This document shows positions 1-43,225 of a stretch of 43,225 bases of DNA, piece after piece. This stretch comes from Bacteroidaceae bacterium. Lineage in GTDB: Bacteria; Bacteroidota; Bacteroidia; Bacteroidales; Bacteroidaceae. How positions within the stretch are numbered: position 1 is the first letter of the stretch; each line of letters begins with the position of its first letter. A program made the translations under genes and the position numbers. The stretch spans positions 1 through 43,225 of the forward strand of contig JAFUVE010000025.1 in the NCBI GenBank assembly GCA_017483765.1. The letters are read 5' to 3'. Below the pieces are notes generated by a model. That model was not told where the DNA came from. It was given only the letters and a program-made list of their open reading frames with translations, and searched no databases.

Positions 1-92
1 AAATTTGAAATTTAAAATAACCCAATATAGAGAGAAAAAACATCCGCGAGGATAGATTAAACGACTTAAAAAATTAAAAACTAACAAAATTT

Positions 93-1469
93 ATGAACGA
101 ATTAGAAGAATGGCAGGGCAAGAAGCCCTCAGACAGCAATGAAAATGAAAACCGCGAAGGCTTTCAAGCCATGAATCACAAAGGAAATGGTTACGGACAA
201 AATCCTGGCCAGCCCCGTCCCCGTCGTCCGCGCTTCAACAACAGCGAGCGTGGTGGCTACCGTGGAGGTGGAGAGCAGGGTTTCCGTCCTGAAGGATTCG
301 GGCGAGTAAGCAGTGACAACTATCAGGGCGGCTATGGCAGCCGTCATGCTCAATACAGCAACAACCGCGGTGGGTTTGACGACTATGATGGTGGTCAGCG
401 CGGCGGTGGTTACGGTCAGCAGCGTGGCGGTTACGGCCAGCAGCGCGGCGGCGGTTACGGTCAGCAGCAGAGAGGCGGTTACGGTCAGCAGCAGAGAGGC
501 GGTTACGGTCAGCAGCAGAGAGGCGGTTACGGTCAGCAGCGTGGTGGCGGTTACGGCCAGCTGAGAGGCGGCGGTTACGGCCAGCAGAGAGGCGGTGGTT
601 ACGGCCAGCAGCGTGGTGGCGGTTACGGCCAGCAGAGAGGTGGCTATGGCCAGCAGAGAGGCGGCTACAACCGTCAGCAGCGCGGTGGCTATGATCCAAA
701 CGCAAAGTACTCGATGAAGAAACGCATCGAATACAAGGAATACCTTGCAGATCCGGATGCACCACTCCGCCTGAACAAATACCTCGCTAATGCCGGTATC
801 TGCTCCCGCCGTGAGGCCGACCAGTTCATTCAGGCAGGCGTAGTGAAAGTGAACGGAGAGGTCGTTACTGAACTGGGCACAAAAGTGAAACGTACCGACA
901 CCATCCACTTCCACGACCAGCTTGTGAGCCTGGAGAAGAAGGTGTATGTGCTTCTGAACAAGCCAAAGGACTATGTCACCACAAGCGACGACCCTCAGGC
1001 TCGCAAGACAGTGATGGATCTTGTGAAAAACTGTTGCCGTGAGCGCATCTACCCAGTTGGCCGTCTTGACAGAAACACAACAGGTGTACTACTGTTCACC
1101 AACGACGGTGACCTGGCATCGAAGCTGACCCATCCTAAATTCCTCAAGCAGAAGATTTACCATGTGTTCCTAGACAAGAACGCTTCTTCAGCCGACTTGC
1201 AAAAGATTGCTGACGGTGTGATGCTGGAAGACGGTGAGGTACATGCTGACGCCATCAGTTTCGCCTCAGAAACCGACAAGAAGCAGGTGGGCATCGAAAT
1301 CCATTCAGGCAAGAACCGTATAGTCCGCCGAATATTCGAATCACTCGGCTACCGCGTTTTGAAGCTCGACCGCGTGATGTTTGCCGGTTTGACAAAGAAA
1401 GGCCTGAAGCGTGGCGACTGGCGTTTCCTGACCGAGCAGGAAGTGGCAATGCTCCACATGGCACAGTAG
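93..1469 (+). CDS. rluB: 23S rRNA pseudouridine synthase (RluB/RsuA family) with GYGQ/RGG low-complexity N-terminus
   Basis: A 458-residue protein in two parts. Residues 1 to about 225 are low complexity, rich in G, Y, Q and R, with eleven GYGQ(Q/L)-R units at about 104-189. After them come a basic linker, an S4 RNA-binding domain (from [18 protein letters not shown], about 228) and an RsuA/RluB-type pseudouridine synthase domain. The catalytic motif GRLDRNTTG is visible, with Asp326 as the expected nucleophile, followed by LLFTNDG and a C-terminal [18 protein letters not shown] segment. The family isomerises a uridine in large-subunit rRNA (RluB) or small-subunit rRNA (RsuA); RluB is the better guess but sequence reading alone does not settle it. 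Family members are usually about 240-300 residues, so the extension nearly doubles the length. The ATG at 93 follows an AT-rich leader with no clear Shine-Dalgarno. asnS follows in the same direction after 86 bp. Confidence 0.9.
402..661 (+). repeat. In-frame minisatellite coding for GGYGQQR units
   Basis: Imperfect tandem repeats inside rluB encode eleven GYGQ-R units of 7 to 9 residues. At DNA level three perfect 24-bp units lie head to tail at 451-474, 475-498 and 499-522, and a variant follows. Unit length is always a multiple of three, so gain or loss of units keeps the reading frame. Confidence 0.85.
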
Positions 1470-1518
1470 GATTTATGATTTAAGGATTTACGATTTAAGG
1501 ATTTACGATTTATAGTTT
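1470..1518 (+). repeat. AT-rich direct repeats in the rluB-asnS spacer
   Basis: The spacer begins with three near-identical copies of a 14-15 bp unit based on GGATTTACGATTTAA. No hairpin terminator is visible, so transcription may continue into asnS. Similar short AT-rich reiterations follow several other stop codons in this window. Confidence 0.6.
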
Positions 1519-1555
1519 AACTCGGAAATTTGATTATTAAGGTAAAGAAGATAAA

Positions 1556-2962
1556 ATGGAATCAATAAAGAGAACAAAAGTCATTGACGTGCTGAAACGC
1601 GATGACTTTGGCACGATAGTGAACGTGCGTGGATGGGTGCGGACGAAACGCGGCAGCAAAGCCGTGAATTTCATCGCCCTGAACGACGGCAGCACCATCA
1701 AGAATGTCCAGGTGGTGGCTGATGTCACAAACTTTGATGAAGAACTGATGAAGCAAATCACAACGGGTGCTTGTTTGAGCGTGAACGGTGAGTTGGTGCA
1801 GAGTATCGGTTCCGGTCAGAGTGTTGAGATTCAGGCAAAGGAGATAGAAGTACTTGGTACCTGCGGCAATGGCTACCCGATGCAGAAGAAAGGTCAGTCA
1901 TTCGAGTTCATGCGTCAGCATGCCCACATGCGTCTGCGTACCAACACGTTCGGTGCCATCATGCGTATCCGCCACAACATGGCCATCGCCATCCACACAT
2001 TCTTCCATGAGCGCGGTTTCTTCTATTTCCACACCCCAATCATCACCGCCTCCGACTGTGAGGGAGCCGGCGAGATGTTCCAGGTGACGACCAAAAACCT
2101 ATACGACCTGAAGAAGGACGAAAACGGTTCAATTATATACGATGACGACTTCTTTGGCAAAATGACATCGCTGACGGTATCAGGCCAGCTTGAAGGAGAG
2201 CTCGGTGCGACCGCATTGGGTCAGATTTATACATTCGGCCCTACATTCCGTGCAGAAAACTCCAATACTCCACGCCACCTTGCCGAATTCTGGATGATAG
2301 AGCCGGAAATCGCCTTTATGGACAAAGACGAATTGATGGACTTGGAGGAGGAATTCATCAAATACTGCGTGCAGTGGGCACTGGATCACTGCCAGGATGA
2401 CCTTGACTTCCTGAACAAGATGATAGACAAGGGCTTGATTGAGCGTCTGAAGTCGGTAGTCAACACTGAATTCGTCCGGCTGACCTACACCGAGGGCGTT
2501 AAGATTTTGGAAGAAGCCATCGCAAGCGGTAAGAAGAAGTTTGAGTTCCCAATATCGTGGGGTGGCGACCTTGCCAGCGAGCATGAACGCTATCTCGTGG
2601 AGGAGCATTTCAAAAAGCCGGTGATCATGACCGATTATCCACGTGAGATCAAGGCTTTCTACATGAAGACCAACGAAGATGGCAAGACGATGCAAGGCAC
2701 CGACGTGCTGTTCCCTCAGATTGGTGAGATTATCGGTGGTTCAGTCCGTGAGGAGAACTACGACAAGCTGATGCATGAGATTGAAGTGAGAAACATTCCG
2801 ATGAAGGACATGTGGTGGTATCTCGACACCCGCCGATTTGGCACGTGCCCTCATGCCGGTTTCGGTTTAGGTTTTGAGCGCCTGATTCTGTTTGTAACAG
2901 GCATGCAGAACATCCGCGACGTGATTCCGTTCCCAAGGACTCCGAAAACAGCGGAATTCTAA
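1556..2962 (+). CDS. asnS: Asparagine--tRNA ligase
   Basis: A 468-residue class IIb aminoacyl-tRNA synthetase that charges tRNA-Asn with asparagine using ATP in the cytoplasm. The N-terminal OB-fold anticodon-binding domain starts with [20 protein letters not shown] (residues about 22-41). Class II motif 2 is visible as [21 protein letters not shown] around residue 232, and motif 3 as GFGLGFERL followed by [10 protein letters not shown] from about residue 434 to the C-terminus. Length matches bacterial AsnRS. The arrangement around motif 2 and the [10 protein letters not shown] tail fit AsnRS rather than AspRS or LysRS. The ATG at 1556 begins MESIKRTKV and has only an A/G-rich leader upstream. 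A strong terminator begins 29 bp after the stop. Confidence 0.97.
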
Positions 2963-2990
2963 TCTGCCAGACATATTCAGGTGGAATTTG

Positions 2991-3032
2991 AAAAAAAGGG
3001 TGTGCCAATTGTCTTTGGCACATCCTTTTTTT
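2991..3032 (+). terminator. Rho-independent terminator after asnS
   Basis: The stem pairs 2991-3007 with 3016-3032 (GGGTGTGCCA against TGGCACATCC with one G-U pair) and is bordered by an A-run on the left and a T-run on the right. It could act in both directions. Confidence 0.85.
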
Positions 3033-3036
3033 ATGG

Positions 3037-3204
3037 GTAGTTCGGGATTTTGTGTGGTAAATCATTTACTATTGTATTTGACCGTGCTTCGCCGGTCTTA
3101 TGTGCGGCCGAGACGGCCACTATCCCAGCCGAAGACTATCGTGCAGGTCAAGAAAACAGCAGAGGTGGATTTAATCCATAACCACACGAAATCCAGAATA
3201 ACCT
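3037..3204. repeat. Interspersed repeat R1, copy A, with imperfect terminal inverted repeats
   Basis: Bases 3037-3137 match 6280-6380 with about 6 differences in 101 bp. The left edge (GGATTTTGTGTGGT, from about 3045) is mirrored at the right edge as the complement of ACCACACGAAATCC (about 3182-3195). This gives a unit of about 168 bp bounded by inverted repeats, a MITE-like layout. No transposase or convincing reading frame lies inside. The remaining 83 bp to 3287 hold a short AGTGAAGAGTG repeat and no gene that I can support. Confidence 0.7.
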
Positions 3205-3287
3205 TTTTATGAAGAATGTTTATAGTGAAGAGTGTAGTTACTCTGGAAATGAATAAAGAAAAGGGGGGAAACATCTAAATATTGGAC

Positions 3288-3617
3288 TCACATGTTTGGA
3301 CAGGCCTCCTCTTCATCTGTTTCAACCGTCTCTCCATCCTTCAAAACACGGGCAGTATAACCGAATTTGGAGAATCCCTTTAAAATGGCATCCTCCGATG
3401 TTTTGTCGGCATCATACACAATCGTTACAGTCTGCTTCTCAATGTTGGTCTCAATCTTTTTAACTCCTTTCTCAAAACGGAGATTCTTCTTAATTTTAGT
3501 CTCACAATTCGTGCAATGCATCTGTGGCCGTGTGGTCACCACAATAGTCTTAATGTCCTTTGCAAAAGAGGATGACGCAGCGACAAGAAAAAGTAATAAA
3601 AAAACTAATCTTTTCAT
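3288..3617 (-). CDS. Secreted or periplasmic heavy-metal-associated (HMA) domain protein
   Basis: A 109-residue protein. Residues 1-19 are a signal peptide (MKRLVFLLLFLVAASSSFA). The rest is one HMA fold of the Atx1/CopZ type with the metal-binding motif MHCTNC (Cys35 and Cys38), then KKIETNIEKQTVTIVYDADKT and FSKFGYTA, and an acidic tail containing Cys106. HMA domains bind Cu(I), Zn or other soft metals; here the domain would work outside the cytoplasm. The ATG at 3617 was chosen because a signal peptide follows it directly; an in-frame upstream start at 3737 would add a 40-residue non-conserved leader. It lies 188 bp downstream of the TonB receptor on the same strand, so a shared transcript and a role as metal carrier or chaperone are plausible. 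The metal is not determined. Confidence 0.85.
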   Translation of the reverse strand: MKRLVFLLLFLVAASSSFAKDIKTIVVTTRPQMHCTNCETKIKKNLRFEKGVKKIETNIEKQTVTIVYDADKTSEDAILKGFSKFGYTARVLKDGETVETDEEEACPNM

Positions 3618-3655
3618 ACTAAACAATTTTGATTTGATATTGATTTTTAAAAGTT

Positions 3656-3713
3656 TAAGGAATGTTCTAAAAATTAATAAATCCTGATGAATTATCTTTG
3701 CTTGTGTTTGCCC
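3656..3713 (+). repeat. Partial copy of R2 (MITE-like element end)
   Basis: These 58 bp match 36401-36458 with about 7 differences, beginning TAAGGAATGTTCTAAAAATT and ending GTGTTTGCCC. The right half and the right inverted repeat of the element are absent; a different short palindrome (CGCGACACTGTCGCG) follows at about 3713. The copy contains TATCTTTG, a match to the Bacteroidota -7 element pointing rightwards, against the flanking genes. Confidence 0.7.
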
Positions 3714-3805
3714 GCGACACTGTCGCGAGCCACTCAACAGGCAATGAGGATTTTGGCCGTTTAACTTTTTTATTACGCAACAATATGCCGGTTATCGTTT
3801 AGGGT

Positions 3806-5827
3806 TCAGAGTTTTCCCATATTGATTCTTACCCCCATATAGGCGATGGCGCCATGCACCGGCCCCCACACAAGAGTTGGCTCAAATTCGTCGGTCCACG
3901 GGTTGTCAGCATTGATGATATTATGCTTCTGTCGGAATCCAGTTAAGTTTTCGCCTCCGACATATACTGAAAAATGACGGAACCATCTGGTGACCTGTGC
4001 ATTCAACTGTCCATAAGAGTGAAACCGTCCGCTCCACGAATTATTTCCGTCAGCCAACACGTAAGGGTCTGGCAACCTTCCTCCCCCGTTTTGTTGAAAA
4101 GTGACATCCATCTGCCATTTTTCCAGGGGAGTCTTATAGCTGACGGTGATCAACCCCTTATAACGGCTTGTGAGCGGTTTTGTCCTAAGTTTTCCGTCAT
4201 AGGTAGCTTTCACATCATTCAGTCTGTATGCCGCAGTAAGCTCCAGTCCTTGAATCACAGGCACATTGACATCGAATTGCCATGTGTTGGAAAAAGATTT
4301 TCCCTTCATGTTTGCAATATGAATCAGTGAAGGATTGGAGTCGTAGTCGATTAGTGTCTGGTTAGAAAAGTGAGTGTGATAATATTCCACATTCAGTTTC
4401 ATCGTCTTTCCCGCCAAAGGAATATACAAAGACGTGCTCGCTCCGTAATTCCAAGCTTCCTCCTGTCTTAAATCATCATCAATCACCATCTTTCTTCCAC
4501 TTGCCAGCAAATTATGATTCTCTGCAAGCGCATGTGGTGTTCGATAGCCTTTGCCAGCCGACAGCCTGATGCTCATCACATTGTTAGGCAGATACTTCAA
4601 ATGGAAACGCGGCGTAAAAAAAGTGCCATACAAACTGCTCCGGTCTAATCGAGCCCCCGCCATCAGCGTAAGTACATTCAGATGGTTGAAAGTGTACTGC
4701 GCATACGCTCCAGTGATGGTCTCTTTCTCATTTCTCACACTACTGCCTGTATTTCTGACCGTCTGACCAAGATAGTCATGATTCAGGGAGAGACCAGCGG
4801 AAATATTATGGGCGTCCGACAAATTAGTCTCAAACAATAGCTGGGCATAAGCATTCTGCTCATTCACACGGTAAGCTCTCTCACCATATTCAGCGTTCGT
4901 CTCATGATGGGAGAAATTTCCCATAAGTGCGATGTTAGTGCCATGGTTTTCATCAAGAAAAAAAGCATGCTTCATATATGCCTCATATCTGTCGGTCTCG
5001 ACCCCGATTTGAAATAATCTGTGCTGATTAGGAGCGGTATGATGTGTCTGTCCTCCTCGCCGTTTCTCCTTTATGACGGCCGTTCCTCCATGGAAGAGAT
5101 ACCTGTCGGTTTTCCACTTCCATCTGTTTTGTAAATTCCATTGGCTGACATCGGGCTGGTCGAGAAATCCATCATTATTAATGTCATGACCTGCAAAGTC
5201 ATCCTGATAATGCAACAAAATCTCGGAACTCAGCTTCTTGTTGACATGAAGATTTGCGTCAGCGTTTGCCTCAAAACGGCTCAGAGAATTGGCATAGAGG
5301 TTGACAGCCACTCCCTGCTCGTCGTCAGGCTTCAAATATTCCACATCAATTTGTCCGGTGATACTCTCATATCCGTTTCTCACCGATGACGCCCCTTTCG
5401 AAACCTGAATGCTGTTCATCCAGGGCCCTGGCACATAGTCGAGCGCAAAGGGTTGAGCCGCCCCTCTGAAATTAGGCAGATTCTCCGTCAGCATTTGCAC
5501 ATAAGTGCCACTCAATCCCAGGAGCTTGATTTGTTTGGCCCCCGTAGTCGCATCGCTATAGTTAACGTCCACAGACGGGTTAGTAGTGAAAGACTCCCCC
5601 AGATTACAGCAAGCCGCCTTGAAAAGTTCCTGACGTCCGATAATGACTCCATTGACGGGCCCATTAACTCTCATGGTTGCAGGCCGGTGTGCTGATACAG
5701 TAACCCCTTCCAGGACTGTATTCAAACTATCATCCGATAATGTATTATCAGTCTGAGAAACAACGGGCAACGAGTAAAAGCAGAGGCCTCCGACAAGAAA
5801 TTTCAGAAAAGCGTTAGCTGTCTTCAT
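3806..5827 (-). CDS. TonB-dependent outer-membrane receptor, probably for metal or metallophore
   Basis: A 673-residue TonB-dependent receptor. It has a signal peptide of about 25 residues, a short segment with VLEGVTVSAHRP, a plug domain (about 45-170) and a beta-barrel to the C-terminus (VHGAIAYMGVRINMGKL). There is no carboxypeptidase-like N-terminal domain and no SusD partner, so it is not a SusC-type glycan transporter. The plug carries an adjacent cysteine pair (ACCNLGESF, Cys73-Cys74) followed by an AKQIKLLGLSGTYVQMLTEN segment. The downstream HMA protein makes a transition metal such as copper a reasonable substrate, but this is inference. The start at 5827 is preferred because the signal peptide follows it; an upstream start at 6142 would add a non-conserved leader made of repeat sequence. 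No clear TAnnTTTG promoter was found directly upstream. Confidence 0.9.
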   Translation of the reverse strand: MKTANAFLKFLVGGLCFYSLPVVSQTDNTLSDDSLNTVLEGVTVSAHRPATMRVNGPVNGVIIGRQELFKAACCNLGESFTTNPSVDVNYSDATTGAKQIKLLGLSGTYVQMLTENLPNFRGAAQPFALDYVPGPWMNSIQVSKGASSVRNGYESITGQIDVEYLKPDDEQGVAVNLYANSLSRFEANADANLHVNKKLSSEILLHYQDDFAGHDINNDGFLDQPDVSQWNLQNRWKWKTDRYLFHGGTAVIKEKRRGGQTHHTAPNQHRLFQIGVETDRYEAYMKHAFFLDENHGTNIALMGNFSHHETNAEYGERAYRVNEQNAYAQLLFETNLSDAHNISAGLSLNHDYLGQTVRNTGSSVRNEKETITGAYAQYTFNHLNVLTLMAGARLDRSSLYGTFFTPRFHLKYLPNNVMSIRLSAGKGYRTPHALAENHNLLASGRKMVIDDDLRQEEAWNYGASTSLYIPLAGKTMKLNVEYYHTHFSNQTLIDYDSNPSLIHIANMKGKSFSNTWQFDVNVPVIQGLELTAAYRLNDVKATYDGKLRTKPLTSRYKGLITVSYKTPLEKWQMDVTFQQNGGGRLPDPYVLADGNNSWSGRFHSYGQLNAQVTRWFRHFSVYVGGENLTGFRQKHNIINADNPWTDEFEPTLVWGPVHGAIAYMGVRINMGKL

Positions 5828-5992
5828 ATACACAATCGGCAAATAAGTTTTCCAAAATAAACAACAAATTTCGCAAATATCAGGGAAAGAACCAAAAATA
5901 TCTGTAAAAAAATCAAACGGCCATAAAAAAAATACCATACTCATGTTATCTGTCAGGCAGCACAGAAAAACGGATGACGATGATATAATGAG

Positions 5993-6023
5993 TGAAAAGT
6001 GAAGAGTGAAGAGTGAAAAGTGA
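5993..6023. repeat. AGTGAAAAGTGAAG short repeats upstream of the TonB receptor
   Basis: Reiterated AGTGAA(A/G)AGTGAAG units lie in the roughly 370-bp non-coding stretch before the receptor. The same motif recurs at about 17801, 29015, 29095 and 37240. No gene is supported between 5828 and 6197. Confidence 0.55.
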
Positions 6024-6197
6024 AGCAGGCAGACGGGCTTCGTTGCGGTTTCAAGGCAAAAACCATGTATGGAGTCTCCACGCGCTTCTGCGTAATTATG
6101 GGTAAATCCGCGTAATAAAGAAGGGAAAAAGGCACTAAGCAATCCAAACAGTCTGCATGGTCTTCCATAGCATTTTTTTTCTCAATTTGTCAAAATC

Positions 6198-6252
6198 CGT
6201 TTATAGCCAGCGAAAACTATAATATTTTTGCAGTTTTCGCTGGCTATAAACG
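6198..6252 (+). promoter_or_regulatory. Perfect 21-bp inverted repeat enclosing a -7 promoter element
   Basis: Bases 6198-6218 are the exact reverse complement of 6232-6252, with a 13-base loop. The loop holds TATTTTTG (6223-6230), a perfect TAnnTTTG -7 element; only a weak -33 candidate (TTTA at 6200) is present. Transcription would start inside the right arm, so the palindrome is placed like an operator. An ATG at 6259 opens a 14-codon frame that ends in the R1 repeat. No real gene follows, so this looks like an orphan regulatory region. Confidence 0.6.
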
Positions 6253-6279
6253 AAAATTATGAACAATTCAATAATTTTG

Positions 6280-6380
6280 GTAGTTCGGGATTTTGTGTGG
6301 TAAATCATTTTCTATTGTATTTGACCGTGCTGCGCCGGTCTGATGTGCGGCCGGGACGGCCACAATCCCAGCCGATGACT
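6280..6380. repeat. Interspersed repeat R1, copy B
   Basis: This copy matches 3037-3137 with about 6 differences over 101 bp and lacks the right-hand inverted repeat of copy A. It begins 21 bp after an ATG that lies just behind the palindromic promoter, so it may interrupt a former gene. The two R1 copies bracket the TonB-HMA pair in the same orientation. Confidence 0.7.
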
Positions 6381-6619
6381 GCCGGGCTGCAGACGGATGA
6401 TGTCATACAAAAACGGCCGAGCTGAGATAACAGCATCGACCGTAAAGCAAATGAGTGGGACAATATTGAGGATAGTGCGCTTCGCGCAGAAATCTTTCAA
6501 ATCTGGCCTAAATCTTTGAAATCTGTTTAAAGCTATTAATCTGTATATCAGTACGCTGATTGAGATTTGTATTGATTGAATGAGAGACCTCAATCAAGAA
6601 CTTGAGAGACTTTTGCAGG
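6381..6619. other. Non-coding spacer downstream of the MFS gene
   Basis: This stretch holds short AAATCTTT(C/G)AAATCTG reiterations and a weak hairpin (ATCAG TACG CTGAT, about 6547-6560). I see no gene and no strong terminator. A minus-strand frame extending across the R1 repeat was judged spurious. Confidence 0.5.
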
Positions 6620-7984
6620 TTATTTCTCTTTGATTAGGAAGACCGAAGCGGCTCCACAGAAAAGGAGAATGCCCGCCAACACCAACATATCGACTTCGGG
6701 AGCCAGCTGGCCCTGAGTGGTGAAAAATCCGAGAATCACACCACCGAGCGAAGCCGCCACGATTTGAGGGATGCAAATCGTGCCATTGAAAAGTCCGAGA
6801 TAAGTGCCGATATGCCCTCCTTTGATGGCGTTGGTGACGATAGTGAACGGAAGGGCAAGCATGGCAGCCCAGGCACAACCAATGAGTGCATAACTAACGA
6901 AAAGGGCATACTGGTTATGGATGAAATAAGTGGAAACGAATCCTACTCCTCCAAGAACAAGGCTGAGGGCATAAATCATCTTCCGGTTCTTAAACATCGG
7001 AATGACAACCGCCCAGAGAACAGATCCAACCGCCTGTACGGCGAATAGAATGCCGACCCAGTCACCTGCATCCTGGTACTGGCTTGACTTGACATCAAGC
7101 ACCACGGAGGTAACTCCGTCCACGACTTTCTCTACTGTAGGTGCGTCGAACGCCTGATGCGCCACTGTTCCGTTCGTATATGTCCACATATACATGAATG
7201 CCGCCCAGCAGAAAAACTGCACAAGACCAACGGTCCAGAACTGTGAAGGTGCTTTCTTCAGGAGAAAAAACATGTTGTCGCTTTCCTTCTCTCCACCAAT
7301 GTCATGAGAAACTGTCGGATGGTATTGCTCATAGATATGCGGTGGATATTCCTTCACCTTCACGGTGGTGTAAATCACACACAAAATGAGGATGGCCGCA
7401 CCGATATAGAAGGAATAGATCACAGAATCAGGAATCACTCCCTCGGGAGCGACATTGCTGATACCGATAGCGGCAAACAGGAATGGGAACACATATCCTG
7501 CCAGACTACCCGCATTACAGAGAAAACTCTGAATACTATAGGCAAGCCCTTTCTGCTCCTCATTGACATTATCGCCCACAAGCATCTTGAACGGCTGCAT
7601 GGCGATGTTGATACTGGTGTCGAGGAGCATCAAGGAAACAGCACCGAAGATCATGGCAGTAGATACGGCCATGCCGAATGACCCTGCATTGGGAAGGAGA
7701 CACATCACCGCCACGGCAATCAAAGCGCCGACAAAAAGATATGGTATGCGCCGCCCGAAGCGGGTCCAGGTGCGGTCGCTCATAGAACCGATGAGGGGTT
7801 GGACCACAAGCCCCATCAGGGGCGGTAGAATCCAAAAGAAACTGAGACTATGGGGGTCGGCACCAAGTGTGGAGAATATGCGGCTGATGTTAGCGCTTTG
7901 GAGGGCATATGCGATTTGCACGCCGAAGAATCCGAAGCTGAGGTTGAAGAGCTTGGAAAATGATTGGTTGGGAATGGTGTTCAT
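6620..7984 (-). CDS. MFS sugar transporter (SLC45/GPH-like), last gene of the starch locus
   Basis: A 454-residue inner-membrane protein with about 12 hydrophobic segments. It begins LSFGFFGVQIAYALQSANIS and has the loop motif SDRTWTRFGRRIPY after the second helix, as in MFS/GPH sugar-cation symporters and the SLC45 sucrose/maltose group. A central hydrophilic loop separates the two halves. It is the final gene of the run downstream of the amylase. It would import maltose or glucose released in the periplasm by SusA and SusB; the B. thetaiotaomicron sus cluster itself carries no such gene. The ATG at 7984 starts the conserved N-terminus; an in-frame start at 8200 would translate repeat sequence. 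Confidence 0.88.
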   Translation of the reverse strand: MNTIPNQSFSKLFNLSFGFFGVQIAYALQSANISRIFSTLGADPHSLSFFWILPPLMGLVVQPLIGSMSDRTWTRFGRRIPYLFVGALIAVAVMCLLPNAGSFGMAVSTAMIFGAVSLMLLDTSINIAMQPFKMLVGDNVNEEQKGLAYSIQSFLCNAGSLAGYVFPFLFAAIGISNVAPEGVIPDSVIYSFYIGAAILILCVIYTTVKVKEYPPHIYEQYHPTVSHDIGGEKESDNMFFLLKKAPSQFWTVGLVQFFCWAAFMYMWTYTNGTVAHQAFDAPTVEKVVDGVTSVVLDVKSSQYQDAGDWVGILFAVQAVGSVLWAVVIPMFKNRKMIYALSLVLGGVGFVSTYFIHNQYALFVSYALIGCAWAAMLALPFTIVTNAIKGGHIGTYLGLFNGTICIPQIVAASLGGVILGFFTTQGQLAPEVDMLVLAGILLFCGAASVFLIKEK

Positions 7985-8104
7985 TGGTTGAAAGTTGAGG
8001 TTTTTTAGTTGAGAGAGCTGCGATTGGATGATTCTTCGCGATAATATCGCGAAGCAAACAACAGGCAATGATTTTTTAGTTGAGAGAAGAGGCGGTAGAT
8101 GATA

Positions 8105-8217
8105 AGACGCACCACGGCGCGTCTCTACTTGCAGAGCTTTGTTGCCGCAGACAACTGCGGCGTACAGGAAAGCTAACGGGCACATACTCAGACGCACCAC
8201 GGCGCGTCTCTACTTGC
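8105..8217. repeat. Two copies of a 28-bp repeat (R4) and small palindromes between amylase and MFS genes
   Basis: The same 28 bp, beginning AGACGCACCACGGCGCGTCT and ending TACTTGC, occur at 8105-8132 and 8190-8217. Each can fold through AGACGC/GCGTCT. The 279-bp spacer also holds CTTCGCGAT-AAT-ATCGCGAAG (about 8035-8055) and GCCGCAG-ACAA-CTGCGGC (about 8149-8166). It contains no supported gene; the structures might stabilise or attenuate the mRNA. Confidence 0.7.
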
Positions 8218-8263
8218 TGGGAGGAATACGAGGGACCGACTACCTGGTTGGAAGTTTGAATCA

Positions 8264-10141
8264 TTATTGGCCTGCGATGCAGTTGATGATGGCGACAATG
8301 TCGGAGATATCGGTATTTCCGTCTTTGTTGACATCAGACTTGGCGTATTGAGAGGTTCCTGCGATATGGTTGATGACAGCCACGATGTCGGAAATATCCA
8401 CATTACCGTCTTCATTGACATCGGCAGCATAGATTGCGCCAGCCAGCGTGTCTTCTTCCACAATATACTTGCCTCCAGTCTGTGTTGACTTAATGACATA
8501 GAACTTATCGTTGGAGATTCGGGTCACATCCACCGTCTGAGGTGAGCCAGAGTTGGTGGAGAACACAACATTGACATAATAATCATCATCCTTGATATTG
8601 AAAGTCTGACTATACCACTTCTGGCCGTTCACAACTTTCGTTTCGGTAATTTGCTTGCCAGGCCAAACTCCGTTGAGCTGAGAGTCGTTTTCCGAATCCC
8701 ATATATAGAAGTTCAGGCGTGTCCAGTTGAGTTCATCACGCACAAAAATGGTCGCATCGTGTGCCGTTGCTTGCTGTTCTTCTTTCTGAGCGGCTTCCTC
8801 CTCCTTGATTTGCTCAAGGCGGTTGTTCCATTCATCCACAAGCGCATCGGAAATAAAATATCTAAAGTCGGATGCAGAGAGAATCTCGGTAAATCCATCA
8901 GGAGCCTTATATGCGGCCGGTGTTTTTCCGACAACGCAGATAAGCGATCCTTCAGTTCCTTGCGTCTGTACGGCATAATACGAGATATTACTTGCCATTT
9001 GCTGATAGGAACTCTGGTTGTTGATACCCACTAATTTACGAGCGGTAATCATTCGTTTGAGATCTCCTTTTGCCGCAATCCAGTGTTTTAAAAAGACACA
9101 TGGCGTACCCGGCATGGCCAGAAGATATGCGTTCGCCGCCAAAGTGTCCGCCTTGATAGGGTCTTGTTCAGCTCCCGTTCGGCGTTCCGTGTCATGGTTT
9201 TCTACAAATGTGACGGCATATTGTTTATAATAATCATCGAAAATGAGCGGTATTTCTGTAACCTTCACGTCTTCCGCCGCAAGCAGTTTCCAGTTGTTCT
9301 GGTTAATGGCATCACGCATCCTGTAGCGGAACTGGAAATCAAACGCGGCCGACGTTGGAGTTCCTTCCACCTTCGTCCCGTTGATCCAGCTTTTGATGGT
9401 AGTGGTGTTATCCCAACATTCCCCGACAGAGAACTGCGGTTTTACCGTAGCATTATAATCAGCGGTGAAGCTCGAACTATACCCTTTCACCATATCATAT
9501 CTGAACCCCGTATAACCAAGGTCGTTGAGCAAGAAGTCGAGGTATGCCTTCACGCATTTGTTGACATTCTCAGACCTGTGGTCGATGTCTCGTGCCCCAC
9601 TCCATCCTTCTCCCGTGTCGTTGTATGGTGACAGTTCATAACCATTATTATTGGCCCAGGTGAGCGTGGCTCCGCCGTCATCGTTCTTACAGATGTCAGT
9701 AGATTTCATCTGATAGGTCACCCCCTTGTAGGTCTCAGCGGGAAAATCCACCCAGTTGGAAACATTCCCACGGTGATTGATAACAACATCGGCAATCGTA
9801 CCGATTCCGCGTTCCTTGAAAGAGGCAATCATGCTTCTAAGTTCTTTCTCTGAGCCGAAACTGCTTTCCTGCCTGAAATAATAGAGAGGCATATATCCCA
9901 TGTTGTCATGGCTGTCGCAATATCCCGACTGAGGAATCCATACTAAGTCGAAATATCGTGCCAGCTCATCTGCCTGCTTTTCAAGTTTTGTCCATTTCGT
10001 AGCAGCATAGCTGTCCCAGAAGAATCCCTGCAGCATGACACCCTTGTAGTTTGGCTCCCATCCCTGAGCGACTCCAGGCGTATTGTTGATGATAAAGAAT
10101 AATGAGATAATAAGGATGAAATTAATCAGATGTTTTTTCAT
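8264..10141 (-). CDS. Secreted GH13 alpha-amylase with starch-binding module and C-terminal dockerin
   Basis: A 625-residue enzyme expected to hydrolyse internal alpha-1,4 bonds of starch. After a signal peptide (about 1-25, no lipobox cysteine) the GH13 barrel starts at GVMLQGFFWDSY. The catalytic triad is visible: Asp216 (GFRYDMVKG), Glu241 (SVGECWD) and Asp317 (VENHDTERR), with the conserved DVVINHR at 118-124. A coiled E/Q-rich linker (about 440-460) leads to a CBM26-like starch-binding module (about 463-560). Residues 573-625 form a two-repeat dockerin: DVNEDGNVDISDIVAVINHI and DVNKDGNTDISDIVAIINCI. It occupies the susG position but lacks the lipoprotein anchor and the internal CBM58 of SusG. 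The gene lies 67 bp after susF on the same strand, so co-induction by SusR is likely. Confidence 0.93.
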   Translation of the reverse strand: MKKHLINFILIISLFFIINNTPGVAQGWEPNYKGVMLQGFFWDSYAATKWTKLEKQADELARYFDLVWIPQSGYCDSHDNMGYMPLYYFRQESSFGSEKELRSMIASFKERGIGTIADVVINHRGNVSNWVDFPAETYKGVTYQMKSTDICKNDDGGATLTWANNNGYELSPYNDTGEGWSGARDIDHRSENVNKCVKAYLDFLLNDLGYTGFRYDMVKGYSSSFTADYNATVKPQFSVGECWDNTTTIKSWINGTKVEGTPTSAAFDFQFRYRMRDAINQNNWKLLAAEDVKVTEIPLIFDDYYKQYAVTFVENHDTERRTGAEQDPIKADTLAANAYLLAMPGTPCVFLKHWIAAKGDLKRMITARKLVGINNQSSYQQMASNISYYAVQTQGTEGSLICVVGKTPAAYKAPDGFTEILSASDFRYFISDALVDEWNNRLEQIKEEEAAQKEEQQATAHDATIFVRDELNWTRLNFYIWDSENDSQLNGVWPGKQITETKVVNGQKWYSQTFNIKDDDYYVNVVFSTNSGSPQTVDVTRISNDKFYVIKSTQTGGKYIVEEDTLAGAIYAADVNEDGNVDISDIVAVINHIAGTSQYAKSDVNKDGNTDISDIVAIINCIAGQ

Positions 10142-10208
10142 AATTGACTAATGGGGTGTAGAATTGGCGGCTGGCAAAATTGTCAGCCGCCAATAAGTTA
10201 AGGAAATA

Positions 10209-11636
10209 CTATTCTACCACACAATAGATATTATCATTGTCCTTACGAGTAGGATAGAGTTTAACAGTGTTGGCATCAATCCAAAGATTACTTCCATCTT
10301 GATACAAGTTGCCGGCCTCACCTCCGAGGTTGAGTGCCCAATCACTGTTCAGGCGGAACTTCCATCCAGCAGCTGTAGCTCCAACGCCGGTAGCCTCAAA
10401 GCAATAATCCTTGGCATTCCATGACATAGCCACGTCGCCTCCCCATCCGTTGAAGTCGCCAATGATTCCCATTGTCTCCACTTTCACAGCATTAAGGGTA
10501 AGTTCTCCAAGGTTGAGTTCAACATAATAGACCGCCTCTCCGGCCTTAGCCTCTATATTGGTGTTTCCTTCAACGAGTCCGAAGTCACCAGTAATAGAAG
10601 AGAATGTGGCACTATTGATTTCATTATCCCAAGATCCAGCTACCCTTTGGAATTTGAACTGGTTGCCCCATCCGTTGGGATCAGCACAATAAACATATCC
10701 AGTGTAAAGTCCTTCATTGTTCTGCAGTGCCAGTCTCTGCTCCGAATTTGTCCATCCATCAGTAGCACCGATGAAATAAACGAAGTCGTCGAAGTTAATA
10801 GCCTCAATCTTGTAAGTGAAATCAAGCATGTTGATTGTCATGCGGTATTTTCCGGCAGTCTCAATCTTAGCAGCCTGAGCATCTACATTGATCAAGTTTC
10901 CTTCAAAACTAGTATCGCCATCAACAGCCGTACCAATGACACCCGGATTAGCCCAGAAATCATCATTGTCGATGTTAGTCTGAGGTATGATTTTCCAGTA
11001 CTGATTGTCGGCTGTGGTCGTAAATACAATCGTGAACACAGGGTCATCATAGACATCCTTATCACTGTGTGAGAACTGCTGCATTCCATCAGCATTCCAT
11101 GCAAGCATGTCGCCGACCAGATAATAAGCAGAAGCGATAGGTGTGGCCTCAGGAGTGACAGTCATCGGAACGTTCACCTTATTCGTATTGACAACGGTTG
11201 ACCCAACTGCAGATGTGAAAAGCTTAGCAAACACACATAGTTCAGCATTCCTTGCATCCGGTCTTTTTCCATAGAACGAAGTGATAATATTCTGAAGATC
11301 AGCCTTAGCCACTTTACCAGAATTAGAAACCGCGATATCGTAAGAAGACAGGGACGGCTCCTCACCTTCCTCGCCTTCAACAGAGAAAAGAATCTGAGCC
11401 ACATACTGACTTAAAAGATAACCGTCTGGCGCGTCAATCGTTAGATCCACCACTTGCAAAGAGTCGTCTTCAACTGAATTGAGGTCAAATGTCAGATTAT
11501 CAATATTTGAAGATGCCGATACGGTCTGCATCTCCTCTTGCTCGTTAGTCTGCGGACTTGCCCAGTCATCGAAATCCTCATTACATGAGGCAAAGAGAGC
11601 CAACGCAGCACTACAAAAAATTAATTTCTTAAACAT
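10209..11636 (-). CDS. susF: SusF-like starch-binding outer-membrane lipoprotein
   Basis: A 475-residue lipoprotein. The signal peptide ends in LFASC with lipidated Cys18, followed by the acidic stretch NEDFDDW that fits a Bacteroidota surface-export signal. An N-terminal SusE/SusF-type beta domain (NIDNLTFDLNSVEDDS) is followed by repeated starch-binding modules of the SusE/F kind, recognisable by YYLVGDM, VYFIGATDGWT and GIIGDFNGWGGD, the W-rich sheets that stack on glucan rings. SusF has no catalytic function; it holds starch at the cell surface. The ATG at 11636 is chosen because the signal peptide begins there; an in-frame start at 11702 would add 22 residues. It lies 72 bp after susE. 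With three modules it is longer than SusE, supporting the SusF name, though E and F are hard to separate. Confidence 0.85.
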   Translation of the reverse strand: MFKKLIFCSAALALFASCNEDFDDWASPQTNEQEEMQTVSASSNIDNLTFDLNSVEDDSLQVVDLTIDAPDGYLLSQYVAQILFSVEGEEGEEPSLSSYDIAVSNSGKVAKADLQNIITSFYGKRPDARNAELCVFAKLFTSAVGSTVVNTNKVNVPMTVTPEATPIASAYYLVGDMLAWNADGMQQFSHSDKDVYDDPVFTIVFTTTADNQYWKIIPQTNIDNDDFWANPGVIGTAVDGDTSFEGNLINVDAQAAKIETAGKYRMTINMLDFTYKIEAINFDDFVYFIGATDGWTNSEQRLALQNNEGLYTGYVYCADPNGWGNQFKFQRVAGSWDNEINSATFSSITGDFGLVEGNTNIEAKAGEAVYYVELNLGELTLNAVKVETMGIIGDFNGWGGDVAMSWNAKDYCFEATGVGATAAGWKFRLNSDWALNLGGEAGNLYQDGSNLWIDANTVKLYPTRKDNDNIYCVVE

Positions 11637-11708
11637 ATCTAAAAATATTTTAACAGGTGTGAGGTTGCAAGGCGGTGAAATCCGTCTTGCAACCACTCTC
11701 ACCTTGAA

Positions 11709-12896
11709 TTATTGTTTTACAATCCTGAACAAACCAAGAAGGTCATTGAAGAATATGTCGTATGTGCCTGTTTCAGCAATATAGAAGTTACCACCAATGC
11801 CTTCACCGAATCCATACCATCCATAGGAGAGTTCGAAGAGACCGCCCCATCCCCAGTTGTTGTCCCAGGAGCCTGTTTCCTTAAATTTAATTTCGTCAGC
11901 CTCGTTGAGTTCGACAGTGAGATACCAGTCATGGTTTTCACCGACGGTAGATACCGGTGTCATTTCGGTGTCTGCCCATCCATTGAAGCTTCCCGAAAGT
12001 GAAATACCATCGAATGTTCTTACTTTTCCCTCAAAAGGAGTGATGGTAGGCTGGTTCGTCTTGGTGTCCAACACAACCTTGTAACATCCGGCTTCTGGAA
12101 CAGAGATATTAGCCGATCCGCCGTCATTGAGTTTAAACTCACCGAAAGCGTCTCCTTGTCCAATCTGAACAGCCCAGTTGTCATCAGGCGATCCACGGAA
12201 CTTGAATCCGTCGGGTGTGAGATAGCCAGCCCATACAATTTCTCCGGTTCCGTCCACCTCGTTGTATGTGCTTTCGTTGCTGAAGTACATCGGCATACAT
12301 CCCGTAGGAACAGTATTAGTCCATGAACCGTCGCCGATACAAGATCCCGTCATATACCAAAGTACAGGATCGGCAGCCACAAGCGACTGGAAGTATGGCT
12401 GTACGACTAACTTAACTATATTGGAATAAATGTATCCGGTGGAATAAGTCTGGGCCGTAACCCTCACAAACACATCCTGTTGTTGCGGCAGTTCGTCCGC
12501 AGAGTTGATTCCCAAGAGTTTAATCAAGTTACGGTTAAGGTCCTCAATGGCTATTGCACCCTTACATTCAGAGACGGGTTCATCCTCCTGAATGTAATTT
12601 GGCACTTCGTTTCCTTCGTCATCCTTTGTTGAGCTGAAATTTTCATCAACAGCATACTGTATATAATAGGTAGTGACCAAAGGCATCCCTCCATAATCGG
12701 GTTGTGACCAGTTTAGGTGAATACTGTCGGTCGATGATTCCAAGTCAATAACAGTCTGTGCCAATGCCGGTGAATTCAAGACAAAAGATTCCGGCATTTT
12801 TAGTGTTGGATTCGAGTCATTATCATCAGAGCAGGATGTCATGCCCATAAATGCTCCTCCAAGAAACAGCACTGATAAAAAATATTTTATTTTCAT
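11709..12896 (-). CDS. susE: SusE-like starch-binding outer-membrane lipoprotein
   Basis: A 395-residue lipoprotein with signal peptide and lipobox (MGMTSC, Cys22) followed by acidic SDDND, as expected for surface export. The N-terminal SusE domain is marked by SFVLNSPALAQTVIDLES and the following HLNWSQPDYGG. The C-terminal half holds two starch-binding modules with WYMTGSCIGDGSW and LSGSFNGWADTEMTPVS motifs. The protein would add starch affinity next to the SusCD transporter. The start at 12896 (MKIKYF) or the in-frame ATG at 12902 are both possible. The gene lies between susD and susF on the same strand. Confidence 0.85.
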   Translation of the reverse strand: MKIKYFLSVLFLGGAFMGMTSCSDDNDSNPTLKMPESFVLNSPALAQTVIDLESSTDSIHLNWSQPDYGGMPLVTTYYIQYAVDENFSSTKDDEGNEVPNYIQEDEPVSECKGAIAIEDLNRNLIKLLGINSADELPQQQDVFVRVTAQTYSTGYIYSNIVKLVVQPYFQSLVAADPVLWYMTGSCIGDGSWTNTVPTGCMPMYFSNESTYNEVDGTGEIVWAGYLTPDGFKFRGSPDDNWAVQIGQGDAFGEFKLNDGGSANISVPEAGCYKVVLDTKTNQPTITPFEGKVRTFDGISLSGSFNGWADTEMTPVSTVGENHDWYLTVELNEADEIKFKETGSWDNNWGWGGLFELSYGWYGFGEGIGGNFYIAETGTYDIFFNDLLGLFRIVKQ

Positions 12897-12949
12897 AATC
12901 ATAAAAGTTTAATTAATCAGACTATCGTATAAGCAAATAACAACAGAGA

Positions 12950-14542
12950 TTAATAGCCTGGGTTCTGTTTAAGATTCGTATTCGTGTCAAGATCGGTGGA
13001 AGGCAGACCATAGACATTGAAATTTGAAGAGAATGATCCTCCGGCAGGAATATTGTTCATGAACTCCCAGAGATACTCAGACTGTCCTCCGAAACGTCCG
13101 AATCTGACGAGATCGGTACGTCTTCTTCCTTCGAACCAGAATTCCCTTGCCCACTCATCAAAGACATCATCAAGCGTGTAGGATGCTTCCTGTGTGGCAT
13201 TGGCACGCTTGCGCAACTCATTGATATATTTGTTGGCTGTTGTGTTCTGCCCATTCTTCCTGATTGAAGCCTCAGCATAAGTCAGATAAGCCTCGGCCAC
13301 ACGCAGTAGCGGGAGGTCGGTGTCCACGAAGTTAACCGCACTGGCAGTTTTGCCGTCGGATCGTATGTTTCTGAACTTCACACAAGCAAAACCTTCATCC
13401 GAGGCCTCCGTAGTGACATACTGTGCAAATCCCTTACTATAGAAAAGCGCACGGTCGTCGCCGGCTGCCTTAATCATGACGTCAAGGTTATCTGTGTCGG
13501 GGGCGGGGGTGGTGCCAAAGAACTTCTCAACGAGCTTACCCTTTACTCTTGCACACTTACCCCAACTGTTGTTCGTGCCAGAAGGAAGTGCATCACTCAT
13601 CTCTGAAGAGTAGTTGGAGAACACCAAGAAATTCGTCGCGTCATAACTCTGTGTCTGAATGCCATCCTGAAGAACAGGGAACACATCCTCATACTGAGCT
13701 CCATTCTCATTGTTGTCGGCAAGGAAGAGCATCTGATATGCTGAGAATCCATTCTTCGCATCAGTGTTCAGATGATAATAAGAACTGTTAATCACCTTTT
13801 CAGCATACTCCATGGCCTCCTGCCACTTTGGCTGGCCCGTATAGACCTCGGCGTTCAGATATAATCTGGCAAGCAGTAAGTTTGCAGCGGCCTTGTCAAC
13901 TCTTCCATAGACGTTCTTACCGTCATCGACAAGATTCTCCAAAGAAGCCTTCAACTCGCTCTCGCAGAACTCAAACAGTTGCTGTCTGTTGTAGTAAGGA
14001 GCCAAGTCTGCAGAAATAGAAGTTGTGAGCGGTCCAGCACCATAGAGATCCATCACATACATGTAGTTGAGCGCACGTATCAAGCGGACTTCAGCAGACT
14101 TGGTGGCATCGCTGACCTGCTGTAAATATGAATTACAGAGCGTAATCGTGAAATAGAGCCTATAGTACATTGCATAGGAGAATGTGTTGCTTGCCGCAAA
14201 ACCATGATGCAGCAATTCCGGTACTCCTGCGTCGGACCAAACCCATCCGGCCTCGTCGGAGGTGAACTCATTAAGCGACCATGCCATGCGGTAAAATCCA
14301 GACATACCCTCATTGGCAAAGATTTCTGTAGGAATATCTCCGTTACCGGAACCGCCATTCTGTCCTGTAAGCGCAAAACTAGCATAAATTTTATTAAAGA
14401 GTGCGTCTTCATCCAGCACCTGAGTTGTCTGTGGATTAATCGGCGTGACATCAAGGTCTCCTGTGCAAGAAAGAGAAACACCTCCCATCGTAAGCGATAA
14501 AAGTGCCACAGACAATATTGATTTATTCATATTAAATTTCAT
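12950..14542 (-). CDS. susD: SusD/RagB starch-binding surface lipoprotein
   Basis: A 530-residue lipoprotein that forms the lid of the SusC transporter. The signal peptide ends SLSC (Cys26), followed by TGDLDVTPINPQTTQ, typical of SusD. TPR-like helical segments follow, and the C-terminal SusD motifs LRVAEAYLTYAEA, INELRKRAN and WFEGRRRTDLVRFGRF are clear. The protein ends at the LKQNPGY motif. It lies 41 bp after susC, the fixed SusC-then-SusD order of the family. The start could also be the ATG at 14530 or 14551; 14542 gives a normal signal peptide. Aromatic residues on the glycan-facing side cannot be assigned with confidence by eye. Confidence 0.93.
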   Translation of the reverse strand: MKFNMNKSILSVALLSLTMGGVSLSCTGDLDVTPINPQTTQVLDEDALFNKIYASFALTGQNGGSGNGDIPTEIFANEGMSGFYRMAWSLNEFTSDEAGWVWSDAGVPELLHHGFAASNTFSYAMYYRLYFTITLCNSYLQQVSDATKSAEVRLIRALNYMYVMDLYGAGPLTTSISADLAPYYNRQQLFEFCESELKASLENLVDDGKNVYGRVDKAAANLLLARLYLNAEVYTGQPKWQEAMEYAEKVINSSYYHLNTDAKNGFSAYQMLFLADNNENGAQYEDVFPVLQDGIQTQSYDATNFLVFSNYSSEMSDALPSGTNNSWGKCARVKGKLVEKFFGTTPAPDTDNLDVMIKAAGDDRALFYSKGFAQYVTTEASDEGFACVKFRNIRSDGKTASAVNFVDTDLPLLRVAEAYLTYAEASIRKNGQNTTANKYINELRKRANATQEASYTLDDVFDEWAREFWFEGRRRTDLVRFGRFGGQSEYLWEFMNNIPAGGSFSSNFNVYGLPSTDLDTNTNLKQNPGY

Positions 14543-14583
14543 AATAAACATATTTAATATCTAAATTACATAATGGTTAGCAA

Positions 14584-17500
14584 TCAGAAATTAAGGCTGA
14601 TTCCTAAGATACCAGTGAAAGGACGCGGATAAATGGCGCTGTCGTATCCACCGCTGACTTCAGGGTCGATACCTTTATACTTCGTGATTGTGAAGACATT
14701 CTGCGCTGTTGCATAAGCACGTCCGCTGATATTCCACTTCGCCAGCTTATTGAAAGAATATCCAAGAGTGATATTGTCGCATTTGAGGAATGATGCATTC
14801 TGTATGAAATAGTCAGACTGTGAGGAGATATTACTGTTGTATTGCCAGTTCTTATCAAGCTGATATTCCACAACATTATGCCAAGTGTTGTTGCTGTAAA
14901 CGTATGCAGGGGAGACGTTAGCTCTGTCGTTAGCCTCAACCGAATTATACATATAGTTGTTGATGCTTGCTCTCAGAGAGAAGCTGAAGTCCCATTTCTT
15001 CCAGATGAGTTTGGAGGAGAGGCCCATCAGAACATCAGCGTCTGCTTTCTTATAGAAATACTTATCGTTTTCTGTCAACACGCCATCTCCGTCTCTATCC
15101 ACGAATTCACCTTCGATAGGCTGTCCGGCCTGATTATATACCTGCTGGTAAACCCAGAAAGCACTTGCCGGCTGATTCTCGGCATAAGCCATTACTGCAC
15201 CTGCACCACCAGCGCCGATTGCCGCATAGGCATGTCCGATAGGTTTTCCGTCGGTGGACACCAGATGGTCGATTTTGTTTTTGTTCCATGTGAAGTTATA
15301 CCCAAGCTCCCATCTGAGATCTTTAGTCTGGATCACACGGTAAGTAAGCTGGGTCTCAATACCTGTATTGTGAAGCGAACCGATATTACTCATGATACGA
15401 GTAGAGAAATTAGTACCTGCAGCAACGGCAACAGTATTGAGCAAGTCCTTCGTCTTTCTATAGTAGTAGTCAACACTTGCAACAAATCGGTTGTTGGCGA
15501 AGCCAAGATCAACTCCAACGTTATAAGTGGTTGTCTTTTCCCAAGTCAAATCGGGATTATATCCTTCTGGGCGATAAGTAATTCCTGTACCGCTTATCGG
15601 ATAATAAGCACCTGCTGTATTGATCGTAAAGTTCGGCAGATACATATAATCTCCGATGCCTTCCTGCTGTCCTGTGATACCCCATCCCAACCTGAGCTTG
15701 GCGTCAGATATCACCTCACTGTCTTTCAGGAATGCCTCATCATTGATTTTCCATGCCAATGCAGCTGACGGGAACAATCCCCATCTGTTATCCTTCGAGA
15801 AACGTGAAGATCCATCATTACGGAGGGTAAACGTGAACAAATAACGGCTCAGTAAAGAGTAGTTGAGTCTTCCGAACCAGCTGACGAGATAATTCTCTGT
15901 TTTGTAGAGAGAGTTTTTCGTTTCAAAATAGTCTGGATTGACCAACTCTCCCGGATGCGTGTTATTTGTCTTGGGATAGTACACCGGATAACTGTAATCG
16001 GATTTATAGTGGAAATGCTGCCACTCATAACCCGCCATCACGTCAAGGTTATGCGCTTCATTAAATTCTTTCAGATACTGAGCATAGAGGGAGAGAGACA
16101 TATTATATTTGTCAGACTCATTCCAGCCTTTACTTCCATAATAAATGTTTGTTGAATAGTCGTATGGCTTCACCGACTTGTCAGAGTGTCCATGTCCGGT
16201 GTCGAGTCCTCCGTTCAAATGGATATGCAAATCCTCAAATCCATGTATTTTATAGTCCATCTCAACATTCCCGAGGAAGTCACGGCTCTTACCGATGTTC
16301 TTCTGATTAAGCAGGGCAGCCACCGGGTTGTCGGCATTAAGTCCGGAATAAGAATACTGCCATTCACTGTCGTCAAAATCTGCCGTGACAGGCCACTGCC
16401 AGAATCCTCCATACTGTTGGGAAGCCAGACTGCCGGTTTTATCATAAACAGGCTTTGTAGGGTCAGCGTAGATAGCTTTTCCAACTGCACTGGTGTTGGC
16501 ATAAGAATAACGGGAGAACATCAGCTTGGCATTCATATTCACCTTGAGATGGTCATCGAATAAAGAAGGAGAAAGATTCACACTTGCCGTATAACGGTTG
16601 AAGTTAGAAGTTTTGAGTGTACCATCCTGATGAGTGTAACCCAGAGAAACTCGGTATGGCATATTCTTGATGCCTCCTGCAACCGTCACATTATGGTCTG
16701 TGTTCCAGGCTGTACGATAGATTTCCTTTTGCCAGTCGGTGTTGGCAAAACGATGCGTGCCATCAGCATCATAATAGCCGAGGTTTTGATATTGGCTGGA
16801 AGCCTTCCAGCCCTCATCATTGTCTTTGTATCCAAACAAGTTCTGAGTGAACTTCTGATACCGGGATGATGAAAGCACATCCAGTTTTTTCGTGTTCACA
16901 CTGAAGCTGACATTTCCATTGTAAGAAACTCTTGGTTTGGAATTAGCAAGTCCTTTCTTTGTAGTGATGATGATGACACCGTTAGAAGCCCTGCTACCAT
17001 AGATAGCTGTTGCCGACGCATCTTTAAGAACAGTAAAGCTCTCGATATCGGCCGGGTTAATCATAGTCAGGGGGTTACCCTGTCCTTCGTTTTCATGGGC
17101 ATCAAGAGCCAGTCCGTCAATGACGATGAGAGGATTGTTAGATGCGTTGAGCGACGATCCTCCACGAATTCGGATAGTGGCTCCTCCACCTGGCGTACCG
17201 TCACCAGGAATGACACTGACACCCGCGATTTTACCTTGAATCATGTCCTGAGGATTGGTTTGCAGACCATGATTCATCTCATCAGGCCTGATAGCGATGA
17301 CAGACCCTGTGAGGTCATTCTTCTTGACCGTGGCATATCCGATAACTACGGTCTCTTCCAACATTTTGACATCCTCCTCCATAATCACAGTCATTGTGGG
17401 CTGTGCTGGCAATTCCTGGGTAACAAATCCCATGTAAGAGAATACCAATGTTGCTCCTTTTGGCACTGTAAGGGTGAAATTTCCTTCAAGGTCGGTCATA

Positions 17501-17667
17501 CACCCTTTGGAAGTACCTTTCTGCTGAACAGTGCCCATCATGACAGGCTCACCATAAGTGTCTTTCACACTTCCTTTCACGGTTATGTCCTGAGCAAGCA
17601 CATTGAGCGACACGAAGATTCCGACGGCAAATGCCATCAGAAATCTGAAGTAATGCTTTTCGTTCAT
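14584..17667 (-). CDS. susC: SusC/RagA TonB-linked outer-membrane transporter
   Basis: A 1,027-residue protein with a signal peptide (about 1-25, ending NVLAQ). A carboxypeptidase-like regulatory domain (ITVKGSVKDTYGEPVMMGTV) comes next, then the TonB box region (MLEETVVIGYATVKKNDLTG). The plug domain carries the signature IRIRGGSSLNASNNPLIVID and ATAIYGSRASNGVIIITTKKG. The rest is a 22-strand-type barrel ending RPFTGILGISLNF. With SusD it imports malto-oligosaccharides into the periplasm using TonB energy. The length and the RGGSSLNASNNPL motif are standard for SusC. It lies 298 bp after susB; the gap holds stem-loops and repeats, so susCDEF and the amylase may be processed or regulated separately from susAB. 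Confidence 0.95.
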   Translation of the reverse strand: MNEKHYFRFLMAFAVGIFVSLNVLAQDITVKGSVKDTYGEPVMMGTVQQKGTSKGCMTDLEGNFTLTVPKGATLVFSYMGFVTQELPAQPTMTVIMEEDVKMLEETVVIGYATVKKNDLTGSVIAIRPDEMNHGLQTNPQDMIQGKIAGVSVIPGDGTPGGGATIRIRGGSSLNASNNPLIVIDGLALDAHENEGQGNPLTMINPADIESFTVLKDASATAIYGSRASNGVIIITTKKGLANSKPRVSYNGNVSFSVNTKKLDVLSSSRYQKFTQNLFGYKDNDEGWKASSQYQNLGYYDADGTHRFANTDWQKEIYRTAWNTDHNVTVAGGIKNMPYRVSLGYTHQDGTLKTSNFNRYTASVNLSPSLFDDHLKVNMNAKLMFSRYSYANTSAVGKAIYADPTKPVYDKTGSLASQQYGGFWQWPVTADFDDSEWQYSYSGLNADNPVAALLNQKNIGKSRDFLGNVEMDYKIHGFEDLHIHLNGGLDTGHGHSDKSVKPYDYSTNIYYGSKGWNESDKYNMSLSLYAQYLKEFNEAHNLDVMAGYEWQHFHYKSDYSYPVYYPKTNNTHPGELVNPDYFETKNSLYKTENYLVSWFGRLNYSLLSRYLFTFTLRNDGSSRFSKDNRWGLFPSAALAWKINDEAFLKDSEVISDAKLRLGWGITGQQEGIGDYMYLPNFTINTAGAYYPISGTGITYRPEGYNPDLTWEKTTTYNVGVDLGFANNRFVASVDYYYRKTKDLLNTVAVAAGTNFSTRIMSNIGSLHNTGIETQLTYRVIQTKDLRWELGYNFTWNKNKIDHLVSTDGKPIGHAYAAIGAGGAGAVMAYAENQPASAFWVYQQVYNQAGQPIEGEFVDRDGDGVLTENDKYFYKKADADVLMGLSSKLIWKKWDFSFSLRASINNYMYNSVEANDRANVSPAYVYSNNTWHNVVEYQLDKNWQYNSNISSQSDYFIQNASFLKCDNITLGYSFNKLAKWNISGRAYATAQNVFTITKYKGIDPEVSGGYDSAIYPRPFTGILGISLNF

Positions 17668-17740
17668 GTTTTTTTGTACTTAAGGTTTAAAAATTAGTTA
17701 GTAATATTGTTTTATTGATCTCTTTTGTCTTTAGTGAATC

Positions 17741-17786
17741 TTTATATGCGGCGAATGCCGCATATAAATCAAGGGGCGCCCCTTGA
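17741..17786. other. Two perfect stem-loops between susB and susC
   Basis: The first hairpin pairs 17741-17752 with 17757-17768 (12 bp, loop GAAT). The second is an 18-bp perfect palindrome at 17769-17786 (TCAAGGGGCGCCCCTTGA). A T-run follows on the + strand, which is the wrong side for a terminator of the minus-strand sus genes. On the sus mRNA they would form structured elements in the susB-susC gap. Confidence 0.6.
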
Positions 17787-17848
17787 GCGTTTTTTTAAGT
17801 GAAAAGTGAAGTGTTTATTTACTCTGCAAATGAGTAGTAAGCTGGTTG

Positions 17849-17920
17849 GCGGACATACATGAAGTAAGTCCCTACAGCGGTTGCTGGGTTGCGGACATAC
17901 ATAAAGTAAGTCCCTACAGC
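17849..17920. repeat. Tandem copies of interspersed repeat R3
   Basis: The 30-bp unit beginning GCGGACATACAT and ending TAAGTCCCTACAGC occurs at 17849-17878 and 17891-17920 with one mismatch. Related copies are at 24314-24342 and, interrupted, at 29154-29243. Short AGTGAAAAGTGAAG repeats lie just upstream at about 17801. Further inverted reiterations of AACTTTAAACTTTC lie at about 17930-17975. Confidence 0.7.
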
Positions 17921-17965
17921 ATACTCCACTTTAAACTTTCAACTCTAAACTTTCAACATTCAACT

Positions 17966-20179
<2,214 letters not shown>

Positions 20180-20241
20180 CGTTTTTATTACTAAAATTAA
20201 GAATTATTTTGAAAAAAAATGCTAATTAAAGTCATTTTCTA

Positions 20242-22095
20242 TTAAAAATCGAGAATAATGACCTCCTTAGGTCTCAAAACGAGCGTTTGATTGAGGTTTA
20301 CCGTCTGATGATTGATGATATTGAGTGCCGACTTGGCTGGCAGCACCTCCTGATAAGGCTCAAGCTGGATTGTCGCGGAGTCTTTGGTTCCGTTGATGAG
20401 CACGGTGACGGTCTTGCCCTTGTAAGTCCGTGCATAGACATAGACTCCGTCGCGTACATGGAAATGAGTCAGCTTGCCATAATGCACCGTCTCGTTTGTC
20501 TTTCTCCACTGCAGCAGGTTTCGTGTGGTATTGTAATACCAGTTCTGCAAGTCGGTCCTGCCTTCAGGGGAGAATGCGTCGTTGACATCGCCTGGCCATC
20601 CGCCTGGGAAGTTCTGCCTCAGCGCGCCGTCTCCTTTCGACTTGTTGGCTGCCATGCCGACTTCGTTGCCATAATAGAGTTGCGGGATACCACGCAAAGT
20701 CAGCAAGAGGGAGAGCGCCTGCTTATATCGAGTGGTGTCGTTGGCCATGACCTCGTTTTTCTGAAAACGGTCGGTGTCGTGGTTGTCGAGGAAAGTGAGC
20801 AGATGGTTGGTGTCGGCAAAGACACCGTCCTGTCCGAGATATTCATAAAGTCGTGCAAATCCATGATCCCATGCGTCCGTGTTTTCGTCGCACACATAAT
20901 TGAGCAGCGACATGAGCGGGAAGTCCATGACCGACTTCAGTTTGGAATTGCGGCTGGCCAGTTTGCTGTCTTTCTGCCATACGGACACACCCACGTTGTT
21001 GTTGATCCATGCCTCGCCTACAATGTTGAACCCCGGGAATTCTTTATCGATACGTTCGCACCACTCCACCATGGCGTCGAAATCACAGTAGGGATAGGTG
21101 TCCTGGCGGATGCCGTCGATCTGCGCATATTCAATCCACCAAATGCTGGTCTGAATGAGATAGTCTCTGACAAGACGGTTCTTCTGGTTCCAGTCGGGCA
21201 TGGTCTTGACAAACCATCCGTCCACGGTGCGTGTGCGGTCGAACTGCGATGCGTTGACATCAGCCACAGCTGCTGTCCTGTAGCTGCTCTGCACATATTG
21301 TCCGTCGAAATTGAACCAGTCCTTCTGCGGCATGTCGGTGAAGAGCGGGTTGAAACTGCCGCAGTGGTTGAACACCAGGTCTTTGATGACCTTGATGCCT
21401 CTTTGGTGAGCCTGGCTGACGAAATTGCGGTAATCCTCATTCGTGCCGAACCGAGGGTCCACATTATAATAATTGGTGATGGCATATCCGTGATAAGACT
21501 CCACCTCCATGTCGTTCTCGAGCACTGGTGTGGGCCAGATGACCGTGATGCCGAGCTCAGCAAGATAGTCGAGGCGGTCGGTTATGCCTTTCAGGTCGCC
21601 ACCATGGCGGGCCATAGGTATGTTGCTGTCGCAGACCGTCTCGCGCATGCCTTTCACTACGTCGTTCTCCCTCGTGCCGTTGGCGAAACGGTCGGGCATG
21701 AGCAGGTAAACCACGTCGGATGCGTCGAAGGACTTACGGTTGAAAGGCACCTTTTGCTTCAATTCATAGTCGAAGGCAGCTTTACGCTTTCCATTTGTCA
21801 GCTTCACCTGAAACTGCTGAGGTCCGGCACCCTTTGTATCAATATAAAGAATCAAGTAATTGGGGTTTTCCACTTTGACAACCTCGTCGATGCTGAGGCT
21901 GGCAGCGTTTTCCAGTGAAGGAGTCATGTCGGAGATGTTGTCACCATGAATAAGGATTTGGAAAACGTGGTTTTCCATTCCGCTGTACCAGCAAAGTGGA
22001 TGAACGAAATCAATGACTTCATTTTTCTTAGCCTTTGCAGTGGTAGCAGTCAGGATGGAAACCACAACAATCATGAAAAAACTTATACGTCGCAT
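20242..22095 (-). CDS. susA: GH13 neopullulanase/cyclomaltodextrinase-type amylase (SusA)
   Basis: A 617-residue periplasmic enzyme that cuts alpha-1,4 bonds in imported malto-oligosaccharides and pullulan. Signal peptide at about 1-21. An N-terminal beta domain (WYSGMENHVFQILIHG) typical of cyclomaltodextrinases is followed by the GH13 barrel. Visible motifs are YLLMPDRFANG, HGGDLKGITDRLDYLAELGI, DLVFNHCG, Asp332 (DGIRQDTYPY), Glu361 (IVGEAWIN) and Asp440 (LDNHDTDRF). The length equals that known for B. thetaiotaomicron SusA. It is the first gene of the minus-strand run, divergent from susR across 411 bp that holds both promoters. The 22096-22180 stretch right upstream contains AGTTTAAAGTTTAATG reiterations. 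Confidence 0.95.
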   Translation of the reverse strand: MRRISFFMIVVVSILTATTAKAKKNEVIDFVHPLCWYSGMENHVFQILIHGDNISDMTPSLENAASLSIDEVVKVENPNYLILYIDTKGAGPQQFQVKLTNGKRKAAFDYELKQKVPFNRKSFDASDVVYLLMPDRFANGTRENDVVKGMRETVCDSNIPMARHGGDLKGITDRLDYLAELGITVIWPTPVLENDMEVESYHGYAITNYYNVDPRFGTNEDYRNFVSQAHQRGIKVIKDLVFNHCGSFNPLFTDMPQKDWFNFDGQYVQSSYRTAAVADVNASQFDRTRTVDGWFVKTMPDWNQKNRLVRDYLIQTSIWWIEYAQIDGIRQDTYPYCDFDAMVEWCERIDKEFPGFNIVGEAWINNNVGVSVWQKDSKLASRNSKLKSVMDFPLMSLLNYVCDENTDAWDHGFARLYEYLGQDGVFADTNHLLTFLDNHDTDRFQKNEVMANDTTRYKQALSLLLTLRGIPQLYYGNEVGMAANKSKGDGALRQNFPGGWPGDVNDAFSPEGRTDLQNWYYNTTRNLLQWRKTNETVHYGKLTHFHVRDGVYVYARTYKGKTVTVLINGTKDSATIQLEPYQEVLPAKSALNIINHQTVNLNQTLVLRPKEVIILDF

Positions 22096-22286
22096 GTCAG
22101 GTTAAGTTTAAAGTTTAATGTTTAAAGTTTAATGTGAAGTTAGTCAGGTGATGAAGATGATCGTAACCAGATGGTACGAGTTCTTGTCGTTAGGACACAT
22201 TAATTAATTCAGAGGGGCATTGCGCCGGGATTCCAAAGTTGGTTATATTCGGTAAGTAATAGTGTCGATTGATTGGAAATCTGTTG

Positions 22287-22294
22287 CAAAGATA
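22287..22294 (-). promoter_or_regulatory. Candidate susA -7 promoter element
   Basis: CAAAGATA on the + strand reads TATCTTTG on the minus strand, an exact TAnnTTTG. It lies about 190 bp before the susA start, which implies a long 5' leader. No good -33 is visible, as is common at activator-dependent promoters; SusR would be the likely activator. Confidence 0.45.
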
Positions 22295-22432
22295 TAACAA
22301 AAATTAATAGAAAATTTTTGATTTAAAAAAAATATAAATGGATAAAAAATTCATCTTATTGGTTTTTAAGCGATTAACAAGAATTAATATAGTAAAAAAT
22401 ATAAATCCGTTTTTAATTAAATTTTGATAATT

Positions 22433-22464
22433 TTTGGTATTTATGTAAAAAAATCGTAAATTTG
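22433..22464 (+). promoter_or_regulatory. susR promoter
   Basis: TTTG at 22433-22436 and TAAATTTG at 22457-22464 are separated by 20 bp, an exact Bacteroidota -33/-7 pair. The susR ATG follows 43 bp after the -7 element. Confidence 0.6.
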
Positions 22465-22506
22465 ACGGCAATTAATTATAGAATGATAAAAAAGGGCGAA
22501 AAGGCT

Positions 22507-24111
22507 ATGAATTTCAAACGAAAAATACTGACGATTTCAACGGTTATTTTATGCATGAGTTCGTTCGCTCAGACCGATGTGTTCGAAAAGGAAAAGCTAC
22601 AGGAGGCACTGGATTCGCTGGACGAAGTCATCGAGCACAAGGAGGAGTATGCGAGGGCATGGCAGGCAACGACCGACAGGATAAAGATTTCAGCACTCCA
22701 CCAAAAGGGGATGGACCGTGTGAGCGCATACTGGGAGGTGATGGACCGTTACAGACGCGTGCAGACAGACTCAGCCCAGCATTACCTGAACACGCTGAGA
22801 CAGTTGGCAGAGGTGCAGGAAGACAGGGAGCTGGCCGCTAACCTACAAATCAGCCAGGCTGACATCTATGGTGTGAGCGGACTGTACATGTCGGCCATCG
22901 AGCTGCTGGAAAAAGTAGAGCCCCAAGGATTAGGAAACGATTTGCAGGCTCAATACTACCACACGCTACGCACCATCTACGGCTGGCTGGGCGATTACGC
23001 CTCAAGCAGCAATCTGAAAGAGAAATACGTTATGATAACAGCACAGTACCGAGACTCCATCCTCCGCTACGACCACGACAGCATCAGCAGGCATATCGTT
23101 TTGGCTGACAAATATTTGATAAACGGTGACACAGATCACGCACTGGCATTATGCAAAAAAGACCTCACAGCAGCAACTTCTGCCAACAAGCGGTATATCT
23201 ACTCCAACATGGCGGAGGCATACCGGCAAAACGACGACAACGCGCGATATGAATATTACCTGGCACTGACTTCGATTGACGACCTAAGGAGCGGGATACG
23301 GGAATACATGGCATTGCCCAAGCTGGCTCTGTCATGCTATGAGCATGGAGACTACGAGCGCGCCTACCGATACCTCACATGCACGATGGAAGACGCCAGC
23401 GCATGCAAAGCACGCCTACGTGCCGTGGAGTCGAGCCGGTTCTTCCCCATCATCGACAAGGCATACAAGAAGCAGGAACAGAGCCAGCGAAGGACAGAGC
23501 GTCTATTAACCTATGCCCTTGTCGGTTTCGCGTTGCTCCTGGCCGGCCTGCTGCTCATGCTGCGCAAGCAAAACCAAAAACTGACCAATGCCCGGCAGAG
23601 CCTTCTGGAAGCCAACGAGCATCTCCAGGATTCGAACGCGGCACTGGAGAAGACCGACAAGGTGAAGGAGGAATATATAGCCTTTTATCTGGACAAATGC
23701 CGTGGATACCTGGGCGCACTTCAGAAATACCGTCGCGAACTGCTGAAACTGGCCAAAGGACGACAACATGAGGAACTGCTGAAACGGCTGAACTCATCGG
23801 AGGTGATGGACGAGGAGCAGCAACGGTTCTACAAGGACTTCGACGAGGCGTTCCTCAATATCCACCCGCAGTTTGTGGAGCGGTTCAACGCACTGCTGGA
23901 GGACGACAAGCAAATCAAGGTGAAACGGGGTGAGCTGATGACGACGGAACTGCGTATCTTCGCACTCATCCGTCTTGGTGTCAGCGACACGGCGGCGATT
24001 GCACATTTCCTGAATTACTCCACTGCCACGGTCTATAACTACCGGAGCCGCATCCGCAACAGCTCGAAATACGGAAAGGAAGAGTTTGAGGAGAAAGTCA
24101 TAGGACTTTGA
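22507..24111 (+). CDS. susR: SusR-type membrane-spanning transcriptional regulator of the starch locus
   Basis: A 534-residue protein. It has an N-terminal signal sequence (MNFKRKILTISTVILCMSSFAQ), a helical TPR-like periplasmic sensor (about 25-325) and one transmembrane helix (about 333-353, YALVGFALLLAGLLLML). A cytoplasmic coiled coil (about 355-395) follows, then a C-terminal domain with a LuxR-like helix-turn-helix (TELRIFALIRLGVSDTAAIAHFLNYSTATVYNYRSRIRN). This matches the SusR/DUF6377 layout: the outer half senses maltose-size sugars and the inner half activates sus promoters. The gene is divergent from susA, as in known sus loci. The ATG at 22507 is preferred; 22483 (MIKKGEKAMNFK) is an in-frame alternative. 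Confidence 0.9.
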   Translation: MNFKRKILTISTVILCMSSFAQTDVFEKEKLQEALDSLDEVIEHKEEYARAWQATTDRIKISALHQKGMDRVSAYWEVMDRYRRVQTDSAQHYLNTLRQLAEVQEDRELAANLQISQADIYGVSGLYMSAIELLEKVEPQGLGNDLQAQYYHTLRTIYGWLGDYASSSNLKEKYVMITAQYRDSILRYDHDSISRHIVLADKYLINGDTDHALALCKKDLTAATSANKRYIYSNMAEAYRQNDDNARYEYYLALTSIDDLRSGIREYMALPKLALSCYEHGDYERAYRYLTCTMEDASACKARLRAVESSRFFPIIDKAYKKQEQSQRRTERLLTYALVGFALLLAGLLLMLRKQNQKLTNARQSLLEANEHLQDSNAALEKTDKVKEEYIAFYLDKCRGYLGALQKYRRELLKLAKGRQHEELLKRLNSSEVMDEEQQRFYKDFDEAFLNIHPQFVERFNALLEDDKQIKVKRGELMTTELRIFALIRLGVSDTAAIAHFLNYSTATVYNYRSRIRNSSKYGKEEFEEKVIGL

Positions 24112-24130
24112 AGTTTGAAATTTATAGACA

Positions 24131-24197
24131 TGATTTTCGGCTGCACTCAACATAGCTCAAGCAAGCTTGGCTCTGTGTTCGTTTGCACGAAAATTGA
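24131..24197. repeat. Long imperfect palindrome downstream of susR
   Basis: The outer arms pair GATTTTCGGCTGCA with TGCACGAAAATTG. The inner arms pair AACATAGCTCAAGC with GCTTGGCTCTGTGTT around a two-base loop. No long T-run follows, so it is not a classical terminator, though it could end the susR message. The rest of the 24112-24484 stretch holds GAAGACGAGAAGAC reiterations and one R3 copy, and no gene. Confidence 0.5.
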
Positions 24198-24313
24198 GGT
24201 TTGAAATTTATAATTACTGGACGGAATAGGCTAAGTAACAGTAAAAAAATAAGTGCCTCGTTTTAATGAAGACGAGAAGACTGGAAGACGAGAAGACAAG
24301 ACGATAGTCAACT

Positions 24314-24342
24314 GACGGACATACAAGAAGTAAGTCCCTACA
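24314..24342. repeat. Interspersed repeat R3, single copy
   Basis: GACGGACATACAAGAAGTAA followed by GTCCCTACA matches the 17849 and 17891 copies with few differences. Confidence 0.6.
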
Positions 24343-24484
24343 ATCAATAGGAAGGTGAGGCAAGTTATTTTATTTACATTTCTTGACAAGAAAAGCATTC
24401 TGCAAATTGAAAAGAAAAACGCGCATTGGATAAACCTGAATTATGAAATATTTTGTGTTTTCCATAAAATAACGATTAAAAAAA

Positions 24485-24515
24485 TTTGAAAAATAAAAAA
24501 TAATGTATAAATTTG
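24485..24515 (+). promoter_or_regulatory. Promoter of the 1,212-residue dockerin protein gene
   Basis: TTTG at 24485-24488 and TAAATTTG at 24508-24515 have a 19-bp spacer, an exact -33/-7 match. The 5' leader of about 130 bases to the ATG at 24649 is AT-rich. Confidence 0.6.
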
Positions 24516-24648
24516 CAAAATATCTGTAACAACTAGAAAACAACACGGCTAATTTGACTTTATATAATCCTAAAAACAGCCAACAAATTCAAGCACTAAT
24601 AAAATTTTATTAACTACATTTATTAACCATTTAAAAAATTACTGACTT

Positions 24649-27600
24649 ATGAAAAAAGGACTACTATTCTCACTGTTGTTCAGTGGAATGGTGCTTGGAG
24701 CCAGTGCACAGACCATCACGGCTGACCTGACCTCGAAGCTGAAAAATGCCGATTTCACACAAGGCAGCCCGGTAACAAGTACCGTCTTCACCTATGACTA
24801 CAACATGACGGACGACGGAGCTGGTACTGGAGGCACCCAACTGTTCGGTATGCAGCCTGTGGAAGGATGGACTGCCAGCAGCCCATCTGACAACATCAAG
24901 GTGATGCAAAGCTCAGAAGACAAAGAACACCCCCGCGAGGACGGTGCTAACGCCAAAGCAGCCGGACTTTTCGCCTACGAGGACGACACCCAGGAAACTG
25001 TCAACACCATCGGATTGGGTGGTAATTATTATGCCCCTTACATCAACGACGGAATCACAACGACTACCAACGCAATGGGTATCGTAGCCGTTTGGGGATC
25101 GAATCCAACTTACTATCAGGAAGTGACACTGGAAGCCGGTGCCTACATGATTGAGGTGACGCTCTACAACGCAGCCGGAACAGGAACCATCAAGAACTTG
25201 TTTGGATTTGATGGCGGAGAAGGCAAAACCTTCCTTTCCAGCAATGACGCATACGATGTAGGCGCATGGACCACAGACCAAATCACATTCCGTCTGACAG
25301 AAGCCACAACAGGTAAAGTCCAGCTTGGCTTCAGCCACAGCGGTGGTTCCGGTTCAGCCCCCCACCTGTTTGTCGACAATGTGAAGCTGTATCAGATTGA
25401 CGAGCAGGAGTTGATTCAGGCAGAGATCGACGAGGCAAAGGAAGAATTGCTCAACCTCATCAACCTCGGTAAGAGCTACGGTGTTGACACCAGCGCTTCT
25501 CAGCAGGTGTACAACAACGCCAGCGCAACCATGGAGCAGGTGCAGGCAGCCATCGAAAAGCAGAAGGAAATCAACGCTACTGGTCTGACAGACCTCTCTG
25601 AGTTCTTCTTCAACAACCCTCACTTCGACGAGGACGAGCCGCTTATCGGAGGTATTTGCACTTACGACTACGACTGCGAGAAGAACGGGATTCCATTGAC
25701 CAACTACAGTATGCTTCCGCTCAGCGGATGGGAGCGCACAAAGACCGACAACGGATGTGCAGCCGGTGTTTACGGCGTAGGCACAGGCGCATTCCTGGGT
25801 GGTGCAGACTTCATCGTGCCTACCACGATGAGCGACGGCTCAACCGAAGGAAAGGTGCTCGGATTCGTGACTTGCTGGACCATGACTGTACAGTACAAGC
25901 AGGCATGTACAGTTCCTGCTGGACAGTATACGCTGAAGCTCAACTACTACAACGCAGGAGGTACAACCGCCATCACGAAGAACCTTATCGGATTTATCGC
26001 TGACGACGGCACAGAATACCTCGGAACGAACACAACCTTCCCTGTAGGCAAATGGACAAGCGAGGAAGTGACATTCACCCTCGCAGAGGAGACCAGCGGC
26101 TACTTCACGATGGGCTACAGCTCACCTAACGTAGGGTCAGCCAACGTGCCTCACTTCTTCACCGATGGTATCTCGCTGACTTATGTTGGCAACATCGACC
26201 CGGCCGTATTCGCCCTTAAAGCATCTATCTCCACAGGAAACAAGCTGCTTGAGGAATATTTCCAGCAGGATCTGAAAGACCAGCTAAGAACAGCTGTTGA
26301 GGCTGGTGAAGAGCTTCTGGAGAGCGGCGACGATTCAGATGCCATGACCCAGGCCGCCCTTGCGATCAACGCGATGACGGGCGACGTGAATGCCAGCATC
26401 AACGCCTACAAGAAACTCAAAGATTTCTTCGACGGCGAGTTTAATGACGTTTACGCAGAATACGAAGGAACCGACCTTGCGAAAAAGCTCGACGACATGA
26501 GCGACGGCATCATGCTCCAGCTGGAAGAAGAGGCAACATGGAGCGTGGAAGACATTGACGGTTGCATCGCTTCTCTGCCTGTTCTCATCAAGGAGTATGT
26601 ACAGGAGCAGTTCGACAAGGCCGTTGCCACTGGCCAGAGCGATGGCGACATCAACATCTCTATCCTCTACGGAGACATCCTTGGAGCTACCTACAGCACA
26701 TCTGCCCTTCAGGGAGCCAACGTGGTAGACAAGCAGTGGAACTACGGCGACGCTGGCAACTTCAAGACACAGTACGGCACAATGGAGGTATGGAACCAGA
26801 GCCCGTTCACGGTAAGCCAGACGATGAAAGAGATGCCGGCAGGTACCTACACGCTCAGAACACGCGCGTTCTACCGCACAGCCGACCAGGTTACAAACTA
26901 CTCAGAATACAATAACTCTCCGGTTGACTACGCTTACGTATTCGCAGGAAACCTGAAGACTCCTTTGTCCAATATCGCTCTGATTGCATCAGCAGACGCT
27001 GAGGAGTTTTCAAACAACTCTGCCGTTGGCGACAACAGCGACTTGTTCGTGCCAAACAGCCAGCAGGCCGCACACGACGTATTCGAGAACGTGAAGAAAA
27101 ACTACGACGAAATCACGCTGAAGAGCGTCCAGACTGTACTGACCAGCAAAGGCGACCTCACCTTCGGTGTGAAAGCCGACCAGATGCAGGGCAACGCATG
27201 GGTGGTATGGTACACCTTCGAGCTGTACTACAACCCTGTGGTTGACGAGAACCTTGTGGACGAAGAACTTGCAGCCGTAATCCAGGAAGTGGAGAATTAC
27301 ATGGCTGAGAACAGCGGCAACATGAGCACCGTGGCCAGCAACTCCGTGAACGACGAGGTTGACAAGGCCAAGGGCGTACAAAGCAGCGGCACCAATGAGG
27401 AGAAGAGCGCAGCCGTCACTTCACTGAAAGAAAAACTGGCTGACGCAAAGGCCAACGTAGACGCATACACAGCCTTCGGCGACGCATACAACAACCTAAG
27501 CAACGTGCTTCCTGAGTATTCAGATTCTCCATATGCCCAGACCGCAGAAGACCTGCTGAGCAACACCGATCCCGACAACATGACAACTGAAGAGCTTAAG

Positions 27601-28287
27601 GCAGCTACTGAAGAGCTCAACAAGGCAGCAGCCCGCCTGAAACTTCCTGACTACTCTAATCCTCCAGTTGACTTCACTCAGGTGATCACCAACAACAGCT
27701 TCGAGAACGGCGACCTGACCGGCTGGACAGCATACGCAGGAAGCGACACCGCAGCAAAGGAAAGCGGTGAGGAAGGCGGCACCTACTATATTTCCAATGT
27801 AGACGGCATCTATGTGTTCAACACATGGAACGGCAGTGCTCCAGCAGATGGTTTCTATGTAAGCCAGACATTGTATTGCCTGCCAGCAGGTACTTACACC
27901 CTTCAGGCACTTCTTGCCTCCGACCAGGGCAACGTGATTACACTCAGCGCAGCCGGCGCAAGCCAGGCATTCACGATGGAGAACGATAAGACCATCGCAA
28001 CTGACGGCAGCCTGACCTTCTCTATCAGCGAGGAGACCGACGTGGAAATCAAGGCATCGAGCCCGACTTGGTTCAAGGCCGACAATTTCCGTCTGGCGTA
28101 CACAAGCAAGGATACCTTCAAGAAGGGCGACGTGAACCAGGATAAGAAGATAGACATCTCCGACATCGTGGCCATCATCAACCAGATAGCCGGCACCGCC
28201 ACTTACGCCAACGCCGACGTGAACGGCGACACGAAGGTGGACATCTCCGACATCGTGGCTGTGATCAACATCATCGCAGAACAATAA
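24649..28287 (+). CDS. Large secreted multidomain protein with four carbohydrate-binding-like modules and a C-terminal dockerin
   Basis: A 1,212-residue protein with a signal peptide (MKKGLLFSLLFSGMVLGASAQ) and no lipobox. I see four beta-sandwich modules that look like galactose-binding or CBM4/9-type folds: about 25-250, 320-510, 665-865 and 1005-1145. They share a pattern of N-terminal ...F..G.L/GW, V(P/A)AGxYxLxxxxYN and a C-terminal FxxDNxxL strand. They are separated by acidic helical, FIVAR-like linkers (about 250-315, 515-660, 865-1000). Residues about 1157-1212 form a dockerin with DVNQDKKIDISDIVAIINQI and DVNGDTKVDISDIVAVINII. No catalytic domain is recognised, so a binding or scaffold-attached role is likelier than hydrolysis. 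The gene begins 537 bp after susR in the same direction, has its own promoter, and is followed by a terminator and the cohesin-like gene. Confidence 0.8.
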   Translation: MKKGLLFSLLFSGMVLGASAQTITADLTSKLKNADFTQGSPVTSTVFTYDYNMTDDGAGTGGTQLFGMQPVEGWTASSPSDNIKVMQSSEDKEHPREDGANAKAAGLFAYEDDTQETVNTIGLGGNYYAPYINDGITTTTNAMGIVAVWGSNPTYYQEVTLEAGAYMIEVTLYNAAGTGTIKNLFGFDGGEGKTFLSSNDAYDVGAWTTDQITFRLTEATTGKVQLGFSHSGGSGSAPHLFVDNVKLYQIDEQELIQAEIDEAKEELLNLINLGKSYGVDTSASQQVYNNASATMEQVQAAIEKQKEINATGLTDLSEFFFNNPHFDEDEPLIGGICTYDYDCEKNGIPLTNYSMLPLSGWERTKTDNGCAAGVYGVGTGAFLGGADFIVPTTMSDGSTEGKVLGFVTCWTMTVQYKQACTVPAGQYTLKLNYYNAGGTTAITKNLIGFIADDGTEYLGTNTTFPVGKWTSEEVTFTLAEETSGYFTMGYSSPNVGSANVPHFFTDGISLTYVGNIDPAVFALKASISTGNKLLEEYFQQDLKDQLRTAVEAGEELLESGDDSDAMTQAALAINAMTGDVNASINAYKKLKDFFDGEFNDVYAEYEGTDLAKKLDDMSDGIMLQLEEEATWSVEDIDGCIASLPVLIKEYVQEQFDKAVATGQSDGDINISILYGDILGATYSTSALQGANVVDKQWNYGDAGNFKTQYGTMEVWNQSPFTVSQTMKEMPAGTYTLRTRAFYRTADQVTNYSEYNNSPVDYAYVFAGNLKTPLSNIALIASADAEEFSNNSAVGDNSDLFVPNSQQAAHDVFENVKKNYDEITLKSVQTVLTSKGDLTFGVKADQMQGNAWVVWYTFELYYNPVVDENLVDEELAAVIQEVENYMAENSGNMSTVASNSVNDEVDKAKGVQSSGTNEEKSAAVTSLKEKLADAKANVDAYTAFGDAYNNLSNVLPEYSDSPYAQTAEDLLSNTDPDNMTTEELKAATEELNKAAARLKLPDYSNPPVDFTQVITNNSFENGDLTGWTAYAGSDTAAKESGEEGGTYYISNVDGIYVFNTWNGSAPADGFYVSQTLYCLPAGTYTLQALLASDQGNVITLSAAGASQAFTMENDKTIATDGSLTFSISEETDVEIKASSPTWFKADNFRLAYTSKDTFKKGDVNQDKKIDISDIVAIINQIAGTATYANADVNGDTKVDISDIVAVINIIAEQ

Positions 28288-28299
28288 TCCGACACACAA

Positions 28300-28332
28300 A
28301 ATCTGTCTGCGGCCATGTGCCGCAGACAGATT
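28300..28332 (+). terminator. Terminator between the dockerin and cohesin-like genes
   Basis: A perfect 14-bp stem (28300-28313 with 28319-28332, loop CATGT) lies 12 bp after the stop and precedes a T-rich stretch. It may end the first transcript or reduce read-through into the next gene. Confidence 0.8.
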
Positions 28333-28400
28333 CTTTCTTTCCTCTCCTTTTTAGAACGACAGTGATAACACCTTATATATAATCTTTAAAACCTACAATT

Positions 28401-28997
28401 ATGAGAAAGAAACTGTTATTTTTTGCTTTCGCTCTGATTGCCTCCCTTACAATGCAGGCACAAGAGATCAAGGTCGTTCCCGGTGAGATTTTCACCTTAG
28501 ACATCAGTATGGACAACGAAGAAGAAGTATGCGCATGGCAAGCCACCGTGGTATTGCCAGAAGGCATCGAGTTTGCCCGTAAAGGCGGAGATTATGGCAT
28601 CAAGCTCTCCGAGCGCCACCCCACCCGCTATTCACTTCAAGTGTTCCGCAGCACAGAAAAAAGCAACGAGTACACCATCATCGCCTACAACACGAGTCTG
28701 AATCCCTTGAAAGGAAACAGCGGCACATTGGCGACACTGCGACTCCGCGCATCTGAAAGCTACAGCGGCGAGTCTATGATTCAGGTGATTAACCAAAGCC
28801 AGTCGACCACCAAAGCCAAGAGCCTGAAAGTGAGCGACAAGTCGCACACAATTGTATCAGATGCCACAGCGATTGAGACCATCAACGCCGATGCTCTGAA
28901 AGGCAAAGAGGTTTTTAACTTAAGCGGTCAGCGAGTAACGAAGCCCACATCGCGCTTCGTCTACATCGTTGACGGCAAGAAAGTGTTTATAAAATAA
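28401..28997 (+). CDS. Small secreted protein with a cohesin-like domain and a T9SS-like C-terminal segment
   Basis: A 198-residue protein with a signal peptide of about 20 residues. Residues about 22-150 show the type I cohesin pattern: an EIKVVPGEIFTLDISMDN opening strand pair, VCAWQATVVLPEGIEFA (position of the jelly-roll LPeGv strand), a YTIIAYNTSLNPLKGNSGTL segment (the usual gNsG-L turn) and TLRLRASESYSGESMIQVIN. The last 35 residues (ALKGKEVFNLSGQRV and FVYIVDGKKVFIK) resemble the short C-terminal segment common in secreted Prevotella proteins and related to type IX sorting signals. A cohesin would bind dockerins such as those of the upstream 1,212-residue protein and the amylase. The cohesin call rests on pattern reading only; another Ig-like secreted domain is possible. 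Confidence 0.55.
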   Translation: MRKKLLFFAFALIASLTMQAQEIKVVPGEIFTLDISMDNEEEVCAWQATVVLPEGIEFARKGGDYGIKLSERHPTRYSLQVFRSTEKSNEYTIIAYNTSLNPLKGNSGTLATLRLRASESYSGESMIQVINQSQSTTKAKSLKVSDKSHTIVSDATAIETINADALKGKEVFNLSGQRVTKPTSRFVYIVDGKKVFIK

Positions 28998-29014
28998 GAC
29001 ACTGACGTTCTATT

Positions 29015-29109
29015 AAGTGAATAGTGAAATCTTGGAGCAGCGAGAGCAAAGTCAAACTTGTTTGTATTTTGCCGAGTCGTGACAAGATTCTACGAAGTGA
29101 ATAGTGAAA
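29015..29109. repeat. Imperfect palindrome flanked by 15-bp direct repeats
   Basis: The sequence AAGTGAATAGTGAAA occurs at 29015-29029 and 29095-29109. Between them lies an imperfect inverted repeat (GAAATCTTGGAGC... with ...GTGACAAGATTC, 29026-29090) centred on AAACTTGTTTG. The shape resembles a small element between duplicated sites, or a repeat of the AGTGAAAAGTGAA class. Confidence 0.5.
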
Positions 29110-29153
29110 AGTGAAAAGTTTTATTTACTGTGCAAACGGGTTTACTGCAGGTT

Positions 29154-29243
29154 GACGGACATACATAACTTTTCGATTTTTTCAAATGAGCAGAGTCAAG
29201 CCATGAAAAAGAGAAAATCAGCGCAGCTAAAGTAAGTCCCTAC
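29154..29243. repeat. R3 copy interrupted by about 62 bp
   Basis: GACGGACATACATAA (29154-29168) and AGTAAGTCCCTAC (29231-29243) are the two halves of R3. The intervening bases have no counterpart in the other copies and carry short inverted ends (TTTTTC/GAAAAA). Confidence 0.5.
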
Positions 29244-29271
29244 TTTTCAAACGACTATTCATTGGGAAATG

Positions 29272-29308
29272 AAAGCCATCCCGCAGTTCAGAGCTGCGGG
29301 ATGGCTTT
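29272..29308 (+). terminator. Rho-independent terminator before the EF-G paralogue
   Basis: A perfect 15-bp stem (29272-29286 with 29294-29308, GC-rich, 7-base loop) is followed by TTGTTTTG. It lies 275 bp after the cohesin-like gene and probably ends its transcript. Between 28998 and 29271 only repeats are seen. Confidence 0.8.
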
Positions 29309-29370
29309 TGTTTTGTCAAAATATGTTATACAACATAAAACACGAGGTGCGATATATCATGAAAAAAGTG

Positions 29371-29378
29371 TAATTTTG
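29371..29378 (+). promoter_or_regulatory. Candidate -7 promoter element for the EF-G paralogue
   Basis: TAATTTTG is an exact TAnnTTTG, 72 bp before the ATG. No TTTG lies at the -33 distance, which would suit activator-dependent expression. Confidence 0.45.
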
Positions 29379-29450
29379 TAAGCATTATACGCAGACTAGA
29401 AATAACACCGATGAACCAAACAATTTAATTAACAATAAGTCCTAATCATT

Positions 29451-31610
29451 ATGAAAATTTATCAGTCGAAAGAGATTAAAAACATCGCGTTGCTTGGCAA
29501 TGACGGTGCGGGCAAGACCACTTTGACCGAGTCCTTGCTCTTCGAAGCTGGCCAGATCCAGCGCAAAGGTCGTATCACCCAGAAGAACACCGTAAGTGAC
29601 TATTTCCCAGTGGAGCACGAATACGGCTATTCTGTTTTTTCAACAGTATTCCATGTAGAATACAACGGTAAGAAACTGAACATCATAGACTGTCCGGGCA
29701 GTGACGACTTCTGTGGCGCCGCCCTGACCGCGATGACAGTGACCGACACTGCCATATTGCTGATCAACGGTCAGTATGGCCCTGAAGTAGGCACTCAGAA
29801 CCACTTCCGCTACACAGCCAATCTGAACAAGCCGGTGATTTTCCTGATCAACCAGCTTGACTCAGAGAAATGCGACTACAACCAGTGCGTGGAGAAGCTT
29901 CGCGAACTCTACGGACAGAAAATCATACAAATACAGTATCCCCTCAACGAAGGTCCGGACTTCAACTCCATGATTGACGTGCTGCTGATGAAGAAGCTGA
30001 CATGGAAGCCAGAAGGAGGCGCACCTATCATCGAGGACATCCCAGCCAGCGAGCTCGACAAAGCCACAGAACTGCACCACGCTCTCGTAGAAGCAGCCGC
30101 TGAGAACGACGAAGGCCTGATGGAGAAGTTCTTCGAGGAGGAAGTGCTGACCATCGACGAGATGCGTGAAGGAATCCGCAAGGGACTTGCCGCCCGTGGT
30201 ATGTTCCCGGTGTTCTGCGTGTGCGCAGCCAAGAACATGGGCGTACACCGACTCATGGAGTTCCTCGGCAACGTCGTTCCATTCGTTGACGAGATGCCGG
30301 CAGCCGTTACACGAACCGGAGAAGAGGTAAAGCCCGACAGCAACGGTCCTACCGCCCTCTATTTCTTCAAGACCGCCAACGAGCCCCATATCGGCGGCGT
30401 TCAGTACTTCAAGGTGATGAGCGGAAAGGTACATGAGGGCGACGACCTTCTGAATGTGGACCGCGGCTCGAAAGAACGTATCGCTCAGCTGTACATCTGC
30501 TCGGGTGCCAACCGCACCAAGGTGGAGGAACTCGTGGCAGGCGACATCGGCTGCTCCGTGAAACTGAAGGACGTACGTACCGGCAACACCCTTGTAGGCA
30601 AGGACTGCGACTACAGCTTCGACCTCGTGAAATACCCTGCTCCACGCTATATCCGCTCGGTACGTCCAGAGAACGAGAGCGACAGTGAGAAGATGATGAG
30701 CGCCATCCAGAAGATGGCTCAGGAAGACCCGACATGGGTGCTTGAGCAGAGCAAGGAATTGCGCCAGACCCTCATCAAAGGCCAGGGCGAGTTCCACCTG
30801 CGCACACTGAAATGGCGTATGGAGAATAACGAGAAGATCAACATCATCTACGACGAGCAGAAGATCCCTTACCGCGAGACCATCACGAAGGCCGCCCGTG
30901 CCGACTACCGTCACAAGAAGCAGTCAGGTGGTGCCGGCCAGTTCGGTGAGGTTCACCTGATTGTAGAGCCATACAACGAAGGCGACCCGGATCCAGTAAG
31001 CTACAAGTTCGGCGGTCAGGAGTTCAAGATCAACTGCAAGAGTAAGGAAGAAATCGACCTTGAATGGGGCGGCAAGCTCGTGTTCATCAACTCTGTGGTC
31101 GGTGGTGCCATCGATACGCGCTTCATGCCTGCCATCCTGAAGGGAATCATGGGTAGAATGGAGCAAGGCCCTCTGACTGGCAGCTACGCCCGCGACGTAC
31201 GCGTAGTAGTATACGACGGAAAGATGCACCCGGTAGACTCTAACGAGCTCTCGTTCATGCTCGCCGGCCGTAATGCCTTCAGCGATGCGTTCAAGCAGGC
31301 CGGTCCGAAGCTGCTGGAGCCTATCTACGACGTGGAGGTGCTCGTGCCGAGCGACAAGATGGGCGACGTGATGAGTGACATCCAGGGCCGCCGCGGCATG
31401 ATCATGGGAAGCTCGAGCGAGAGCGGCTACGAGAAGTTGCAGGCCAAGGTGCCATTGAAGGGACTGGCCAACTACTCTACCTCACTCTCTGCCATCACAG
31501 GCGCACGCGGTTCCTTCTCCATGAAGTTCTCCAACTATGAGCTTGTGCCGACCGACGTTCAGAACCAGCTCATCAAGGAGTTCGAGGCTCAGAACAAGGA
31601 CGAGGACTAA
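29451..31610 (+). CDS. fusA2: EF-G paralogue (EF-G2 type) with degenerate GTPase centre
   Basis: A 719-residue protein with the full EF-G domain order: G domain (1 to about 285), domain II (about 300-390), III, IV (KKQSGGAGQFGEVHLIVEPY, about 490) and V (ending ITGARGSFSMKFSNYELVP). The P-loop GNDGAGKTT is intact. The G3 motif reads DCPGSDDF, so the catalytic histidine of DTPGH is Ser84. The switch I RGIT motif is replaced by EYGYSVFST (about 57-65), and G4 is NQLD (133-136) instead of NKxD. These changes fit the EF-G2 of Bacteroides thetaiotaomicron, reported to support translation without GTP hydrolysis under carbon limitation and important for gut colonisation. It would act at the ribosome in translocation. 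rprX follows in the same direction after a terminator. Confidence 0.9.
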   Translation: MKIYQSKEIKNIALLGNDGAGKTTLTESLLFEAGQIQRKGRITQKNTVSDYFPVEHEYGYSVFSTVFHVEYNGKKLNIIDCPGSDDFCGAALTAMTVTDTAILLINGQYGPEVGTQNHFRYTANLNKPVIFLINQLDSEKCDYNQCVEKLRELYGQKIIQIQYPLNEGPDFNSMIDVLLMKKLTWKPEGGAPIIEDIPASELDKATELHHALVEAAAENDEGLMEKFFEEEVLTIDEMREGIRKGLAARGMFPVFCVCAAKNMGVHRLMEFLGNVVPFVDEMPAAVTRTGEEVKPDSNGPTALYFFKTANEPHIGGVQYFKVMSGKVHEGDDLLNVDRGSKERIAQLYICSGANRTKVEELVAGDIGCSVKLKDVRTGNTLVGKDCDYSFDLVKYPAPRYIRSVRPENESDSEKMMSAIQKMAQEDPTWVLEQSKELRQTLIKGQGEFHLRTLKWRMENNEKINIIYDEQKIPYRETITKAARADYRHKKQSGGAGQFGEVHLIVEPYNEGDPDPVSYKFGGQEFKINCKSKEEIDLEWGGKLVFINSVVGGAIDTRFMPAILKGIMGRMEQGPLTGSYARDVRVVVYDGKMHPVDSNELSFMLAGRNAFSDAFKQAGPKLLEPIYDVEVLVPSDKMGDVMSDIQGRRGMIMGSSSESGYEKLQAKVPLKGLANYSTSLSAITGARGSFSMKFSNYELVPTDVQNQLIKEFEAQNKDED

Positions 31611-31670
31611 TCGTTTGAAGTTTGAAGTTTTGGTTAGCCCCAAAGCATAATACTTATCAAAACAACAATT

Positions 31671-31705
31671 AAAAAATCAGCAAATGTTAAATTTGCTGAT
31701 TTTTT
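31671..31705 (+). terminator. Terminator after the EF-G paralogue
   Basis: A 15-bp stem (31671-31685 with 31691-31705, core ATCAGCAAAT) with a 5-base loop, running into eight T residues. It lies 61 bp after the stop. Confidence 0.85.
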
Positions 31706-31835
31706 TTATATTTTTAAGTAAAAAAGTTATCAAACATTATAATAAACGGAATCTTTTCCGTTATTTTGTCATAAATAAGAATCAAAAAACTAACAAACAA
31801 AACTGCCAACGACTCCCGTCGTCAAGACCACAAAA

Positions 31836-33335
31836 ATGAAACGCAGAACAATCATCATACTGGCCATCGTGATGGGCATTTCCTTCATCAGTCTGCTGGT
31901 GATGCAGTTTGGCTATGTAGAAGAGATTGTGACGACCCGCCGCGTGCATTTCGAGGAGAGCGTGGAGCGTGCACTGAACAGCGTGAGCCACAACATGGAA
32001 GTCATCGAGACGGCACAGTACATGGAAGACAAGTTCAGCGGTATGACCGCCGTTGCCGACTCCGTGCTCGAGCAGAACGACTCGATACTTCAGCAAACAG
32101 AGCGGAACATCCACATAGACCAGGACAAGCGTACAAGACGTCAGGCACCAGATTTCAACAAGGCATTAATCACCCGGCACTCCAACCGCGCCATCTCGGC
32201 AGACTCCACCCTTCTGAAACGATATGTTTACAATCAGAACTTGATGGACTCCCTGATTCTGCTCATGCTCTACTCCGCAAACGACCGTCCTCTCCAAGAC
32301 CGTATAGACTTCGGTCGGCTGGACCAGAACATCCGCTATGAGCTGGCCAACCACGCCATAGAACTCGACTACCATTTCGCCGTATATAACAGCAACGGAA
32401 AGCTGATTTACAAATGCTCGGACTACGCTGAGGATGACGGAAGCCAGAAATTCTCCCAAAGCCTGTTCAAATACGACCCCGTGGACCAGCAAGGGGTGCT
32501 GACCGTCGTGTTCCCCGATGCAAGGAAACACATGTTCCGCTCCCTCGGTTTCATGATTCCATCCATCGTCTTCACCCTGATATTGTTGCTCACCTTCATC
32601 ATCACGATGATCCTGGTGTTCCGCCAGAAGAAACTGTCGGAAGTGAAGAATGACTTCATCAACAACATGACCCACGAGTTCAAGACACCGATCTCGTCCA
32701 TCTCGCTGGCTGCTCAGATGCTGGGCGACGAAAGCGTGCCGAAGACACCTAAAATGTTGAAACGGCTGGTGGACACCATCAACGACGAGACGAAACGCCT
32801 GAGATTCCAGGTGGAGAAAGTGCTTCAGCTGTCGATGTATGAGAATCAGAAGGCCAATCTGAATATGGTGGAGCTGAACGTGAACGAACTGATTATCGGC
32901 ATCGTGAAGACCTTCACACTGAAAGTGGAGAAAAACGGTGGAAAAATTGTTCCACATCTGAATGCCCAGGATTCGGTCATCCTCGCCGACGAGATGCACA
33001 TCACAAACGTGATTTTCAACTTGATGGACAACGCCGTGAAATACAAACGAGAGGACAGCCAGCTGGAACTGACGGTGTCGACAAAGAACGACTCAAAATA
33101 CCTCTATATCAAAATCCGCGACAACGGCATAGGCATCAAGAAAGAAAATCTGAAGAAAATATTCGAGAAGTTCTACCGAGTCGGTACAGGCAACCGCCAC
33201 GACATCAAGGGTTTCGGACTTGGACTGGCTTACGTGAAGAAAATCGTGACAGACCACAAGGGCACCGTTAGCGCAGAAAGCGACTTCGGCATTGGAACAA
33301 CATTCACGATCAAGCTTCCGCTGCTGTACAGTTGA
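31836..33335 (+). CDS. rprX: Sensor histidine kinase RprX
   Basis: A 499-residue inner-membrane kinase. Two transmembrane helices (about 5-25 and 236-262) enclose a periplasmic sensor of about 210 residues. The HisKA motif NNMTHEFKTPISS carries the phospho-accepting His280. The HATPase_c domain shows the N box (NLMDNAVKYKR), G1 (IRDNGIGI), F box (FEKFYRVG) and G2 (GFGLGLAYVKKI). Sequence style and the rprY neighbour match RprX of Bacteroides fragilis, a two-component system identified through altered tetracycline response; its natural signal is unclear. The regulator gene follows 332 bp downstream, an unusually wide gap for such a pair, filled with duplications. Confidence 0.9.
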   Translation: MKRRTIIILAIVMGISFISLLVMQFGYVEEIVTTRRVHFEESVERALNSVSHNMEVIETAQYMEDKFSGMTAVADSVLEQNDSILQQTERNIHIDQDKRTRRQAPDFNKALITRHSNRAISADSTLLKRYVYNQNLMDSLILLMLYSANDRPLQDRIDFGRLDQNIRYELANHAIELDYHFAVYNSNGKLIYKCSDYAEDDGSQKFSQSLFKYDPVDQQGVLTVVFPDARKHMFRSLGFMIPSIVFTLILLLTFIITMILVFRQKKLSEVKNDFINNMTHEFKTPISSISLAAQMLGDESVPKTPKMLKRLVDTINDETKRLRFQVEKVLQLSMYENQKANLNMVELNVNELIIGIVKTFTLKVEKNGGKIVPHLNAQDSVILADEMHITNVIFNLMDNAVKYKREDSQLELTVSTKNDSKYLYIKIRDNGIGIKKENLKKIFEKFYRVGTGNRHDIKGFGLGLAYVKKIVTDHKGTVSAESDFGIGTTFTIKLPLLYS

Positions 33336-33337
33336 TT

Positions 33338-33507
33338 TTTAGTTTAAAGTTTAATGTTTAATGTTTAAAGTGAAGTTACTTTTGGTGATGACACCCGACA
33401 CGAGGGGCGTTGCAGGACTGATATTTAGTTTAAAGTTTAATGTTTAATGTTTAAAGTAAGTTACTTTTGGTGATGACACCCGACACGAGGGACGTTGTAC
33501 GGCTGAG
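33338..33507 (+). repeat. Tandem duplication of about 84 bp between rprX and rprY
   Basis: Bases 33338-33420 and 33424-33507 repeat each other with a single-base deletion and a few substitutions. Each unit has AGTTTAAAGTTTAATG reiterations followed by TTACTTTTGGTGATGACACC and CGACACGAGG. The AT-rich half also occurs at about 22103-22133 upstream of susA. Confidence 0.8.
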
Positions 33508-33580
33508 GGACGGAGTGCCACACTTCAAGGACGAAAGGAGCGAAAAGGGACCGCTGATAAAACAAAGAACAATAAAAAAT

Positions 33581-33659
33581 AGAGAAAAAAACAAGAATAA
33601 AACAATATACTATTAAAACATAGAAGAAAACAAGAATAAAACAATAAATTATTAAAACA
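33581..33659 (+). repeat. Second tandem duplication directly before rprY
   Basis: Bases 33581-33620 and 33622-33659 are near-identical units containing ACAAGAATAAAACAATA and ATTAAAACA. The second ends 8 bp before the rprY ATG, so this is the rprY leader. No -33/-7 pair is recognised there. Confidence 0.75.
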
Positions 33660-33667
33660 GAGAAATT

Positions 33668-34378
33668 ATGGAAGAAAAATTTGATGACGTAAAGATTCTC
33701 CTTTGCGAGGACGACGAGAATCTGGGTATGCTTCTCAGGGAGTACCTGGAGGCAAAGGGATTTCAGGCAGACCTGTGCGTTGACGGAGAGGAAGGCTATA
33801 ACGCATTCTGTTCGAACAAATACGACCTGTGCATCCTCGACGTGATGATGCCAAAGATGGACGGCTTCACGCTCGCCAGCAAAATCCGCGAGCTGAATGC
33901 CGAGGTTCCATTTATTTTCCTGACAGCCAAGACGCTGATTGACGACATACGCGAAGGATTTGAGATTGGCGCCGACGACTACATCACCAAGCCGTTCAGG
34001 ATGGACGTGGTGGTTCTCCGCATTGAGGCTATCCTCCGTCGTGTTCGCGGAAAGCAGAACAAGAATGAGACTGTGAGAAACATCGGCAAGTTCGTGTTCG
34101 ACACCCAGAAGCAGATGCTCACGATTGACGGTGAGGAAAAGAAGCTGACGACGAAGGAAGCCGAGCTGCTGACACTGCTGAGCAACAAGGTGAATGAGCT
34201 GTTGCCACGCGAATATGCGCTGAAAGCTATCTGGATAGACGACAACTACTTCAACGCCCGCTCTATGGACGTGTACATCACGAAGCTGAGGAAACTGCTG
34301 AGCCAGGATCCATCCGTCCAGATTCTCAACGTACACGGAAAAGGCTACAAACTTGTGATTTCCGGCGAGGAGGCATAG
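33668..34378 (+). CDS. rprY: OmpR-family response regulator RprY
   Basis: A 236-residue cytoplasmic DNA-binding regulator. The receiver domain (about 8-120) has the acidic pair CEDD (14-16), phospho-acceptor Asp58 in LCILDVMMPKMDG, Thr in FLTAKT and Lys in YITKPF. The C-terminal winged helix (about 135-232) shows LTTKEAELLTLLSNKVNELLPREYAL and NARSMDVYITKLRKLL with VHGKGYKL. It pairs with RprX upstream. RprY homologues have been linked with oxidative stress and sodium or tetracycline responses in other Bacteroidales; the target genes here are unknown. The start at 33668 has an A-rich leader without Shine-Dalgarno. Confidence 0.92.
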   Translation: MEEKFDDVKILLCEDDENLGMLLREYLEAKGFQADLCVDGEEGYNAFCSNKYDLCILDVMMPKMDGFTLASKIRELNAEVPFIFLTAKTLIDDIREGFEIGADDYITKPFRMDVVVLRIEAILRRVRGKQNKNETVRNIGKFVFDTQKQMLTIDGEEKKLTTKEAELLTLLSNKVNELLPREYALKAIWIDDNYFNARSMDVYITKLRKLLSQDPSVQILNVHGKGYKLVISGEEA

Positions 34379-34398
34379 AGAACTTTGAAGTTTGAATT

Positions 34399-34494
34399 GT
34401 GAGCCTACATGAGTCATACCTACCTCTTACTTACAGGTTTTCCAGAGCCTTCTGACAGGGATGGGATTGAAAGAATGGCAGGCTCACATTTTTT
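34399..34494 (+). other. Possible structured 3' region or small RNA after rprY
   Basis: GTGAGCCT (34399-34406) pairs with AGGCTCAC (34480-34487), which runs into ATTTTTT. The 73 bases between can form smaller helices (for instance CAGAGCCTTCTG). It could be a branched terminator or a short processed RNA. Confidence 0.35.
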
Positions 34495-34536
34495 GGGAAT
34501 ATCAATATTAAGAATACAACAAGGACGTGTTAACTA

Positions 34537-34557
34537 AAGGCATGTTCTAATAATTAA
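34537..34557 (+). repeat. Solo end of the R2 element
   Basis: These 21 bp (AAGGCATGTTCTAATAATTA plus one A) are identical to the left end of the 36401 element, without any further R2 sequence. Confidence 0.65.
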
Positions 34558-34575
34558 CCAGAATATATAACCAAA

Positions 34576-34605
34576 AAAGAGGGTGTGGCAAGCCACACCC
34601 TCTTT
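34576..34605 (-). terminator. Terminator of the small membrane protein gene
   Basis: A perfect 14-bp stem (34576-34589 with 34592-34605, AAAGAGGGTGTGGC arm). On the minus strand it runs into TTTTTT, so it mainly serves the 34660-34875 gene; it may also stop rprY read-through. Confidence 0.8.
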
Positions 34606-34659
34606 ATTCGTTTTGCACGTTATATTGATAATAAAACTGCTTATGACAAAATCGTACTC

Positions 34660-34875
34660 CTACTTGTCGTCCTCCGGCACTTCGTCGAGGGGCAGACGCT
34701 TGTTCATGATGATATGAACGATAAGTCCTCCGATGCAGAGCAGCAAAGCGCAAAGGATATAGATGTTGAAAGGAGTCTCAAGCAGCCCTGTAGCAAAGAA
34801 GCATGCGATGATAAGCATAATTGCACCGAGAAGAATCATTCCCGTGCCAAGAAGTTTCATAGGATTTGTTTTCAT
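34660..34875 (-). CDS. Small two-helix membrane protein
   Basis: A 71-residue protein with two hydrophobic helices (about 9-29, LGTGMILLGAIMLIIACFFATG, and about 37-57, IYILCALLLCIGGLIVHIIM) and a charged C-terminus (NKRLPLDEVPEDDK). It has no recognised family. Support for a real gene comes from its membrane-protein composition, its own terminator and the absence of overlapping genes. An internal ATG at 34860 is an alternative start. It is convergent with rprY and divergent from rpsF. The function is unknown. Confidence 0.65.
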   Translation of the reverse strand: MKTNPMKLLGTGMILLGAIMLIIACFFATGLLETPFNIYILCALLLCIGGLIVHIIMNKRLPLDEVPEDDK

Positions 34876-35037
34876 TTTTATAAGTTGTTTTAGATTTTAT
34901 TTCGATTAGAAACATATGGTAAACCCATATCAAATGCAAAATAACACATTTTTGATGAAAAAACGAAACTTTTTGGTGATTTTTTTTCAAAAAAAGCAAA
35001 TAATGTTGATTTTTTGAAAATTAAAGGGTAAAAATGG

Positions 35038-35067
35038 TTGTTAAACCAGAAAAAAGTTGTAACTTTG
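35038..35067 (+). promoter_or_regulatory. rpsF operon promoter
   Basis: TTG at 35038-35040 and TAACTTTG at 35060-35067 have a 19-bp spacer, and the -7 element is exact. The 18 bp GAAAAAAGTTGTAACTTT here recur just before the gene at 39787, which suggests a shared strong promoter core. Confidence 0.65.
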
Positions 35068-35135
35068 CATCCGCTTTTGCGTCTAAAGGCTGAAGCATGA
35101 GATAATAAACATAAAAACAACATTAATTATTGATT

Positions 35136-35480
35136 ATGAATCAGTACGAAACCGTTTTCATTTTAACTCCCGTTTTGTCTGACGATCAGATGAAGGAAGC
35201 GGTAGACAAGTTCAAGGGTGCCCTGACGGCTGCCGGCGCTGATGTGTTCAGCGATGAGAACTGGGGTCTGCGTAAACTGGCATATCCAATTGAGAAGAAG
35301 ACCACAGGCTTCTACATCATGCTGGAATACAAGGCAGCTCCGGAAGTGATTAAGAATTTTGAGTTACAGTTGCGTCGTGACGAGCGTGTAATCCGCTTCA
35401 TGACCGTGAAGAACGAGAAGTATGCAGCTCAGTATGCAGAAAAGCGTCGCAACAAGTTCGCTAAAAAAGAGGAGGCTTAA
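35136..35480 (+). CDS. rpsF: 30S ribosomal protein S6
   Basis: A 114-residue S6 protein of the small-subunit platform, which binds 16S rRNA together with S18. The family start [19 protein letters not shown] is clear, followed by [23 protein letters not shown] and [13 protein letters not shown]. The ATG at 35136 is preferred over a TTG two codons upstream. First gene of the rpsF-rpsR-rplI operon, with rpsR 2 bp downstream. Confidence 0.96.
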
Positions 35481-35482
35481 TT

Positions 35483-35752
35483 ATGGCAGCACAGACATCA
35501 GAAATCCGTTATTTAACCCCTACGACAGTAGACGTTAAGAAAAAGAAGTATTGTCGTTTCAAGAAGAGCGGCATCAAGTACATCGACTACAAAGATCCTG
35601 AGTTCCTGAAGAAGTTCTTGAACGAGCAAGGCAAGATTCTTCCCCGCCGAATCACTGGTACTTCCCTGAAATACCAGCGTCGCGTTGCTCAGGCTGTAAA
35701 GCGTGCACGCCAGATTGCATTACTTCCATTTGTAACAGACTTGATGAAATAA
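35483..35752 (+). CDS. rpsR: 30S ribosomal protein S18
   Basis: An 89-residue S18, partner of S6 on the small subunit. Conserved [20 protein letters not shown]-like [32 protein letters not shown] and IALLPFV are present. A GAGGAGG sequence within the end of rpsF serves as Shine-Dalgarno. rplI follows after 13 bp. Confidence 0.96.
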
Positions 35753-35765
35753 GAAAGGAGGCCCT

Positions 35766-36332
35766 ATGAAAATTATAATGAAGAAAGATCTCCTGGGCTT
35801 AGGCTACAAGGATGAGGTCCTGACAGTGAAGGACGGATACGGACGAAATTATCTTCTCCCTCAGGGATACGCAGTTCTTGCCACTCCAAGCGCATTGAAG
35901 GCACTGGAAGAGGAAAAGAAGCAGCGTGCCCACAAGATTGCCAAGATCAAGGCAGACGCAGAGGCAAAAGCCGCTCAGTTCGAGGGTGTGAAACTGACCA
36001 TCGTGGCAAAGGTGTCAGACGGTCGAAACATCTATGGTTCTGTAGGTGCTCCTCAGCTTGTTGAGGCACTGGCAGCCCAGGGACTGGAAGTAGACCCGAA
36101 GCAGATCAGCTTCAAGTCAGTGAAAGAGCTTGGCAGCTATGTTGCTCCTATCCACTTCCACCGCGAAGTGACCGTTCAGGTTCCATTCGACGTGGTGAAC
36201 GAGGACGGCACAATGAGCGCCAAGAAAGAGGAAGTCGTTGAGACACCTGCTCCCACAGCAGAGGAGACCGCTGAGGCAGAGGCTGTTGAAGACCTGGAGG
36301 CAGGAGAAGTTCCAGCTGCTGAAGAAGCATAA
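35766..36332 (+). CDS. rplI: 50S ribosomal protein L9 with acidic C-terminal extension
   Basis: A 188-residue L9, which binds 23S rRNA at the base of the L1 stalk. The N-terminal motif MKIIMKKDLLGLGYKDEVLTVKDGYGRNYLLPQGYA is standard, followed by the long connecting helix and the C-terminal domain (VSDGRNIYGSVGAPQL, GSYVAPIHFHREV). Bacterial L9 is usually about 150 residues; the extra 38 or so are acidic and alanine/proline-rich (EEVVETPAPTAEETAEAEAV...). A strong Shine-Dalgarno (AAAGGAGG) precedes the ATG, unusual in this AT-leader organism. A terminator follows the stop. Confidence 0.96.
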   Translation: MKIIMKKDLLGLGYKDEVLTVKDGYGRNYLLPQGYAVLATPSALKALEEEKKQRAHKIAKIKADAEAKAAQFEGVKLTIVAKVSDGRNIYGSVGAPQLVEALAAQGLEVDPKQISFKSVKELGSYVAPIHFHREVTVQVPFDVVNEDGTMSAKKEEVVETPAPTAEETAEAEAVEDLEAGEVPAAEEA

Positions 36333-36360
36333 GACACAACACAAAGATACAATCATTCAG

Positions 36361-36390
36361 AAACATCCATACAAGCAGTATGGATGTTTT
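36361..36390 (+). terminator. Terminator of the rpsF-rpsR-rplI operon
   Basis: A 12-bp stem (36361-36372 with 36378-36389, arm AAACATCCATAC) with a 5-base loop, followed by a run of T. Confidence 0.85.
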
Positions 36391-36400
36391 TTTTATTGTT

Positions 36401-36582
36401 TAAGGCATGTTCTAATAATTAATAAATCCAAGAGAATTATCTTTGCCTGTGTTTGCCCCTTTTTGGCATCTTTACTCTTAACCTCTTGAACCGTAGCTCG
36501 CTACGCTTCTGCGAGTTTGCGAGCAAATCTGCTCAAAAATAGTCTAAACACAGCCTAAAGCTAATTTTTAGAACCTGCCTTA
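36401..36582. mobile_element. MITE-like element R2 with 22-bp terminal inverted repeats
   Basis: The left end 36401-36422 (TAAGGCATGTTCTAATAATT...) and the right end 36561-36582 are inverted copies with three mismatches in 22 bp. The inverted similarity continues inwards (CTTTGCCTGTGTTT against CTTTAGGCTGTGTTT). The 182-bp unit has no coding capacity, which fits a non-autonomous element. Parts recur at 3656-3713 and 34537-34557. Its right end overlaps the last codons of the neighbouring minus-strand gene. No target-site duplication is obvious. Confidence 0.6.
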
Positions 36583-37238
36583 AGGGAGAAGAGAAACTGC
36601 TTCCCATCAAACAAGCATGCCACGATGTCGAAGCGTATCAGGTTGGCCAAGGTGACGACAACTTTGCGCCGTGGCAAGCCCGTGGATTTCACAATCCTGT
36701 TGAGAGGTAGCGCATGATTTTCTGCCAGAAACTCCGTGAGTTTCCTCTCGTCATCAGAAAACTGCACCACCATCCCGTTCTCCACCTTCTGGTCTTTCCA
36801 TATCTGCAGGTGTACCGGCGAGGCCACGATGTTCTCATCATCGACTCTGACATATGCTGTGGGACGGTCCTTCGGCTTGATTTCCGCTGTCTGCGGATCG
36901 ATGATGATATCGTCGATGGCACATACAGGTTTGTCGGACGAAGGCGGCACCTCACAGATAAGCACCGTCTTTCCTTTGTGGATGACCGTCTGGAAATTCG
37001 TCTGCACAGACGGGATGCAATACTTCTCCGCGGCCGTCCTCATCATAAAGATCTCCTCTTCCGAAGTGACCCCCGAGATGAATCCGTCGTCCCTCACGCC
37101 GATGATAAGCCTACCGCCGTTTGTGTTGGCAAAGGCAGAGACCGACTTAGCCAATTTGGCGGCATCCATGACCTTGTATTTGAAATCCTGACGGTCGTGC
37201 TCTCCTTGGGCAATGAGTTTTTCGAGGAAAGAATGCAT
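36561..37238 (-). CDS. AlbA_2 (Schlafen-type) domain protein with a winged-helix C-terminus
   Basis: A 225-residue protein. Residues about 10-130 match the AlbA_2 pattern: E.HDRQDFKYKV near the start, then AKSVSAFANTNGGRLIIGVRDDGFISGV and an AYVRVDDENI strand. The C-terminal part (about 160-215, RKLTEFLAENHALPLNRIVKSTGLPRRKVVVTLANL) looks like a winged-helix DNA-binding domain. Such proteins are often called ATP-binding or transcriptional regulators; the exact role is unknown. The last codons, KAGSKN-stop, lie within the right inverted repeat of the R2 element, so the native C-terminus may have been changed. The ATG at 37238 is followed downstream by normal family sequence. AGTGAAAAGTGAA repeats lie just upstream. 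Confidence 0.8.
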   Translation of the reverse strand: MHSFLEKLIAQGEHDRQDFKYKVMDAAKLAKSVSAFANTNGGRLIIGVRDDGFISGVTSEEEIFMMRTAAEKYCIPSVQTNFQTVIHKGKTVLICEVPPSSDKPVCAIDDIIIDPQTAEIKPKDRPTAYVRVDDENIVASPVHLQIWKDQKVENGMVVQFSDDERKLTEFLAENHALPLNRIVKSTGLPRRKVVVTLANLIRFDIVACLFDGKQFLFSLKAGSKN

Positions 37239-37320
37239 GAGAAGTGAAAAGTGAAAAGTAAAAAAATGAAGAGTGTATTTACTCTGTGTATAGGGCTTAT
37301 ATACAGGAATGATGGCGACC

Positions 37321-38349
37321 CTATTGCTTCATTGGCAGCTGGGAAAATTTCCGGATACGGCGGATATAGAATTTACTGACAATGGAGAAACCGACCCGTT
37401 CTTTGATATTGGCGGCTTTTCGCCGTTGGGCGTTTTTTCTGCGGTCGTCCTTCAAGTCAGGAACCATCGATTTAAATTCCTTACGCGCATTGATTACAGC
37501 CTTATAATTGGCCCTGTCGAATTTAAGGAGAAATTGAAAAGCCGCCAGCCTGTCGAACCACTTACGGGCTTTCATCACCTTGCCGAGTTCCTCATCTGGC
37601 AGATTCTTATAGAGCATGATGAGGTTGTTGCGGAAATTGAGGAACGTCTTCCTGGGATTTCCCTGATTGAGCGATGCACCTCCCAAATGATAGACCTTGC
37701 TCTCAGGCACACACACCACCCTGAGCCCTGCGTCTCTGAGCCTCCAGCAGAGGTCGATCTCCTCCATGTGGGCAAAGAAGCGGGAGTCGAGACCACCCAC
37801 AGCCCAAAAGTCCTTGGCTCTGACCATCAAAGCGGCACCACTGGCCCAGAAGACATCGATGGTGTCGTTGTATTGTCCCCTATCGGTCTCGACGGAATCG
37901 AAAATGCGTCCCCTACAGAACGGAAAACCATATTTATCGATAAATCCACCAGCCGCACCCGCATATTCAAACAGTCTTTTGTCTTTAAGCGAGAGTATTT
38001 TAGGCTGACACGCCGCCACATCCGGATGGTTGTCCATAAAGTCGAGAAGAGGGAGGAGCCAGTTGTCGTCCATAATCTCGACATCCGAGTTGAGCAAGAG
38101 GAAATAATCAGCGTTGTTTTCACGCAAGGCCATATTATATCCTTCCGCGAAACCATAGTTTTTCTCAAGAATCACGAGTGGAGTCTCAGGAAAGTCTCGC
38201 TCGAGCATCTCCACAGATCCGTCGGTGGACCCGTTGTCGGCAACGACCACTTCCACTCCCGGCATATTGGAATGTGCTATGACATCCGGCAGATATGCCC
38301 TCAGCATATCTTTCCCGTTCCAATTCAGAATGACAATAGACACTTTCAT
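37321..38349 (-). CDS. Family 2 glycosyltransferase
   Basis: A 342-residue GT-A enzyme. The start MKVSIVILNWNGKDML and VVVADNGSTDGSVEML bind the nucleotide-sugar, LLLNSDVEI (85-92) is the DxD-like metal site, and FWASGAALMVRAKDFWAVGGLDSRFFAHMEEIDLCWRLRDAG is the acceptor and ED motif region of rhamnosyl/WbbL-like GT2 proteins. The C-terminal basic tail may contact the membrane. It would transfer a sugar to a surface polysaccharide or glycoprotein; the substrate is not determined. The start overlaps the stop of mtaB by 4 bp (ATGA), so the two are translationally coupled. Confidence 0.92.
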   Translation of the reverse strand: MKVSIVILNWNGKDMLRAYLPDVIAHSNMPGVEVVVADNGSTDGSVEMLERDFPETPLVILEKNYGFAEGYNMALRENNADYFLLLNSDVEIMDDNWLLPLLDFMDNHPDVAACQPKILSLKDKRLFEYAGAAGGFIDKYGFPFCRGRIFDSVETDRGQYNDTIDVFWASGAALMVRAKDFWAVGGLDSRFFAHMEEIDLCWRLRDAGLRVVCVPESKVYHLGGASLNQGNPRKTFLNFRNNLIMLYKNLPDEELGKVMKARKWFDRLAAFQFLLKFDRANYKAVINARKEFKSMVPDLKDDRRKNAQRRKAANIKERVGFSIVSKFYIRRIRKFSQLPMKQ

Positions 38350-39662
38350 ATCACTACCCCTTTCATCATTTCTTTTTTCTCGTTATACTCCATTAGCTTG
38401 ACCATTTGCACCGTGTTGTACATCTGTGGATTGTCGTCCGTCTCCACCTTTATGTAATTGTCGGTGAACCCCGTCATGACACGATGGGTTCGTGAATGTT
38501 CGAACAGCACCGGCCGCACAGTACCCATGAAAGAATTATAGAAATCCTTAGTCTTTTCGTCCGACAAGGCAAGGAGCCGCTGGCTTCTCTCGTGCTTTTC
38601 CGTCGGAGAGACGACAAAAGGAATGTTGAGAGCCTTCGTCCCGGGCCGCTCACTGTAGGAGAAGACATGCAGTTGGGACACAGGAAGACTTTTGATGAAT
38701 TCATAAGCCTGTTCGAAGTATTCCGGACGTTCGCCCCTGCACCCCACCATGACATCAACGCCAATAAAGGCATGCGGGATGAGACTTTTGATATGGGTAA
38801 TTTTATCACGGAAGAAAACCGTGTCGTATTTCCTGTGCATCAGCTTCAGCACCTCATCGCTGCCACTCTGCAAGGGGATGTGGAAATGAGGCATGAAAGC
38901 CCTTGAGTGCGCACAGAAATCAATAATCTCGTCAGTGAGCAGGTTGGGTTCGATAGAAGAGATTCTGAACCGCTGGATGCCTTTGACCTCGTCCATCTGC
39001 CGGAGCAAGTCAATGAGATGCTCACCAGTGGAGCGTCCGAAGTCACCGATATTGACTCCTGTAATCACAATCTCCTGTCCCCCACTCTTCTCGACTTCCC
39101 TCACCTGCCACATGATGTCATCGATCGAGCCATTACGGCTTCTTCCCCTGGCAAACGGGATGGTGCAATACGTGCAGAAATAGTTGCATCCGTCCTGCAC
39201 TTTCAGGAAATAGCGGGTGCGGTCACCTTTGGAACATGCAGGGAAAAACAGTTTGTCGTCGCCGTTATCCTGCTGGGAAATATGCGTTTCCTTCTGCCCC
39301 ATTGCCATAAGAATCATGGGGACCACCTGTTTCTTGTATTCAGCTCCCACCACGATGTCGACACCAGGAATCTGTGCGATGTCCTCATGCCGCAGCTGAG
39401 CATAACAGCCCGTGACCACAACCAATGCCCCCGGGTGTTGCCGTATGATTTTATGAATCGCCTGTCGTCCCTTCCTGTCGGCCACTTCCGTCACGGTGCA
39501 AGTGTTGACGATGCATACGTCGGCAGACTCTCCAGCCGCGACATTCACGGCACCATATTTTTTCAGCTCATTAGCAATGGAAGAAGTCTCAGCAAAATTC
39601 AGCTTGCATCCAAGGGTGGCATAGGCAATCTTCTTACCGGAAAGGCATCCAAAATCAAACAT
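38346..39662 (-). CDS. mtaB: tRNA t6A37 methylthiotransferase MtaB
   Basis: A 438-residue radical-SAM enzyme that adds a methylthio group to N6-threonylcarbamoyladenosine at position 37 of tRNA. The N-terminal MTTase domain has three cluster cysteines: Cys19 (TLGCKLN), Cys55 (NTCTVTEVADRK) and Cys86 (TGCYAQ). The radical-SAM motif CNYFCTYC gives Cys159, Cys163 and Cys166. A C-terminal TRAM-like domain follows. NTCTVTEVADRK favours MtaB over MiaB or RimO. The ATG at 39662 lies close to the divergent promoter of the 39787 gene. The downstream glycosyltransferase overlaps it by 4 bp. Confidence 0.94.
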   Translation of the reverse strand: MFDFGCLSGKKIAYATLGCKLNFAETSSIANELKKYGAVNVAAGESADVCIVNTCTVTEVADRKGRQAIHKIIRQHPGALVVVTGCYAQLRHEDIAQIPGVDIVVGAEYKKQVVPMILMAMGQKETHISQQDNGDDKLFFPACSKGDRTRYFLKVQDGCNYFCTYCTIPFARGRSRNGSIDDIMWQVREVEKSGGQEIVITGVNIGDFGRSTGEHLIDLLRQMDEVKGIQRFRISSIEPNLLTDEIIDFCAHSRAFMPHFHIPLQSGSDEVLKLMHRKYDTVFFRDKITHIKSLIPHAFIGVDVMVGCRGERPEYFEQAYEFIKSLPVSQLHVFSYSERPGTKALNIPFVVSPTEKHERSQRLLALSDEKTKDFYNSFMGTVRPVLFEHSRTHRVMTGFTDNYIKVETDDNPQMYNTVQMVKLMEYNEKKEMMKGVVI

Positions 39663-39731
39663 AAACGCAAAAAAGTTGAAAATTTATGCAAAGTTATGAA
39701 AAAAAAGGTTATTATTCATTATAAAAAGATA

Positions 39732-39758
39732 TTGATTGAGAAAAAAGTTGTAACTTTA
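39732..39758 (+). promoter_or_regulatory. Promoter of the phytase-esterase-like gene
   Basis: TTG at 39732-39734 and TAACTTTA at 39751-39758 are a near match to -33/-7, with one mismatch in the last base of the -7. The surrounding GAAAAAAGTTGTAACTTT is identical to the rpsF promoter core. Confidence 0.45.
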
Positions 39759-39786
39759 CAAAGAATTCATCAAAAACTCGAAAAAA

Positions 39787-40815
39787 ATGAAAAAAACATT
39801 CATCCTATCCCTTACTATGCTAACTATGACGGCAGCAAGCCTGATGGGCCAGACAAGCACCATGACCATCAGAGAAAACCCGTCAGTAAACCTGAAGAAA
39901 TACGCCCCGAAGGGAAATTACAGCGGCATCACCCGCATCGGTGACAACACCTATGCAGTGGTGTCGGACAAAGAGAGCCACGACGGCTTCTATAAGTTCA
40001 ACATCAACCTGAATCCTTCCACGGGTGAGATCTTGTCGGTGGAGAACATCGGCTTCTACCACAGCGAGACCGTAGGACGCGACGCAGAGTGCGTGGCCTA
40101 CAACCCAGTCCGTAAGACAATCTACATAGGCGGAGAGCGCAACAACAGCATCGTGGAATTCACGCTTGAAGGCAAAGCCACGGGAGTGAGAAGCGGCAAC
40201 ATCATGGCTGGCACTCGGACGAACATGGGAATGGAGTCGCTGTGTTACGACAGCAGCACAAAATTGCTGTGGACCATGTCGGAGAGCACGCTGAAGACCG
40301 ACAACGACGGAAACTACAGCCAAAGCACAAACGGCGTGGCCAACATGCTCCGTCTGACCGCCTTTGACACAAACTTCAACAAAGTACGCGAATATGCCTA
40401 CAAAACCGACAGCCCTGAAAACATGAAAGAGGCATCGAAATACATCATGGGCGTAAGCGACATAGCGGCTCTCGACGACGGCCGCCTGCTTGTGATGGAG
40501 CGTGAGTGCTTTGTACCTAAAATCAAATACGGCGCATGGACAAAGACAAAGATCTATGTGGTCGACCCGAAGAAAGGGAGTGAGTTGAAAGGCAACGGCG
40601 CACTGACGTCAGAAAGCCCGTTCCTGCAGAAAACCCTGCTGTGGTCGTGCAACACGACGATGTCGTTCAACGGACTGAACTGGGCAAACTATGAAGGCAT
40701 GTGCCTCGGTCCGAAGCTGGACGGCGGCGGCCAGACGGTGATACTGATTTCAGATTCCCAGGGCCGTTACAAAGGAATGCTTCAAGACTGGATCAAGACA
40801 ATTGTGATTGAATAA
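39787..40815 (+). CDS. Secreted esterase-like activity of phytase family protein
   Basis: A 342-residue protein with a signal peptide of about 21 residues (ending SLMGQ). The rest is a six-bladed propeller-like domain of the 'esterase-like activity of phytase' family, recognised by YSGITRIGDNTYAVVSDKE, GRDAECVAYNPVRKTIYIGGE, NMGMESLCYD and WANYEGMCLGP, the last carrying the repeated E(G/A/S)(M/L)C motif. The enzymatic activity in this family is poorly defined; phosphoester or phytate substrates are possible. It likely acts in the periplasm. The gene starts a two-gene plus-strand unit with the DUF4861 gene 32 bp downstream. Confidence 0.82.
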   Translation: MKKTFILSLTMLTMTAASLMGQTSTMTIRENPSVNLKKYAPKGNYSGITRIGDNTYAVVSDKESHDGFYKFNINLNPSTGEILSVENIGFYHSETVGRDAECVAYNPVRKTIYIGGERNNSIVEFTLEGKATGVRSGNIMAGTRTNMGMESLCYDSSTKLLWTMSESTLKTDNDGNYSQSTNGVANMLRLTAFDTNFNKVREYAYKTDSPENMKEASKYIMGVSDIAALDDGRLLVMERECFVPKIKYGAWTKTKIYVVDPKKGSELKGNGALTSESPFLQKTLLWSCNTTMSFNGLNWANYEGMCLGPKLDGGGQTVILISDSQGRYKGMLQDWIKTIVIE

Positions 40816-40847
40816 AGTTGAGAGTTGATTATAAAAAAACCGTGAAC

Positions 40848-42098
40848 ATGAGAAGAAGTCAGAATTGGCTGTTGATACTGGCATTATTGCCAGTCTTGGC
40901 AACAGGCCAGGAATACAAGGCAAGCATAGACGTGAAGAACAGCAAAGGCTCAGAGAAGAAAGACGCCCCGGTGGTGGTGCGTCTGAGCGATTTCAAGAAG
41001 CTGGACTTCAATGTCAGAAGCGCATCCGTGGTTTGCGACGGACATGAGGTTGCCTGCCAGCTGGACGACATGGACAACGACGGGCTGAAAGACGAGTTGA
41101 GTTTCGTCTGCGACCTGAAGAAAGGAGAACAGAAATCTTTCGAGTTGACGTTCTCTGGGAAAAGCCAGCCAAACACATTCAGCCCACGCGTCTATGCCGA
41201 CATGCAGCTGGACGACAAGAAAAAGAAGCATCCCTTCATCACAAGCTTAGAAGCACCGGGCGACAGCTACCTGTACAACGACTTCTACCATCACGGAGCC
41301 GCCTTCGAGTCGGAGCTGACTGCCTACCGCATCTATTTCGACGAGCGTCAGAATATCGACTTGTACGGAAAGAAGACCCACCGTCTGGAACTGCACGACA
41401 CGGGATTCTACACGACAGCCGACCAGCAGGCAGCCGGTTATGGAAACGACGTGCTGTGGGCTGGGCAGAGCGTAGGCTGCGGCACGCTGAAACTATGGGA
41501 CGGCACGAGCCCCCAGAACTGGAAGAAAGTGGCGACACGCGGCCAGCGTCTGATTGCCAGCGGACCTGTGCGCAACGTGGCTGAGGTGATCGACCGCGGT
41601 GTACAGGCAGAGGGGGTGACTGAGCCTTACAATGTGCGGACGATATATACCCAGTATGCAGGACACCGTGACGTAAGAGTCGATGTCATGCTGGACAGGG
41701 GCATGGAGAAACCGATACTCTGCACCGGAGTTCAGAAAATCGGGCAAAGCGAAGAAGCCTTCGCTGCCAACGGAGGCATCAAGCAGGAAGGATTCGTGAA
41801 ACAGGACGGACTTGCAGCTTCATGGGGAGCAGACTATCCGGAGATGGGAAAGAAAGAGCAGTTCCCCCCAGAGCCGGTAGGACTGGCCGTGAGAGTGCCG
41901 AAGGACTTCATCTCCTCCGTGAAGACCGACGACTTGAATTATCTGATTATCCTGGGAAAGAACGGCCAACAGAGACTGCATTACTACATCAGCTTCTGCG
42001 CTGCAAAAGAGACAGAAGGCTGCCACAACGCCAAGGAATGGTTCGACTATGTGAAAAAATGGAACCCTGAGGAAGAAGTTTCTGTAAAAATTCGCTGA
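40848..42098 (+). CDS. Secreted DUF4861 family protein
   Basis: A 416-residue protein with a signal peptide (MRRSQNWLLILALLPVLATGQ). The body matches my recollection of DUF4861: VVVRLSDF and DGHEVACQLDDMDNDGLKDEL near the N-terminus, GDSYLYNDFYHHGAAFESELTAYRIYFDERQNIDLYGKK in the middle and HYYISFCAAKE near the end. The family is common in Bacteroidota glycan-degradation clusters, especially with pectin enzymes, but its function is unknown. The ATG at 40848 gives the signal peptide; a TTG at 40818 would add 10 residues. It lies 32 bp after the phytase-like gene, so a shared transcript is likely. The terminator lies inside the convergent comEC 3' end. Confidence 0.8.
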   Translation: MRRSQNWLLILALLPVLATGQEYKASIDVKNSKGSEKKDAPVVVRLSDFKKLDFNVRSASVVCDGHEVACQLDDMDNDGLKDELSFVCDLKKGEQKSFELTFSGKSQPNTFSPRVYADMQLDDKKKKHPFITSLEAPGDSYLYNDFYHHGAAFESELTAYRIYFDERQNIDLYGKKTHRLELHDTGFYTTADQQAAGYGNDVLWAGQSVGCGTLKLWDGTSPQNWKKVATRGQRLIASGPVRNVAEVIDRGVQAEGVTEPYNVRTIYTQYAGHRDVRVDVMLDRGMEKPILCTGVQKIGQSEEAFAANGGIKQEGFVKQDGLAASWGADYPEMGKKEQFPPEPVGLAVRVPKDFISSVKTDDLNYLIILGKNGQQRLHYYISFCAAKETEGCHNAKEWFDYVKKWNPEEEVSVKIR

Positions 42099-42141
42099 CC
42101 GGCAGACATCAGCACCAAAGGATAAAGCCAACAAAAGACAG

Positions 42142-43225
42142 CTACAGCATATAGTGCACAACCGGCATAAGCAACATCATCAGAGCGGAAATACCCAGGT
42201 ATTTCCGCTTTTTGTTGTATGAATAGACGAGTACATAGCCAATAACAAGGTAAAGGCAGATGACCTCCAGAATATTAGGGCTGTATTTGACTGTAGCCAT
42301 CGGAAGCTGAGACACGCTCTCCGCCACAAATACCATGGCACGCGTGAGTCCGTTGAGCACAGACGTGAGCAGTCCACACACAGGATTACACCAAGAGAAA
42401 ATCCACCAGAACACCGCTGCCCACATGATAAGCGTGGCGATGAGTGACACAAAAAGATTGCTGAGTAACGAGTAAAGGGGAACCTGTCCGAAATGATAAG
42501 CTACAACAGGGAACGTGAACAGCGTGCAAGTGAGCGATATGCAAAGAATATCGAGCACATACGCCCATCTGCCAGTCTTTTGTCCCAGCCATGTGCAGAG
42601 CGGTGCCCCCATGACAGCAATACCGACAATGGAGAGAAAAGAAAGCTGGAACCCCACATCCATGATAATCATCGGACTGAATGCAATCATGAAGAATCCT
42701 GCAATGGCAGCTGCGTTTTTGAGCTGTTGCCCATGTCCGACGACAAGCGCAAGCTGGAAGACCGAACACATGATGGTTGCCCTGACCAACGACGGCGGGA
42801 ATCCGGCAATATAGGCAAACGCCCAAATGAAAGGGATGACGAGCAGAGCGGACATCCGTCTCCATCGACGGCTGAACACCCCCCTGAGCAGCAAGACATC
42901 GATAAGGGAGACGATGACAGTGAGATGGAATCCCGACAATGCCAGCACATGGCTGATACCCGCATCAGAGAACTGCTGGCGCAGCTGCTTGCTGATTTCC
43001 GTCTTGTTGCCGGTGGTCATGGCATCCACGATGGCATTAGCCTCTTCCGAGAATCCCGCAGACGCATACCGCTCATGCATGGCAGAAGCAATATCTTTGT
43101 TTTCTGCCAGTTGCCTGCGGAAATCCGCCTGTTGGCCGGGGTCGTCATAGCAAAAGCCCCATGCACCTTCCGAACAATAAATCACAGATGAGAAGCCGTG
43201 GAAGAAGAGATAATTGGAATAGCCA
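42142..43225 (-). CDS. comEC: ComEC/Rec2-type competence membrane protein, 5' end beyond the window
   Basis: The reading frame stays open to base 43225 with no stop, so the gene is truncated by the window edge; at least 360 residues are seen. It contains the Competence domain: a run ending ISHVLALSGFHLTVIVSLIDVLL, then AGFPPSLVRATIMCSVFQLALVVG, DVGFQLSFLSIVGIAVMGAP and about eight more membrane helices. The conserved SHVLALSGFHL motif is the ComEC signature. ComEC carries single-stranded DNA across the inner membrane. The protein ends soon after the last helix with no metallo-beta-lactamase domain, as in many Bacteroidota homologues. A GTG at 43185 could be read as a start but upstream residues (NYLFFHGFSS) continue the family sequence. 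Confidence 0.88.
   Translation of the reverse strand, partial: GYSNYLFFHGFSSVIYCSEGAWGFCYDDPGQQADFRRQLAENKDIASAMHERYASAGFSEEANAIVDAMTTGNKTEISKQLRQQFSDAGISHVLALSGFHLTVIVSLIDVLLLRGVFSRRWRRMSALLVIPFIWAFAYIAGFPPSLVRATIMCSVFQLALVVGHGQQLKNAAAIAGFFMIAFSPMIIMDVGFQLSFLSIVGIAVMGAPLCTWLGQKTGRWAYVLDILCISLTCTLFTFPVVAYHFGQVPLYSLLSNLFVSLIATLIMWAAVFWWIFSWCNPVCGLLTSVLNGLTRAMVFVAESVSQLPMATVKYSPNILEVICLYLVIGYVLVYSYNKKRKYLGISALMMLLMPVVHYML
42184..42214 (+). terminator. Terminator of the DUF4861 gene within the comEC 3' end
   Basis: An 11-bp perfect stem (42184-42194 with 42199-42209, arm AGCGGAAATAC), loop CCAG, then TTTTTG. It lies 85 bp after the DUF4861 stop and inside the last codons of the convergent comEC gene. 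Confidence 0.75.

Follow-up and report, generated by a model that had tools for sequence, protein, structure and literature searches.

Dockerin proteins and a putative cohesin beside a Sus locus

What do dockerins do on secreted proteins beside a Sus locus in Bacteroidota, and what would be their partner? The locus examined here lies on contig JAFUVE010000025.1 of a Prevotella-like genome with an assembly completeness of 69.9%. The window, that is, the whole stretch analyzed, spans 43,225 nucleotides and holds the following features.

6620..8200, reverse strand: MFS-type sugar transporter lying downstream of the amylase (so labeled from its sequence alone)
8264..10141, reverse: GH13 amylase with CBM26 and a C-terminal dockerin
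8279..8425, reverse: type I dockerin of the amylase, occupying the spot of a T9SS-type tail in homologues
10209..11702, reverse: SusF-like outer-membrane protein
11709..12902, reverse: SusE-like protein
12950..14551, reverse: SusD
14584..17667, reverse: SusC (TonB-dependent receptor)
17966..20152, reverse: GH97 protein (SusB-like)
20242..22095, reverse: GH13 cyclomaltodextrinase-like protein (SusA-like)
22462..24111, forward strand: DUF6377 protein, probable regulator (putative function)
24649..28287, forward: 1,212-aa secreted multidomain protein with a C-terminal dockerin and without a tail
28123..28275, forward: type I dockerin of the 1,212-aa protein
28401..28997, forward: 198-aa secreted protein with a signal peptide, one divergent putative cohesin and a T9SS-type tail
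28461..28823, forward: predicted cohesin module of the 198-aa protein, mature residues 1-121 (VIA-align rows cover model residues 1-121)
28836..28994, forward: putative T9SS type A sorting tail of the 198-aa protein, in shortened form (..VFNLSGQRV..VYIVDGKKVFIK) and scored with a local tail HMM

As originally noted, the amylase and the 1,212-aa protein are secreted proteins with C-terminal dockerins of two calcium-loop repeats, matching PF00404 at 36.5 and 33.7 bits (cut-off 22.9). No fold was found for the 1,212-aa protein, the profile of which gave only a weak match to a dockerin chain (E 0.079). A match of its repeat module to 8pjs spans just 27 positions and was disbelieved.

The product of the next gene had been called cohesin-like, and structure prediction followed by fold comparison agrees: the 198-aa protein has a predicted cohesin beta-sandwich fold (VIA-align re-aligning Foldseek's list), usable confidence being reached in only one of five structure models. 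The protein has no match to Pfam Cohesin PF00963 at E<=1, direct Pfam, NCBIfam and phmmer searches found no cohesin in it, and its link to cohesin chains appears only via the family profile in a profile search. Profile A5 includes the Pfam-recognized cohesin of contig C82, and its strong match to that contig is therefore built in. Independent evidence of the link comes from a single-protein match (E 0.0012). Judged by sequence comparison, the cohesin family here is divergent, invisible to Pfam and equipped with a T9SS-type tail. The 198-aa protein, with a single putative cohesin followed by such a tail, is not a multi-cohesin scaffoldin.

One dockerin class is shared across the genome

A genome search extended the initial observation to 86 dockerin matches and 5 cohesin matches, the latter in five ORFs with one each. 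The stoichiometry is therefore odd, though the count comes from an incomplete assembly (69.9%). Of the 82 dockerin ORFs that were read, most share one dockerin class; these ORFs include many pectin lyases, peptidases and LRR proteins and are not restricted to starch-active functions. In 18 of the 82 the C terminus lacks the conserved repeat. Among the 72 with a signal-peptide-like start, a lipobox-like motif was seen in one and a tail in one.

These results bear on the starch-specific hybrid assembly that had been proposed, in which the 198-aa cohesin would serve nothing beyond this locus's own amylase and 1,212-aa protein. The dockerin-cohesin pair does adjoin a GH13 gene and a regulator, both in the window and in L081, but such an amylosome is unlikely, with most dockerin ORFs of the genome sharing the class and a second dockerin-cohesin pair on contig C5; a starch-only pair was dropped given the genome-wide dockerin count. 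The dockerins, the cohesin and their pairing survive from the original prediction and the starch specificity does not, and the cohesin is single and carries a T9SS-type tail. That tail, and the dockerin in the tail position of homologous enzymes, had both been missed.

Dockerin and cohesin genes are paired and co-occur

The gene pair recurs far outside this locus. Counting by a single rule only complete ORFs, with those cut at stretch or contig ends excluded, we found 27 of 32 cohesin ORFs that lack a dockerin of their own directly downstream of a dockerin ORF, compared with 1 of 40 tailed non-cohesin ORFs used as a control. Five complete cohesin ORFs have no preceding dockerin ORF, and five of the 27 pairs have weak dockerin partner matches of 16-25 bits (G032 C16, C44, C52 and C56; G022 C19). 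The dockerin partner is also tailed in two of the 27 (G000 C45 and G026 C10), and tailed dockerin partners adjoin some open-ended cohesin ORFs as well. The cohesin ORF of G000 C82, cut at an end, has its own dockerin. Over 61 genomes, the cohesin family is present in 11 of 11 with at least three dockerin matches versus 8 of the 50 genomes below that number (Fisher 1.8e-7).

The dockerin might instead be a calcium-stabilized C-terminal cap, shuffled onto proteins and not binding these cohesins, with adjacency reflecting the shared descent of one cassette. While the gene pairs are indeed related to one another, we consider a cap improbable in view of the co-occurrence over 61 genomes and of adjacency in 27 of 32 cases, which include genomes with a single dockerin match.

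The cohesin protein ends in a putative type IX sorting tail

The local tail HMM scores the tail of the 198-aa protein at 57.1 bits, the same tail being part of its training set. Taken alone, this tail matched nothing in NCBIfam or Pfam, TIGR04183 and PF18962 included; among 31 similar tails, TIGR04183 was found in 8 and Por_Secre_tail in 6 at E<=0.1, one of the six reaching 35.1 bits (cut-off 27). The top-ranked structure for the tail profile was an arabinanase chain of 692 aa (4kca, E 2e-12), ahead of the gingipain CTD structures 7pq4, 5hfs, 5ag9 and 5ag8 (E 7e-4 to 6e-3). The gingipain matches support homology of the short tail to T9SS CTDs. SprA is present in 13 of 13 genus genomes and PorU (989.7 bits) in the source genome, the only one checked for it, so that translocon and sortase are both encoded there.

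Could the tail be some other C-terminal element, leaving the cohesin periplasmic or released? It comprises about 45 residues against 75 positions in the Pfam model, and the 198-aa copy alone matches no family. Such a reading is nevertheless doubtful, given the gingipain CTD matches and a homologous lyase (G003_C274) that ends in a Por_Secre_tail match above the cut-off. Moreover, the T9SS signal of gingipain has been mapped to its last 22 residues, according to the portion of PMC4804311 available.

Dockerin and tail alternate in homologous enzymes

The amylase has a match in 12 of the 61 genomes, with a dockerin end in three, a tail-like end in eight and an unreadable end in one, and an alignment of seven genus orthologues shows the dockerin and tail versions diverging at one place. 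A full-length orthologue of the 198-aa protein (61% or more) occurs in only three of the 61 genomes (G000, G012 and G005), the very genomes whose amylase ends in a dockerin. The same alternation is seen in PL11 lyases, where 35 end in a tail, 12 in a dockerin and 10 in neither, six of 63 ORFs at contig ends or without a readable end being left out. On the PL11 tree the dockerin label requires five changes, four of them forced by starred branches, or six and five when the contig-end fragment G011_C353 is included. For both the PL11 proteins and the amylases we assigned tail labels by eye from the C termini, and these tails made up part of the training set of the local tail HMM. Because homologous enzymes exchange one for the other, dockerin and tail are suggested to do the same job.

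A proposed cohesin adaptor for type IX secretion

Overall, the 198-aa protein is probably a single-cohesin surface adaptor, with the dockerin acting as a T9SS sorting signal in trans. The tail would send this protein to the cell surface by type IX secretion, and the cohesin would capture the dockerins of client proteins. Such clients would be the neighboring 1,212-aa protein, the amylase and, probably, many others among the 80 or so further dockerin proteins that the genome encodes. The putative clients have a signal peptide but almost never a lipobox or a tail, and members of the enzyme families compared carry a dockerin where relatives have a tail; therefore the dockerin would work like a T9SS sorting signal in trans. 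We infer both cohesin-dockerin binding and T9SS dependence.

Docking may occur before or after export. In a stronger form of the adaptor model, which we advance tentatively, clients would join tailed cohesins while still in the periplasm, and both partners would cross the SprA translocon as one folded complex; one reusable adaptor would then ferry dozens of enzymes stripped of their own sorting tails. Surface anchoring only, with clients crossing the outer membrane otherwise and then being caught by tailed cohesins, is a possible but less probable alternative. It is compatible with most of the adaptor model and competes only with co-export. Many dockerins with few cohesins fits the Ruminococcus albus/R. 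bromii category (PMC6118326, as available in part), and in Cloacimonadota a CTD was interpreted as the surface attachment of a cohesin scaffoldin (PMC8542988, likewise). Against anchoring only, other export signals were not seen on the clients (lipobox-like motif in 1 of 72), and the dockerin stands precisely where homologues have their export signal. Many secreted enzymes of the genome seem to have exchanged an export tag for a dockerin, and a tagged cohesin may account for the dockerin's role. The finding would unite two themes usually handled apart and would provide modular display of proteins on Bacteroidota cells.

Comparison with known systems

In the cellulosomes and amylosomes of Clostridium, Ruminococcus flavefaciens and R. 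bromii, secreted enzymes carry C-terminal type I dockerins that pair with a cohesin-fold partner, as appears to be the case here. A few divergent dockerins on or beside cohesin-bearing proteins also recall the enzyme/scaffoldin split. Unlike those systems, the present one belongs to a Gram-negative cell, has only single-cohesin ORFs in the source genome, apparently anchors via a T9SS tail and has putative clients beyond polysaccharide enzymes. Ruminococcus albus likewise combines many dockerins with very few cohesins, its lone cohesin being thought to anchor enzymes (PMC6118326, in the part available), but differs in cell envelope and secretion route; a further distinction of the present system is that dockerin and sorting tail replace each other.

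A close precedent, going by the available part of PMC8542988, is Candidatus Stygibacter (Cloacimonadota), for which dockerin-bearing enzymes and a cohesin scaffoldin anchored by a CTD were inferred. As here, enzymes with signal peptides bear C-terminal dockerins, among them an amylase homologue and a gingipain-like peptidase, and the cohesin protein has a C-terminal domain for surface attachment, for which a T9SS review is cited. That system belongs to another phylum and has a single scaffoldin of 3,755 aa, in which tandem cohesins are combined with CBMs; single-cohesin gene pairs, dockerin-for-tail exchange and export in trans are not described in that part of the paper. The exchange in homologous enzymes is the new point.

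Tailed CAZymes of rumen Bacteroidota are exported by T9SS, in an organism from which cohesins and dockerins are reported absent (PMC5831590, available portion). Homologues of the present clients look alike, but there the tail is on the enzyme and here on a separate cohesin. Moose-rumen PULs were noted to contain GH13 dockerins (Svartstrom 2017, cited in PMC5742341), and the role of rumen Bacteroidota dockerins is "not yet defined" (PMC7480376). As here, these occur on GH13 and other proteins, near or in PULs, and the available parts of both papers give no partner or role. The tailed divergent cohesin family offers a candidate partner and makes the question left open in PMC7480376 testable. Finally, in hitchhiker or piggyback transport (Tat, peroxisome), a signal-less protein is carried by a signal-bearing partner, much as proposed here (PMC9251779, as available in part); a T9SS case is not described in that part, and the present system would add a dedicated, reusable adaptor pair.

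Gene content of the window

The window corresponds to contig C77 in a draft genome (3.13 Mb, 69.9% complete) and carries the following features:

Minus strand: Sus locus with SusC, SusD, SusE, SusF, GH97 and GH13
8264..10141, minus strand, with the Sus locus: GH13-CBM26 amylase whose C-terminal end is a dockerin
Plus strand, consecutive genes: DUF6377 protein; secreted protein of 1,212 aa ending in a dockerin (24649..28287); 198-aa protein (28401..28997)

The 198-aa gene has near relatives in a Prevotellaceae MAG and in the Bacteroidaceae MAG Tb.RUG.277, both named records; the RUG prefix of the latter suggests a rumen origin. The N-terminal part of the 1,212-aa protein (24712-26202) consists of two related modules, approximately 31% identical, and a Pfam scan of this region found nothing above cut-off. 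Elsewhere, an ORF at 93-1469 has a long repeat followed by what reads as a putative pseudouridine synthase.

Dockerins across the genome

The original prediction joined the amylase and the 1,212-aa protein to a cohesin-like 198-aa protein, and proposed searching the genome for further dockerin proteins. That search revealed that the dockerin is genome-wide, with 86 Dockerin_1 matches distributed over 82 ORFs; no ORF was found around a match on contig C71. At least one repeat of a strict D(I/V)SD(I/V)V class is present in 79 of the 82 ORFs and two in 70, and in 64 the repeat stops no more than 25 residues short of the C-terminus. The three ORFs outside this class lie on C45, C82 and C52; the first also bears a cohesin and the second sits before a cohesin gene. 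In a Pfam scan covering 81 of the 82 ORFs, the 25 commonest families listed for each half include rhamnogalacturonan (RGL11) lyases, GH5, GH43, GH53, GH127, GH106 and pectate lyase, along with C10 and M6 peptidases, a nuclease and BspA-type LRR proteins. Among the 72 dockerin ORFs with a signal-peptide-like start, as called by a simple script rule, one has a lipobox-like motif and one a T9SS-type tail. Of the 66 remaining ORFs that look secreted in the stretches around the dockerins, 8 have a tail, against 1 of 72 dockerin ORFs (Fisher p 0.014), a weak contrast because the script also counts spurious ORFs.

Of the 70 two-repeat dockerins of this genome, 66 combine a V before IN in one repeat with an I at that position in the other (VV in 3, II in 1; Fisher 4e-15; e.g. 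window 8279-8425 and 28123-28275), as if the two positions packed against each other. At four loci (L105, L118, L130 and L146) the dockerin is N-terminal, directly behind the signal peptide, and a similar RPV motif closes three of the four proteins.

The T9SS-type tail of the 198-aa cohesin protein

The 198-aa protein has 25 matches in its own genome; the majority are to its final ~45 residues only and lie at the C-termini of other ORFs, most of them large. A profile built from 31 such ends matched the gingipain C-terminal domains 7pq4, 5hfs, 5ag9 and 5ag8 with E values of 7e-4 to 6e-3; its top match was 4kca, an arabinanase chain of 692 aa. At E<=0.1, TIGR04183 was found in 8 of the 31 tails and Por_Secre_tail in 6, one of which exceeds the cut-off, and neither matched the window's own tail. 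All 13 genus genomes examined encode SprA, and the own genome also encodes the PorU sortase. According to PMC4804311 the export signal of gingipain sits in its last 22 residues, so a tail as short as this one may be enough.

Pairing of dockerin and cohesin genes

Across the 61 genomes compared, 19 have the cohesin family and 31 have Dockerin_1; the former is present in 11 of 11 genomes with at least three dockerin matches versus 8 of 50 with fewer. Loci were retrieved through cohesin matches alone, with places in genome G039 covered in part, and gave 60 unique cohesin ORFs: 13 truncated where a contig or stretch ends, 15 with their own dockerin and 32 complete without one. For 27 of these 32, a dockerin ORF of the same strand lies directly upstream, no more than 250 bases away; in five of the 27 the partner match is weak, at 16-25 bits (G032 C16, C44, C52 and C56; G022 C19). 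The control, complete tailed ORFs lacking a cohesin, gave 1 of 40. No preceding dockerin ORF was found for the other five (G006 C40, G029 C100, G031 C39, G032 C36 and G032 C1); G032 C36 has no same-strand upstream ORF of 120 residues and G032 C1 has another ORF there. A tailed cohesin follows a tailless dockerin partner in 23 of the 27 pairs, and the pair in the window is the plainest form, seen again on C5 of the same genome and at loci L080 and L081.

In genomes G002 and G004 the scattered dockerins (30 of 62 matches read) belong mostly to one sister class, VDISDVV..VN.IL, which is also that of the dockerin on a 249-aa cohesin protein (G002 C56) and of the dockerin immediately upstream of the G004 C24 cohesin. 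Some tailed proteins (L120 on C45 of the own genome; L256-L258 in G002) combine a cohesin with a divergent dockerin of a different class, recalling the split between enzyme and scaffoldin dockerins in cellulosomes. On C82 of the own genome (L091, L092), a frame of 2,816 aa has a Pfam-recognised cohesin at its start and a common-class dockerin at its end, and the gene upstream has a divergent dockerin.

Dockerin and tail exchange at the C-terminus

The amylase is matched in 12 of the 61 genomes (E<=1e-50), its end being unreadable in one (G011). The C-terminus is a dockerin in G000 (the own genome), G012 and G005, and tail-like sequence in G002, G003, G004 and G006 (66-73% identical) and, as partial matches, in G017, G027, G029 and G034 (39-57%). 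Seven aligned genus orthologues share common sequence up to one stretch, followed by either dockerin or tail. Of the 61 genomes, only the three with the dockerin-ended amylase also have the 198-aa cohesin as a full-length orthologue; in the 61-genome count they have 85 (G000), 69 (G012) and 89 (G005) dockerin matches.

Similarly, among 57 rhamnogalacturonan lyases labelled (63 ORFs read in the genus), 35 have a tail, 12 a dockerin and 10 neither. Dockerin lyases are 53-64% identical to their best tailed match in 11 of 12 cases, several across about 1,500 residues, and the twelfth, the fragment G011_C353, is 42% identical. On a quick tree with some long branches, and counting without direction, the dockerin label requires five changes without this fragment (four forced by starred branches) and six with it (five forced); the 'neither' class may be involved in some of these.

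Proposed mechanism and relation to known systems

Most likely, a tailed cohesin brings dockerin-bearing clients to the cell surface. A client would enter the periplasm by its signal peptide and its dockerin would bind the cohesin, whose tail would serve as the T9SS ticket; the pair would then reach the surface with the cohesin as anchor. We infer the binding, export and anchoring, and docking may come before or after export.

In the accessible parts of the literature cited here, rumen Bacteroidota dockerins, including GH13 dockerins of moose PULs, are reported with no role given (PMC7480376, PMC5742341, PMC6071333), rumen cellulases with a T9SS tail are already known (PMC5831590), and a lone cohesin of R. 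albus is described as an anchor (PMC6118326). In those parts of the dockerin, type IX secretion and Por secretion literature (PMC5831590, PMC10266427, PMC8810776, PMC6004670, PMC6247017, PMC11557425, PMC8542988), we found neither a mostly single-cohesin Bacteroidota family, nor its gene pairing with dockerin proteins, nor the exchange of dockerin for tail. Relatives of the family may be in the cow-rumen cohesin study of Bensoussan 2017, cited in PMC5742341. The idea of a CTD-anchored cohesin is itself not new: Candidatus Stygibacter (Cloacimonadota) combines dockerin enzymes with a large tandem-cohesin scaffoldin whose C-terminal domain is said, citing a T9SS review, to fix it on the cell surface (PMC8542988). 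This is the closest precedent; its scaffoldin carries cohesins in tandem, whereas the Bacteroidota family is mostly single-cohesin.
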